NCBI GenBank assembly: GCA_032622095.1
Contig: CP136064.1
Coordinates: 262,425,863 to 262,489,862, forward strand
Source: Siphonodentalium dalli
Lineage: Eukaryota > Mollusca > Scaphopoda > Gadilida > Siphonodentaliidae
Reading direction: 5' to 3'
Length of the DNA: 64,000 bases
Each line of letters starts with the position of its first letter. The first letter of the stretch is position 1. Positions 1-64,000 of the stretch are shown here, piece after piece. The translations under genes and the position numbers were made by a program. The notes below the pieces were generated by a model. That model made no database searches. It was not told where the DNA came from and was given only the letters and a program-made list of their open reading frames with translations.

Positions 1-112
1 GTTTATCAGTTTATCAATATCATTGAAAATGTCAGGGTCTGTGTGATGCTGTAAGATATTCGAATTATATGTAGAAATTAGTGGAACCTCGAGAAGCGAT
101 TTTAGATAGCGA

Positions 113-229
113 TAAATACAGAGGACTGAGAATGAGCTAAATACAGAGGACTGAGAATGGGCTAAATACAGAGGACTGAGAATGGGCTAAATACAGAGGA
201 CTGATAATGGGCTAAATACAGAGGACTGG
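113..229. repeat. 25-bp minisatellite
   Basis: Four full and one partial head-to-tail copies of a 25-bp unit beginning TAAATACAGAGGACTGAGAA. Copies differ by one or two bases, so the expansion looks recent. No coding frame is implied. Confidence 0.93.
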
Positions 230-3200
230 ATACCAATTTATTATCATCCCGACAACCAATAAGGACTATAAGCTTTCTGTCATTCCAATTTCAGTTCAGC
301 CACGATATATTATATACCAATTAAAAAATACTTAAATGCAAACTGTCAGAAAAAGAATTATGTTATTTTTCTGCAATGTAAATAGTGAAGCAGACAATTG
401 TTATATGAGTTTTCTATTACACAAACGGTCCTTTTTAGAATTCCAGAGAAGACGCAAAATGCCACTTTAAATTCAAGATTAATCCAGCTTTAATTATACC
501 AAGGAATGCATTGTGACATCAATATATATGGTAATATGTTGAATTTCTGCATCCTGTTGTAAAATTACATGCATTCTTGTTGACACCCAATCTTATTCCC
601 CCACTATGAAAACGGATACATACAGCAGCATAATATGAGCTGGCTGGTATCCGGATACGTCACGAATAACCATAGCATTGCCGATGCTTTATATTAGTCT
701 CTTGACATATTATAGTACAGTTACCTTGCTATTTCCCTTTTCTTGTTAATTTCCGTTGAATTCAATTGCCACAAAATCACCCAGTATTAATACTCTTCGT
801 AGTGTCTTTAGTGTACGTGTTATGTATGTACATGTATGGTCTGTCACATTGTGGTATAAGTTCATATTTATATACAAATTATTTAATAAAGAAAGGAATT
901 TGTCAGTTTTATGGAAATATATTTGTGAACACCAGACTACCAATAATGTGATTAAATTATCAGTAATAACTCATGATTATAGATCATATCGTTATGAATT
1001 ATAATCGAAAAGTTTGACGACAAATTTCCAATAGCACACTTAATAGAATAACTACCCCGAAGCTTAATCAAAACAAGTAATTTCGTAAATATATTTAATT
1101 GTAGTGACAAAACAAATCTGTTATTGTCTAATGTTATGGTAATCGTTGATTTGGGGTAATGTTACACTACACTACACTACACGACATCAATGTTACTCAG
1201 GATACGTCCATACACTCGCAAATAGGCCAGGCATTATTTCGCATGCATCTCTGTACAGAAAGCTACAATGTGCCAGAATGCAAATGCTAAAATTCTATGT
1301 ATTTCCACTTGTAGCGATGCTATCGAATTTTGACGCTCAATATCATGAAATTATATCGCACAAATCAATAAGACAGATATTTTAGGGAAATGTGGTAGTA
1401 GCACCGTTAAATGTGGAACTGCAGAAAATGTACTTCTCCTATTGTTAGCTTTGGTCAATATGCATTTTATATGCATGTTGCCTTTCATATTATGGTACCA
1501 TGTGGTTTTATATGAAAAAATGCGTGCAAACAAATGTCGTGCACACTTGTCGGCGAATGAACGTACACTTAACGTAATACTAGATTTTTTCTGTATTTAA
1601 CATTTCGTAGCTATGTTGGGGCCTCAGCCACAGCAAAAAAGATCAGCTGATAGGAATGTCAGCTCATTTAAGGCCGACAGGGACTCACTATTTGAGAAAT
1701 ACAGAGGAAACGTAAATTGATAGAACCATTGAAATAATGAACACTGATATGGGCCTTTGGCAAAATAATATCAATATAGATAATGTTTCTGAAGAAAATG
1801 AATCTGTATGTCCAAGTTAGCAGGTTAATTAAAGTTGCCTATATAGGAGGTAGACAAGTGCTAAGCCTACGGTGAACAAATTTGTATACTGATTAACAAC
1901 ATTTGTATTTATGCAGCGCATTTGTATCGAGTAAGTCTTCAATTAATATGAACTAAGTATGTTAAAATGCAATATTTATTTAAGAAGTGAGTGTTGTAGT
2001 AAATCGTCTTCTGTTGCCAGTTTTCAAGCAATGCTACGACTTACGGTTCTCTGTAATTTGATTATGTATAGTTTATGAATTATTGAACAGTGTACATATT
2101 TTCAGCATTATTTTATGTTGTCAAAAAGAAAGGGTGTCTCCTCAGATATCCATATACTAGGACACTGTATTCGAGGGTCAGTTATCAATTCGGTGTAGGT
2201 AACTAATCGGTATACAATTATCACACCAGGCGGTCAACTAATTGCATACCTGGGATATAGAGGGAACCATCTTGAGGGGTAAACTACCCTTTAAAAAATT
2301 ATTCCATTTCGAAATTTATAATGTTATATACCTTTTGGGAATCACTGGGAGAATAATAACGTTTTTTAGACAACACATTTACCCTTAAAATGGAGTGCAT
2401 TCAATGTTTGCAATACAATTACTGTATATACACATATGTCACATATTCAGGGGTGCGAGTAGTATGTGGGTATGGATGCTGAAGCTTTTTTATAAGTTTA
2501 ATTAGCGAGTATTATATTATTTTTGGTGATGTTAGTTGGGCTTACATGATGGATATTTCATCCGCATTGTTTTAAAAAAGGTCTCTCTGCCTTACATTGC
2601 TGTTTTCACCGTTTGTCAGTAATTTTACTTGGAAAATAAACGTGCGTTCGGAAAGGAACACACTCTTGCGTTTCCGGGGTTGTGGGTTCCCAATATTAAT
2701 TTAAAAAAATAGAAATTTGTATTCTAAATGTTTGTTCCGTACCTCCCCCTGGCATCAATTGTAAAACTACGGGTTCATGTAGTTCGACGTCATTTCAGTA
2801 AATGGTGTAACATGGACGTGCATCTCAAATCTACGTCAAGTTAGTTTGTCAGTTGAGTGTTCCCACATCGGCATCACGTGTATGATATAGTTATAGAAAA
2901 CAAGAATGGAATTTTGGCATATTTTTGACACCACTGATATCGATGTCAAGTCATCCAGTGTGCAAGCTGACATACATTTAACGTACCGACAAAATGATCA
3001 CATTGATATAACCAGGTACAATACACATGTAATAAATACAGTGTATGTAAAGCATAATGTATAAATATATCATATTCAGACTCGAGCCAACTTCGCTATC
3101 GCTAGCGATGAATGTTGGATTAATGTAATCTAATGAGCTATGCACGTTACCATATGGGCCCCTCGTTACAGTGCATTATTACACACTTAGCCGTGATTTA

Positions 3201-3325
3201 TAAGGATTTCTTGGTGAATTAAAAGTGATAATGTCACACCTGTGAATTATGTTACCGGTAAGAGCACGCGATTTTTGACAGTTCCGCCCTAAGCCGGAAC
3301 TATTTTCACTTTCTACGGCTCAAAC
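230..3325. other. AT-rich stretch without recognised gene
   Basis: The frames are short and show no domain signature or paired splice sites. The only structure noted is a short run of the pentamer CACTA near 1163-1184. It may be intergenic or a large intron of a gene outside the window. Confidence 0.5.
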
Positions 3326-3484
3326 ATGGTTGAAGTTGAACAGAATAGAACTGTCAACGATGATGCAGAAGCAGTTAATAAACCGGTAAAATTAAGAAGA
3401 ATCTTACCTATTATCGACTACGATGATCCGGACGATGTCATATTCCAGTCAAATGAACTATCAAAAATTCCATGTGAACAATAA
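3326..3484 (+). CDS. Small ORF, 52 residues, unknown
   Basis: An ATG-started frame encoding an acidic, low-complexity-free peptide (begins MVEVEQNRTV, ends SKIPCEQ, with the acidic stretch DYDDPDDV in the middle). The composition looks more protein-like than the surrounding AT-rich frames. No splice sites, domain or neighbour support it, and it sits just upstream of a foldback element, so it could be part of a transposon or chance. I do not recognise it. Confidence 0.2.
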   Translation: MVEVEQNRTVNDDAEAVNKPVKLRRILPIIDYDDPDDVIFQSNELSKIPCEQ

Positions 3485-3917
3485 ATTTATCCAGTTTTGA
3501 GCTGAATTGACACATGTTGCTCTTCAAGTGTTTGTTTATGTCGATGATTAAAATATCGTCACTTCGAAACTTAGTTTTCTACTTTTAGCACGATATCAAA
3601 CATTTCCTGTATGAACTAACATTATTTACACACACCATCAGAATCTTCACAATATACCATTCCAAGTGCCATGCTTGTTCGGTCAGAATAAACCGAATTT
3701 TGACAGAAAATATCCTGTAATTTCCGAAACTTTAAAAAATGAATCCCACCAAAGTGAATCAAAGTAATGAGGTCAATCGGTATCGTTACGTCAGAATTAT
3801 ATAAATTATGTGTCCATCCGCGTAACCACGCGCAACTGTACGTTGGGGTTAAAAATTGGAGAATCAGCTGATCTGTGCTTATTTTGTCACATCTTCTCTT
3901 TAGAATTAGCAACTTTT

Positions 3918-4098
3918 AGTGGTTGAAAGTGTGTAATAAACAGAATAATCAATTGGTTTCGATGATTACGTGGCATAATTCACACGGGTAGCAGCTCCGC
4001 TCACTCGGGTTTTACCAGGCCCGGCTCCCCTCGTGAATTATGTCACGTAATCATCAAAACCAATTGATTATTCTGTTTATTACACACTTTCAACCACT
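3918..4098. mobile_element. Foldback element (about 180 bp)
   Basis: Two arms of roughly 69 bp (3918-3986 and 4030-4098) are near-perfect reverse complements, with outer ends AGTGGTTGAAAGTGTGTAAT and its inverse. A ~43-bp GC-richer spacer separates them. The structure is typical of a short foldback MITE with no coding capacity. Confidence 0.8.
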
Positions 4099-5360
4099 CT
4101 CTATGTAGTATACTCATTTATTGGACAACTTTCGCACAATGAACCACAACTGATAATTTGTAACGTTTGTCGGGTATCGGTTTTATGGTATCGTCGGTTT
4201 ACCCAACTAGACGTTAAACTAATGATTATCTTTCAATCTGGGCTCGTTGCTGGAACTTAATATCCGACCTAGCTCTTACTCAACGACGGGATCAATCTTT
4301 ATGGCAAACAAATGGTGTAAAAGTTCATCATTTATATACTTTGTGTTGATAGAGTCAAATAATTATCAACAGCCATTGTTATTAGCATTGCAAATTATTA
4401 AATGTAGTTGGTGATAATGGACTTTTTTACTTTTTACATTAAACATAATTTATTTGTATGTTATTTTATTTGTGATAATGGACTACTGAAACGGCTATGC
4501 ACTGGGTTTGATTCCGCAATTTCTGGCTAACTATCTGCTACTAGTTAATCTATTTATGCATTCATGTATGTCTCCTCGGTTTTCTGGTTACCTCAGGTTT
4601 GGTTTAGCGGTTGATTTTCGATATAATTATATATTTGTCTCTATCCGTAAATTATCAATCCAACCCTCCAACCGTTGGTGACTGACGGGTTACGAGATCG
4701 GATTGCTTTTGATTTGATAAAAAAGCAACACCTTCCCATGATGCTTCACCAAACCAACCCCAAAACCAACCCCAAAACCAACCTCCTAAAATACCAACCC
4801 GAAATCCAAACCCTGTGCATAGATACCGTTGATGCGGCGCCTTACCAACGGCGCGCAAAGCAAACCGGAAGTCCGGTGCAATAAGCATAATGACACATTG
4901 GGTGAAATTATTGAAAATACGAGCGCGTTGTTGAATAATGACCGAAATAATGTGATCTACGGAGTGAAATGTAATAAATATGTGACAATACGACTTTAGA
5001 TTGAAGTTTGATGATTATAACTGTTTGATGAGTATTTTAAATGAAGTTTGTGACATGAAATGACGAAATGTTGATACAATATGTTGTAAGGTAGTGGCGT
5101 GTCTAGGTGCGAAGAATGAACTTTAATTAGAGTTAGAATTAATATTATTAATGACCTTTAGTAAAGGAAATAGGTTTAGGAAAATATGAATTGAAAACAT
5201 TAAACTCAACAAAGTTGCAGAGTAAGGTACTACGTCATTAGAATATGTGTTCGTTCTATCAAGTGTCCTGTTGTGAGATCCGTAGTTACGATTACAATTT
5301 CTAGAAGCTATTCATGCAATCATCGAGCCCACCACTGGGCACGACACGACAACAGCATAA
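4099..5360. other. No gene recognised
   Basis: AT-rich sequence. A short tandem run of a CCAACCCCAAAA-like unit lies near 4750-4790. The open frames on both strands across it are by-products of that repeat. Confidence 0.5.
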
Positions 5361-5390
5361 TTAACCCTTTACCCAACAGAACGACCCTGT

Positions 5391-5459
5391 GCCAATGCAT
5401 TCTCTTATATATGCGAGTCGACCATAGGTCGCCTCGCATATATAAGAGAATGCATTGGC
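5391..5459. repeat. 69-bp palindrome 1 of MITE
   Basis: Near-perfect inverted repeat starting GCCAATGCATTCTCTTATAT and ending with its complement, centred on the CGACCATAGGTCG region. It can extrude as a cruciform or fold as an RNA hairpin. Confidence 0.9.
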
Positions 5460-5538
5460 TTAACACATTAAAAATTATAAAATTGTTAAAGAATGTAAGA
5501 AAAAATGGTAAAACGTGTTAACAAAAGTTTTGTTTTAG

Positions 5539-5607
5539 GCCAATGCATTCTCTTATATATGCGAGGCGACCTATGGTCGACTCGCATATATAAGAGAATG
5601 CATTGGC
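5539..5607. repeat. 69-bp palindrome 2 of MITE
   Basis: Same palindrome as 5391-5459, with its central asymmetric bases in opposite order. The pair therefore forms a larger inverted repeat around an AT-rich spacer. Confidence 0.9.
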
Positions 5608-5739
5608 ACAGGGCATAACTGTAACTATCACAATGTGGTCAAGGAGCCGGTTCCAATGATATCCATATTTGTATGGTTCTATTGAGACAGACCGAAGATA
5701 TTTTAGGCTGTTGAAGCTTTATTTGGCCGGTTTTGTTAA

Positions 5740-7007
5740 TAGACAATAATGATGCAAACAGAACTCTGTCACCTTACTGTGAGTGGCAAAAGTTTGAAAA
5801 ACACTATTTTCTCACCAGCGGACTCCTTGACATAAATTCTGCGAAAATAGTGTTGGACTGTCCGAAACATTTACGTCTACTATTCGTTATTCTTATCAGT
5901 ATACATGTAATTCATTATAAGACTACTATAAGCTACATGTATTCGTTATTCGTATCGGTACTACATGTAGTTCATTATACGAACGGTGTCATATTTCATA
6001 ACATATACCACACTGTATAATATCAATATATCATAAACATTGATTTCATCCGGCCCATGCATTTGTGCCTATATAGTCACACTAAAGAGTTAAGTTTATA
6101 TGAATGCAGGTTAAGTGTATAATTAACTACCTCGATACTATAAGATACGCTAAATGGTAAAATGTATGTATGGCGTGGAAAGTCGCTTCTCTACACATTT
6201 CTTCCTGGTCTAACCATCGCACATTAACATAATCAAACCACAAATGTCGATCCTTCTGTATCATTGGCCAATATCGTCAATAATTACATGATATCCGTTT
6301 CCGGATACCACATGCAACTCTTATAGACTGACTGAACGTGCGCGCATACTTGTATTGCAATTGATTTGACGATAAGATGGCAGGAGCTATTATCACATTA
6401 GTGTTAGCTAATTCGATCTTGTGCGGAGTGTGGATAAACGCCGACACAGGTAACGACCCCCCCCCCCCCCCCGCCGGTACGAACCCTATAATCAGCTGAC
6501 CCCTACTCCATTCGGTACCAAGCCTAGTCAGTTGCCCCATCGGTACCAAGCTTATCGTCAGTTGCACCCCACCGCCGGTACCCAGCCTACAGTTTATATT
6601 CAGTCCCACCCCCCCCCCCAAATGGTACCAGGCCTATAGTCAACTGGCCCCGCCGGTACCATGCATGCAGTCAGTTGACCCATCGACGGTACCAAGCCAA
6701 TATTCAGCTGCCATACCCGCGCCGGTACCACGGTTACAGTAAATTGATCCCCCGCCGGCACAAAGCATATAGTCAACTGAAAACCAAGCTTCCAACGGCA
6801 CAAATCATAGACAACTGAACTGACCCCCCGGTCGGTACCAATGCTATAATCAATCTGCCCCCACCGGAACCAAGCATAGTCAGCTTCACCCCGTACCAAG
6901 CCTATAGTCAGATGACCCCCGCCGGTATCAAGCCTATAGTCAGCTGGTCCTGCTACAATGCCTCGACGCTGATTTAGGTCTATTCCCATCTAAGGACGCC
7001 CATGCGA
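5740..7007. repeat. 1.27-kb direct duplication, copy 1
   Basis: Nearly identical to 9166-10427. The differences seen are poly-C tract lengths and an isolated substitution (ACATGTAG versus ACATGCAG). The copy begins immediately after the TTAA that ends the broken MITE and ends at CATGCGA. Minus-strand open frames inside it derive from a degenerate minisatellite and are not genes. Confidence 0.92.
6472..6950. repeat. Degenerate CCGGTACC minisatellite
   Basis: About 14-15 imperfect copies of a ~31-34-bp unit close to GCCGGTACCAAGCCTATAGT followed by CAGCTGACCCC. Poly-C runs interrupt some units. It is GC-rich against an AT-rich background. The long minus-strand frames over it (Gly/Val/Pro-rich) reflect the repeat, not protein selection. 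Confidence 0.8.
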
Positions 7008-7174
7008 AGTTGATACTGCGATTATCCCCATACCATGAAATGAACCTTTACCATCAATAGTAGCGACGTTGTGGTCGACGTTATCTGCTACCCACTGAGT
7101 AAAGGTACCTGGAAAATACTCCACTAGTGTACTCTCAAGACGTTCCACCTACATCACTGATTGCTTGTACCTGC

Positions 7175-8140
7175 TTACTTCGTCGTAAGTAGTTGAAACC
7201 CCCAATTTAGACAGTTCATCAACAAGCCACCTTGACCCGAACACGTGATCCATTTCAACCCCAATACCAAAAAGGGTAGTGTGATAACAGACCGGGACCT
7301 CGCATATTGCTCGATACTGTGACTAATGCTATTCTGCTTGATTTCAGATGGAACAAGTATCTCCAGAAACATTTGTAAATGGCGAGGAATCCATTTATTT
7401 CTGTCGTCAATATTCCCTATCTCTTCGCTGGTGGGGTAGGTTTTCTTATCATATGTCATTTCCCACAACTTTGCCCTAATCATCTTCGCGGCGGTCACAA
7501 CAACTCTGTCTGCCTCCTCCTCCATGTCATCTTTCTTATCCGCATACCACTTGTCATTTATCAGGTACTTGGCCATATCTTTGAAGCAAATGACGTTGCT
7601 ACGCCCTTCGACTTCAGCAAAACATATATACTCCCCATACCATTCTTCCGATTTCTGTTTAAGGCGTTTTATTGAATATGATTCTGACCCAATTGCTAGC
7701 TCTACCATTCGAGTATGTAACTCGGACAGAGTATACAGTTCTTACCCCCCCCCCCCAGACTCCAGCCATACACGCAACGAATCAAATGAGCGTTGCATTT
7801 CGACACTTGGTGTTCTGCCCTGTGGTTTTCTCTCAGATGGTTCCTCATTTATTTCTAACAAGATGCATGATATACGGCTTCTGCAGCAAGATCATTGCAA
7901 CTTAGAATGCGTTTCTGATCCTTCAATGCCCACGAATCCTCTCTTATTCGGCAATGTTCTAAAACTTTATCTCTAATAGGGAGAGTTGCTACTGTTCGCA
8001 CTTGCCTTCTACCGGGATGACGGGGATCTGGTGTATGGCACCCTTTCCACATAATCTTCTTTGAAATTAAATGGGTCTTGTTTAGACCTCATTTTCTTAG
8101 ATAGCGGACCGTATCCATACACACAGGATTGACACTGAAG
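7175..8140 (-). pseudogene. Decayed ORF of a multicopy invertebrate family
   Basis: Minus-strand fragments join into one relic. Near 8050-8100 one frame reads FNFKEDYVERVPYTR, then shifts frame into TLPIRDKVLEHC and a LAAEAVYH...C segment. After a poly-G interruption near 7745 it resumes as SELHTRMVELAIG and runs to ICFKDMAKYLINDKWYADKK, PRHLQMFLEILVPSEIKQ and ARSRSVITLPFLVLGL. From memory, very similar ORFs (KWIP..LQ..L, SELKQ..IGQ, ARPRSVI..) are dispersed in many copies in marine invertebrate genomes, probably carried by mobile elements; I cannot name the family. The frameshifts, the homopolymer break and the absence of a start make it a pseudogene. It lies between the two 1.27-kb duplicates. 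Confidence 0.55.
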
Positions 8141-9165
8141 GTTCTTTTCCTATTAGTGAAATCACACCTACAGTCTTTATGTACCAACTAGACCTTACCA
8201 ATGGGTGTGGTTATTTGTTGCCCTTTAAATATTCAGATAAATGGTTATATCCTCGCTTATCAGAGAAGTCAATCAAAGTCTCCAATCCTTTTGCCATAAG
8301 TTTTACCAATGGATTTTCCTTAGTTAAGTGTCCACATTACATTGACATATGCTATATGAAAGGATAAGACGCACAAGTCCTCTTGAAAGTTGCTGGTCCC
8401 TAGACACGGGGTTGGTTCTGCCATCGCCGAACACGTACCAAACCAAACCAATGAGACTAGTATGAGAACTAAAACAACACAACCAAGAAAAATGCAGTTT
8501 GAATGTACAATAAGCCTGCTGCGTATGTGTGGGCACCGTTAGGTTTCAACAGAAGGCGAAAAATAAACACAATGTCAAACAAAAACCTATCAAAATAACT
8601 ATATCAAGAAATTATTTGCCACTACACGCTTGAAGAAATAATCGCTACGTTTTATTTGATAGTTATATTACATTATTACATAAATCATTGAATTTATCGT
8701 CTTGGACCATTAAGGTGCGTTCAACATGAATCATTTCCCGATATAGAATGATAAATTCGAGACTGGCTCTTTGTAGTTAAGCTATTAAAGAGCGTTTAAT
8801 TAAACGGAATTTCATCATGATATAAGAAATACGTTTTCCATTGTCCATATTTATGTAAATATATTATCTGATGACCTTGCAATTATATAATCGTTCATTA
8901 TATATACATATATGTACTGAAAACAACTGTTATCTAGACCACTTAGCGCATATATAGAGTCGCGTAGTCACAATTACCTTCATAAATTACGTCAGACCAC
9001 TCCCCTATTCAGGGCGCTGTAGAAAATTTTCCCCAAAGCGGATTTTAGCGGATTTTGTATATGTTATACTCGAAGGTCTCCTCTTTCCAACGATACCAAA
9101 TTTAGCTTGTTAAGAATTTTTTCCGGGTAGGTCCTACAGTTCAGCTCCGACAGCCAGACTATAAG
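8141..9165. other. No gene recognised
   Basis: AT-rich filler between the decayed ORF and the second 1.27-kb copy. No domain, repeat boundary or splice pair stands out. Confidence 0.5.
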
Positions 9166-10427
9166 TAGACAATAATGATGCAAACAGAACTCTGTCACCT
9201 TACTGTGAGTGGCAAAAGTTTGAAAAACACTATTTTCTCACCAGCGGACTCCTTGACATAAATTCTGCGAAAATAGTGTTGGACTGTCCGAAACATTTAC
9301 GTCTACTATTCGTTATTCTTATCAGTATACATGTAATTCATTATAAGACTACTATAAGCTACATGTATTCGTTATTCGTATCGGTACTACATGCAGTTCA
9401 TTATACGAACGGTGTCATATTTCATAACATATACCACACTGTATAATATCAATATATCATAAACATTGATTTCATCCGGCCCATGCATTTGTGCCTATAT
9501 AGTCACACTAAAGAGTTAAGTTTATATGAATGCAGGTTAAGTGTATAATTAACTACCTCGATACTATAAGATACGCTAAATGGTAAAATGTATGTATGGC
9601 GTGGAAAGTCGCTTCTCTACACATTTCTTCCTGGTCTAACCATCGCACATTAACATAATCAAACCACAAATGTCGATCCTTCTGTATCATTGGCCAATAT
9701 CGTCAATAATTACATGATATCCGTTTCCGGATACCACATGCAACTCTTATAGACTGACTGAACGTGCGCGCATACTTGTATTGCAATTGATTTGACGATA
9801 AGATGGCAGGAGCTATTATCACATTAGTGTTAGCTAATTCGATCTTGTGCGGAGTGTGGATAAACGCCGACACAGGTAACGACCCCCCCCCCCCCGCCGG
9901 TACGAACCCTATAATCAGCTGACCCCTACTCCATTCGGTACCAAGCCTAGTCAGTTGCCCCATCGGTACCAAGCTTATCGTCAGTTGCACCCCACCGCCG
10001 GTACCCAGCCTACAGTTTATATTCAGTCCCACCCCCCCCAAATGGTACCAGGCCTATAGTCAACTGGCCCCGCCGGTACCATGCATGCAGTCAGTTGACC
10101 CATCGACGGTACCAAGCCAATATTCAGCTGCCATACCCGCGCCGGTACCACGGTTACAGTAAATTGATCCCCCGCCGGCACAAAGCATATAGTCAACTGA
10201 AAACCAAGCTTCCAACGGCACAAATCATAGACAACTGAACTGACCCCCCGGTCGGTACCAATGCTATAATCAATCTGCCCCCACCGGAACCAAGCATAGT
10301 CAGCTTCACCCCGTACCAAGCCTATAGTCAGATGACCCCCGCCGGTATCAAGCCTATAGTCAGCTGGTCCTGCTACAATGCCTCGACGCTGATTTAGGTC
10401 TATTCCCATCTAAGGACGCCCATGCGA
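9166..10427. repeat. 1.27-kb direct duplication, copy 2
   Basis: Second copy of 5740-7007. Similarity starts at TAGACAATAATG and ends at CATGCGA. Unlike copy 1 it has no MITE at its left border. The high identity points to recent duplication or transposition of an unclassified unit. It includes a second copy of the CCGGTACC minisatellite (about 9895-10370). Confidence 0.92.
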
Positions 10428-10551
10428 TTAGACCCGGCGACTTTTAAAGGGACTCAATGCGTTCGAGGAGGGTTCATGCGAAATAACATAAAATGTCTGT
10501 AAAAATAACTATCACCAAGTACACGAATAAATAGGTTGACTTTCTTTTATT

Positions 10552-10725
10552 TCAAATAATAACTCTCCAATAATGATAGTTCATATGTCAACACCAATGT
10601 TATGTGAACATTACCAGTACTGTTACCGTGGACTTACCAAATAATAACTCTCCAATAATAGTTCACATGTCAACACCAATGATATGTGATAATTACCAGT
10701 ACTGTTACCGTGGAATTACCGATAA
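10552..10725. repeat. Tandem duplication, unit about 88 bp
   Basis: Two adjacent copies beginning AATAATAACTCTCCAATAAT and ending near ACTGTTACCGTGGA.TTACC. They differ by a few substitutions and small indels. Confidence 0.85.
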
Positions 10726-10990
10726 CAGTCCATTCGTATGGTAACATACCAAAGTGTAATCCAATCTTGGCGGTAACCACTGGAAAATGTCAAAGTATTG
10801 TACAATATTCTGAAATCATATTCAAACTAAAATATTGTCACTTAATAATTGGCTAGTTATGTTTGTTGACAAATAAAAATGGTTTGTTTACATAACAATG
10901 TGTTCAACAAGTGAAACCACTTAATTTTCGAATGCCCAGATCACATTATTCACAACATATTCCATATTATATAGCATTTGAAAGAATAAC

Positions 10991-11035
<45 letters not shown>

Positions 11036-12410
11036 CAATACGGAACAGCTGTGATATAATAGTGGCCACCCAGTGATAGGGATTATCAGATACACCCATG
11101 GCTTCCCCCGTTATTTACCCAAGAATGCATCATAATTCACAACTAAGAGATATAGTTATACGCCTTCCATTGAGAATAATGAACTTGTAGTAGAGACCAT
11201 ATCAAAATTAAGCACATAACACACGTCGGTCCCTTGACAAAAATAATATGTTCACATTTATTCGACCGGGTAAGTTGATTATACAATGTTTTGGACCTTC
11301 CCCTTTCAAATGGTATACCATGGAATAAGTTTTGTATATAATGTGATTCGGTGATTCGAAAATTAAGTGTGGCTTTAATTATTAACTATCTAATAATCCA
11401 TGTTCTTCCCGGTGGTAATGTTTTTACATACTTACATAGTTTTAAGCACATTTAGCCATTTCGCCATGTCGTCAATAACCAGTTTATATCGTTTCCGGAC
11501 AGTTATAACTGTGATAGTCTAAATGAACATGTCAGCATGCTTATTACAATTCATTTGAAGACAAGATTGTTGGGGGTTATGATAACACTTGTGTTCTTTG
11601 AATCGGTGGATACACAGTTAAGGAGATATTCTTAAACGCGCGGGTACCTAATGTGGCGAATAATATATCATTAACGGTATATTCCATACATTTTTATTTT
11701 CGGCAGGGTTTTGGTTTTGTTTAGAATTTCCAATTGTAAATTTATGATTATTGTATTTAGTGAAAAGTATGTAGGTTTAGATCAAGTATCGAATATGGGA
11801 CCAAAATTGGAAATAAAAATGTTCCATGATAACCAGGGGATGTCTGTAAATAAACAATTAAATAAATATATTCCAAACAGAAGAATGGTGCATGTCTACA
11901 TATGTGTGGTTGGAGATAAGAAATTAACTTGTGATGCAAATGTTTCTGATCAAAATATTTATTAAATATTAATTAGGAGTCAGTCCAGGAGATATTGGTC
12001 GACCTCTGCACCCAGGACTTAATTTCACCCAAATAATCCTCTTCCTTAAGGTCTTCTCTAATTTATTTCGGTTGTTAACAAGAAAACAAATGGCCGCAGA
12101 GACTCCATCATGTCCATCATGGCAGCCAATTGTTTTTTATGCACCAGGTCTCTTTGATCGCCGTTATAGTAAAGATTGTATCATATGCGGTCGATTCGTT
12201 ATGCTAATATACAACCCTTACAAATTAGCCAAAGGTCCGATACCAACATCTAATATGGCGGCAAAGATGGCTGCCAAAATGTGAAAATTTGCTCCTTTTT
12301 ATTGGACATTTCACCACCATTCATTTGTCTCTATGGGAAAGGATGGGCATCCTGGCGTGATTTCATACATTTATCGTATAGAAGAGTCATTGAACACACG
12401 GGGACATATA
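10726..12410. other. AT-rich stretch with (AT)n
   Basis: Contains an (AT)n microsatellite at about 10993-11034. A frame at 11742-11940 reads EKYVGLDQ... and ends VVGDKKLTCD, which weakly recalls the CTLD second half at 38705 (SKYVGWDQ...CGDEGPALC). It lacks a matching splice phase and key residues, so it is not called as an exon. Confidence 0.4.
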
Positions 12411-12567
12411 GGTTATCACCACCATGTGTATTTCTGAGATCCGTATTCAAGTCGAGCTGCCTTCTCTGGGCAGTCTATCGATGAGTCCGCAGAACGAGTC
12501 GATAGATAGCCAAGAGAAGGCAGTGAGACTCGAATACGGATCTCGGAAACACAGTGTGATGATAACC
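12411..12567. mobile_element. Foldback element (157 bp)
   Basis: Inverted arms of about 70 bp, outer ends GGTTATCACCACCATGTGTA and an imperfect complement ending GATGATAACC. The loop is short (around 12480-12500). No coding capacity; frames across it on both strands mirror each other because of the palindrome. Confidence 0.8.
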
Positions 12568-13956
12568 AATTTACCTTACAATTCGTCCCATAAAAATGCA
12601 ATAAAACTCAATTTAAAACATGAACTATTTTATTACGCGCAACACACAACGTACACAATTCTCAGCACGCGACATTGTGATAAGTCAAATTCTGAGAAAT
12701 TCACGTCACTATTCAATTTCACTTTGGCTGGAATCCGATTCAATGATGAGGCGACGATCTTTTCGTTTCAAATGTTCGACATAATTGTCACTTTTAACAG
12801 GATAATTGTATTATTTTATGTGCAATCTCCTTGGATAGTGATAGTGTTGGCGAGAGATGACTGTCCATTCAGAGTTTTGGTGAATTTTGAACTTTAATTC
12901 CGACACTTCAACAATCGAGTTCTGGCTCACACTAAAATCACCCATTAAAATTAATTTAGAGGAAATGCAATAAATCACGGACTTTTCGTAAGTATTCTGT
13001 TTTATATCCTGTTTTAAAATTAATTTGATTTTCCCTTCTGTATTTTATCGAATAAAAAATGCGTTCAGTAGCTTTTGATCAAGACCGTACTGAATTACGG
13101 GGAATTCCCTACTTCGCTGAAATATAATTTGTTAAATTAGTCCGTATTCGTGCGCGCTGTAAACAATGTGTAACGTTCGTAACTTTTCGGATTCCAACAC
13201 ATTTTTGGATGACATATTTTAGTTTTTTCGGTCATGTCTCCACATTTTTTCCACTTTATTGAAATGAGTATTGATTATTTTACGTTCGTAGCGCACGATC
13301 ATATTATTTTATGACTTTTAATTGGTTACTTAGACGTTTTGTTTTGAAAGCCAGTTGCCGAAACGCACGTGAACTAGCTGTTGCCATCGACGATATCCGT
13401 GTTGCCATCCAGGATACAAGATCGGAAACCGCCTAGACCTTTTCGCGTGTATTTGAGGAAATATAGCTAACTTGTAAGATAAAATAATATACATTCCTTG
13501 CTGGATATTTGTATGTCATGTGGGGTGCCGAGGTCGACCAATATATCCTGCACTAATAAGATATTTGGATTATATCGCTTCGTTTTGTACGTTGCTTATA
13601 TGTTCACGTGGAGCTGCAGGACATTGTCAACTTGCCCCTCGCTGACGTATATACGGATGTGTGGTACCCTGACACGGTCTATAACCACCGCCCCACGAAC
13701 CAAACATAATTCCGAACTATATATAATACTACATACGGCGTCTGGTGAGACAATAATACTTTTTTACCACCCACATACTGCCATCATTGTGCGATTAAAA
13801 TACGAAATAAGCATGTACCTATTCCAAAATAACAAATAAATAGTAAAGTTGCACCTCGTTGCTGGGAGCGATAAAGTGGTCACATGGTGCAATCAGAACA
13901 ATCCGGTTCCGGTTCGGATTTATACCATCCTGATCGATAGCACATCAAACGCAACT
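12568..13956. other. No gene recognised
   Basis: AT-rich DNA without a convincing exon, repeat array or RNA gene. Confidence 0.45.
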
Positions 13957-14640
13957 CTAGTCAAGTGGTCCTGCTAATGTGTGATGATGCGGTTGGGTTC
14001 TGCTGAATTGTGATGGTGCTGTTAGGGCAAACTGATGCTGTTAACAAAAAGTACCGTTATATGTTTTTAATTTGTTTTTTCGCGGTATTCCGATAATGTG
14101 AAACATTGAGGAACATTCATATTTTTGAAAAATATAATAAATGCCCCCACTGGTGTTTTAACCCTTTACCCAACAAACCGGCCAAAACCGGCCAAATAAA
14201 GCTTCAACAGCCTAAAATATCTTCGGTCTGTCTCAATAGAACCATACAAATATGGATACCATTGGAACCGGCTCCTTGACCACATTGTGATAGTTACAGT
14301 TATGCCCTGTGTCAATGCATTCTCTTATATATGCGAGTCGACCATAGGTCGCCTCGCATATATAAGAGAATGCATTGGCCTAAAAAAATCTTTTTTTAAC
14401 ACTTTTTACCATTTTTTCTTACATTCTTTAACAATTTTATAATTTTTAATGTGTTAAGCCAATGCATTCTCTTATATATGCGAGGCGACCTATGGTCGAC
14501 TCGCATATATAAGAGAATGCATTGGCACAGGGCCCTTCTGTTGGGTAAAGGGTTAATAACGACGTGTATAGCCATCTTGATTATAGTCGATTTTCAATAA
14601 CTAATACAACCAGTATTAAACATATTTCGCAATTGATAAA
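13957..14640. mobile_element. TIR MITE copy, truncated, with nested MITE
   Basis: Similarity to the complete 509-bp MITE at 58042-58550 starts at AGTCAAGTGGTCCTGCTAAT. It continues to TGGTGTTT, is interrupted by the piggyBac-like MITE (14158-14556), then resumes at ACGTGTATAGCC and fades near 14640. Its outermost TIR bases on the left and the whole right TIR are lost. Confidence 0.75.
14158..14556. mobile_element. Complete piggyBac-like MITE, TTAA flanks
   Basis: TTAA at 14158-14161 and 14553-14556 flank a 391-bp element whose ends are CCCTTTACCCAACA and its exact inverse. Two copies of the 69-bp palindrome (starting TCAATGCATTCTCTTATATA near 14313 and again near 14458) surround an AT-rich core. 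TTAA target duplication with CCC-starting TIRs is the established signature of piggyBac. There is no ORF, so mobility would depend on a transposase elsewhere. Confidence 0.85.
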
Positions 14641-15686
14641 ACTATTGATAAAACTGAACAAATACGTTTTTTCGTCACCTGGATATAGTTTCACTCAAAT
14701 AAAAACGTGCATGTAAAATAGGCGTGAATTACTCAGATAATCATATGGTAAATATTGTAATATGTAACCATATAATGACCTGCCGATAGTCAGCTCTTCC
14801 TGCCAAGAATTCGTTGTGGGTTGCTACATTCCATTGTGATCACGCGATATTATCTAGCATCTTATATAGAGCATGTGAAGCCACGTCCGGTGTTTTGATG
14901 ATGCTTCCGGCTTGCACTTGATTTCTACAACTTCGTTGCATTCCTTCATTCTGTTGAAAAGATGGGATGGGTGTCAACATTATTATTGGCAAATTGAATG
15001 CTGTGTATAGTATGGTCATGTGTCCTCGGTTTATATAAATTATTTTATACCTCAAAATGTACAATGTATATAGAGGATATCTATTGAGTCGCAATTATAT
15101 ACGAAATTTATGAACCGAGTGCACTAAGTTCGAGTCAAGCCGAGCTCTAGCGAAAAACGATCGCGAAACGGCTGGGGTTAAAACAAATTAATATTGAGTT
15201 CCATATCACAACCAAAGACGAAGTAAAGACACCTTTAAAAAATATAGTTCAATTTCAAATGTGTCTTTTCATAATTGTTCAACCACTCTTTATCTCCCGT
15301 GTTTATCTCACAACACAAATCGAATTTCATATTTATAATCTAATTGACATAATATTAATGTTCCAGCATTGACATCGATACATCATTGTGCTAAGCTCTT
15401 ACGCCTCTGCGCGCGCCGATAATACACATGTTTCTTACTAAACACATGAGGCCGGGTCTAGGGACTAATGATGTGATAAAACCTTATGGGAAGAGATAGA
15501 GCATCTTCAAGCTATATCCTGTTTATATATCTCCATTGGACCCTTAACTAATGCCAACGTTAGCCGTAGCTTTGACCTTTCATTAGTACTACTAATCAAC
15601 TGCCTTTTGAAACATTGCTGTATCCTCTTAGGTTCATGTTGGACGTAAATATTCATATTGGACGGATTTCGTTCTGAAATAAGCCC
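14641..15686. other. No gene recognised
   Basis: AT-rich sequence with no domain or repeat that I can support. Confidence 0.45.
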
Positions 15687-15794
15687 ACCGTGAGCGTATA
15701 CCCGTTATTCCGCTGAATGGTGCGGGTCGCAGTGAAAACACCGTGAGCGTATGCCCGTTATTCCGCTGCATAGGTGCGGGCCGCAGCGAAGACA
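15687..15794. repeat. 54-bp tandem duplication
   Basis: Two adjacent copies beginning CACCGTGAGCGTAT.CCCGTT and ending GGTGCGGG.CGCAG. They are slightly diverged. Confidence 0.88.
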
Positions 15795-16649
15795 CATTAT
15801 ACATAGCGTGAATTTGGATGGTTGTCGATGAAACAAGGTAGATTGAATGTCAAAATGGACGTATTTCGTATGGAAATCGTACCATATCAGACTGTTTTAA
15901 CACCTCCGTTTTTATTTCCATATTGAGGTTAAATAATGCCAATATGAGCACATTTTGCTCATTAAAATACGCCCATTGTGTACTTATTTTGATGAGAACA
16001 TTACTGTGTCATAAAGACGACTGTTTTTAGATTCTAACATTTATGCAACTTATTAAAGCATTGTTATGAAATACAGTCCACTGGACGAACGGAATATTTG
16101 TAGTCATTATTGTAACACTGTATACTTCGAGGCGGAGTGTTATTATATAATGTTGGTACAGAATATGCTCGATTATGAAATTCGCGCACATATTTCGTGA
16201 AGGATAGTTGGTATGTTGATTGGAATTGTGTACTGATTCAAAAAATAATAAAACCATTTCGGTACAATTTTTGTCTAGGACAACCCCTATTTTGACATGG
16301 ATTAAAATGATCTTATGAAGTTATTGTAACAAATCCATCCAGTTTGAACATCTATGCTGCACCGCGGATAACTGAATGTATTATAAAACCCAAGTTCGGT
16401 GTGATTTATACCACGAATGGACATCTATGCATCATCGGTGATAACAGAAAGTATCATAGAGCCCAGGTTCCGTGTGAATTTATGCCGAGACACCGACAAA
16501 TAGCTGTTTGCAAACAAATATTGCTACTCGTTTGCGCGAATTTATATTGTTCGAGGGTTGGACAGTTCAAAGTACGTACCTGTTTCCAGGAGAAAGTTCT
16601 TATAGAAATATATTTTATCGTATACCATAAATAGAGGATCTACAACGAG
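15795..16649. other. No gene recognised
   Basis: AT-rich sequence; frames are short and unremarkable. Confidence 0.45.
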
Positions 16650-16737
16650 TCCCCAGTTTATAGCGGAATTTACAAAAAGGCTCGGTCCAGACCTAATTTA
16701 CTGGACGAGTTTTGTAAATTCCGCTATAAATTGGGGA
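16650..16737. repeat. Short foldback (about 88 bp)
   Basis: 27-bp arms starting CCCCAGTTTATAGCGGAATT and the matching complement ending ATAAATTGGGG. The loop itself holds a smaller inverted pair (GGTCCAG/CTGGAC). Confidence 0.8.
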
Positions 16738-18337
16738 TGATTTGTAAATGTTATTTATTACATGATCCAAAACCTCGACAAAGCATACTTAAATCAACAA
16801 ATGGGACGCATAACTAACATCGGCTTCTATAAGACATGCGATGACGTTTCACGTAACTATGCGTTGTTTGCCCGCGTAAAGAAATAGTCCCAGATAAATA
16901 AAGACTCTTTGGCGTATTTAATGGCGTATAATAATGACATAACTTTTCAAACTCTTCATTCATTATAATCTGTTGGACAAATATTGGAAACCATAGTATT
17001 TTGAATCGTAGCGTACGTAATTTAAACAGACGACAAACCGGATGTCAAAGGTCACCTGGCACTATTTCCTGTTATTAAACGAACGTATAATATCACAATT
17101 TATAGAATGGGTTTATTGAATGGAATAAGGGTAGGATCATGCAATAAATACGTGAAAAGCAACGTTCGGAGGTTATTTATAGGATTATATCGGAGAGCGT
17201 AACAAAGTTCTACTTACTTGCTCTTTCTCAAATTACAAGTACTAAAAAACACGTACAAATAATTAATTACGCTCATCTGCAGAGAATATTGTTGATGAAT
17301 TAAATTGATATAGTAATTGCTTGAATTCGGTCAGGCTCCAATTAAATGGGATAATACAAACTTTCATACCCCGACTTCATATGATCAGACAGACTAATTG
17401 AAGTAATAGATAAAATCTCATCAAAGAGACAAAGTAGGTCTCAGTTAGTTTACAGCATGCACGTGTAACAATGAAGTGTGTCCCATGTTAATTTTGTCCT
17501 GACATGGGAACAATAAAGAGAATATTGAATTTCATAATATAATGTATTGTTTTGGAGTTGATGCCAAAAATGTATAAATTCATAAAACAATTATTTCGCT
17601 CGTGGCAAGTCGCGCGCGAAAAAGAACATTTGTATCGGCCACCAATGAGACATTGCTTTAGGTGTCCGCTCAAAAACACGACTACATATCCTCTAAATAC
17701 AACTGAATGAGAGATTTTCTGTGTTCTGTGATCTAATTTTCTGAAGCATACTTCTGAAATTTAGAACTAAGTGACTTAAATATATAGCCCTGGGACTTAG
17801 ATATACGACGTGACATTACAATACACATAGAGCTGTGTCGTCTGCGATCTTGATTTGGTTGCAATGGCGGCATGATGTCATTTAATTCCGTCGCATTATT
17901 TTAGTTTATATTCACACTCCAAATAATGACCAGGTGCATGAATGTTAGTGGTTGGCGGCCCATTATACCTTTCGTTATTGAATTTGGAATTCAATAATCC
18001 GCTCAAATAAAGTGAATATAAATTATATCAAATCCAATGTTTGTTTCCTTCTTATTTGAATTTGAAGATCTATACAGAGAGAGCATTGCGTTATAATAAT
18101 AATACACAAGTGTTCACGTGTGTCTAACGTCATCGACTTACGAGGAATGACATGGCGCCGTAGATTTAAATGGGGAATGTGCCCTCAATCCGGCCAATTA
18201 TGGGACCATGTCCCTTTTTGACAACATAATATATGCAATAAATGAATGAGTTTAAGCCAGCTAATCCCCCTGCTTGTCGAAGTTTGTTGAGATGTGGAAG
18301 ATCTTCTTGTGATCACGCATCTCATAATTTATTTCAG
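16738..18337. other. No gene recognised
   Basis: AT-rich DNA upstream of the duplicated leader-exon region. No exon signature was found on either strand. Confidence 0.45.
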
Positions 18338-18385
18338 CCTTCACTTGCGAGGAAATAGATACACTTTGTTCTTATAATTATTAAT
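18338..18385 (+). pseudogene. Relic of an LDLa exon 5' edge
   Basis: The acceptor ATTTCAG and the first bases CCTTCACTTGCG match the acceptor and start of the LDLa exon at 24752 (CCTTCAATTGCG). The frame then hits a stop within a few codons (FTCEEIDTLC...). It passes directly into sequence related to the 5' flank of the leader exon. It appears to be what remains of an LDLa exon after tandem duplication and internal deletion. Confidence 0.45.
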
Positions 18386-18568
18386 GATATTTCTCCAATG
18401 AAACTTTGCAGTTTGAAACCGTTGTTATGCAAACCTTTTCCAGTGTTTTGTTGACATCTGTATCTTATTGGACTGATTGGACTTTTGTCGATAGTTCTAC
18501 TCTAACAGTAATGTGTACATAGCAGTGGTTTTAATATGCGAAATATCGTTATTGGAGATTTATCAATA

Positions 18569-18653
18569 ATGAAAATAACAAGGAAATCGAACCATTTTTG
18601 CATGTACTTGTTAATGGTAGTTGTTTTACAAACTTTGTACAATCTTATGCTAT
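18569..18653 (+). CDS. Alternative or decayed signal-peptide exon (leader 1)
   Basis: An ATG opens a leader starting MKITRKSNHFCMYLLMVVVL, clearly homologous to the leader exon at 25361 (MKIRRKLNQFCLYLLMLVVV). It has a basic N-terminus and a hydrophobic core, as in a signal peptide. About 180 bp of 5' flank is also shared between the two, so a promoter region was duplicated with the exon. The strong GTAAGA donor of the 25-kb copy is not conserved. A weaker GTGATA follows at 18654 and would leave phase 1, compatible with the LDLa exon at 24752. Either this starts an LDLa-containing isoform across a LINE-filled intron, or it is a pseudo-exon. The exon end is uncertain. Confidence 0.45.
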
Positions 18654-19040
18654 GTGATATGAACCAACTTCAAAGGCCTTGAGTCTATGGGTGTCGTACT
18701 CAACAGTGGAACACCTACTTGCGGTTGTACTACATGTCCCATAAAATAACTTGAATGATGAATCCTGAATCGGTGGCGAATTCCACCTGGAAGAACAAAG
18801 TCAAGTCAAAGTCAAAAGTTTATTCTAAAAAAAAACCAATAATGGTATACAGAGAATACAATAATTGGACAGCTGGGAAATCCAGCATGTCCGACGTATA
18901 GATGCATGTGCCGAAATGGTATCAACCTGCCATGTAAATAAATTTAGAATAAAGTTCAACCATTGGTATACATAAATCATGACAGGTACGTCAAAATAAT
19001 CAATGTCATATGAAGTAATTATAATAAGAGTGGAAATGCA

Positions 19041-22000
19041 TCAAATAATCGGGCGTTGTCCTTTAGGTGAGTGGGGTGAGTGGTTATCGTATGGATAATA
19101 TACATGTGCATCAGGTGGTTGGTGTAGATAATTTATTACTTTAATAACTTTGCATATTCTACGCATTACTCCTATGTTTCTGTTATTGGGGAGTTGGCTC
19201 ATTTTTGCTGTGGTAGGAAAAGTATAATAACATTTTGCTATATTCGAATATCTGGTTTCTTTCATAGATTCGCATTCTAACATAACATGAAATTCGTTCC
19301 CCAAAACATCACGTTTGCATAGTTTACATCTTTTCCCATTATATGAAGAACCCGCCCAATCGCCAGTCTCTACCGGAAGATGATGATTCCGTGTACGGAA
19401 ACGTATAAGTGTGATGATTTCAGTTTTTGTCAAGTAAGGTTCCGCCTTAAAATAAGGTTTTACCTGGCGATAAAATGCATATTTGTTGGACGAGTTTAGG
19501 GTTTGTGTCCATTCTTGGATATACAAATCTTGGAGTTGTTCTTTCGTGGTGGCTGAGAATAATTACAGAGATGTCACGTTATGGGACTCCCATGTGCCAC
19601 TCAAACCAGTTTCATTTAGTAAGTTATAAACGTAATTAACCCAATTAGATTTGTTATTCTCAAATGTATCATAGTTGAATCTACTGCACAGGGTCCAATA
19701 TAAAAGGTAAGCTATCTTGTTGCGGTCTCCGCTGATCAATTTCCCCCAGTAATTCAGAATTTGGTGCTTAATAACCAGCGTTACTGGGAAAATACCAAGC
19801 TCCCAATATATCAAAGCCGTTGGTGTGGACTTTTTCAGTCTCAATAGGTACTTCAGAAACCATAGTTCGAGTCGCTGTACGATTGCATTGTTTCCACATC
19901 CCCATACCTCTGATCCATAAGTGAGTATCGGTATAACTGTCTTCTGATATAGATCAAGTATAATGTTCAGTGAGAGATTCGTTGTGCGCATTTTAGATAT
20001 CAGGTTGAACATAGTCTTTTAGCATATTGGCATCTTAATTTCTTTTCTTCAACAAATGAACCATTTTTACTGAAGGTAACGCCTAGGTATTTGTAATGGT
20101 TAGTTCTCTCAATCGGCTTACCGTCCAATTGAAAAATGTCATCATCGGTTTTTCTTTTATATCCAAACACCAATACATTACTTCTCGTATTATTGATTTG
20201 TAATTCCCATGCTCGGCAGTAGTTCGGATAGTAATTTAGCATATCTTGGAGGCCACCAGATGTATACGACATCAGAACATTAATCATCGGCGTACAGAAG
20301 ACAGAATAATTTAAGATACTCTATAGATGGGTAGTTACCATTTTGAGTGACGTTTATACCATTAGTTTCACTTGAACTCAGGAACTGTTCCAGATCATTT
20401 GTGTATATAGAAAACAAGATTGGGGACAGGTTGACTCCGTGTCTAACACCATTATCACATGCAAATAATTCAGATTTAGCGTTATTAAACTTGACACACG
20501 ATTTAATGCCCTTATACATATTCATGATAACATCAAGTATTTTACCTCGAACACCTATATCGAAGAGTTTCTGCCATAAGCCTACCCACCATACTCGATC
20601 GAACGCGTTAGACAGGTCTATGAATGCACAGTATAGACTTTGCTTCCTTGATTTAACGATATCTATTAGACAATTCATAGAATATATGTGGTCGGTTGTC
20701 GAGTAGTTTTTTCTAAATCCTGCCTGATTTTCCGAAAGAAGGTTATTCTCCTCTAGACAGTTTTGTATGCGGTCGCTCAGAATAGAGTTAAACAGTTTTG
20801 CAATGCAGCTGACTAAGGTAATGGGTCGGTAGTTTTCTGGTTGTTTTGGGTTTTTAGATTTGAAGATCGGTTGAATTATGCCTACTCCCCATTCGTCAGA
20901 AACAATACCACTTCTGAGTATAATATTAAAATAGATTTGCAAGTGTTTCGATAAGGGGCCCGCGGCTAATTTTATATATTCATTTCTTATTTCATCGATA
21001 CCACTAGCTTGGCCAAACTTGAGTTTGCGGACGGCATTTACGATCTCTTCGAGCTCAATGTGTTTATCAAGTTGCGACAACTCTATAGAGGGTTGTTGGT
21101 AGACATCGTTTTCAGTATATGAATGAGAACTGTTCATATCTGCAAAATAGTCGTGACAATCATCGAGCGTAGGGGCGGATGATGCATTATTTCTTTGCTT
21201 GCCGCTCCCAATTATTTTCCAATACTCTTGTGAATTTGTATGTCAAATGTTCGATATTTTATTTTGGATCATTTCATTATAATTTAGCTTACTGGTCACC
21301 ATACTGGATTTGTAAGCATTTCTAGCTAAAGATAAACGTGACTTGTTTCGATCATTTCGATTTTGTTGATAACGCTTGAGTGCAATGCGGTAATTTTTTC
21401 GCGAATTTGTGCAGTCGCTCGAAAACCAAGGCTTATTTAGTCTCGAACGAGCAGATTTTCGTACCGATTCATATTTACGAGTACCCATGGCTGATGCGGC
21501 AGCTTCGTGATAAATTTCTTTAAACTGATCATTAATAGATGTGATATCATGTTGTGCTAAATCTGACTTACCTTCCAGGGTTTCTAATTGTTCCGCTAGT
21601 TGTGAAATTTTCAACCTATCGAGATTGCGTATATAGTCAATTTCTTTTTCTTTATTCCATTGCTTGACAACTGGGATTTGTTCATCGTGATCGCCGCAAG
21701 TTATGATATTATGATTCGAACTGCAAACACTAGTGTTGTACTCGTTCGAATCATCATTTCCAGCATCCAGACCAAATGATAATGCACAATGCACGTCACT
21801 AATCAAGTTATTAAAGTCATGTACCCGGAACTGTGCTATGTGTGTCATCATAGACTTACTGGTGATTAAATAATCAACGACACTCGCATTTTTACAAGTT
21901 AGACGACCGATGTCCTTATCGGAGCCTAATCGACCATTGCCAATTATTATTTCGGCTTGACGACAAAGGTCAATGAGCTTGTAGCCATAATTGTTAGAGC

Positions 22001-22547
22001 GTTTATCTTGCGAGCTGCGTTGTGGTATATCTATATTGGCTGTTGTGGTCCCGAATTCATTTTCATCACCGGGTATAAAGTCGATGAGCTTGGCAGTTCG
22101 GGCGTTGAAATCGCCAAGCATAAGGATGTTATCACTAAGCCCTTTCACTGTAGCAAGAGAAGTCATTATTTAGTCAAAACATGTGTTTGAGCTATATTTA
22201 GAACCTTCAGGCGGAGCATAAACATTGCCTTCGAACCAGTCATTATATAATGTTTTGATTTTAAACCAGACGATATATTCATTTCCACAATTTTGTGATT
22301 CCTCAAATTTGTTCAAGTTTTCCCGAACAAGTACACAAATACCACCAGATCTATATCTCATTATTGATTGTCGGTTTTTCACAATTAGAACATTAAAACC
22401 AGGGATATCTATACTGTCTAGATCATCTGTTTTCGTCTCCTGAGGGCAGATTATGTCAAATTTCGAGACAAAATCGACAAATTCAGGGTCATCCAACCGG
22501 TTCATAATGCCACAGACATTGAGGGAACATATGTTTAACCTTCCTGA
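19041..22547 (-). pseudogene. LINE ORF2: endonuclease-reverse transcriptase, broken
   Basis: The endonuclease begins near RLNICSLNVCGI, followed by the catalytic-glutamate segment IICPQETK, GGICVLVREN, LMLGDFNAR, VVDYLI and SDVHCALSF, all expected EEP-nuclease motifs. The reverse transcriptase has NYRPITLVSC, QAGFRKNYSTTDHI, AFIDLSNAFDRVWW with the catalytic Asp, the GVRHGVNLSPILFS motif and LLYADD. After it come KYLGVTF and the C-terminal YGSEVWGCGN region. Frame changes occur near 22170, at about 21140-21240, directly after YADD near 20285, near 20005 and near 19540. The endonuclease nicks target DNA and the RT primes from the nick. No complete protein could be made from this copy. Confidence 0.88.
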
Positions 22548-23054
22548 AAACCTCTCATCCCCACACCCCTATATGCGTGTATTAGCGTCATATGGTGGTG
22601 GCGCACCGGCGGCATGGTCCCCGGAAACCCCATCCATACAGGGCGTGCCTGCAGTACTGATAACATGAGGGGGTGGGGAGGCCGGTGGCATTACATCCGT
22701 GTACCCTTGTAGCACACATAACAGGTGTGGATGTAACAGGTGGTGGGTGACTGGTGGCGTAGCCTCCAGTCGCCCCTGCCATACATGGTATGGGGTTGAG
22801 AGAACTTAGTCCACCCGATGCAGGGATTGTAACCGACTTCTTGCCTGTGGCCAGATCCATCGACATAGAGGGAGCAGCGCCGCCAACAAAATGCATATAA
22901 CCCGATGTCACGATCGAGGGCGTTGCGGGCCGTGAATACTCATACTCCATATCCACGGCTCGAACACCCACTACAGCGACGACAGATAGTGGTGTCGCCA
23001 CCGACATCCGGGAGCCTTGCGGTCCCCGGTCGTCGCTTGGCGCCACCCTACCCA
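22548..23054 (-). other. LINE inter-ORF linker
   Basis: GC-richer stretch between ORF1 and ORF2. Its frames are rich in Pro, Gly, Ala and Ser with no recognisable domain. It is probably a low-complexity C-terminal tail of ORF1 or a spacer. Confidence 0.5.
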
Positions 23055-24519
23055 TCACTGCTTGGCCCATGTGGTTGAACGGCGCAGGTCCCATCTGGGC
23101 TCCAGGAAAAGTGCCAGGGTGATAACATTTGGCAAATATGAGTTTGACATGGCAATCTCCCAACTCTGAAGCCCCCCGGACCCCACCCCGACCGGACCCC
23201 CAGTGGCATCACAAGCGTTGAACATGGCACACATGAGGTGTTCGCTAGTAGATGTCAGTGGTCGTCCCATCTGGGTGGGGGCAGGCGGCGCTTCAAAGCG
23301 AGGGAGGGTTGATGCCTTAAACATGTTCACAGGGAGTTTTTGTATGGTGCAGGTCTGCTTCTCAGGATACCAACGGTACAGAGGTGGCTCGTCTGGATAC
23401 GCCAGTTGACCGTTCACTATGAACTTATCACCAGAAACACGCGCGAAGTCATGCTTCCGATACTCTTGGATTTCCATAGGAAATTGTTCGAAGACCCTGT
23501 ATTGATTTGGCTGTTCCAGTTCTCTTATAGCCTTCCTAACAAGTTCCTTGTGTTTATAGTGCGAGAACCTGGCTATAAGCTGTATCGGCATGTTTCCGGC
23601 GTTCCGTCTATTCCCTAGCATATGCACGTTGCCAAATTCAATAGTCACACGTATGTTCAAAGTATCTGTTAGAAAGCCATTTAGAATGTCCTCAGTTGAC
23701 TTATCGCTGGTCTCCGTTTCCGCTATACCGGAGAAGATCAAGTTATATTTCATTGACCGTGTTTCGAGATCAATTACACGCTCATTTGACTTTATTTGGT
23801 TGCAGTGAAGCGTATCGAGTTCGTCTAACAGGGTTGAACCGCTTGGACATGAAATTGATCATTTGGCCCAAATCATTTTGTTTTCCTACACTGTCACAAA
23901 CGCCGCGTGAGTTGATATCAGTTTGTGCACGTATTTGCCTCATTTCAAGGTTAAGCGATCCAATGTGGTGTTCTACTGATTGTAATCGTGTTCCGAACGA
24001 TTTAACTTCGATGCGCATACTGTCCAGTGTATCAAATATCTTGTTCATTTGTTGGAGAATGTCAAGAATCTTATCGGATTGATTATCACTGCAGTCCGCT
24101 TGGGGGAATTCATCGAGCCGGGTGTTGGCACCGTTTCGTGTGGTTGTTATACATTTAGAGTTATTGTTCATAATTGCATTAGTGTTGATGGACCGATTTA
24201 CAAATAGTCTATGCTGATAGAATGTGTTGCTGCCTGGACCATAAATGTGGCTCACAGGGGGAGAGTCATTAAGTAATGCATGGGAGTTGCAAATAATTGA
24301 AGCGATCTCACCAATATTCGTCGGCGAATCGTCGATGATTTGCTCTTTCGGCGGTGGTGTTGTCAACTCGCAACTTGCTTTCCTCTTCAAAGGGTCGTTT
24401 TCAGATTCCATCTCCAACATATTCACAGCTCTGGTATCTTTGAATATCACAGCTCCTTTTAGGCGTGTAAAATTACTAATTTGTTCATTTAATTTCAAGA
24501 TGGATGTGGATTTTGACAA
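23055..24519 (-). pseudogene. LINE ORF1: coiled-coil/RRM RNA-binding protein, broken
   Basis: The upstream part (24519-23782) has a disordered N-terminus with a basic-proline patch (KRKASCELTTPPPK). A heptad-rich segment follows (SDKILDILQQMNKIFDTLDS through LQSVEHHIGSLNLEMRQIRA) that should form a coiled coil. After a frameshift near 23830, the next frame carries the RRM-like domain starting MKYNLIFSGIAETE with PIQLIARF and a basic C-terminal segment. This coiled coil plus RRM order is that of L1-type ORF1 proteins, which package LINE RNA as trimers. The 24519 start is a TTG; a true ATG may be MLEMESEND further in. Confidence 0.75.
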
Positions 24520-24751
24520 TAAATCGAAGAGCGATCACTAGATGCGGCCGGTAGCCAAGTCGACGCATGCGCCACCCCGACACAACGGAAACTCTTTGAT
24601 TTCTATACGATAGCGCAGAGCCACCGCATCCACTTCTGGTTTGTTAACTTTTTAGTAACTTGCTTATTCAAGTTATCTATATTGTTTAAACAACATATTC
24701 ACTTGTTTAAAATTCATATATAACTGCAGTTTTTAAACAATTTCATTTCAG

Positions 24752-24868
24752 CCTTCAATTGCGGGGATGGAACATTCAAATGTTCAACCAACGACCAGTG
24801 CTACACAAATGCCACCAAATGTAACAATATCAGCGAATGTCGTGACGGAAGTGACGAGGAAGGATGCC
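24752..24868 (+). CDS. LDL-receptor class A exon
   Basis: A 117-bp exon with acceptor TTTCATTTCAG and donor GTATGT, phase 1 on both sides. It encodes one complete LDLa module: FNCGDGTFKC, QCYTNATKC, then ECRDGSDEEGC. All six cysteines and the acidic calcium-binding CRDGSDEE segment are present, so the fold should be intact. LDLa modules bind ligands through a calcium cage in secreted or membrane proteins. The exon sits upstream of the leader exon at 25361, so it cannot follow that leader. In phase it could join leader 1 (18569) to the CTLD exon (26290). It could instead be an orphan of an upstream paralogue. Confidence 0.85.
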
Positions 24869-25305
24869 GTATGTAATAGTTACTATTAACCCATTAACAA
24901 GAGAAATTTTGCAAAATTATGATCACTACTCAATATACTTTATTGCTCAATCGCTACTTGACATATGATATGACATGTAACACAGACGAATCAAACAAAA
25001 AATAAACATCAAAGAGGCTGTCTGTAAAAAAACACCACTGAGAAGAACATGAGAAACGTCGTTCATGTATTTATTACTGATAGTTCTCCAATATCGAAAA
25101 TTTGCAGTTTGAACCCATCGTTATGTAAACAAAACCGTGTCAATAAACATCACTAATCATGTAGTAAGTTTAAATATTTTAATCTGATTAAGATTTTCAA
25201 AAAACAATTTATATACTTTGACCTTTTCCAATATTTTAATAAACTTTGGTATCTTATTGTTGGACTGATTGGACTTTTATCAGTAGTTCCACTCTAACAG
25301 TAATG

Positions 25306-25314
25306 TTTATATAA
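25306..25314 (+). promoter_or_regulatory. TATA-like box before leader exon 2
   Basis: TTTATATAA lies about 47 bp upstream of the ATG at 25361, a plausible distance for a short 5' UTR. The otherwise similar flank of leader 1 has TGTACATAG here, so only this copy keeps a TATA-like match. Confidence 0.3.
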
Positions 25315-25360
25315 CAATGGTTTTGAAACGCCAATTATCGTTATTGGAGAGTTACTAATA

Positions 25361-25442
25361 ATGAAAATAAGAAGGAAATTGAACCAGTTTTGCTTGTACT
25401 TATTGATGCTAGTTGTTGTACAGACTTGTATCACATTTAATG
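25361..25442 (+). CDS. Exon 1: signal peptide (leader 2)
   Basis: The ATG opens MKIRRKLNQFCLYLLMLVVV followed by QTCITFN, a classic signal peptide with a basic n-region and hydrophobic h-region. The donor is G|GTAAGA, leaving phase 1. Joining to the exon at 26290 restores a GAA codon and gives ...CITFNEQIFHDTKVAW, so the mature protein starts directly in the lectin domain. The exon is a paralogue of leader 1 at 18569, including its 5' flank. The start is chosen because it is the only ATG giving a leader and because both copies keep it. Confidence 0.72.
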
Positions 25443-26289
<847 letters not shown>

Positions 26290-26475
26290 AACAAATCTTT
26301 CATGACACTAAAGTCGCATGGATTGCTGCCAACAGAACATGCCACGACAAAGGAGGAAGATTGGCCGCCTTTCACACTGAACACGAGGTGATGCTTGCGG
26401 CGCGGACACTGGCTGACGGAGAGTCCGTGTGGATCGGAGGACTCAAAAACGACACTGGCTGGGAATGGCGGAGTG
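26290..26475 (+). CDS. Exon 2: C-type lectin domain 1, first half
   Basis: A 186-bp phase 1-1 exon with acceptor AAATACAG and donor G|GTGAGT. It encodes the N-terminal half of a CTLD: KVAWIAANRTCHDKGGRLAA, a T-E-H-E helix, then the WIGGLKND (WIGL-type) motif and WEWRSG. The exon stops at the classical CTLD intron position right after W.W..G. The first canonical cysteine (TCHD) is present and should pair with the last one (ALC) in exon 7. The direct continuation of this half is the exon at 38705, since the join gives WEWRSGSKYVGWDQGQP, but two WSC modules lie between them in the genome. Confidence 0.85.
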
Positions 26476-26540
26476 GTGAGTGTCCATCGTGCCATATGAG
26501 AAACTAGCTTCGGTTGTGCGCCTGCATGTGGGCTAAGTTA

Positions 26541-26935
26541 GCTAGTATTGTACCCTGACACATCTAATTACTCATTCTCTATAATAGAATTAGTCTAATG
26601 AACAAACTTATTACAATCGGATTGCCACACAAACGTGATATTTACTATCGCGCTCGGTATTATTGTTTTGTTCCCGCGAGAAATTACTCGTCATCAGCAC
26701 GTGGAGGAAATGGCAGTGCGGATGCGTGCGCATTCATTGTACCATGCGATTTTCGACATTAGCTTAATTTGCTTCATTCCTGCGAATAGCAGTCGAAGTT
26801 AGATATTATCCAATACTAATACATCTGATTGCTCATAATCTAATGAAACTAATGGACTTAAGTTTATTATAATCGTATTGCCACGCAGGTATGAGAGCGC
26901 CCGTCGCGTATTATTTTTAATATTATTGCGTTTAT
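26541..26935. repeat. Diverged tandem duplication within intron 2
   Basis: The segment 26541-26670 is related to 26796-26935. Both carry ACATCTRATT..CTCAT, then an AATCG(G)TATTGCCAC.CA stretch and a CGCG.TATTATT end. The copies are noticeably diverged and non-coding. Confidence 0.55.
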
Positions 26936-26991
26936 ATGAATATATAGACAGTACCATGAAAACCAATGCGCTTATCCGTCTTTGTTTTCAG

Positions 26992-27125
26992 ACAAGAGCA
27001 AATTGTACGATCGAGTTGGCTGCTTTACCGAGAAGGTACTCAAACCACTTCCAGTCTACGATATGATGAACAGTTTTGGAAAATGCAAAAGTTATTGTAC
27101 TAATTATACTTACATGGGCATCAAG
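26992..27125 (+). CDS. Exon 3: WSC domain A, first half
   Basis: A 134-bp exon, phase 1 to 0, with acceptor TTTGTTTTCAG and donor AAG|GTGAGT. It encodes KSKLYDRVGCFTEKVLKPLP, a spacer, KCKSYC and YTYMGIK. This matches the start of a WSC domain (GCY/F.D..., C...C, Y.Y.G.Q/K), a cysteine-rich, putative carbohydrate-binding module first described in yeast stress sensors and found in polycystin-1 and Kremen. The phase-0 exit fits either WSC second-half exon (30384 or 36976). The nearest, 30384, is taken as its partner. Confidence 0.8.
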
Positions 27126-27514
27126 GTGAGTGCACATACACACTGTCTTTGACAAATACATCACGTGTAGTTTTCTTAATCTTTTCAACCATGGACAGGG
27201 ATGTGGTGACATGACACTTGGGGGTCTGAGTGTCCCACTCAAACTTATTATGTAAGGTAATATGATGCCATGTAATTTTAGGACACATATAGCTCGGATT
27301 TATCCTTTATGTTGGTAAAGCAAAGCGATGATGTGAAGAACATTTACAGCTATTTACTTCACAGTTTCATTTCAAGTAGGGAGTTAACGACATCCAGCAG
27401 TTTAATTATGTTGGTAAAGATTTTTAGCACATGGGAAATTCATGTCTGCCATAACATCAGTTGGAAATATGACTCACTTTTGGATCGTTATCCCTTATTT
27501 GAAAGAACTATTCT

Positions 27515-27890
27515 TTCGGCCAATTTGACCCCATAGCTGGGTGGCCCGCCCCAAATACCCAATATAAACTTCGCCACCCTTCAACCCCACACAGTAGGGC
27601 CATACTGATAGTAGGACCTGTTATGGACCATTTCCGAGGATAGTTCGGATTTTTGACCCCATGGTTTGCCTGCCCCGATGGTGGGGCGAAAATGGCACCA
27701 AGCATTCTAGAATCGTTCGGATATCGGTAAAATTTGTCCCACGGCACCGGGGGGGGGGTGGTGAAGGGCGATGTTGTTTCTGGTGGATATGCGGGCATGC
27801 AAGCCACACTTGTCTTCAAATTTGCCGAATTCGGAACAGTTCTCGTAAATGGTCCATTGACCAGCCCACACCGCATGTGTCACCCTGGAA
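27515..27890. repeat. GC-rich repeat-like block in intron 3
   Basis: A compositionally distinct ~375-bp block with two related segments, each with TTGACCCCAT followed by GGGTGG.CCGCCCC or TGGTTTGCCTGCCCCGATGG. A poly-G tract lies at 27750. Frames on both strands are long only because of composition. It is probably a dispersed repeat insertion. Confidence 0.4.
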
Positions 27891-28619
27891 CTACCACGCG
27901 CATATCTTTTTTACACTCTTTACAAATATAATATTATTTTATTAGAAAATCGGCTTTGATCATAAGATAAGGCATTTTCCTTGATTAAGTGAAAAGCATA
28001 TGAATTGTGGGAACGTCAAATTATATGTCTACCAACAATTCGCCGATGAGCAGAGTCCATGAAATTTAAAGTTCAGTAATGTCAAATTACATTGTTTTGT
28101 ATGGATGTTTGTATCTGATTTCAGTTGTCCGTATGTATTTTGAGTGCTCTTCATTTTACATTTATAGTACGGACATGTAGCAATAATTGTTAGTGTAATA
28201 TATTGTTTTCTAATCAAGAAGCGTGCTATATTATTACGACGATGATCCATATATTAAGCATGCGCGAAGTAGTGAGGACTGAATTATGTTTTGAAAGACT
28301 ATACTCCGATCTTGGTAACGCAGACAAGCGACCTTAATTCAAGACGTCTAATTCTTGATATTTCATAACGAATGTTCTCACAATATGTGTGTGTTTCATT
28401 CTGAAATATAGTACATAAATATATGATTAATGTGACATAAACTTTAAGAACTATACATACATTGGCACTACTTATAAGTCAACTTTCGATACTATATGAC
28501 ACGAACATTCCTTAAAATGTCACTGTCTAAAGACCAATACTATGTACAAAATAGCATTCTTTCACGAGTGAAGTTTATATATCTATGACAACCTATCTGA
28601 AGATCATGAGATGGAACTT

Positions 28620-29945
28620 GATTAAAAACAATGATAATTATTTTCATCTAGAAAGCAAATACCCATACATGATATATTTGAGAATTGTCCTGCCGTGCAT
28701 GTTGGTCGATGAACAATTGGGTTGAGGTGAGTTAAAAACCATAATATATTTAACCTCTCAAACGTATAAAACAATCATTATTTTTGTCTTCTCTTAATTG
28801 CTTTTCATATGCTGTATTATATAGGTCAATTTAACATGTTTACTTACCTGCCAATCAGTGATCTTTTTCTTCGATTGTAATTTCTAGTGTATTAAGCAAT
28901 TTTTGTTTTTGTAAAGAAATACCGAGCCATTATGAAACTATTTTAAATTATATTTGTATTGGCTATCGCAAGACAACCAAAAGCGCTTTCTTGATTGAGT
29001 TGACGTTTCGCAACGTATTGCCAACTTTTCCTGATAACTCAACATGGATTTTCTCAAACATATCGGAAAGTTCATTTTGAAAGTTGGTACAAGCTATTAT
29101 TGTGACTCAATATTTCAGAAGCGTCCACTCGTTGGGAATTATAACCACATTTACTATACTGTTATACGTAAACACTATTTGAAATTTCGCTATTTTCCGG
29201 CACCAAGAACTTTTGTAAGATATAACTTTTTCAACAGTGCAGTTGATATATCCACGATTTCATTTCTGAAGGTCAAGAGAGGAGATTTAGTTGAATTAAA
29301 TATTCCTTGATTCAAGGTTTTTCAGAATTATTTTCATTTGGAGAGACAGATAATGTTCAAATCAAGCCTGTTGTTCAATATAACTGGTCTCAGATGAGTG
29401 TTAGGTCACATGTCAGTTTCCAAGTATCCAGCTGAATAGGTATATCTAATAATGTGGCTTATTTCCAGTTGATATCTTCCTGTTTGAGTGCAATAGGCTG
29501 CATACCAACAGTTGTTTTCATTGGGCTGAAATATTTGTGACTGCTTTTTTTTTTTTTTTTCATGTATATGTTGTATGATGTTATAGCATGCACTTAAAAC
29601 TTCAACCCAGTATTATGACACAAATAAAGCTTCCCTTGATAAAACCAAGACAATAAGCTATTTGGTGATTGGATTGCTATTTTAAATTATTAATTAGTTC
29701 AGCAGTTCTTTGTACATAAAGGGTCAATAATTTAAACATGCAAGTGTATGGAACTCGATTGTGTTTGTCTTCTTTTATATTTGCTCAGATTTTATATACA
29801 AAGATGAGGATAGGTAAAAGTCTATATTGTTCACCAGATAATCAATATAAATTCTTTGTTGAAGATATCATTCAATTTTGCCTTGATTTATGCAAAACGT
29901 TCGTCTGGTCCTTAACAGTTTTAAAAAATAAGTCCATATTAATTA
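28620..29945. repeat. Dispersed intronic repeat, copy A
   Basis: Diverged but extended similarity to 43440-44420: shared blocks around GTTGGTCRATGAACAATTGG, TTATTGTGACTCAATATTT, CAATAAGCTATTTGGTGATT and AATTCTTTGTTGAA. It has no conserved frame (copy B is full of stops), so the ~88-residue frame at 29044 is not considered a gene. Confidence 0.7.
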
Positions 29946-30383
29946 ATCATTAGTACATTTGACCATTCTATCTCAATAGTTTGTAACTAGATCTCAATGA
30001 AAGTATATATGTAGATATATTGATAAATTGATCCACTGTTTTATTATTATATCCATTAATGTGTTTTGTTTCGACTTATCAATCCTTGAAATTCCAACAC
30101 CGACTATTTGCCACATGGGGTGTGAACCAAGTCACTCCCATCTTATGTCTGTATTGCCAGAAATGTGGAAACTCCCTAATTGAATGCGATGTAAACTAAT
30201 ATACCCACAGTGTTTGAATTTCTATTGTAGATAGTGCCATAATAATGTATAGGGAAGTCCTTCGGTTGTTGTGAGCCGATGTCTCCAAAACTAATATTTT
30301 GTTCTCAATGGACGCATCTATGTGGGGTAATTTTTTCTGAGATTACAAGTCCTGCACATATAGTCCGCCTTTATGTTCAACAG

Positions 30384-30498
30384 GGTGGGCGAATAAAGTG
30401 TGTTTGTCCAGACGCACAACATATTAAACCGATGTTCCGAGGAACACGATGTGATGTTTCAGGCAACAAAGAATATTCGGTCTCATTGACTAAAAGTG
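30384..30498 (+). CDS. Exon 4: WSC domain A, second half (degenerate)
   Basis: A 115-bp exon, phase 0 to 1, with acceptor TTATGTTCAACAG and a perfect donor G|GTGAGTAT. It encodes GGRIKCVCPDAQHIKPMF, RGTRCDVSGNKEYS and SVSLTKS. The KCVC pair, RC and SGN positions line up with the second half of WSC-B (SCYC, AC..PC, CGG). Two expected cysteines (C in NIPC and the CGG cysteine) are absent, so this WSC has six instead of eight. Assignment rests on identical phases, the C.C motif and location between the WSC halves. An EGF-like fragment is the alternative reading. Confidence 0.62.
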
Positions 30499-32817
30499 GT
30501 GAGTATATATTTCAACTTTACACCTATATCAGCTATTATCTAGATGAAACGTCCTTGATTAATATATATACATGCCACAATTCCTACGTTGAAATTGGAC
30601 GGTGAATGTAGGTCCAAGCGCCGTAAACAGCCCGACACGCACACTTAGTACGTGCGGGTTGTTTTATGGGTACCGTCAACGATCTAGGTACGACATAAGA
30701 CGGCTAGAAGAATACCTGTATAGCAGCTGAGTAATGTGGAAAGTAATATATACATTTAAGTTCCATTCCGCAGACTTCTTCAACACATTACTGTTGTCCA
30801 TATATGATTTCAAGCAAGTTGGCTTGTGTGTCAAATGGGTTTCAATAAATAATATTTTGCTGAATTTGTGTTTTACCGAAACCAATTTTTTATGAAAATA
30901 TTATTAGTGGTTATGGATGATTCACTGCTTCATATATACGTACTATTACTTTAATCCAATGATTATGTAAGTTTCTATAGAGACAATGCCTCTCAAATAA
31001 CTCTGGCTATTGAATATTGCTCAAGCAACAGTAAGCTTATGCTATCTTACTATTATTTTCATAAAAGCAGTCTGTTATATTCATACGAAAATCAGCGCCG
31101 TGTAAGCACTGTCATTGAAACAGGAAAAAGAAGATAGATAATGTGAAAGTTATTAGCTCTATGGAAATTTGGAGGAAGTTGAACGAGACACTGTGTGACA
31201 TAATTGCACTGGAATTCAGGCGTGTATCACATGACTCGAACACACATATATGCAGGTCGCAACGAGCCGCACAACCATGGTGCAGTTGGGTCGCTTCAGG
31301 TGACTGAGTTGTGGTCTATGCGAAGTGAGAGTATGACTAAATCATGTAAACGATAATTTGTTCACGTACACATGAAGCAATGAACACATCACATCGAGCA
31401 GTGCTTTCACACATTATGATATATCTACATGGGTGAAGTACAATATCTATATGGATTCATTCAGTCTGCAAACGGGTGACCCGATTAAGACGTCTATGCA
31501 CTAAAATATGTCGATTGGTCACCACTGGGTGGTGTATTGTGGTCTATCGCACTATGCACCTTGCCGACTGAACCCATCTTTTCTGTTGCAGACTATATGA
31601 TACATTGAAATGATGACTGCGGTCACACCAAAATCACGAACACACCCTTTGCACGCCGGTGGTGATTTGCCAATCTCGATAGGGGCCGCGTGATTATGTA
31701 TGTGAAGACTACCTTGTATGCACACGGACCCGTAGTTGCGAATTTAAGCTCAAACTGGGGATCTCATTAGAAAAGCAACACAGTCGACTCTTTGTTTATA
31801 TTATATCGAGGGATTCGCATAATATGGGCCCATTCTATATGGAATCTATCAACCGGGTATGCCAAGTTTTCGCTTTGAGCAGACGATTCCGAGGTTCAAA
31901 TCAAACGTCGTGAACAAGATCGACATATTCCATACGAAATTTTGAGCAAAGGTTAGATTAGCTGGTTATTGCTTGTTTAATGTATTGATGCGTGATAAAA
32001 CTCTTCACACGCATGCCTTCATTCATAAATTATCCTGGTTGAACTTTGTCCTGTATATGTATTGTTTTAGAATTATAATCAAAATATTGCACAACGCAGA
32101 GAGGACATAATTCAGCGTAGAGATAAGTTTATACCTAAAATTACCTCATTATGTTCAGCTATACCAGTCATTCTAGTGCGAATTTTAAAGGCGTGGTCCT
32201 CTACAAGTCTGATATTTAAAATCACACAGTACGCAATTGTTATATCAGATGGTTCTGAATCTAGGCTCAGAGAGGCGTATTAAACGCTGGATGTCCTTGA
32301 TCAATTGTCGGGATTGCGTGTCAAACCAGAGAAATGTCAGACGTCCTGGATTTTCTTCATATGTTACTCTTCAAGGAATTCGCTTCAACACACGTTTGGA
32401 ACAATGAAGCAAAATTATGAATCAAAATTAGCACAGATGTTGACTCCTCTTGGCAACAATCATTAGAACACTTATTCTTCCAAAATTGACCCACTTTCTC
32501 ATCACTTCAATCACTTGCGCTCAGTATCTAAATATTGATTATGTTATATTGAAATCTTAAGCGTGACCGAATTAAACGCCGACAGTTATCCCAAAACCAC
32601 GAAACAGGTGGATTGAAAATGGTAGATATAGAACTGTTCAATAAGTCGATGAAAATAACATGGATACGACGATTATACTAAAATATGCAAAACGGTTATC
32701 ACTGGGTGAACTTCCGCTTGACAGTGACAACCTCTTTTTAACTTATGAACACGAATACCCGAACACATACGTTACTATAGAAACTAAATACAGTCATTTA
32801 CACTTTATAATCTGCAG
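30499..32817 (+). other. Intron 4, no other feature
   Basis: AT-rich sequence with a GC hairpin near 30620-30665 (GCCCGACACGCAC paired with GTGCGGGT). No exon or known repeat is recognised. Confidence 0.45.
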
Positions 32818-32939
32818 AAAGAGGAAAAGACTCTTATCGAGGCTGTTACATCGTCGACGATGCAAATTTTACTATAGATGACAATTCCCTGCAAAAATGC
32901 CAGATGATGTGTGGGTCTTATCCCTTCATCGGTCTTCAG
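32818..32939 (+). CDS. Exon 5: WSC domain B, first half
   Basis: A 122-bp exon, phase 1 to 0, with acceptor TTATAATCTGCAG and donor CAG|GTAGGT. It encodes RGKDSYRGCYIVDDANFTI, then LQKCQMMCGSYPFIGLQ. This is an excellent match to the first half of WSC: RGCY.VDD, C...C spacing, and the terminal Y.FIGLQ. It is out of frame with longer spurious ORFs around it and easy to miss. Joined to 36976 it forms a complete eight-cysteine WSC domain. Confidence 0.85.
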
Positions 32940-33109
32940 GTAGGTCACTTACCTTTTTAAATGTACCATATAACTGTGAATGTATTAATAGCGACCACCT
33001 CTCGTTTCGTACTCGGTATTCCGGGTGTTTTATAGGCGAACGCAGGATAAACCGGACAGTGACTGCACAATGCACCCGTTTCCAACGCAACTTTACAATT
33101 CAATAATTT

Positions 33110-33690
33110 TAGCTCATTTTGACGCAATACAAGCTTGAGCTTTTGCCATGTATTTGTGTCCGCCGTCCGTGTACACGTTCTTGTGTCCGTGCGTCAGTCA
33201 ACACTTTCAATCGCCACACCCTGCAGGCCACATTCCTTATCCGATCATCGCCAAACTTCAAACTGATCTTCGGGGCGACCGCTACATGGGAGCCATCACA
33301 TATGTCCGAAATTCAATAATCGACGTGGCCGCCAGCGACCATTTTGAATTTCACATTCCAACTCAACGGCAAGCGCATATATATTGGAGAAATGTCTTAA
33401 ACATTTACGGGCATGTTTATGTTCACATCTAAATGGAAGCTCTCTGATTTGAACGATGTTCTATAAATCATGGCGACCGGCAGCCATCTTGGAATTCACT
33501 CTGTTTATGACTCTATTCGACGGCACACCCCATATATATGCCACATTCGTTATCCGATCGTAGCAAAACTACATATCTCCGGGGTGGCATCTAGACGGGA
33601 TCTGTTCAATTTCTTCCGAATATCGTTGGAAAATATGGCCGCCAGCAACCATCTTGGATTTAACATTTTAATCAATTGACACACTGCAGG
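33110..33690. repeat. Dispersed repeat with internal ~180-bp periodicity
   Basis: Begins TTAGCTCATTTTGACGC... and GAGCTTTTGCCATG, then CCGTCCGTG-type sequence and two to three diverged units with CCACATTC.TTATCCGATC and ATGGCCGCCAGCRACCAT. From memory, this kind of GAGCTTTTGCCAT/CCGTCCG repeat is common in mollusc and other marine invertebrate genomes. Frames inside are not genes. Confidence 0.5.
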
Positions 33691-35560
33691 TCGCATTTCT
33701 TGGAAAACTATTTGAAAATAAGAACAGTTTCATATGTGCCCAATACAACCCCTTCACTAACACATTTTGACATTCCTTTTGCTTTGTCATTCCATTGACT
33801 GCTCATGCAGAACATTAACGCCTATTCAAAGTTAATGTAAAGTGTTATTATCGGTATATCCTGCTCAGTAAGACGAGTATTATCCAAACTTGCGCCGTAG
33901 ATATCGGGGCAAAACCATTTTATATTAAATTACTGAGGTCCCCAACTTCTCGCACGGGCTTGGAACATCCTTGTCGGTTGGTACCTCAATGGCATACGTG
34001 GTGGGAAATATGGTTTACTGAAAAATGGCTTCAAAGAGACTTATTTCAATAACTCTGTGTTGCTCATGGCATGAAACTTCTGAAAGGTGTCAATCCAAAT
34101 GAATGTGGTTAGACCGAATGGCCTGGGCATGCAGCGGGTATATTATGACCCGAAGATGACACGCATGTTATCGTGGACTCAATGTCACGTTTGGACCACA
34201 TTTACAGCCATTAACAACTTGTGTGAAGAATGGAACAATGGAGTGACTGCCCACTCTGCGTCAGTATTTTGCAACTTTTGAAAAGCACCCCTCTTCCATT
34301 CAATTCCTTCTCAGTCGGCCATATCACAACTCACAGGACGGTCCATCGCACAGGTTGTGTCTTAGATACCACTAAATATTTGCGTAAAGTTTCGTCAAAA
34401 TCGATCCAGTATCTCATAAAATATTACCAAATATATTAGGGGGGGCTTTCTTTGTTTGAGGTGTTTATATAACTGATCATATTTTGAACTCCCACCATTT
34501 AATTCGTTTAACTGTTTTCACGATATATTAAAACAAATCTTTCTTTATTTGGGTAATGTTATATCCTAAAATATTCAATATGATGCTCTTTCTCAAAATT
34601 AGTTGATTTCTCAGTAACGGCTTCGTCATTATTACAGTGTCAACAAAGAAATCAAAGATGATCATCAGTCTAATTATTTTTGAAGTCTGCCTAAATGTGC
34701 ATTCTCAGAAAACAATTATATTTGTTTTCTTCGAACATCGTCAGAATGCTTGTGAAGTGCCAAAAATGCGAGGTGATCCAGTTCACTTAGGAAGTACAAT
34801 ATTTCATTATTATGAAGTATTTACTGTCCGATTTTCACGGTTGATGGGTCAAACCATACATAATTATTTGTAAAATGCAATTTTTGCTATTGATTAATAT
34901 ATAATTTTAGCTGCGCATTGTAGTTGTATTTTTGGGAGTGGACATTATGCCAGGTTATGCAATCCCTGTCGTTGATAGCAGTATCGTAGCAACCAGTGAA
35001 GTACATATATAAATGGCCAATGCAGTCTATTAATTAGAAATTGTAAATATGTATGTAGGGTTCCAATTTACAACGGGTACTGGTGGATTGCTGATTGTGG
35101 TATTTACAATGTATATATGTGACAACCCACATATATATATGTAGGAGACGCAAACAAAAACTCAACAATTGAAACATGAAACCCCTATAATATCATTGAA
35201 AAATCCATTACACATTTTCTTATCTGTCACTGGTGGCTAAAAGATAATAGTCCAAGCGGTAATCACTTTCATTGTATACCTGCGCGCGTGATATTATAAC
35301 GGGAAACTGTGAATTACTATTGAAAACTGATTATTTGTTTTGATTAAAATTATATTATTGACAAATGTTACCAATAAATAACCCAATAGACGTCAAATAA
35401 AGACGAAACTAAAAGCGGCTATATTTCTTTGCGCGTGTAGCGTAGTACTGACGTATAGTGGTGAACCGTCTGAGCCAACACAAGACGTGTATACAGTTTG
35501 CGTGTTCCCGGCAGAGCTGATGTTAAAAAGGCATAAAGCTTTTTTTTATGTGATATACAA
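33691..35560 (+). other. Intron 5 remainder, no exon recognised
   Basis: A frame at 34637-34873 starts with a hydrophobic leader-like segment (MIISLIIFEVCLNVHS) but has no donor, domain or paralogue that I can support. The rest is AT-rich. Confidence 0.4.
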
Positions 35561-35707
35561 GATCTTCAACTCATTATGTTGGGATATAAGATTTTATGAA
35601 ACTCGTTTGATAAAGTTGATTCGCAACTCGTCTACGACTCGTTATGAATCAAATTTATCAAACTCGTCTCATAAAATCTTATATCCCAACATAACTCGTT
35701 GGAGATC
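35561..35707. mobile_element. Foldback element (147 bp)
   Basis: Arms of about 55 bp, outer GATCTTCAACTCATTATGTT versus the complement of AACATAACTCGTTGGAGATC, separated by a short loop of AACTCGT repeats. Confidence 0.8.
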
Positions 35708-36975
35708 CTCAATATATAACACGAACAGATGGTGGTGTTATGGTGTCAAATTAATGGCGCGTCTTTAAGCTATAACAGATACGATGCTCTGACTGAAAAA
35801 TCAAACACATGTTTAAACAATGTAAGAGATTGACTTTTAAAAAATCTTGTAAAAAAAATATTAATGAAAACCACAAAACGAACTTAAGGGTGGATATAGT
35901 TCTAAATTAATTAAAGACACATTTTGTACTTGTTCGGGTTGTGTGTAACTGACAAGTGAGTATTCAGGCGCTCTGCCAATTGGAGGAAATAGCATTCTAC
36001 TAAAATCACCGAAAATCTCAAGCAAATCGACCGTACCACACAATAGAAAACACAGGCCCCTGTGGAAAATTACTGCAAGTCGCAGACACGTCTAGTTTCT
36101 GGAATTCGTTTGATGAATAACGTTGCAAATATCGAGCACAACCACACCGGATGAAATAAAAGAGGTATCGGTGGCTTCCGAATGGCTTGTAGAAGATATG
36201 TGAGCATTTATAGGTTATGAAATCGCGTTTAATTACACGTTCGCGACAATTATTTGCTCGAAAATATTGATTTCATAACTAGGTAAAATGCCTCTCGGCG
36301 GATAGGGAGATTGACGAGCCGATTTTTTCTGTAGAACTCAGTAGATTCCGATATCAAATCTCGACTTCTCTTCGTTCGATTTCGCCGAGTTATATGTCAA
36401 ATGAAAGGGAATTTTATTGCCAATAAGATATTTTGGCTCCAATTACCGATTTCTAGAATTTGTAGGGTTTTGATTGTTGGTGTGGTTTTAGCCAATATCG
36501 ATCATTGGAACCTTTACACTGGTATTGTCTATATTGGTATTTTAGTAATTCCCCCCAGAGGCCTGTGATAGAAAACATCGTCCGAACTACTCTCAATTGT
36601 AAATATTTACAATTCGGGACGCAACTATCGCCGATAAACTGACGATTTCGCCGTCGAGACTCAATAAATTTAATTAATATATATGAAAGGTGGAGTAATA
36701 TTCGTTAAAATAACTGCCGGAGTGTTTCACATCACTTTAATATTTGTTCTTAGTCAGAGACCGTTGCCACCAGTATAGGCCATTCATCCGACCAGATATG
36801 ACAAAACAACAACCGATAGAAAGAACACAAATTCTAGTGACGTACACGTAGTACTCTATTCGGCATTCTCATACAAGTAATATATAGTTCATTTTGGGAT
36901 AGGTACATCTTCGTGATGTACAATGCTGTCCAATGGCAGCAAATGCGGGTAACCTATTACTTTGTCTGCATGCAG

Positions 36976-37111
36976 GGACAGTCGTGCTACTGCTATACGC
37001 ATTTCGATCTGAGACAAGAAGATGAACATGCCTGCAACATTCCTTGCCCCGGAGATCCTGGTCAAGCATGTGGTGGTAAAAACAACACACTGGCAATCTA
37101 CAGCCGAAACA
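36976..37111 (+). CDS. Exon 6: WSC domain B, second half
   Basis: A 136-bp exon, phase 0 to 1, with acceptor TGTCTGCATGCAG and donor ACA|GTAAGT. It encodes GQSCYCYTHFDL, HACNIPCPGDPGQACGGKNN and TLAIYSRN. This is a textbook WSC C-terminal half: C.C, C...CPGD....CGG and the final L.IY. Together with exon 5 it holds all eight consensus cysteines. The phase-1 exit matches the second half of CTLD-1 at 38705. Confidence 0.88.
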
Positions 37112-37407
37112 GTAAGTAGATCGTTTATATTGGGCATTGTGAGATCCATGTTTGTAGGACCGACATGGTGTTGGAGCTCTCTTACCGTTTTTTTTTTGGA
37201 TTGATTTTTAATTTTTAATAACAAATGATATAACAACAAAATTATGAACAATTATATGATAAGTATATTACAGGAGAAGCATAACCATGGTTGGTCGTCC
37301 TCCTGCCGCCCCTGAATGATATATAAATATAAGGATGGCGGATGAATTCAAAGAAGATGTATTCACGGTACTCTAGATACAGCACCAATATATTTTATTG
37401 TTGTCAG

Positions 37408-37617
37408 AAGATTCAATTTCAAGCCCAAATCAACCGCAGTTGGAAATTTCAGACGTCAATTATGTTGAGTGTTACGATGGTTCCGATATGTTGAGTTTCC
37501 AACAAAATTCTAGGATAAAATAAGTGGATCTCATACCAAGATTATGACATGTTACTGGCTTGAGTCAAATTGTGGGGCTGATATGGACATCAGGTGGAAA
37601 TTGCCAGTCATAGGATA
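37408..37617 (+). pseudogene. CUB-like exon relic
   Basis: After an acceptor TTGTTGTCAG, a phase-1 frame reads LEISDVNYVECYDGSDML, resembling the central YVEVYDGSD signature of CUB domains, then stops at TAA. Shifting frame gives DKISGSHTKIMTCYW and ADMDIRWKLP, resembling a CUB C-terminus. No donor follows. The frameshift and stop suggest a dead exon. The CUB assignment is by eye and tentative. Confidence 0.35.
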
Positions 37618-38704
37618 ATTTTATGTTGAAAATTTTGAAATAACGAAGTTCGATGTATCAGTCAGAAGACGCCAACAGACGGGCGTGCATGTTTGGTCTA
37701 CAAGTGGGTCCGCATTTGACTCCCATAAAAAACACCTATCCACATCCCTAATCCGCCAGTCTGTGAAATATCATTCGGGATATAAAATGATATAGATAGA
37801 TATATATATTAGCGTAAATGCGCTTCTTTTCCGCACAAACGAGTGTCGTTGGTACATGTCCAAGACCAGTCAGGTCTAGGATCATACAGTATAGTAACTA
37901 TTACTGGTGGAAGAATATTCTTTTATCTGATATGCTTGAATATTTCAGCGTCGACTGTATTTACATTTTGTATAGCAAGACACATTGAAAATGGGGGGGG
38001 GGGTTGGAGTAATAGGTAATGTGCATCGTTCGGCACATATTACAATAAGTAAATGGATGGTAATGTGATTTGTTAATCTGGTCAAGTTGCTTTAGAGGCC
38101 AACAGTTTCCACGTGTATCGAAGTGATTTCCAGTTGAAATAAACCATATATCTGGGCAGTACCCCCTCCAGACATCAACCTGTCAACTGACGTCGATACA
38201 CAAACGTCCAACAAATAAACCATTGATATTCCAAGGAACACAACTAGGTTTGTTTCCCTCCGGTGTTTGGCACTCTGTGGCCATCATACTTACATATATT
38301 CCATGTCATAAACAACAGAAAAGGTACGACTTCATGGTAGCGGAAACATTGCGGTTGTTCTAAAGAAAATCCAATATGCAAACACGATTATTATATATGG
38401 TGCTCGGATTTTTGGTTATTTTTAAGTGATTGTCAGGGTCAGACATCACTGCTAACTTGTTCTCGGGATTTATATGCCCGATTTAGCCGGTGTTCATGAG
38501 TCAGATTATGTACACATTGTTCATAAGAATATATACTCCAGAGCAAAGTAGCATTTAAACCGAATCCGATTAAGAGAAATGGAATATTTCGATTGTGTAT
38601 TAAAAATGTGTCTCGAATTCATGGGCTGAACTGAAGTTGTCATCCCTCCCATTATCTAAACCGCTTGATTGCGTCTCAGCACATATTTTGTCTTGTCTTT
38701 ACAG

Positions 38705-38874
38705 GATCAAAATATGTTGGCTGGGATCAAGGACAGCCATTAGCAGCAGCCAACTGTGCATGTGTGTCTGCTTTTGATGACTATAACTCTATATATTGGA
38801 GGGCATCGGTATGTGGTGACGAAGGGCCAGCGTTGTGCTCTAACTATAATATTGATTACTCAGGAAATCCACAG
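38705..38874 (+). CDS. Exon 7: C-type lectin domain 1, second half
   Basis: A 170-bp exon, phase 1 to 0, with acceptor TGTCTTTACAG and donor CAG|GTAAAT. It encodes SKYVGWDQGQPLAAANCACV, then YWRASVCGDEGPALC. This is the long-loop region and last strands of a CTLD, with three canonical cysteines (NC, SVC, ALC). The QPD/EPN position reads QPL and the WND position reads WRA, so canonical calcium-dependent sugar binding is not expected. It completes CTLD-1 begun in exon 2. In the genome the two WSC domains intervene. Confidence 0.85.
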
Positions 38875-41445
38875 GTAAATATAATTAGAAACTAATTATC
38901 TAATTAATACTCTATATAACTGCGTCTTTGTGAACAATTTAAATCAACACAAAGACAAGCGAGATATGCCGCGTGTTTACAATATCCCGGGAAACGTCAA
39001 TAACTAATTCACGAACTGTTAAATCAACATATCCTCGAGAAATTACCCACATAATCGACCACTAATCAAGTGAAACAGATACACAACGCGATTATTTGAT
39101 TATGAAATAGGCAGATAAGGATTCATATCCGTTATTGCGTTTTATTTAGTGAAAACAGCGTACACCTGAAAAGTCGTGATTTTATTATGTATGTCATTGT
39201 TCGCACATAATCTGCTTAGAATCGCCGATAATTAGTCGATAATTATGAGTCGATAAATATGACTAACATTCTCTCATTTCAGCACATTATCGACTCAAAA
39301 TTAGGTCATTCTAAGTAGAATGTCTACCTAAACCAAGTTCAATTATAGGCAGATAATGTGCGGACTTTTGGGAGACCAGGCACATTAAATTGTATACTTC
39401 TTTACAAAACTTGCTGTATATCCAGGTCATCCACTACATTTGCAGATGACATCCCTCTCCTTTCTTTGACTTCTTGATATTTGTCGTTCTTATAGTCGTA
39501 GATGCAGTTTTTCCATATAAAGTATGGTCATTAGTAAGCAATTCCAAAAAAAAACATAGCTCAGTGCTTTACATAGAATGTTTTGGTGACATGTTATAGT
39601 ATGCAGCAGGTGTGGTTTCCTATACCACACACATTGGTTTGACTATTGTATGCTACATGAAAGCCTTGCTCGCCCGTGCGATTGGCTATCCCTGTGTGGC
39701 TAACATACAATGAGTGTACCACTGGAGGGAGATCGTTAATTCTTACTGGTATGATCACGCCCCTCTTTTGCAAATGATTTGTCATACATATCTATACTGT
39801 TACCTATATTACATATATGTGCATATAGATATCACTACTTGTAAATTATTATTATCAGAGGCATCATTTCGTGAGGTAATTATGATTATTTTCACTCTGT
39901 ACACAATGGTTCGTCAAAACAGTTGGCCAAATCATAATTTCGCGATAATTAGGTTGATCCGGGTATACAGAGCTGGGAAATCCAACATGTATAATGTAGA
40001 AAAATAATGGGATCTACTACTTTGCAACTCTAAAACCCAATAAATCATAAGAAACTGTTCGAGTGGTACAAATTAGTACAAATACCAAATATCATCGTCA
40101 AATGTTTTAAAAGATGATAGTTTTTGTGTTGTCCAGTGGGAGCGGGGTATATTGTATTGAAATTAACCATTATAGTTTGTGACGCTGGGGAGAACTTCAA
40201 GCGACATTCCCATTGTATTGACCGATTTAACATGCATATTATGCTTTATTCATTATTATACATTCCTTGTCGATTCAAGAATAGTAGGGTGTCTATTAAT
40301 TACATTTGGTTATCGTGTATGCATGCGTGTACTGTACTATGTAGTCTTATCATAACAAGTGCTTGTTTAAAATGTAGCCGCTGTTGTGTAGTGCCGAAAA
40401 CAGGAACCTTTTGTTTTAGGTAAGTGATGTGCATTCATTGGAAAATACACGTAGAACTTTGTGTATCTCGCGCCCGCGCAAAAAAGGCTTCATATTCTGG
40501 TCTTGTATGGTTATGGTATAACTGTCGGCAAATTTATTTATTTAATTTTATTTCTAATACCCACATATTTGGTACATACTCCGTTTGTCAAGAGCATTAA
40601 TACTTCACAGATACATTGTGCAACTGACAACTGAGTGTTATCTTGAACATTGTAGCATTCGAATGATATGGTCCGGGAATTCGAACTAGGCCTCTGAAAA
40701 CTGTTAGACAATATTTATAGGCATTCTAATTCCCCTAATCAATCCAAAAATCATAACGATTGGACGAATTTATATATTCATATATAGGAGCAAGTTCGGT
40801 AGATCATGGTTGTTGATGATGTCCATGAGAGGTGGCGCGTTGACTGATTTGTGTTGATATCTTCTGATGACAACGTCCGACATTTCTCTCCCGTTTTCTA
40901 AATTAAATGGCTCGTATTATCGATATAATTGGTGACGTCACAAAATAAAATGTTTGGCTTAAAGTACGCCATTTTGTCATTATTGGTAAATTTATTGTTG
41001 CTGTTTACCAAAAATGGACAAACTCTATCAGAGTTAGTTCTACAGCTCACACTTCTGCCATGCAGAGAAAAACTAGTTAGCTGAATCGTATGCTATGAGC
41101 TTAAAATTTTGCCATTATAGAGTTGATCTGATCAAGGTTTTTATAATAATCATAGGATATTACAATTTAGATCAAACTATTTTTCTTTCGAAAGAACCTT
41201 ATCTGCAAAAAACATGTGAAGATTTCGTTAGTGGAACAGGACAATTACCTTTTCCTCACAAAGCGTTGTTAAAGTTTGGAAACCGACTTCGTAGTTGAGA
41301 TCGAAGATTTGTCTCCGTTCATGGTATACGTGGGCTACTTGTGTGCACTGTAACAGTTCACCTACTCTCTTGTAACCGGGACAAAACGTTGCGATCTGTA
41401 TTCTGCATGTTGATGATGATTAACGACACGTGTATTTTGTTCTAG
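38875..41445 (+). other. Intron 7, foldback and CTLD-like trace
   Basis: Holds a foldback at 39202-39362. The frame 41095-41298 reads KTCEDFVSGTGQLPFPHKAL before a stop, weakly recalling a CTLD first half (C...G.L), but it has no WIG motif or donor. The remainder shows no feature. Confidence 0.4.
39202..39362. repeat. Inverted-repeat element (161 bp)
   Basis: The ends CGCACATAATCTGC and GCAGATAATGTGCG are exact inverses. Internal copies of the same word (GCACATTAT) and TTAGTCGATAATTATGAGTC-type inverted segments add further folding. A small MITE is likely. Confidence 0.65.
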
Positions 41446-41626
41446 AATGAATTTAGTGTTGATGGAAAGCAAAACTGGACGAGCTCTATCGGAGTATGCT
41501 CAGATAAAGGTTCCGGTTGGATATTAGATGAATCTGGTATGGACTTGTCAACGAATTCAAGCGAGTTCTTTTCAGACTGTTATTGGATCGGCCTACATAG
41601 AGATTACAGCTATATATGGACTAATG
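41446..41626 (+). CDS. Exon 8: C-type lectin domain 2, first half
   Basis: A 181-bp exon, phase 0 to 1, with acceptor TTTTGTTCTAG and donor G|GTGAGA. It encodes NEFSVDGKQNWTSSIGVCSD, a Gly-Trp and acidic stretch, then FFSDCYWIGLHRDYSYIWTNG. It has the helix cysteine (GVC), the WIGL motif and the W.W..G-equivalent end at the same intron position as CTLD-1. An extra cysteine precedes WIGL. It follows exon 7 in phase 0, so the two lectin domains abut with a short linker. Confidence 0.83.
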
Positions 41627-42200
41627 GTGAGAATTATTTAAGACGTCACAATCCTATCCAAATTTAAACAAAAGTACCTTATTTGTCCTCAGACATCTCG
41701 TCCAAGAACACCGAAGTTAATATGATGAAAATGGGTATAAAGGCATTTATTATATTTCCGTCAACTTTTTATATAAAAATCCTATCCCCACTCCCAGAAG
41801 ACCAATCGTGTTAATCCACTTTCAATGTGTTATGCTACTCTCAGCACTGCGTCATGTGATATATTTGCGTCATTTGTTATCTTTGTGCTCTAGTTTAACA
41901 GAAATGACTGCTGATGTTATAGCTTTAAACACACGTTAGGTCTAAATATTTATTACACGCTTGTTCCTAGAAATACATTGTTATTGCTGTTCCATATTTA
42001 CAAATCCGTATGGAACGTACGTTCCATACGCATCTCGTTGACGTAAAATGACGTACATGACGTTCGCCTCAACCATGAAACTGGAATTATTTAAATAAAA
42101 GAATCATCACACATGACAAACGCGCCCTGTATGAGCCTAAATAAACCTTCTAATCCTGTATTTTTAATGCACGGATTCTAGGACGCGAAGCGTGTAATAA

Positions 42201-42359
42201 ACACAGAACGACACGATGTGTAAATGGGTTTGTCGATACGGCACTCGTTCTGTCGCGGAAGGATAGAAATCGAGGCGCAAGCGCCTCTTGTTCTATCCTT
42301 CCGCGACAGCACTCGTGCCGTATCGACAAACCTATTTACACATCGTGTCGTTCTGTGTA
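42201..42359. mobile_element. Foldback element (159 bp)
   Basis: Long arms with outer sequence ACACAGAACGACACGATGTG and its inverse, converging on a GAGGCGCAAGCGCCTC core. The arms are almost perfect, so both strands show mirrored frames. Confidence 0.85.
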
Positions 42360-42412
42360 TGTATTTCATTATGGACTCGGTCGTGACAAACTGGTATCGA
42401 AAATATAATAAA

Positions 42413-42715
42413 CGCAATCGTTGACTGTTCTGAGCAGCGTATCGTTTCTCCCCTCTCATGAGCGCCTCTTTAAAATTATATAGGAGAAAAACGGTACGCT
42501 ACTGAGAACAGTTAGCTATTGTCTATATACCACTATACTATACTACAGCCGACATAACGTAATACATAGATAATAGTTAACTGTTCTGAGTAGCGTACGG
42601 TTTTTTTGACATGCGGAGGATTATTTGTACGAGGTGATAGCCGAGTGAACATAATCCTGGCATCTCACGAGAGGAGAAAATCCGTACGATATTCAGAACT
42701 GTTGACTAATGTGTT
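42413..42715. repeat. Four alternating inverted copies of a ~35-bp motif
   Basis: A motif like GTTCTGAGTAGCGTACGGTTT occurs at about 42427 and 42580 in one orientation. Its complement, containing GGTACGCTACTGAGAACAGT, occurs at about 42492 and 42670 (the last diverged). It appears to be nested or dimeric foldback elements adjoining the 42201 foldback. Confidence 0.65.
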
Positions 42716-43439
42716 TATTATATTTTCTACATCATTTTGTTACGACCCAAACCACAATGAAACACACGGTTAGATATAACACGTTCTTAAAGCCATTTCT
42801 GTTAAAATGACGCGCAAGAATACCGAATGACGCAGAAATTGACGTCATAACGCAGTGTTGAGAGTATGATAACATATTGAGATTAGGTTAACACGTTCCG
42901 TCTTCTCGGTGTGGTGATATGATTTATATTTTGAGGTAAAAAGTTAATGAAAATATAATAAAACTTCATAACCTAGCAGTACAAAATCTATGAAAAACTC
43001 ATCAATATTTATCAAAAAGGCCCAGCGTGAGATAAACCACTCCTGAGGATTAACGTGTTACACCCCACCCCCTAACGAAATAAAAGAAAATCATAGTATG
43101 TACTATTGTATACACGCATGGCTGCCGAGATACCCCAACCTTGTTATGAATACACAAATATCCCGTTTATTCATATAGATAATTATTAATGATATATTAA
43201 TATCACCGCCATATGCTATATACAAATATATTCATACATATCATTGTGAATTGCACCGAATTCTGACACCTTTCTTCTCAATACGTATTGTCATACGATG
43301 AGATTATCTAATACATTGACCATATTGAATTCGATGTACTTTCGTGTGCTCCATAGCAAGGCCATTATTGGAAAAAATATAGACACTATTAGCCGAGAGT
43401 GTCCAATTGTCACCGCATATAGGGTTGTTGTTCTAACGT

Positions 43440-44420
43440 TACCACGAACATCCCATGTGCGAGCAGTTAAGGATCAAACGCACGTGTTGCCAAAATTTCC
43501 TGATATTTCAAAATGTATTTTCTCAAAATTTGTTAGGAATATTTTCGTGAAATTTAGTAGAAGCGATTATTGTGACGCAATATTTAAAAGCCATTGACCA
43601 ATTGGATATTATAACCTCACTTACTTTACTTTTATGGCATGAACATTATTTAAAATTACACTTTTTTAAGGTACCAATGAATTCTGTAAAATATATATGT
43701 TTTCAAAAGTGCAGTTCATTTATCCATTGATCGTATCTCAAGACTTAAATTATTCCTTATTTGTGAAATTTGATGATGATTATTTTCAATAAGAAATGCA
43801 ATTACCCATAACTAATTGTCTATATTTGAGGATGTTCATGCCATGACTGTTGGTCAATGAACAATTGGGCTGAGATGAGTTGTGGGTCATGGGATCATAA
43901 CAAAGTTAAAACTTATCACCATATATGTTAACACTGTGGCTTAATTCCCGTTGTTTGCTCCCTGCTTGAGTGGACCACACGGCATATCAATATTTGTTTG
44001 CTTTGGGCTGGAATAGTTTTGACTGCTTTATTCTTCATTATAGTGTATAGGGTATGATGCTACATACGCAATTTGAAAGTCTAACTCAACATTATGATAC
44101 AAATGAAGCCTCCTCTCATAAAGCCAAGGCAATAAGCTATTTGGTGATTGGAGCTTTGAGTAAAATTATTAATTATTCTAGCAGTTCTTGGTATCGAAAT
44201 GGGGGGGGGGGGGGGTAAAATAAAATGTTCAACCTCTCAAATGTATTAAACACCATTGTTTTTGTTGTCTCTTACTAAGTGCTCAGATTCTACATACAAG
44301 GGGGTGATTATATGTGAAATTCAAGATTTATTGTCAGATAGATCCAGAGAAATTCTTTGTTGAATATCTCTTGCCATTTTTGGCTGGACCTATGCAAAAA
44401 GGGCGTCTCCCAATAAAACA
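43440..44420. repeat. Dispersed intronic repeat, copy B
   Basis: Counterpart of 28620-29945 in the same orientation, with several small indels and a poly-G tract at 44201. It is followed at ~44.77 kb by a decayed CTLD-like segment. Confidence 0.7.
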
Positions 44421-44739
44421 ACAATACCACGCGGGGTGAGTAGTTGGATCTCTGGACTAATATGGGTGTATTTGGTTTATATCATGTTTATTATTCTTGA
44501 TTTAGCTGTTACGACGTAGTTCTACTGTTTGAACAAACATTGTAACTATAAGTACCATTGCCATTTTTACATCAACAGTAGAACGTTATACCGCAATATG
44601 TGATATGTATATACACCATAACATAAGCAATGATAAATCATAAAACAAAACAATTACTGTTTATCATTAATCGTTTCCACGCCTGCATACTATTCAACAA
44701 TGTTCTATACTTTTCATTCAAGGAAAAAATTGGCATTGA

Positions 44740-44915
44740 CAACTTTGGCACTTCTCTCTGTGTCATAACCGGATTATGTTCCTATCTCTATCAAGATGGT
44801 CAATTTTTGACCACCACTAGCTATGACAATGACGCGCAGTGCATTCGCAGCAACCAAACATATCTAAATATTCTGTTGCATTGGTGTATGGAGAGTAGAT
44901 CTTAGTTTGCACATA
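44740..44915 (+). pseudogene. CTLD second-half-like relic
   Basis: The frame reads YQDGQFLTTTSYDNDAQC, then NILLHWCMESRS and a stop; one base over, VC follows. The spacing (DG...C...WC.....C) resembles the second half of a CTLD such as exon 9. There is no clean acceptor or donor, and the last cysteine needs a frameshift. I read it as a dead duplicate exon, with low certainty. Confidence 0.3.
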
Positions 44916-46168
44916 TGGCATAAAACACATGTTGGTATTCGCTGATTAACATATTTAGAAATGAAACGTTTATTATGACTCCAACTCATGCATATGGTTC
45001 GTGGTACATAGTCGAGGTCTATGTCTGCCCGGCTGTCTGGAGTGGTCGAACATACCACATTGTAACTCGGGTGTTAATTAACTGAGTTCATTGTCCTTCG
45101 TCGTGGTGATATCGCAGCTTGACCCACATAACACGAGTTACGGCCCTTGTTATAACTTGGAACTTTGGCAATATTGCGTCCCATATGTCACTCAGATTGT
45201 GACTTGGGCATGGGCTAGCCAATTTTGCTGTACTTCGGTATGGTGATAGTACAGCCTGGGGAAAAGGATACCCACATACTATTACGGGGTTCGTACATTA
45301 ATTTTGACCGTATCGGCCCTCGTTTTACTTTAAAGTTTGTAAATATTGTGTCTGTACGAACATTTCAGCTTGTACATTTGGCATGGATCATCCGATTTGG
45401 TTGTGATTTGGTATGTGTATAGATCAGTTTAATGGGAAAGGATACCTGCTTAATGTGTGGTTCGTCCATTCATTTTACCAGAGTTGCGACACTGCTTTGA
45501 CTTTCACTCTGCACGGACAGTTGGCATTCGCACCCCAGTTGCAATGGTCAGATTTGTAAATGTTATTTGGAATGCTAATAGACCAGGATTGATGGAATGA
45601 TGCTGGTCAGATTTGTAAATGTTATTTGGAATGCAATGCTAATAGACCAGGATTGATGGAATCCATGTGTGCGATTATTGTCCTTAATGAAAATAGGAAG
45701 ATTGTTCGTCTTTGCTTTACATTGAACATTGTTACTCAAGTACCAAGAGTTGAATTTGTATATCGTTAGAACAGTGTTAAGTAAAAATGGGGGAAGCACA
45801 CATATAAATATTAATTGGAACATAAAATGATAATTAACCGCACACATCGATTGAAAAGACGATACTCAATACGTAGCAGTTCCATGCGAATATATTAGTA
45901 TTCATGTTGTCAAGAAAGACAAGTGCAACGGCAGTTGTAACATATGCCTCATCGCTCAGCTTATAACGAGGGCAATACTAACTATGAATGAACAGTTTTG
46001 TTATTTTCGGAATCCAAGGTGGCCCATAACTTGGGGGAAATTAATGGGTTTTAAGTTTTTTTAATTGGAGGAAATTAATGGGTGTTATGTGTTCTGTCAT
46101 GTTTTGATTAATGCTTAAGATGGGAATGGTATATACTAATCACGATGATAATGTATTAAAACGTATTG

Positions 46169-46200
<32 letters not shown>

Positions 46201-46217
46201 CTATATATATATATATA
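44916..46217 (+). other. Intron 8 portion with short duplications
   Basis: A ~60-bp tandem duplication lies at about 45543-45661 (TGGTCAGATTTGTAAATGTT...). The segment 45050-45540 has loosely repeated ~160-bp units (GGATACC..., GTTCGT.CATT...). An (AT)n run lies at 46169-46217 next to the Helitron-like array. Confidence 0.5.
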
Positions 46218-46900
46218 CTAGAAGGTGACCCGACTTCGTCCGGGCTATTAAAAAACCAAATTTCAAGTCGATTGCTCCACCCGTTTCCTTGATCTGGTCT
46301 GCGCATGCGCGAAGCTGGCGTCGCACGTGCTCGGCGACCCGATAAAAGTCGTATCCGGGGCAAGATACATTCACATACCAAATTTCAAGTCGATAGCTAC
46401 ACCCGTTTCCGAGATATATAGCCCAATGTCATTTGCGGATACCTCGGCCGGTGATGAGTTAACGCGACACAGTCAAATGCATCGGCAGGGTGAGAGTTAA
46501 CGTAATCTAACTTTATGACCTCTGACGACGTCATAGAAATTACGCATTGATTTTATCCTGATAAAAGCATCGTACCACTTGTACCTAATAATTGAGGCAG
46601 ATAACTAAAACGGATACATACATATTATATATCGTTGGAAAGATGAAGCCACACAGATTCTAACCGTGCAAATTATATGACTGGCAATTTATTATTCGCG
46701 CTATATCGAATCGATTTGTGAGCACCGAACTGAAATATATTAGCGCAAAAACGGCGTAAAAATAGATTTGACCTCCGCACGTGAAAAGTTGACCTCGCAC
46801 GGACAAATAAATATGCCTATGTTCGTCTCCGGCCGAAAATACATCCAAATACCAAGTTTCATCGAAATTGGCTTAGTCGTTTTCGAGTCCATCGATTTCA

Positions 46901-46936
<36 letters not shown>

Positions 46937-46959
46937 GATCTTTCAAAATATATAATAGA
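46218..46959 (-). mobile_element. Helitron-like unit 1 of 3
   Basis: Read on the minus strand it starts TCTATTATATATTTTGAAAG and ends with a hairpin (CCCGGACGAAGTCGGG) 8 nt before CTAG at 46218. TC...hairpin-CTAG termini inside an AT target are the established Helitron signature. It has no ORF, so it is non-autonomous. It is more diverged in the middle than units 2 and 3 and carries a (CA)n run near its 5' end. Confidence 0.7.
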
Positions 46960-46973
46960 TATATATATATATA

Positions 46974-47649
46974 CTAGAAGGTGACCCGACTTCGTCCGGG
47001 CTATTCAAAAACCAAATTTCAAGTCGATTGCTCCACCCGTTTCCTAGATCTGGTCTGCGCATGCGCGAAGCTGGTGTCGCACGTGCTCGGCGACCCGATA
47101 AAATTCGTATCCGGGGCAAGATACATTCACATACCAAATTTCAAGTCGATAGCTACACCCGTTTTCGAGATATATAGTCCAATGTCATTTGCGGATACCT
47201 CGGCCGGTGATGAGTTAACGCGACATCGGCCTCTTAAGAGTTAACGCGAACACGTCACGATATGTTGATGGCGTAATATATTTTTTTTACGCAATGATTT
47301 TCGATGAGCGAAGCATGAACTTGTGTTCTTCCCGATAATTAAGGTAGAAACTTTAAACGTACACAGGCGTGTCATACATCATTGGAAAGGTGACACGCCA
47401 CAGATTCTAACCGTGCAAATTATATGACTGGCAATTTATTATTCGCGCTATATCGAATCGATTTGTGAGCACCGAACTGAAATATATTAGCGCAAAACGG
47501 CGTAAAAACAGATTTGACCTCGGCACGTGAAAAGTTGACCTCGGATCTGAAAATCAATATGCCAATGTTCGTCTCCGGCCGAAAATACATCCAAATACCA
47601 AGTTTCATCGAAATTGGCTTAGTCGTTTTCGAGTCCATCGATTTCAAAC

Positions 47650-47684
<35 letters not shown>

Positions 47685-47707
47685 GATCTTTCAAAATATA
47701 TAATAGA
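46974..47707 (-). mobile_element. Helitron-like unit 2 of 3
   Basis: Same termini and orientation as unit 1, separated from it only by (TA)n. Nearly identical to unit 3 (differences in (CA)n length and rare substitutions), so the tandem duplication is recent. Confidence 0.72.
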
Positions 47708-47713
47708 TATATA

Positions 47714-48386
47714 CTAGAAGGTGACCCGACTTCGTCCGGGCTATTCAAAAACCAAATTTCAAGTCGATTGCTCCACCCGTTTCCTAGATCTGGTCTGCGC
47801 ATGCGCGAAGCTGGTGTCGCACGTGCTCGGCGACCCGATAAAATTCGTATCCGGGGCAAGATACATTCACATACCAAATTTCAAGTCGATAGCTACACCC
47901 GTTTTCGAGATATATAGTCCAATGTCATTTGCGGATACCTCGGCCGGTGATGAGTTAACGCGACATCGGCCTCTTAAGAGTTAACGCGAACACGTCACGA
48001 TATGTTGATGGCGTAATATATTTTTTTTACGCAATGATTTTCGATGAGCGAAGCATGAACTTGTGTTCTTCCCGATAATTAAGGTAGAAACTTTAAACGT
48101 ACACAGGCGTGTCATACATCATTGGAAAGGTGACACGCCACAGATTCTAACCGTGCAAATTATATGACTGGCAATTTATTATTCGCGCTATATCGAATCG
48201 ATTTGTGAGCACCGAACTGAAATATATTAGCGCAAAACGGCGTAAAAACAGATTTGACCTCGGCACGTGAAAAGTTGACCTCGGATCTGAAAATCAATAT
48301 GCCTATGTTCGTCTCCGGCCGAAAATACATCCAAATACCAAGTTTCATCGAAATTGGCTTAGTCGTTTTCGAGTCCATCGATTTCA

Positions 48387-48422
<36 letters not shown>

Positions 48423-48445
48423 GATCTTTCAAAATATATAATAGA
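47714..48445 (-). mobile_element. Helitron-like unit 3 of 3
   Basis: Third head-to-tail unit, ending (minus-strand 5' end) at 48445, 134 bp before exon 9. Frames in all three units translate the same repeated sequence and are not genes. Confidence 0.72.
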
Positions 48446-48579
48446 TATCATGCTGATATTTCAACCATTCAGTATATATATGTATATATAGATGGTTACT
48501 ACAACTGTATAATGCTGTTCCCCCAACCGTGTCTGCTATTTATATATGTTGTTGTCATTCGCCCATTTTTACTGCACAG

Positions 48580-48732
48580 GACTACCGGTGACATTGCATG
48601 TAACAGAACAAACGTCCCTTGACGATGAAGCAAACTGTCTTATACTGCGAAGAAATTCAACTGGTGACTTTGGTATTCATGACGCACCATGCACTGAACA
48701 TCACACCTTTCTATGTGAACATCACATTAAAG
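48580..48732 (+). CDS. Exon 9: C-type lectin domain 2, second half
   Basis: A 153-bp phase 1-1 exon with acceptor TTTTTACTGCACAG and donor AAAG|GTGAGC. It encodes LPVTLHVTEQTSLDDEANC, ILRRNSTGDFGIHDAPC and TEHHTFLCEHHIK. The three C-terminal CTLD cysteines are present (ANC, APC, FLC), ending in the typical FLCE. No EPN/QPD or WND motif is present, so this lectin fold probably binds protein or non-canonical ligands. There is one N-glycosylation sequon (NST). Confidence 0.85.
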
Positions 48733-49625
48733 GTGAGCCTGCATTAGATGTCTATAACTTATTATTCTTGCTCCCAAAATGGTGGTTGAAAATTGTGATC
48801 AAGCACGACGTCTCTTCCACGCGATTTATATTCTACATGATTTATTCTCCACATGATTCATCTTCCATGCATGAGCTCTATGTAGCATACCGACAAACAA
48901 CTCTTCTATATGAAACAACTCGTTCCTAATGACATCAACATAAAACTTAAAGTACTTCGACCTTAACATGTTTACACCCACCGGTTATATGCATGTATCT
49001 AAGGGAAATACTCATCCAGCATGCCAACGTTTATGAAAAAATCCACCCACTTAGTACTACATCACTACAAGTGATGTGATCGCTCCCCACCCGTAATCGC
49101 CATCGATACACGTCGTGTTATTCTTGCGTGGGGGATAAAACCTTACTATAGCATATTCAAAAATGTGCTATGGGTGGCACATTGCCTACTGTTGCCAACT
49201 CATTGCTGAAGCTTTATGAGAGTGTAGTATGTCTTTTGGAAGAGGCAGTACTGTTGTTCCACAAGTTAAACTGATATAATTTGATGTGGAGTTCTGTATA
49301 TGTATGTTCTTTATCAGATTTATTATATGCTTCGAATTGAGAATGTTTATTGAACGTTCTTCATTCGTCTCTCGACTTCACACCAATTGTGGGAAATATG
49401 CTGCGGTGGTCATATAAATGATGTTATTCCAGTCCGTTTTAACACCTTCAAATTAAACAAAATACAACAATATGCGCTCACGCTTTAGTGTCATTTAATC
49501 ATGCAACTCATTGTATATGTGTCAAATCATCCATGTTATTCTCTGTCAATTATATTGTTGGTTGCACGAATCAGTGGTCATTATCTCCAAATCAGGCATA
49601 ACTCACAATTGTCTTTCTGTGTCAG
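48733..49625 (+). other. Intron 9 start, no feature
   Basis: AT-rich intron sequence between exon 9 and the first stalk-like exon copy. Nothing else recognised. Confidence 0.45.
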
Positions 49626-49688
49626 GGAAACATAACACTAATGGTGGCCGTAGCGGAAACTATAAAACGACTACACACATTTTCAATG
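49626..49688 (+). pseudogene. Stalk exon copy 1 (weak donor)
   Basis: Acceptor TTTCTGTGTCAG, phase 1. It encodes KHNTNGGRSGNYKTTTHIFN, related to the functional stalk exon at 51072 (TDSTHDDRNEYQTTT). The preceding intron sequence is also related (CAAATCAGGCATAACTCACA). A phase-1 end is possible at AATG|GTCCCT, but this donor is poor. It may be a decayed or rarely used exon. Confidence 0.45.
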
Positions 49689-50461
49689 GTCCCTCTGTCA
49701 ATGTACTAAACTCATCCTGATCGGACCCCACTAACATAATACGTTAATGACTATAACAATGTAATGACAATTCACCTCTTCCGGGCCACAATTACATCAC
49801 AACATATTTCTTACACTACCGGAATTCAAGTCTAAACAGTGTGAATAAAACGGACATCACTCAAGGTTGAGTATATTATATGTATATAAAGGTATAACCT
49901 ATAAATCTTTTATTTCTGATGTGGGTGGTGAAATATTTTATTAAATGACTTTGGCTACGATGGAGGGTTCTATGTTTATTGTGCCCCTTGCTACGCTCCG
50001 GACGTTTCCGCGAGATGGGCTGACGTGTGGGTTATAAACATAGCACACAAAACAAGTCCTGCAAGGTTGTATGTATTGAGATGTGTCTTCAATCCATATG
50101 TATTATCTGATACCCCGTAAACTATATATAACTTGTCAGGAAGAGATACACTATCTTTAAACACTAACTCTAGTTATAGTTCCACCAAATGTAGCAAAGC
50201 AGTCGGTATTAATTGCCATGTACATGCGAAGAAGCCATTTGGATTATTAAACTTTTGGCTATGTCACTCAATCCCAGCACACAATGCTTTAAATTGTTTG
50301 TCGATATTGCATTATTGTAATACTATTTATGGTCTAAATAACACATCTATCATCTTTTATTCTCGGTTACCGATAGTGTTGATTTCATACATCATGAAAT
50401 AAAAATATATTCACTACCTCCCCACAATCAAGCATAAATCATGATTGTTTTTATTACACAG

Positions 50462-50509
50462 GAAATCACAGTACTCACGACAACCACAGCAGAGTATATG
50501 AAACGAAAA
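50462..50509 (+). pseudogene. Stalk exon copy 2 (weak donor)
   Basis: Acceptor TTTTATTACACAG, phase 1. It encodes NHSTHDNHSRVYETK. It shares intron flank (CACAATCAAGCATAAATCAT) and exon sequence with copies 1 and 3. The only phase-1 donor is A|GTGTTG, which is weak. Probably a decayed duplicate. Confidence 0.45.
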
Positions 50510-50786
50510 GTGTTGATTGCATAAATCATTGGTCAAAAATACTCATAGCTGGACAATATACTAAACTGATTATAATACTGAAACAACGTTGATGTTCTAA
50601 CGTAATATTTTGTGTGTTAAAGTTTGAAAATGGCCGAATATTTATACTGAAGCCGAAAATTTGACACTTGTTAAGCAGCTGAAAGCAGTGTCTTATCTGA
50701 TTAACCGCATTACACATTGAAGCGATAATTAGGTCACGTGTTATAACTGAGACAATGGGAGAGACTGTATCAATATATTACGTCAA

Positions 50787-50941
50787 CGTAGAACCGCCAC
50801 CTCCTCTTCTGTTACTGACTTGTTTAAACAAGGTATTGAGTTTGAACAATAACTGTTAAATATATGTTAGTAAACACAAATAAACACAAGTTAGCTAATT
50901 TGTTTTAGAAAGTTAGTAAAAGAGGAGGTGGCGGTTCTACG
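50787..50941. mobile_element. TIR MITE (155 bp)
   Basis: Perfect 22-bp terminal inverted repeats starting CGTAGAACCGCCACCTCCTC around an AT-rich core. No clear target duplication (flanks CAA and CTG) and no ORF. Confidence 0.8.
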
Positions 50942-51071
50942 CTGCTGTACTATATAATGTGAATTTTAACATATATAGAAAACACTTTGATTGAGAAGAC
51001 AGAAACAACTAATATAACAAAATATCCATTATCCCCAACCAGGCATATATATTGATTTTCGTTATTCACAG

Positions 51072-51140
51072 GAACAGACAGCACTCACGATGACCGCAAC
51101 GAATATCAGACCACAACATCCGCTTTGCCAGGGTCATACG
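51072..51140 (+). CDS. Exon 10: Ser/Thr-rich stalk
   Basis: A 69-bp phase 1-1 exon with acceptor GTTATTCACAG and a strong donor ACG|GTAAGT. It encodes TDSTHDDRNEYQTTTSALPG plus SY, a short hydrophilic Thr/Ser-rich segment suited to a membrane-proximal, possibly O-glycosylated stalk. It is the best-preserved of three related exon copies (49626, 50462, 51072). It links CTLD-2 to the transmembrane exon in phase. Confidence 0.62.
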
Positions 51141-51176
51141 GTAAGTTTAGCAAAAAGAAATATGTAACCACTCAGA

Positions 51177-51303
51177 ACAGTGTTAGTCAAAGTGGCCGGA
51201 TTCGTGATATCCAGTTTAAACATCCGAGTTTAAACCTGGATTAAATTTACATTGAGGGTCCAACCGAACAGGGTCTACGGGAGCGTTGGTGGTCATTCAG
51301 TAG
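51177..51303. repeat. 127-bp direct repeat, copy 1
   Basis: Starts ACAGTGTTAGTCAAAG and ends GGTGGTCATTCAGTAG. Only a few substitutions separate it from 51747-51873. Confidence 0.88.
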
Positions 51304-51746
51304 AAGATGAAATACATTTCCTTATGGAATGAAATGCATATTCACAACTACGAAGATAACTTCTCGAATCAATGGTTAACCATAATCCGAATTTTCCACG
51401 CAATAACGTCAACGATCAATTTACTACTATATTGACAAATGACTGTCCCATTCTAACACGAATAATATGTAAACTGATCCGTCGCTTCTTCGATACTCGT
51501 GCTGAGCAAATAACAGTTAGGAAACCATAAATAAGATACATGATCCAGAGATTCCTTGTACATCTTAGCATATTATGTAATTTTTTTCTTGTATACTCTA
51601 TTATCACATGTTTTGTATATACCATTATCCATTGTTTTAACAAACTGTCCTCGTGTGGATGTTTTTTTTGCCAATAAATCATTATCTATCTATCATGTAT
51701 AATGTAATAATAACAATTTTAGATTTCATATTTTTTCCATCAGGAT
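51304..51746 (+). mobile_element. Possible truncated retroelement between direct repeats
   Basis: Ends near 51694 with CCAATAAATCATTATCTATC, an AATAAA-bearing (ATCT)n tail like those of several LINE/SINE families. No RT motif remains, so this would be a 5'-truncated insert. The class is uncertain. Confidence 0.35.
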
Positions 51747-51873
51747 ACAGTGTTAGTCAAAGGTGCCGGATTCATGATATCCAGTTTAAACATCCGAGTT
51801 TAAACCTGGATTAAATTTACATTGAGGGTCCAACCGAACTGGGTCTACGGGGGCGTTGGTGGTCATTCAGTAG
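51747..51873. repeat. 127-bp direct repeat, copy 2
   Basis: Same orientation as 51177-51303. Too long for a target-site duplication, so it more likely reflects local duplication or two solo copies of a repeat. Confidence 0.88.
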
Positions 51874-52919
51874 CTGCATGATTGGGCGAAGTTAGCATGT
51901 AATCAAACTACCATTTTACCAGGCGGACCACAAGCAGGCCGATATAATGGTTATGGCACTCCCCAATAAACACGGACAAGCGCATGCTTAAGAGCTCTTT
52001 CCATCAATGTATCACATTATTATAATCAATAAATTTGAAAAATGATCAAGGAAATATGGGTTGATACAAAAATCGGACTTGGCACTGTAAGGGTTAATAA
52101 CAACAGTCGTGTGTGAATTAATAAACTGTGAGTGAGATGATAATACCAGGCCACCACTCAAACTCACACCTTATCATGTCACTCAGAATTATGTACAACT
52201 GCACCCATGTAAACCGCATTCAAGAAAAGACTGATTCGACATATCCGGTCTAGCTCTCCAAGGCTGGGTTAGCTGTACCGTCGAATGATATGGTTTAGGT
52301 GCCGGTAAAACTCAATTATATATGAGCGTTTCTCACTTATACATTTCCAATAAAAATAGGCTCGTTGTCGTAATTATCGAATCTCGCTGTGGAGAGACCG
52401 CGACGGTTCTTATAAAGCGGGCATTTTTCAATAAAAGTGGCCTATTTCTGTCGATCACCATTATTTTTAGAAAAGTGCATTAATGATCACATATTTTTAA
52501 TTCGAGATATAAAATGGAATGTGGTCAACTTGTTACAGACCGTAGAGAATCCGCTTCTTGGTATCTCTACACCCAGAGGCTCGTAATATGGCAAAAATGG
52601 CCAATTATGCCAGTCTCATTTCCGAAATCCCCCCAAAAAGAGACACTTTCGTATAACACATGACCATTAGATACCACTTTATTACACAACTTGCATCATA
52701 TGTAACATGCCTGATCATAAATTCACATTGTATGCGAAATGTATACCAAGTCAAGTGACAAAATTTAGCTCACAAAACTGTCCCACGATTGGTGGCCCCT
52801 ACCAAGAGAGAAACACATAATACAACTGTTTTGGCATTGGCGAATAAGGAAGTGAAAGTTGGTTTCCCATACTACTCATCAATGCATATGGCTAAACAAA
52901 TGTCGTCTGCTGGTCGTAG
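51874..52919 (+). other. Intron 10 portion, no gene
   Basis: AT-rich intron sequence; nothing supportable beyond composition. Confidence 0.45.
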
Positions 52920-53090
52920 TCCGTGGGCCAAACAAGATATTTTTCGAGTTGGCTGCACCCCCCTCCAACAAAGGTTTCTAGATATCAAATTAAAGGTCAT
53001 CATATGGCGCATCAGATTTTGCTTGTTGCCAGTTTCAGAACGTGTCCCACAATAGATTTTTCAGGGAAGACAACTCTTACCCCTAAAATA
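52920..53090. repeat. Inverted repeat pair, left copy
   Basis: Contains GGCTGCACCCCCCTCCAACA and AAATTAAAGGTCATCATATG. It is inversely related to 57170-57345 about 4.1 kb away. Similarity is clear but imperfect. Confidence 0.7.
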
Positions 53091-53741
53091 AAATGAATAT
53101 TTTCTTGAGTACAAGTGTCAAGAGCATAAACAATTTGTAGTTTATATTAATAAGATAAGATCGTAAAATGATACGAAACTAGACCAATTTATGACCAATT
53201 TATGATAAATATTTTGTAATCGCGAAAAATCACTTGGATTATGAAAATAATTGTCACATATAAATGGCTATCACTTGTGAACCAAATGGGATGTTAATCG
53301 GCAACATGGCTCAAAAATTGCCCCAATGGCATATCAAAACGAATTTAGTAATGGAATGCCAATAATATTGCTGTAAAAATGTAATATGAGCGTAAACTTA
53401 ACCCCACCGCCTAAAATATAACTTTTGCAGAAAAACGTATTATGTATTTTACACTTAGAATACTGCATGTCAAGTTGGCTTTAGAAGCATAAACTGAAAC
53501 AGTGTACAGAGTGATGAAGGGAATTATAAATAACGGTGTCTAAACGTGATCTAAGATCAAAATTAGAAGAAAAAATGTGAAAAATGAGAATTTTTACTAA
53601 TTTCTGTAAAATTTACAACATTGGTATAACCTCACGAGAACACTGGTCTAGAATTAGTAAGTTCATAAAACTTTATACGATCATCTTTCTGGCAACTATT
53701 TCGTATATTTTTCAATTTTTACTTTGAATTTTTATGGAAAG

Positions 53742-53792
<51 letters not shown>

Positions 53793-56700
53793 CAACTGAA
53801 CACATATGGCTACAAAGGCTTGTGAGTGAGACTTACCTTATACAGAACGATGTTTTCTTATTTGTGCCGCGCATGCCGGGACAGTGCTCACAACTCACAA
53901 TAGATACGGCATTACATGCACTCCATATTTGACAATAAGTTTAGGATGGCATCCAAATCGGCCAACAAAATCGAAGTATCTCACACTTTCCATCACAAAC
54001 GTGACTGAGTTCGTTATCTGGGGACAAGGGACTTGTTAATGACGAGTTCACTGGTAACCCTTCTTTTGTTTCAATTAATTTAAGCTAATGAGTAATTGGT
54101 TGTCTTAAGGACTATAGATAATCATTTATTGGGGAATGCTTGATACAAGTCAATGTATAGAAAGATTAAAACAATCATCACTAAACATGTGCCTTTTGGA
54201 CCAGTTTAGATAAGTAATATAATTTTATATAATTTTTCTGAAGAAAATTTAAATTGTATGCCCAAATTACCAGCCTCCAATTTCAAGTTGCCTATCTCTG
54301 ATGTAAACATGTGTTCAGGTGTAGTATTTTATATTAAAAAAAATATTTGTTATACAGAGGATATTTTGTCAAAGGAATGACTTTTGTAGTATATAATATT
54401 GTGTTGCCAACAGTTTTCAGGACATGCTTCTACTTCCTGTTCTATAATTTGAGTATCTATAGTCCTTAAATGTTCTCTCACTCTACTCATCATATGAGTC
54501 GTCAAAATTAATACTATTTCGGTTATTGTAGACATTCCCGCAAACACCGTTACATGGTTAGTTTGCGCTGAAACAAGATCATGTGTTAGATTCACATAAC
54601 TCTTTGCGAACCAACGCCCAGTAGTCAGTCCATCAGGAGAAGTATAATCTGTCTGGTTTGTAGGACTCAATCAAAGTGCGACCAGCCATGGCTGTCATGG
54701 CATGGTACACCAGGCTTGGGAGTTAGTATGATATGCCAATCACTGATATAGTTCGCACGAAGATGTGTTGATGTGATTTCTTAAGGAGTCTGTGGCTGCT
54801 GGGGGTAGATGTGTTCCAGTGTTCGGTTATACACTGTAAGAACGTGTGCATTAATTTGTCGAATAGATGAAATTATGGCCCACCATAATATAGCCCACAT
54901 GCAGACTCTTGGTAGGATATTCTTGGTAGATTCATTTTATTGGTATTTGTGAATGTCGCAGCCTGTCAACGCGTGAATTGGAGGCAATGATTCACACACC
55001 TCATTGGACAATACTGTCCGCTATGTCGTTCACGGAAAAGGCACATGACCTATTTTTGGATTTAGTATGAAGCACTATTCTAGCTCATATTCATTGAGAA
55101 ACATAACATTCTTGTATTTCGACATGTACCTCAGTGGAATAAAACAATAACTAGCTTCCGACCGAGTCGTGGTGCATTGGCTGCATGTAACAGTACCTGT
55201 ATCCGCTTCCTCGTGGTACTATACTAGCACGAGAGCAGGATCTAACTGTAAGCGCACGTCGCCATTCGGGGACCATATCACGTAACATTCCACCCCATGG
55301 CAAACATAATAATTCAGTGTTTTTGAAACACATGTAGATCATGCACTCAACCATTCGCGAAAAAAAAATAGAATCCTGCCAAGGAGTCTTTGTTATCACC
55401 ACCTGATCAATATTTGGCATTGTCTGGAACTGTGTCATGGACACATGGCGTGTGAAGCATTACCTGAATACCAGGATTGTATTCTCGGGTTGCATGAAAA
55501 GGGTAGCATAATGACTTATTCTGAAAAAGAATTGCAATGTATCATATTATGCAACATCTTCAACAATCTACTAATATCGATGATGACCTACTTACATCCT
55601 GTCAAGAATTTTGTATGTGCTTTATGTGACAAGCCGACATGTATTCTAGTCCACGAATTGCGATAAATGTTCTCCTGTTGTTAAACAAGAATAACAAAAA
55701 TACAGACTTCTTAAGCAACACTTTTGTCGTGCTAACTATCAGGCAATTACTTGACACAATAACTCAACCCATTCTAGAATGACACGTCCTTATAACCCTA
55801 TGCAATTTGGGTGTGTGGCATATATAACCATAGCCCTATCTATAGTGGACGAGATACATGTTTATGGTATATGATAACAACACTAGGCAGAGTGACACGA
55901 GGTGTCCCTAAAGTATGTCCCTTTACCTATATGCCCGTTTGAGTTTCTTGTAAATAATGTTACCCCCTACGCAGAGAGGGAATTGTCAGCACCCAGATGC
56001 ACATGCATAAAAACTAATCTATAACCAATGATGAAGCAAGATTCGGGAATATTCATTATCGGCCAGTCCACTCTCATTGTCCCTGTCACGCCCGTCGGGT
56101 TCATAGCATAGATCAACACCATGCTACTATTATAATTTTCGGATTGTTAACAAACCCAAATTATTTCAGGTGACCAAGAATATATGCCCACAAGCTGGGC
56201 AGAAACATAACAGCTAAACAGAGTCAAATATTTTCCTAAAATCCTGAAGTACTGCACCTTTTGACATGCAGTGTATCGGATCGCCCCGGGTAGCCCGGTC
56301 CATCTCCCAGCGCTAACATATAATCAAGCCATGGGAGTTCTGCTTGTCTCCCTCAATGTTGAAAATAGGTCTGGCTAAAATGACCCCGCAACAGAAGTAC
56401 TGTATATAAAGCATAGTTACAGTGCATGATATATATGGGTGCATGGGATTATATGGGTTTGGTTTTCCTTGAGGGCCATCGCATGGAGGGATCCCGAAGC
56501 CCTACGCGTCACCAACGCATTGATGACACTTCATCCCTATCCAAATGCAGTTATAGAACTATTGCGATTTGCAATTTACTACAATGATTCATGCGAATTG
56601 TTATTTAGCCGCCAACATGTCAGGATGTGCTGGTATATGAAATGTGAGGATATCTGCATGGAATAACCGAAGTTGTGCCAATTTTAACTTAACTGGCTAC

Positions 56701-57169
56701 ACTGAGGATGAGCATATTTATAGGGCCTTTTTGTCAATCAATTATTCATCACAATAAATGAGTCGGTACAATATATAAGAGATCTTTAGTTTGTTGAGGA
56801 GCACCAGTGAATGTCCACAGTTTATGCCCACAGCGCATTTTCACATAAATATAATTATCAGTCCATCATACAAATTGTTCTGCTATGTCTTTGGGGCAAT
56901 TTTTGATTTATGTTGCGCGCCAATAGCCCATGTGTTTCACAAGTTATAGACAATTGTATGTGACACTATTTTTCAAAATTCAAGTAATTTTTCGCAATTT
57001 CAAAATATTTATCGCAATTTTTTCGAACTAACTTATACATTGGTCCAGTATTGTATCTCATGTTGTTTTATGGTGATCTGTAATTAATATAAACAATGTC
57101 TTATTCACTTTATAACCGCAGTCATATTTGTATACGCTGACACTTGTACTCGATGAAATTTTTATTTTA
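53091..57169 (+). other. Interval between inverted repeats, no transposase seen
   Basis: Holds an (AT)n run at about 53745-53791. A minus-strand frame at 54350-54670 with a hydrophobic centre is not recognised. No transposase, RT or exon signature was found. Confidence 0.4.
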
Positions 57170-57345
57170 TAAAGGGGTATGAGTTTTCTCCCCTGAAAAA
57201 ATATATTTTGGGACACACTCTGAAGCGGGCAACAAGCAAAATCGGATGCGCCATATAATGACCTTTAATTTGATATATAAAAACCTTTGTTGGAGGGGGT
57301 GCAGCCAACTTCTAAACTAGAGGCTTTATGAGAATTGGCCCACGG
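57170..57345. repeat. Inverted repeat pair, right copy
   Basis: Reverse-complement relative of 52920-53090 (for example TGTTGGAGGGGGTGCAGCCA and CATATAATGACCTTTAATTT). Confidence 0.7.
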
Positions 57346-58041
57346 ACTATCGGTGCAGTATTATTGATCAAAGAGGTGAGTACATTGGGAGTGTGTCACT
57401 ACACTGTTACCCATAGATACAGGTATGTGTGTGTATTATTACACACATGTTTCTCTTCTTAGTTTTGTTCAATGTGATCCCATGAGGCAACATATACAAT
57501 TTGTTTCATTCCAATGGACTACCAGGGCGAATCCTCTTTATAAACACGAAACGTCCATACTGTTACCGTCCCTTGAAATAGTAACAGTAGTGAACATTTT
57601 GGTAACAGCAGGGCCAAATTCAAAAATAGATATCAATAAGTATATAGTTTGCATGTCATAATTATTTTGATATCACCCTGCTCTGGTTCGTGGCTTATTA
57701 CATAAATAATTTCATATATTTTACCCGCCATGTATGTCTCATTCACATAATGCTGGACGTGGTAACAGGAGGGACATTGCGGTAACAGCAGTGACAGTCC
57801 ATTACACAATTGTTATGTTGGCAATCATTGGCATATATTTGAATTTCCTTTCATAACGCCTTCCATTTCTGTCTTCCACACACTCATTTTGATATTGAAT
57901 TTATTCTGTTATACTTGATTGAGATCCAGTAAATGAAAGTATGTGTGCTCATTCGCAATGATCAAAACGTTTGTACATACAATCACATAGGGAACATTCC
58001 CAAGCCCAACAAAAACCCGTGTAAGCTGTCAAATATATATA
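57346..58041 (+). other. Intron 10 portion with GTAACAG motifs
   Basis: Several scattered GGTAACAG(C/G)AG(G/T) words occur at 57560-57800. Similar words in the opposite sense recur at 60620-61020 and about 61335. No exon is recognised. Confidence 0.4.
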
Positions 58042-58550
58042 CACCCCTGGTCAAGTGGTCCTGCTAATATGCTATGATGGTGGTGATCCTGCTGAATTGC
58101 TATGATGCGGGTAGGGCAAACTGATGCCCTTGAGAATTAGTACCGTTGTTTTTTTCTAAAGTTGTCATTTTTACGGTTGTTTGACTAATCCGACCGATTT
58201 GAGAAAAAACCAGTGTGTGTGTATGAAACATTCAAGAACATATATAATTTATAAAATATAATAACGCCCGAGCTGGTGTTTCTAAAATGACGTGAATAGC
58301 CCATCTTGATTTTAGTCAATTTAAAACAACTAATACATTTAGTATTAACAATATTTCGCAGTAAATATATTTTTGAATGTTTGATACGCAGAATGGCTTT
58401 TCCTGCCATGTTCAGATTATCGGAACACCGTGAAAATATAAATTAAATAAATATAGCGGTACTTTTTGTTAACAGCATCAGTTTGCCCTAACATCATAGC
58501 AATTCAGCATGACCTTCATAGAACATTAGCAGACCACTTGACCAGGGGTG
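58042..58550. mobile_element. Complete TIR MITE (509 bp)
   Basis: Terminal inverted repeats start CACCCCTGGTCAAGTGGTCC and extend imperfectly for about 95 bp (both arms reach ...AGGGCAAACTGATG...AGTACCG). The flanks read ATA on both sides, a possible 3-bp target duplication. No ORF. The relative at 13957-14640 carries a nested MITE; the uninterrupted sequence here shows the pre-insertion state. Confidence 0.82.
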
Positions 58551-59272
58551 ATACAGGTTTCTGCTTTGAGCAATTCTCATCAGTATTTAATTCCTTTTTC
58601 TTTTCAGTTTATTATGGCCCTTTCAGCAGCAGAAAACAACTTCATCGTTGATTTCTGAAAGAGTCTTATTTATCCAATTACTATTTTGCATATTGGTGTA
58701 TGATCAATCTGTCGGCGCAACCTCGAAATATGAGCTGGTGATAGATTTTGGTTGACAAACTTCTAATTTCAAGCACCCACGAAATTGAATAATGATTGCG
58801 GTTATGCCCAAGGTACATGTATGTGAAGTCATTTAATTGTGAGGTACTATATTCTAAATCCAAGCAAAGTATCTTCATCATTCCACGGCGATACAGGGTT
58901 TACTATAGTCAGTATTTAACATACCAATATATCAACATACCAGTTGTAAAGGTAAACTACCACCGCACATGAACACCTGCCACACCGTGTGGAAAATTAT
59001 ATAGTCAATTTGTGCTTGAAGTCAGAAGTTATTCAATCTAAACTTCCAGTAACCAAACCACAATATCTATTAAAGCCAATTACAGTGGAATATCAAACAA
59101 AACGTATTTTGTTCAAGATGCAACTGTACAATGAGTCGGATGAAGGTCATTTCAATCAAATTTTGCGCAAGGCGTCGATGAACAAAGTGCGAAAATGTAT
59201 TATTGTATTATCATGGTCAACACTTTATTTAAACACAATGTTCATGTGTGTCTTGCTTATTGTCACTCTGTT
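58551..59272 (+). other. No gene recognised
   Basis: A frame at 58989-59345 has a hydrophobic stretch near its end but runs into the Helitron-like repeat and has no start support or domain. Left uncalled. Confidence 0.4.
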
Positions 59273-59808
59273 TAGCGGCGTTTTGGAAAAGCTCCGAGCA
59301 CCCGTTATCTACCCTCAGTCACAAAAAACGGCACTGTGGAGTTAATCGCGTTGATAGTTAAACAGCGTTCGTATCCGCAGTGTCGTTGATAAAGAGCGTA
59401 TGCGTGTAATGTGATTCTTACGTCTGTGTCCGGGCGTGAGCGTATGTATCCAGACATGAGCGTGTTGTGTGATTCTTACGTATTTAGGGCTTCCTAGGAA
59501 CGGGGGAGATTTTCATCGGGTCAGTTTTTCCGCCCGATGTGATCTTCACCTTGAAACGGGTACCCACAAATGATATATATGTGTGTGTGTCCTTTATAGA
59601 CTCGAAGTCGATTGAGCTCAAACTTGCTACCTACGGGAAGTGTCATGGACGGGTTAAATTGTGACCCCGACCTGACCTTGACCCTGAAAATGATCAATTC
59701 AAGGTCAAATCGGTTCCTTGAAAAAAAACAAATTCAAAAACATAATTCAAAAAATTAAAAATTGTCATGTTTCTGACGATTGCCGCCAGTGGCGGGCTAA
59801 CTTGCTAG
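59273..59808 (+). mobile_element. Helitron-like unit, 5'-truncated
   Basis: Ends with a perfect hairpin (CCGCCAGTGGCGG), ten bases, then CTAG at 59805-59808. Its body is about 90% alike by eye to the next unit (GAGCGTATGCGTGTAATGTG, TTTTCATCGGGTCAGTTTTT, CCGACCTGACCTTGACC). Confidence 0.68.
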
Positions 59809-60544
59809 TCTACTATATATTCTGAGAACTACGTATATAAATATATATATGTGTATATATATATGTGTGTATATACTTTATAGAATCGAAAACGGCTGCA
59901 CTGATCGAGACCAAACTTCCCATCTAAGGGTAAAAACAACGGGAATGGTCGTCGCGGCGTTTTTGGGGAAGCTCCGAGCAACCGTTCTGCACACTCAGTC
60001 ATAAAAACGGCACTGTGGGTTTAATCGCGGTTATAGTTAAAGAGCGTTCGTATCCGCAGTCGTTGATAAAGAGCGTATGCGTGTAATGTGATTCTTACGT
60101 CTGTGTCCGGGCGTGAGCGTATGTATCCCGACATGAGCGTGTTGTGTGATTCTTACGTACTTAGGGCTTCCAAGGAACGGGGGAGATTTTCATCGGGTCA
60201 GTTTTTCCGCCCGATGTGATCTTCACCTTGAAACGGGTACCCATACATGATATATATGGGTGTGTCATTTATAGACTCGAACCGATTGAGCTAAAACTTG
60301 CTACCTACGGGAAGTGACACGGGCGGGTTAAATTGTGACCCCGACCTGACCTTGACCATGAAAATGATCAATTCAAGGTCAAATCGGGTCAAATTGAAAA
60401 ACAAAATATTAAATTAAAAAATTAATTAAAACAATTAATTAAATAAGCCAGTAAATTAAAAAGGCACAATTGACTCATTGAAAAACAAAAAATTAAATTA
60501 AAAAAATTAATTAAAAAATTTATAGTGGTGGGCTAACCTGCTAG
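59809..60544 (+). mobile_element. Helitron-like unit, complete (736 bp)
   Basis: Starts TCTACTATATATTCTGAGAA directly after the CTAG of the preceding unit and ends GGGCTAACCTGCTAG. Its 5' end matches that of the 46-48 kb family (TCTATTATATATTTTGAAAG). The 3' hairpin is partly lost (GTGGTGGGC), and a run of AATTAA-type repeats has expanded before it. Non-coding. Confidence 0.7.
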
Positions 60545-61791
60545 TATATCATATAAAAATAACTCCACCATTATAGTCTGACAAGACTTTATAATTGTAA
60601 ATATGCTATACTTACGCTAATGTCCTTCCTGTTACCGGAGACCAACTGAGGCATGTATTTTATAAATTTCATCAATTGTACCTATATTTTACTAACAGAA
60701 CGTTAGCATTTAGTTATCCTATGCCGGGTCGCATACTATATTGTGTTCTTGGTAACATTTTTATGTGTGTGTCCTTCCTGTTACTACCAGCCCCCCCCGT
60801 TACCAAATGATATCCTAAAATGCACCAGACTCTCAGTTAATTCAGTTTGTTTCCAGTTGTGGTACGCATTTTGTCCAGTTGGATCTCGTTCACTTATAGA
60901 AAATGACATTCTGTTTTATTGTTAGAAATAATATTTCGACCAGTATGTGCATAATACAGCTGTCCCTTCTGTTATGTCAAGTGTCTCTCATGTTACTGGC
61001 TTGTCCCATCTGTTACCGTCGGGTTTTGTATGTATTATCGTGATTAATTTGAATTGGATTCCCTCATCCCGATAGAATTGTGGAGTATTTATCTTGCCCT
61101 TCGGAAAAATATATGGCAATAATTAAATAGAAATGCACATCATTCTAGGTCGAGAAAACTCTATCCCTGGATATCGGAAATGTATGCATATCACGTATAC
61201 ATTATCATTACTCGCTATTCTCTTCATAGTTTGATGTTTATTTTTGCAAATTCTGATGACCACACAATGCAAATGTTGCGCATTATTATTTTCCACCTCT
61301 ATATCACACAAAATCATATTTATATTGAAAAATAACGGTAGCAGTAGGGACACTAGGTGCGGGTGCATTGGACCTGATCCGGACAGGATATAGGGGTGAG
61401 TAAGGTTGCACTTTACTTTCATCCGTTCTACTGGATACCCCGCAACCACCAACGCGGGTAAAATATGTTCTCTCTCAGAAAAATACTTTTTTGATTCTTG
61501 AAATCAGCCACATAAAAAAATGCCCATTAGGCAAGTATTATTATTTCTCTCGACGATATGTAGACACTACAAGTAAAGGAATCCAGCCAGAGTGTCCATT
61601 AAGTTTCTCAGATTCACTCACACGACTAACCGCTTATCAACTTAAATTGCATAAAATTCAAGATAGAGATAGTCCCCAGCATCGAAAATAATAGACTGGC
61701 AGTACAGTACAGATCAAAATTAAACTTAAAACCACTCAGAACACACGTTGGCCCCTCAAACGTGGTCTAAATCATCTTATTATATTTACAG
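60545..61791 (+). other. Intron 10 end, no exon recognised
   Basis: Contains repeated TGTCCTTCCTGTTAC-like words (60625, 60770, 60960-61020) and their inverse near 61335. No domain signature is seen. Confidence 0.4.
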
Positions 61792-61906
61792 GCACGAGTA
61801 CAATTGGGACAAATAGTTCTAAGGACGGTAGTGCTGACACTACTGTCATTATTGTCGGTATCGTAGTTGGCCTCCTATTGGTAGCAGCTATTTGTTCAGC
61901 GTGCAT
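61792..61906 (+). CDS. Exon 11: transmembrane segment
   Basis: A 115-bp exon, phase 1 to 2, with acceptor TTATATTTACAG and donor GCAT|GTAAGT. It encodes a short Ser/Thr/Asn-rich extracellular linker (TSTIGTNSSKDGSADTT) with an NSS sequon. A strong single-pass helix follows, VIIVGIVVGLLLVAAICSAC, with a GxxxG-like small-residue face and juxtamembrane cysteines that could be palmitoylated. It follows the stalk in phase 1 and fixes the type-I topology with the N-terminal signal peptide. The cytoplasmic exon, entering in phase 2, was not identified before the window ends. Confidence 0.75.
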
Positions 61907-62219
61907 GTAAGTACCCGAGTTATCACATCGTAAAACGAAGGTATTTATCGCAAATGGTCACCAATACATATACGGTAGAAATCTGGTGATTTCGCCAATC
62001 CACAGGTCATTTTAAACATTTTTATATAGCCTTATATAGAAGCTGGCTCAAGTCGTATTACAGTGTGTGCTGTTCCAACACATTTCTGTGTCAGGTCATA
62101 GCTCAATATAAGGTCTAAGACTAAATCATTCCAATTACCAAAGTGGCTCCAAATTTCATATATATTCAAAAGTGGGCAAGCATCATGTTTTGTTGTCACA
62201 TTTGTTTTTAATCAACACA
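61907..62219 (+). other. Downstream of TM exon, no feature
   Basis: AT-rich sequence with no in-phase exon recognised. Confidence 0.4.
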
Positions 62220-62642
62220 ATGTTTTTATGTATCGGCCTTTTGTCAATGATATCCACAGTTTGTAATACATGTAGGTCTATATGTGATCTTAACACTTTC
62301 TATACTAAACACACATTGGTGAGTGGTTATCCTTTTGGAAATGTCCTAATAATAAATTCAACAAACGACCACAGGTTGTTTTTAACTTATTATCTGAACA
62401 TTTCCCTCAATAAACAGGACTACGACTGCAACTGTATTATTTGGCGTCTGTTTATAACACCGAACATCCCCCAAATGAATAATACAACCTTTGCAATGTA
62501 TAACTGTATAACTGAATGGGATAATCCATTTATTATAGAAAGGGTTTATTGTTCATTAGTATCCACTTTTATTTTGCGACTTAAATACCATTCTGACAAA
62601 AAAGTTGCACTGTGTTGGTTTGTAATTCGCTTTGGCACGTAA
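62220..62642 (+). CDS. Secreted-type ORF, possibly CUB-like
   Basis: An ATG at 62220 opens 140 residues beginning MFLCIGLLSMISTVCNTC, signal-peptide-like. Next come three or more N-glycosylation sequons (NST, NIS, NNTT), DYDCNCIIWRLFITPNIPQ and a terminal STFILRLKYHSDKK...WFVIRF. The C.W.I..P pattern and final F/L.L.Y.SD...F.I.F are reminiscent of a CUB domain, but the central YDG is missing. It may be a single exon (possible donor CAC|GTAACA at 62634), a decayed paralogue exon, or chance. An upstream GTG extension is not used. Confidence 0.3.
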   Translation: MFLCIGLLSMISTVCNTCRSICDLNTFYTKHTLVSGYPFGNVLIINSTNDHRLFLTYYLNISLNKQDYDCNCIIWRLFITPNIPQMNNTTFAMYNCITEWDNPFIIERVYCSLVSTFILRLKYHSDKKVALCWFVIRFGT

Positions 62643-63098
62643 CATCTTCTGTATGAATGGTGTCATTTTTTGGGGTCTCAAAAGTTCCAGGTTCCCTCTC
62701 TGCATGGTATGAGCTACTTGATCAATGTGTAAGAAATTGTGATTAATGGTTTGTTTGGTACGATATGTAGACGCTTTTGTCAACAATTGATGTTAACACG
62801 AAACTTGACGAACTTGGCCAATATAATACTTTCGGCCCTATAATTATATGCAAAATTTAAGTGGAAAATGGTATCCATGCAACCCATGTAAGAGTTGATT
62901 GTTTTTAACAATAATGTACATTAAAGTTTAGTGAGTGTGGCATAACTAAAACACAAACTACATACAGGTCGAAAACAAAATACAGGTAGCTCAACGTTTT
63001 TCTTGGGGACACAATAATGGTAAATCCCGGGTATAAATTAACGGCAAAATAACACTCCTGAGATATATTATTGGGCAAATATAATGTTACACAATACA
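62643..63098. other. No gene recognised
   Basis: AT-rich spacer between the secreted-type ORF and the Penelope-like 3' end. Confidence 0.4.
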
Positions 63099-63102
63099 CG
63101 AG

Positions 63103-63131
63103 CTATCGATCCTTCTGGGGATCTTTATCAA
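63103..63131 (-). ncRNA. Degenerate hammerhead-ribozyme-like motif
   Basis: On the minus strand: TTGATAAA, a 5-bp stem GATCC/GGATC with a 6-nt loop, then GATAG. An active type-I hammerhead has CTGATGA-stem II-GAAA. Here the core differs at a few positions (CTGATGA to TTGATAA, GAAA to GATA), so it is probably inactive. Placement downstream of GIY-YIG on the same strand fits Penelope-like elements. Confidence 0.45.
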
Positions 63132-63682
63132 GTGAAGTGAATATATTGGGCGTTGTCCGTGGCGTCGGTTGTAACTGGATAGAAATCCGGCGTCTCTGTT
63201 GAACCCTATCTTGATCATATACCGGACAGACAGGTGGTACGTTAGTCGAGAGAGTTCGGATTCACCGACAACAGATTAGGGATCCCATCACAAGGATGAT
63301 CCCTCTAAGTGAGAATATTGATATATGTGGCAGCGGGATTTTCAAAATCTTCCCATTTTATAAGATGGCAAGTGACAATTGTTCGGAAAGTCTGGCCAAG
63401 GAGGATTATTTCCGTCGCAAATTCCGGACAAAACTCAACAATTCTTAACTCTAACGTCAGGCAATTATCCACCATGTTGCCATATGGCGTCATAATACTA
63501 CTCACGTCATTCCTTGACAATTGCCATGAAAGGCCTCGGAATAAAGGACATATATTTAATACATTTGTAAGTCTAGAGGCCTTTCGTGCTTAGTATCATT
63601 GCACTCTTCGGTAGACTGTTATTGTCGTACGTAATAGACGCAAGGGAGATAACTCTCCCATGCACTTCCGGCTATTACGTCA

Positions 63683-64000
63683 TTAGTCAGCATTTAGTTT
63701 TGCTTTGAATAGGATTTTGAAGAAATCTTCCAGAATCTTGCGATGTATTTTGCTCTTGTACATCTTGCAGAACGGGAAGACATGGAAACTCTTTCTGCCA
63801 CAATCGTCCAGATGGGCACTCAATGGAATCTTCCTGTATTCTGGCTGCTTAATATGCTGTCGGTGGATTCGCATTAGCTCAACCACACTATTTCCAGTTT
63901 CCCCAATATAGCTTTCTCCGCATCCATCACACATTATACAGTATATCAGATTTACTGTCTTGCACGTCATATCGGCATTGGTGTATATCTTCATACCGTT
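63683..64000 (-). CDS. GIY-YIG endonuclease, C-terminus (partial)
   Basis: The frame is open from the window edge to a TAA at 63683. It contains NLIYCIMCDGCGESYIGETG, with LIY and YIG strands and the C..C..C zinc-like insertion typical of Penelope endonucleases, then VVELMRIHRQHI with the expected Arg and His. A basic C-terminal helix ends the protein. The enzyme nicks DNA for target-primed integration. The upstream methionine at 63994 is internal; the protein should continue into an RT domain outside the window. No frameshift is seen in the visible part. Confidence 0.82.
   Translation of the reverse strand, partial: NGMKIYTNADMTCKTVNLIYCIMCDGCGESYIGETGNSVVELMRIHRQHIKQPEYRKIPLSAHLDDCGRKSFHVFPFCKMYKSKIHRKILEDFFKILFKAKLNAD

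Follow-up and report, generated by a model that had tools for sequence, protein, structure and literature searches.

Gene structure of a receptor-like locus

The window, by which we mean the whole stretch of 64,000 nucleotides of Siphonodentalium dalli DNA that was analysed, contains a partial gene model of eleven forward-strand exons (25361..61906) with an open frame of 487 codons, matching phases and AG/GT splice sites (Table 1). The layout begins with a signal peptide and the first half of a C-type lectin domain (CTLD1), followed by two WSC stretches (WSC1 and WSC2), the second half of CTLD1, a second lectin domain (CTLD2), a stalk and a transmembrane segment. The exons, their phases, the domain halves and their order are directly supported. 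When the whole partial model was compared with Pfam, WSC (49.2 bits) and Lectin_C (42.9 bits) each matched in two stretches, both above their cut-offs. The ends originally predicted for exons 2 and 7 were borne out, as were the four exons lying between them in compatible phases. The tail of the gene 3' of exon 11 was not found; with a phase of 2 at the end of this exon, the gene continues beyond it. Searches for homologues returned none at E <= 0.01, and none were found by shared words.

Table 1 Exons of the partial gene model, with predicted content and the basis of each assignment
Exon	Position	Strand	Content and phase	Basis
e1	25361..25442	+	Start codon and signal-peptide-like segment; donor phase 1	Sole start exon in 24400-26289 passing the criteria
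e2	26290..26475	+	CTLD1, opening half (a), including WIGG and WEWRS(G); phase 1-1	Lectin_C 28.0 bits alone; a-pattern match
e3	26992..27125	+	WSC1 first half; phase 1-0	Similarity to e5, 0/500 shuffles
e4	30384..30498	+	WSC1 second half, shortened and without the two final WSC cysteines; phase 0-1	Weakest exon assignment; no similarity to e6
e5	32818..32939	+	WSC2 first half; phase 1-0	e5+e6, WSC 44.3 bits
e6	36976..37111	+	WSC2 second half; phase 0-1	e5+e6, WSC 44.3 bits
e7	38705..38874	+	CTLD1 second half (b); phase 1-0	e2+e7, 42.4 bits; strict b-pattern match
e8	41446..41626	+	CTLD2 first half (a); phase 0-1	e8+e9, Lectin_C 25.3 bits; KLRG1 28.9 bits; a-pattern match
e9	48580..48732	+	CTLD2 second half (b); phase 1-1	e8+e9, 25.3 bits; strict b-pattern match
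e10	51072..51140	+	Stalk exon; phase 1-1	Splice sites and open frame only
e11	61792..61906	+	Stalk and transmembrane segment; phase 1-2	Hydrophobic run judged by eye

One complete and one degenerate WSC domain

The original prediction of two WSC domains between exons 2 and 7 holds in full for the second of them and in part for the first. WSC2, encoded by exons 5 and 6, is a full WSC domain (PF01822; cut-off 27.8 bits) with eight cysteines, the norm for this domain. With six of the eight cysteines and no Pfam match on its own at E <= 1, WSC1 lacks the two features by which a WSC domain was recognized, a stand-alone profile match and eight cysteines, and it was counted as the second of the two WSC stretches only within the whole model. 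Its first half, exon 3, resembles exon 5 at a score that none of 500 shuffles reached, and a hybrid of exons 3 and 6 scored 45.2 bits against the WSC profile. No similarity was detected between exons 4 and 6, where 421 of 500 shuffles reached the score. On these comparisons WSC1 appears to be WSC-derived by its first half, with a second half that is degenerate and unrecognizable alone. The WSC pair had no solved relative at E <= 0.1. A possible third WSC remnant at 37377-37520 was rejected, as it had no Pfam match and its scores against exons 3 and 5 were reached by 481 and 297 of 500 shuffles, respectively.

A lectin domain probably divided between exons 2 and 7

Joined directly, exons 2 and 7 match Lectin_C (PF00059) over profile positions 2-106 of 107, above the curated cut-off of 22.6 bits. 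Exon 2 already passes this cut-off by itself, and exon 7 by itself had no Pfam match. Five shuffled versions of exon 7 placed behind exon 2 scored 27.9, 29.3, 29.5, 30.1 and 36.0 bits against 42.4 for the real exon, so exon 7 contributes modestly to the lectin signal beyond these five, with a gain that is not large. In a search of solved structures, the joined exons aligned across the junction with the CTLDs of LY75, PLA2R and MRC1, which were the top solved sequences. The joined domain had been described as seamless and canonical, which was overstated, since the Lectin_C match stands but the join is two residues short. Nine residues separate the second W of WEW from the next W, compared to 11 in 11 of 11 distinct CTLDs (five from LY75, four from PLA2R and two from MRC1, counted by eye and taking only those whose alignments show both W).

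CTLD1 carries the four cysteines and WIGL-type motif expected of a CTLD, with one cysteine and WIGG in exon 2 and the strict three-cysteine pattern in exon 7. Exon 7 has one extra cysteine, and the cysteine count is odd (five) in CTLD1 and CTLD2 alike. The EPN/QPD and WND motifs, given in PMC7618208 as those of calcium-dependent sugar binding, are absent from CTLD1. It reads QPL and WRA (by eye) in their place, which makes canonical sugar binding unlikely; as judged from its residues, CTLD1 is a CTLD and no canonical calcium-dependent lectin.

Missed lectin halves in introns 2 and 6 are likely absent

Two complete lectin domains with overlooked halves in 26476-26991 (intron 2) or 37112-38704 (intron 6) had been named as the finding that would speak against a split domain. 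Such halves were looked for with strict patterns, and with Pfam in part of the open reading frames (ORFs), and were not found. The patterns were drafted once the exons were known, and a diverged half could escape them. The first-half (a) pattern matched twice on the + strand, in exons 2 and 8, and neither on the - strand nor in 20 shuffled windows. Matches to the strict second-half (b) pattern on the + strand were confined to exon 7 (two overlapping matches) and exon 9, with one further place on the - strand, compared to a mean of 0.3 and a maximum of 1 in shuffles. The resulting order on the + strand is a-WSC-WSC-b-a-b.

A loose second-half pattern matched 39 times on the + strand and 12 times on the - strand, where 20 mononucleotide shuffles averaged 8.3 matches (maximum 14), and it matched within intron 2 (26669) and intron 6 (38350-38377 and 38607). 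These surplus matches look chance-like. Of the ORFs behind the matches in the two introns, at 26639, 38341 and 38604, the first two were screened with Pfam and had no match. Pfam screening covered three of the nine ORFs listed in 26400-27010 and four of the 30 listed in 37100-38720. Pfam is also blind to single halves (exons 7, 8 and 9 alone gave no match), so that its negatives are weak. Missed halves in the two introns are thus likely absent, and two complete lectin domains are unsupported by the strict patterns, post hoc as these are. An ORF at 44627-44905 was considered as a candidate stray CTLD half; it had no Pfam match, and its scores against exons 9 and 7 were reached by 6 and 409 of 500 shuffles, respectively. 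Intron 2 also contains a self-match of 26535-26631 with 26796-26887 (99 columns, 69% identity), such as a noncoding repeat might give.

Pairing of the lectin halves

The closest solved chain to exons 8 and 9 together was KLRG1, aligned over residues 3-73. CTLD1 and CTLD2 resemble each other weakly, with the observed score reached by 0 of 500 shuffles for the first halves, 14 of 500 for the second halves and 4 of 500 for the whole domains. Exon 2 scored higher when joined to exon 9 (48.2 bits) than to exon 7 (42.4 bits), the former being the top of the four lectin pairs tried, and the best single-domain solved chain showed the same preference (38.2 versus 32.6 bits). These scores raise the alternative that exons 3 to 8 are nested, with exons 2 and 9 forming an outer lectin and exons 7 and 8 a circularly permuted lectin beside the WSC pair in its loop, an arrangement that could have arisen by class 1-1 shuffling using a domain-internal intron as a module boundary. 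Under this arrangement the cysteine counts become even (four and six), and the unit of exons 7 and 8 is itself class 1-1. However, exons 8 and 7 joined in that order had no Pfam match, and the Pfam sums prefer the colinear pairing (42.4 and 25.3 bits versus 48.2 bits and no match). Sums over the best solved chains of any kind also prefer it (65.8 and 28.9 versus 51.8 and 23.6 bits, where the LY75 totals add several CTLDs), and those over single-domain chains are a tie (32.6 and 28.9 for the colinear pairing versus 38.2 and 23.6). No such sum, over Pfam or over solved chains, is a true test of pairing. We regard a nested, permuted lectin as very doubtful.

Position and splicing of the WSC block

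The point at which the WSC block enters CTLD1 lies beyond the WIGL motif and directly follows W.W..G; an intron on the downstream side of WIGL is reported for other CTLD genes (PMC514892). The long loop region of CTLDs is described as variable and as bearing the canonical binding site (PMC7618208), and we infer that W.W..G lies at or near the start of this region. CTLD2 has an internal intron whose place and phase (1) match those of the insertion point in CTLD1. CTLD2 is therefore an uninterrupted comparison within the same gene, having the host intron without the insert. The loss of two residues at the border of CTLD1 would be expected if a loop that is always interrupted were under relaxed constraint; natural variation would also give it.

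WSC1, WSC2 and the unit of exons 7 and 8 are each class 1-1 modules, flanked on both sides by phase 1 introns. Such phases are defined as class 1-1, and considered a general signature of shuffled extracellular modules, in PMC8001218. They are expected from exon shuffling with or without skipping and so provide no argument for a splicing switch. The original prediction had left open whether the WSC pair is an insert or a removable cassette. A double insert at the start of the long loop is the best-supported reading, and toggling has no positive evidence. Constitutive inclusion is favoured because the intron between exons 2 and 3, at 516 bp, is shorter than the other nine, exon 3 has the best donor (9/9) and acceptor (15/18 pyrimidines) of the set by simple scores, and the direct join of exons 2 and 7 is two residues short. 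Skipping from exon 2 to exon 7 would bypass four acceptors across 12.2 kb.

Regulated skipping might nevertheless join exons 2 and 7 into an intact lectin in some tissues, with the WSC block included in others. The relevant junctions all keep the frame at phase 1, symmetrical 3n modules lend themselves to exon skipping (PMC8001218), and the joined exons score 42.4 bits as a lectin. However, the phases would be compatible even if skipping never occurred, the spacing of the join falls below that of all the CTLDs compared, and the splice sites of exons 3 to 6 score like those of the remaining exons of the model. We consider a cassette unlikely.

It is less likely again that the WSC exons lie outside the mRNA, as a separate nested gene, decayed exons or a misassembly, leaving a transcript of exons 1-2-7-8-9 or 1-2-9. 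The degenerate state of WSC1 and the high score of exon 2 with exon 9 would suit this possibility, as would a transmembrane-like hydrophobic ORF in intron 6 (37813-38016). But the exons have open frames, intact splice sites and matching phases, and WSC2 retains all of its cysteines. Introns 2 and 6 were screened for a signal-like start exon by set criteria and none was found, and the ORF in intron 6 had no family match above cut-off.

A proposed WSC pair within a lectin fold

Taken together, the locus would encode a type I membrane receptor in which a class 1-1 WSC-WSC block is included constitutively at the start of the CTLD1 long loop, with the lectin core closing around it, a reading to which we assign a probability of roughly 0.58. 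The continuous frame over eleven exons with canonical sites, the strict halves in their order on the + strand, the matching but uninterrupted intron of CTLD2, the known CTLD intron position downstream of WIGL (PMC514892) and the splicing features of intron 2 and exon 3 all point in this direction. Against it stand the preference of exon 2 for exon 9, including among single-domain solved chains, the lack of a match for exon 8 with exon 7, the odd number of cysteines in each CTLD, the degeneracy of WSC1, the lack of homologues and the transmembrane-like ORF in intron 6, which could in principle end another transcript.

According to this insert reading, the block would have been inserted into a phase 1 intron that divides the first CTLD just past W.W..G, and would now be a constant part of the mRNA. 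The CTLD core, with its first half from exon 2 and its second half from exon 7, may still close around the block, so that the WSC pair would project from the face usual for ligand binding. WSC is called a carbohydrate-binding domain in PMC10140915. Since CTLD1 is without the usual calcium-site residues, recognition would fall to the WSC pair, with CTLD1 as its scaffold, such that the receptor would present a WSC pair on a lectin fold.

Comparison with known systems

Receptors of the mannose-receptor group (LY75, PLA2R and MRC1) also carry several CTLDs and gave the top solved sequences for exons 2 and 7. Those of their CTLDs that aligned across the insertion point have no insert there and a longer W-to-W spacing than the join described here, and we know of no WSC domain in this group. 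In the polycystin-1/REJ family, WSC and lectin domains stand apart. Human PKD1 carries both, and members of this family are large and frequently contain REJ, GPS and PLAT domains (PMC1934368). The family is marked by these domains together with many membrane spans. None of the three domains was reported by Pfam in our model, which is partial in that the 3' end lies beyond exon 11; the shared feature is the combination of WSC and CTLD.

The original prediction stated that no receptor with this layout had been described. Among the matches listed from open-access text, no description of a WSC domain inside a CTLD was found, but WSC is one of the domains mentioned as accompanying CTLDs in bivalve proteins (PMC10140915). 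The bivalve proteins are likened to the present one by domain content alone, not by layout.

Domain insertion is generally common, being put at 20% of multidomain proteins in the abstract of PMC13114784, and the text of that source contains neither "lectin" nor "WSC". In the exon-shuffling account, modules are bounded by introns at domain borders (PMC8001218). If transcripts confirm the insert, a shuffled module pair would have been built into the binding loop of another domain, and its presence together with an uninterrupted sister domain in one gene would make a clean case for study. It would raise the questions of how domain-internal phase 1 introns give receptors new binding surfaces and how far the CTLD long loop tolerates inserts of whole domains. 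The integrin alpha I domain is likewise an extracellular domain inserted in a loop of another domain. It is comparable in principle, but the domains involved are unrelated, and here two modules would be carried within a lectin fold.

Extra cysteines in the two lectin domains

Beyond the C-type lectin domain (CTLD) pattern, one additional cysteine was found in e7, which encodes the second half of CTLD1, and one in e8, which encodes the first half of CTLD2 (38705-41626). Each colinear CTLD (e2 with e7, e8 with e9) therefore contains five cysteines, and the two extra residues may pair with each other.

Sequences upstream of and between the exons

The LDL-receptor class A (LDLa) exon lies directly upstream of e1, the exon with the start codon. 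It could be part of an upstream gene or an alternative start of the e1-e11 gene, the latter being conceivable because its phase matches e2. Just upstream of it are long ORFs that, by eye, have the appearance of a LINE-type retroelement. Two other ORFs recur about 3.4 kb apart and are nearly identical, which suggests a local duplication.

Intron 6, between e6 and e7, also contains ORFs. The first is close to an acceptor-like site and by eye resembles the start of a CUB or WSC domain, a likeness for which no profile support was found in Pfam. The second gave only a sub-threshold Pfam match, and the cysteine-rich third gave none.

Copies of the short element, counted by eye, are separated by CA-rich stretches. 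The ORF in intron 8, between e8 and e9, had no match in Pfam and shows weak similarity to e9; it is perhaps a decayed lectin exon.

Additional features in the window
Position	Strand	Feature
5715-6989		ORF, first of pair
9165-10409		ORF, second of pair
19041-24534	-	LINE-like ORFs
24752-24868	+	LDLa exon, class 1-1 (Pfam, 31.2 bits)
35553-35715		Inverted repeat (80-base arms, 81% complementary, 3-base spacer)
37377-37520	+	Intron 6 ORF with YVECYDGSD
37813-38016	+	Intron 6 ORF with TM-like hydrophobic stretch
38341-38496	+	Intron 6 ORF, 7 cysteines in 52 residues
44627-44905	+	Intron 8 ORF
46210-48430		Short element starting TAGAAGGTGACCCGACTTCGTCCGGGC, 3 copies
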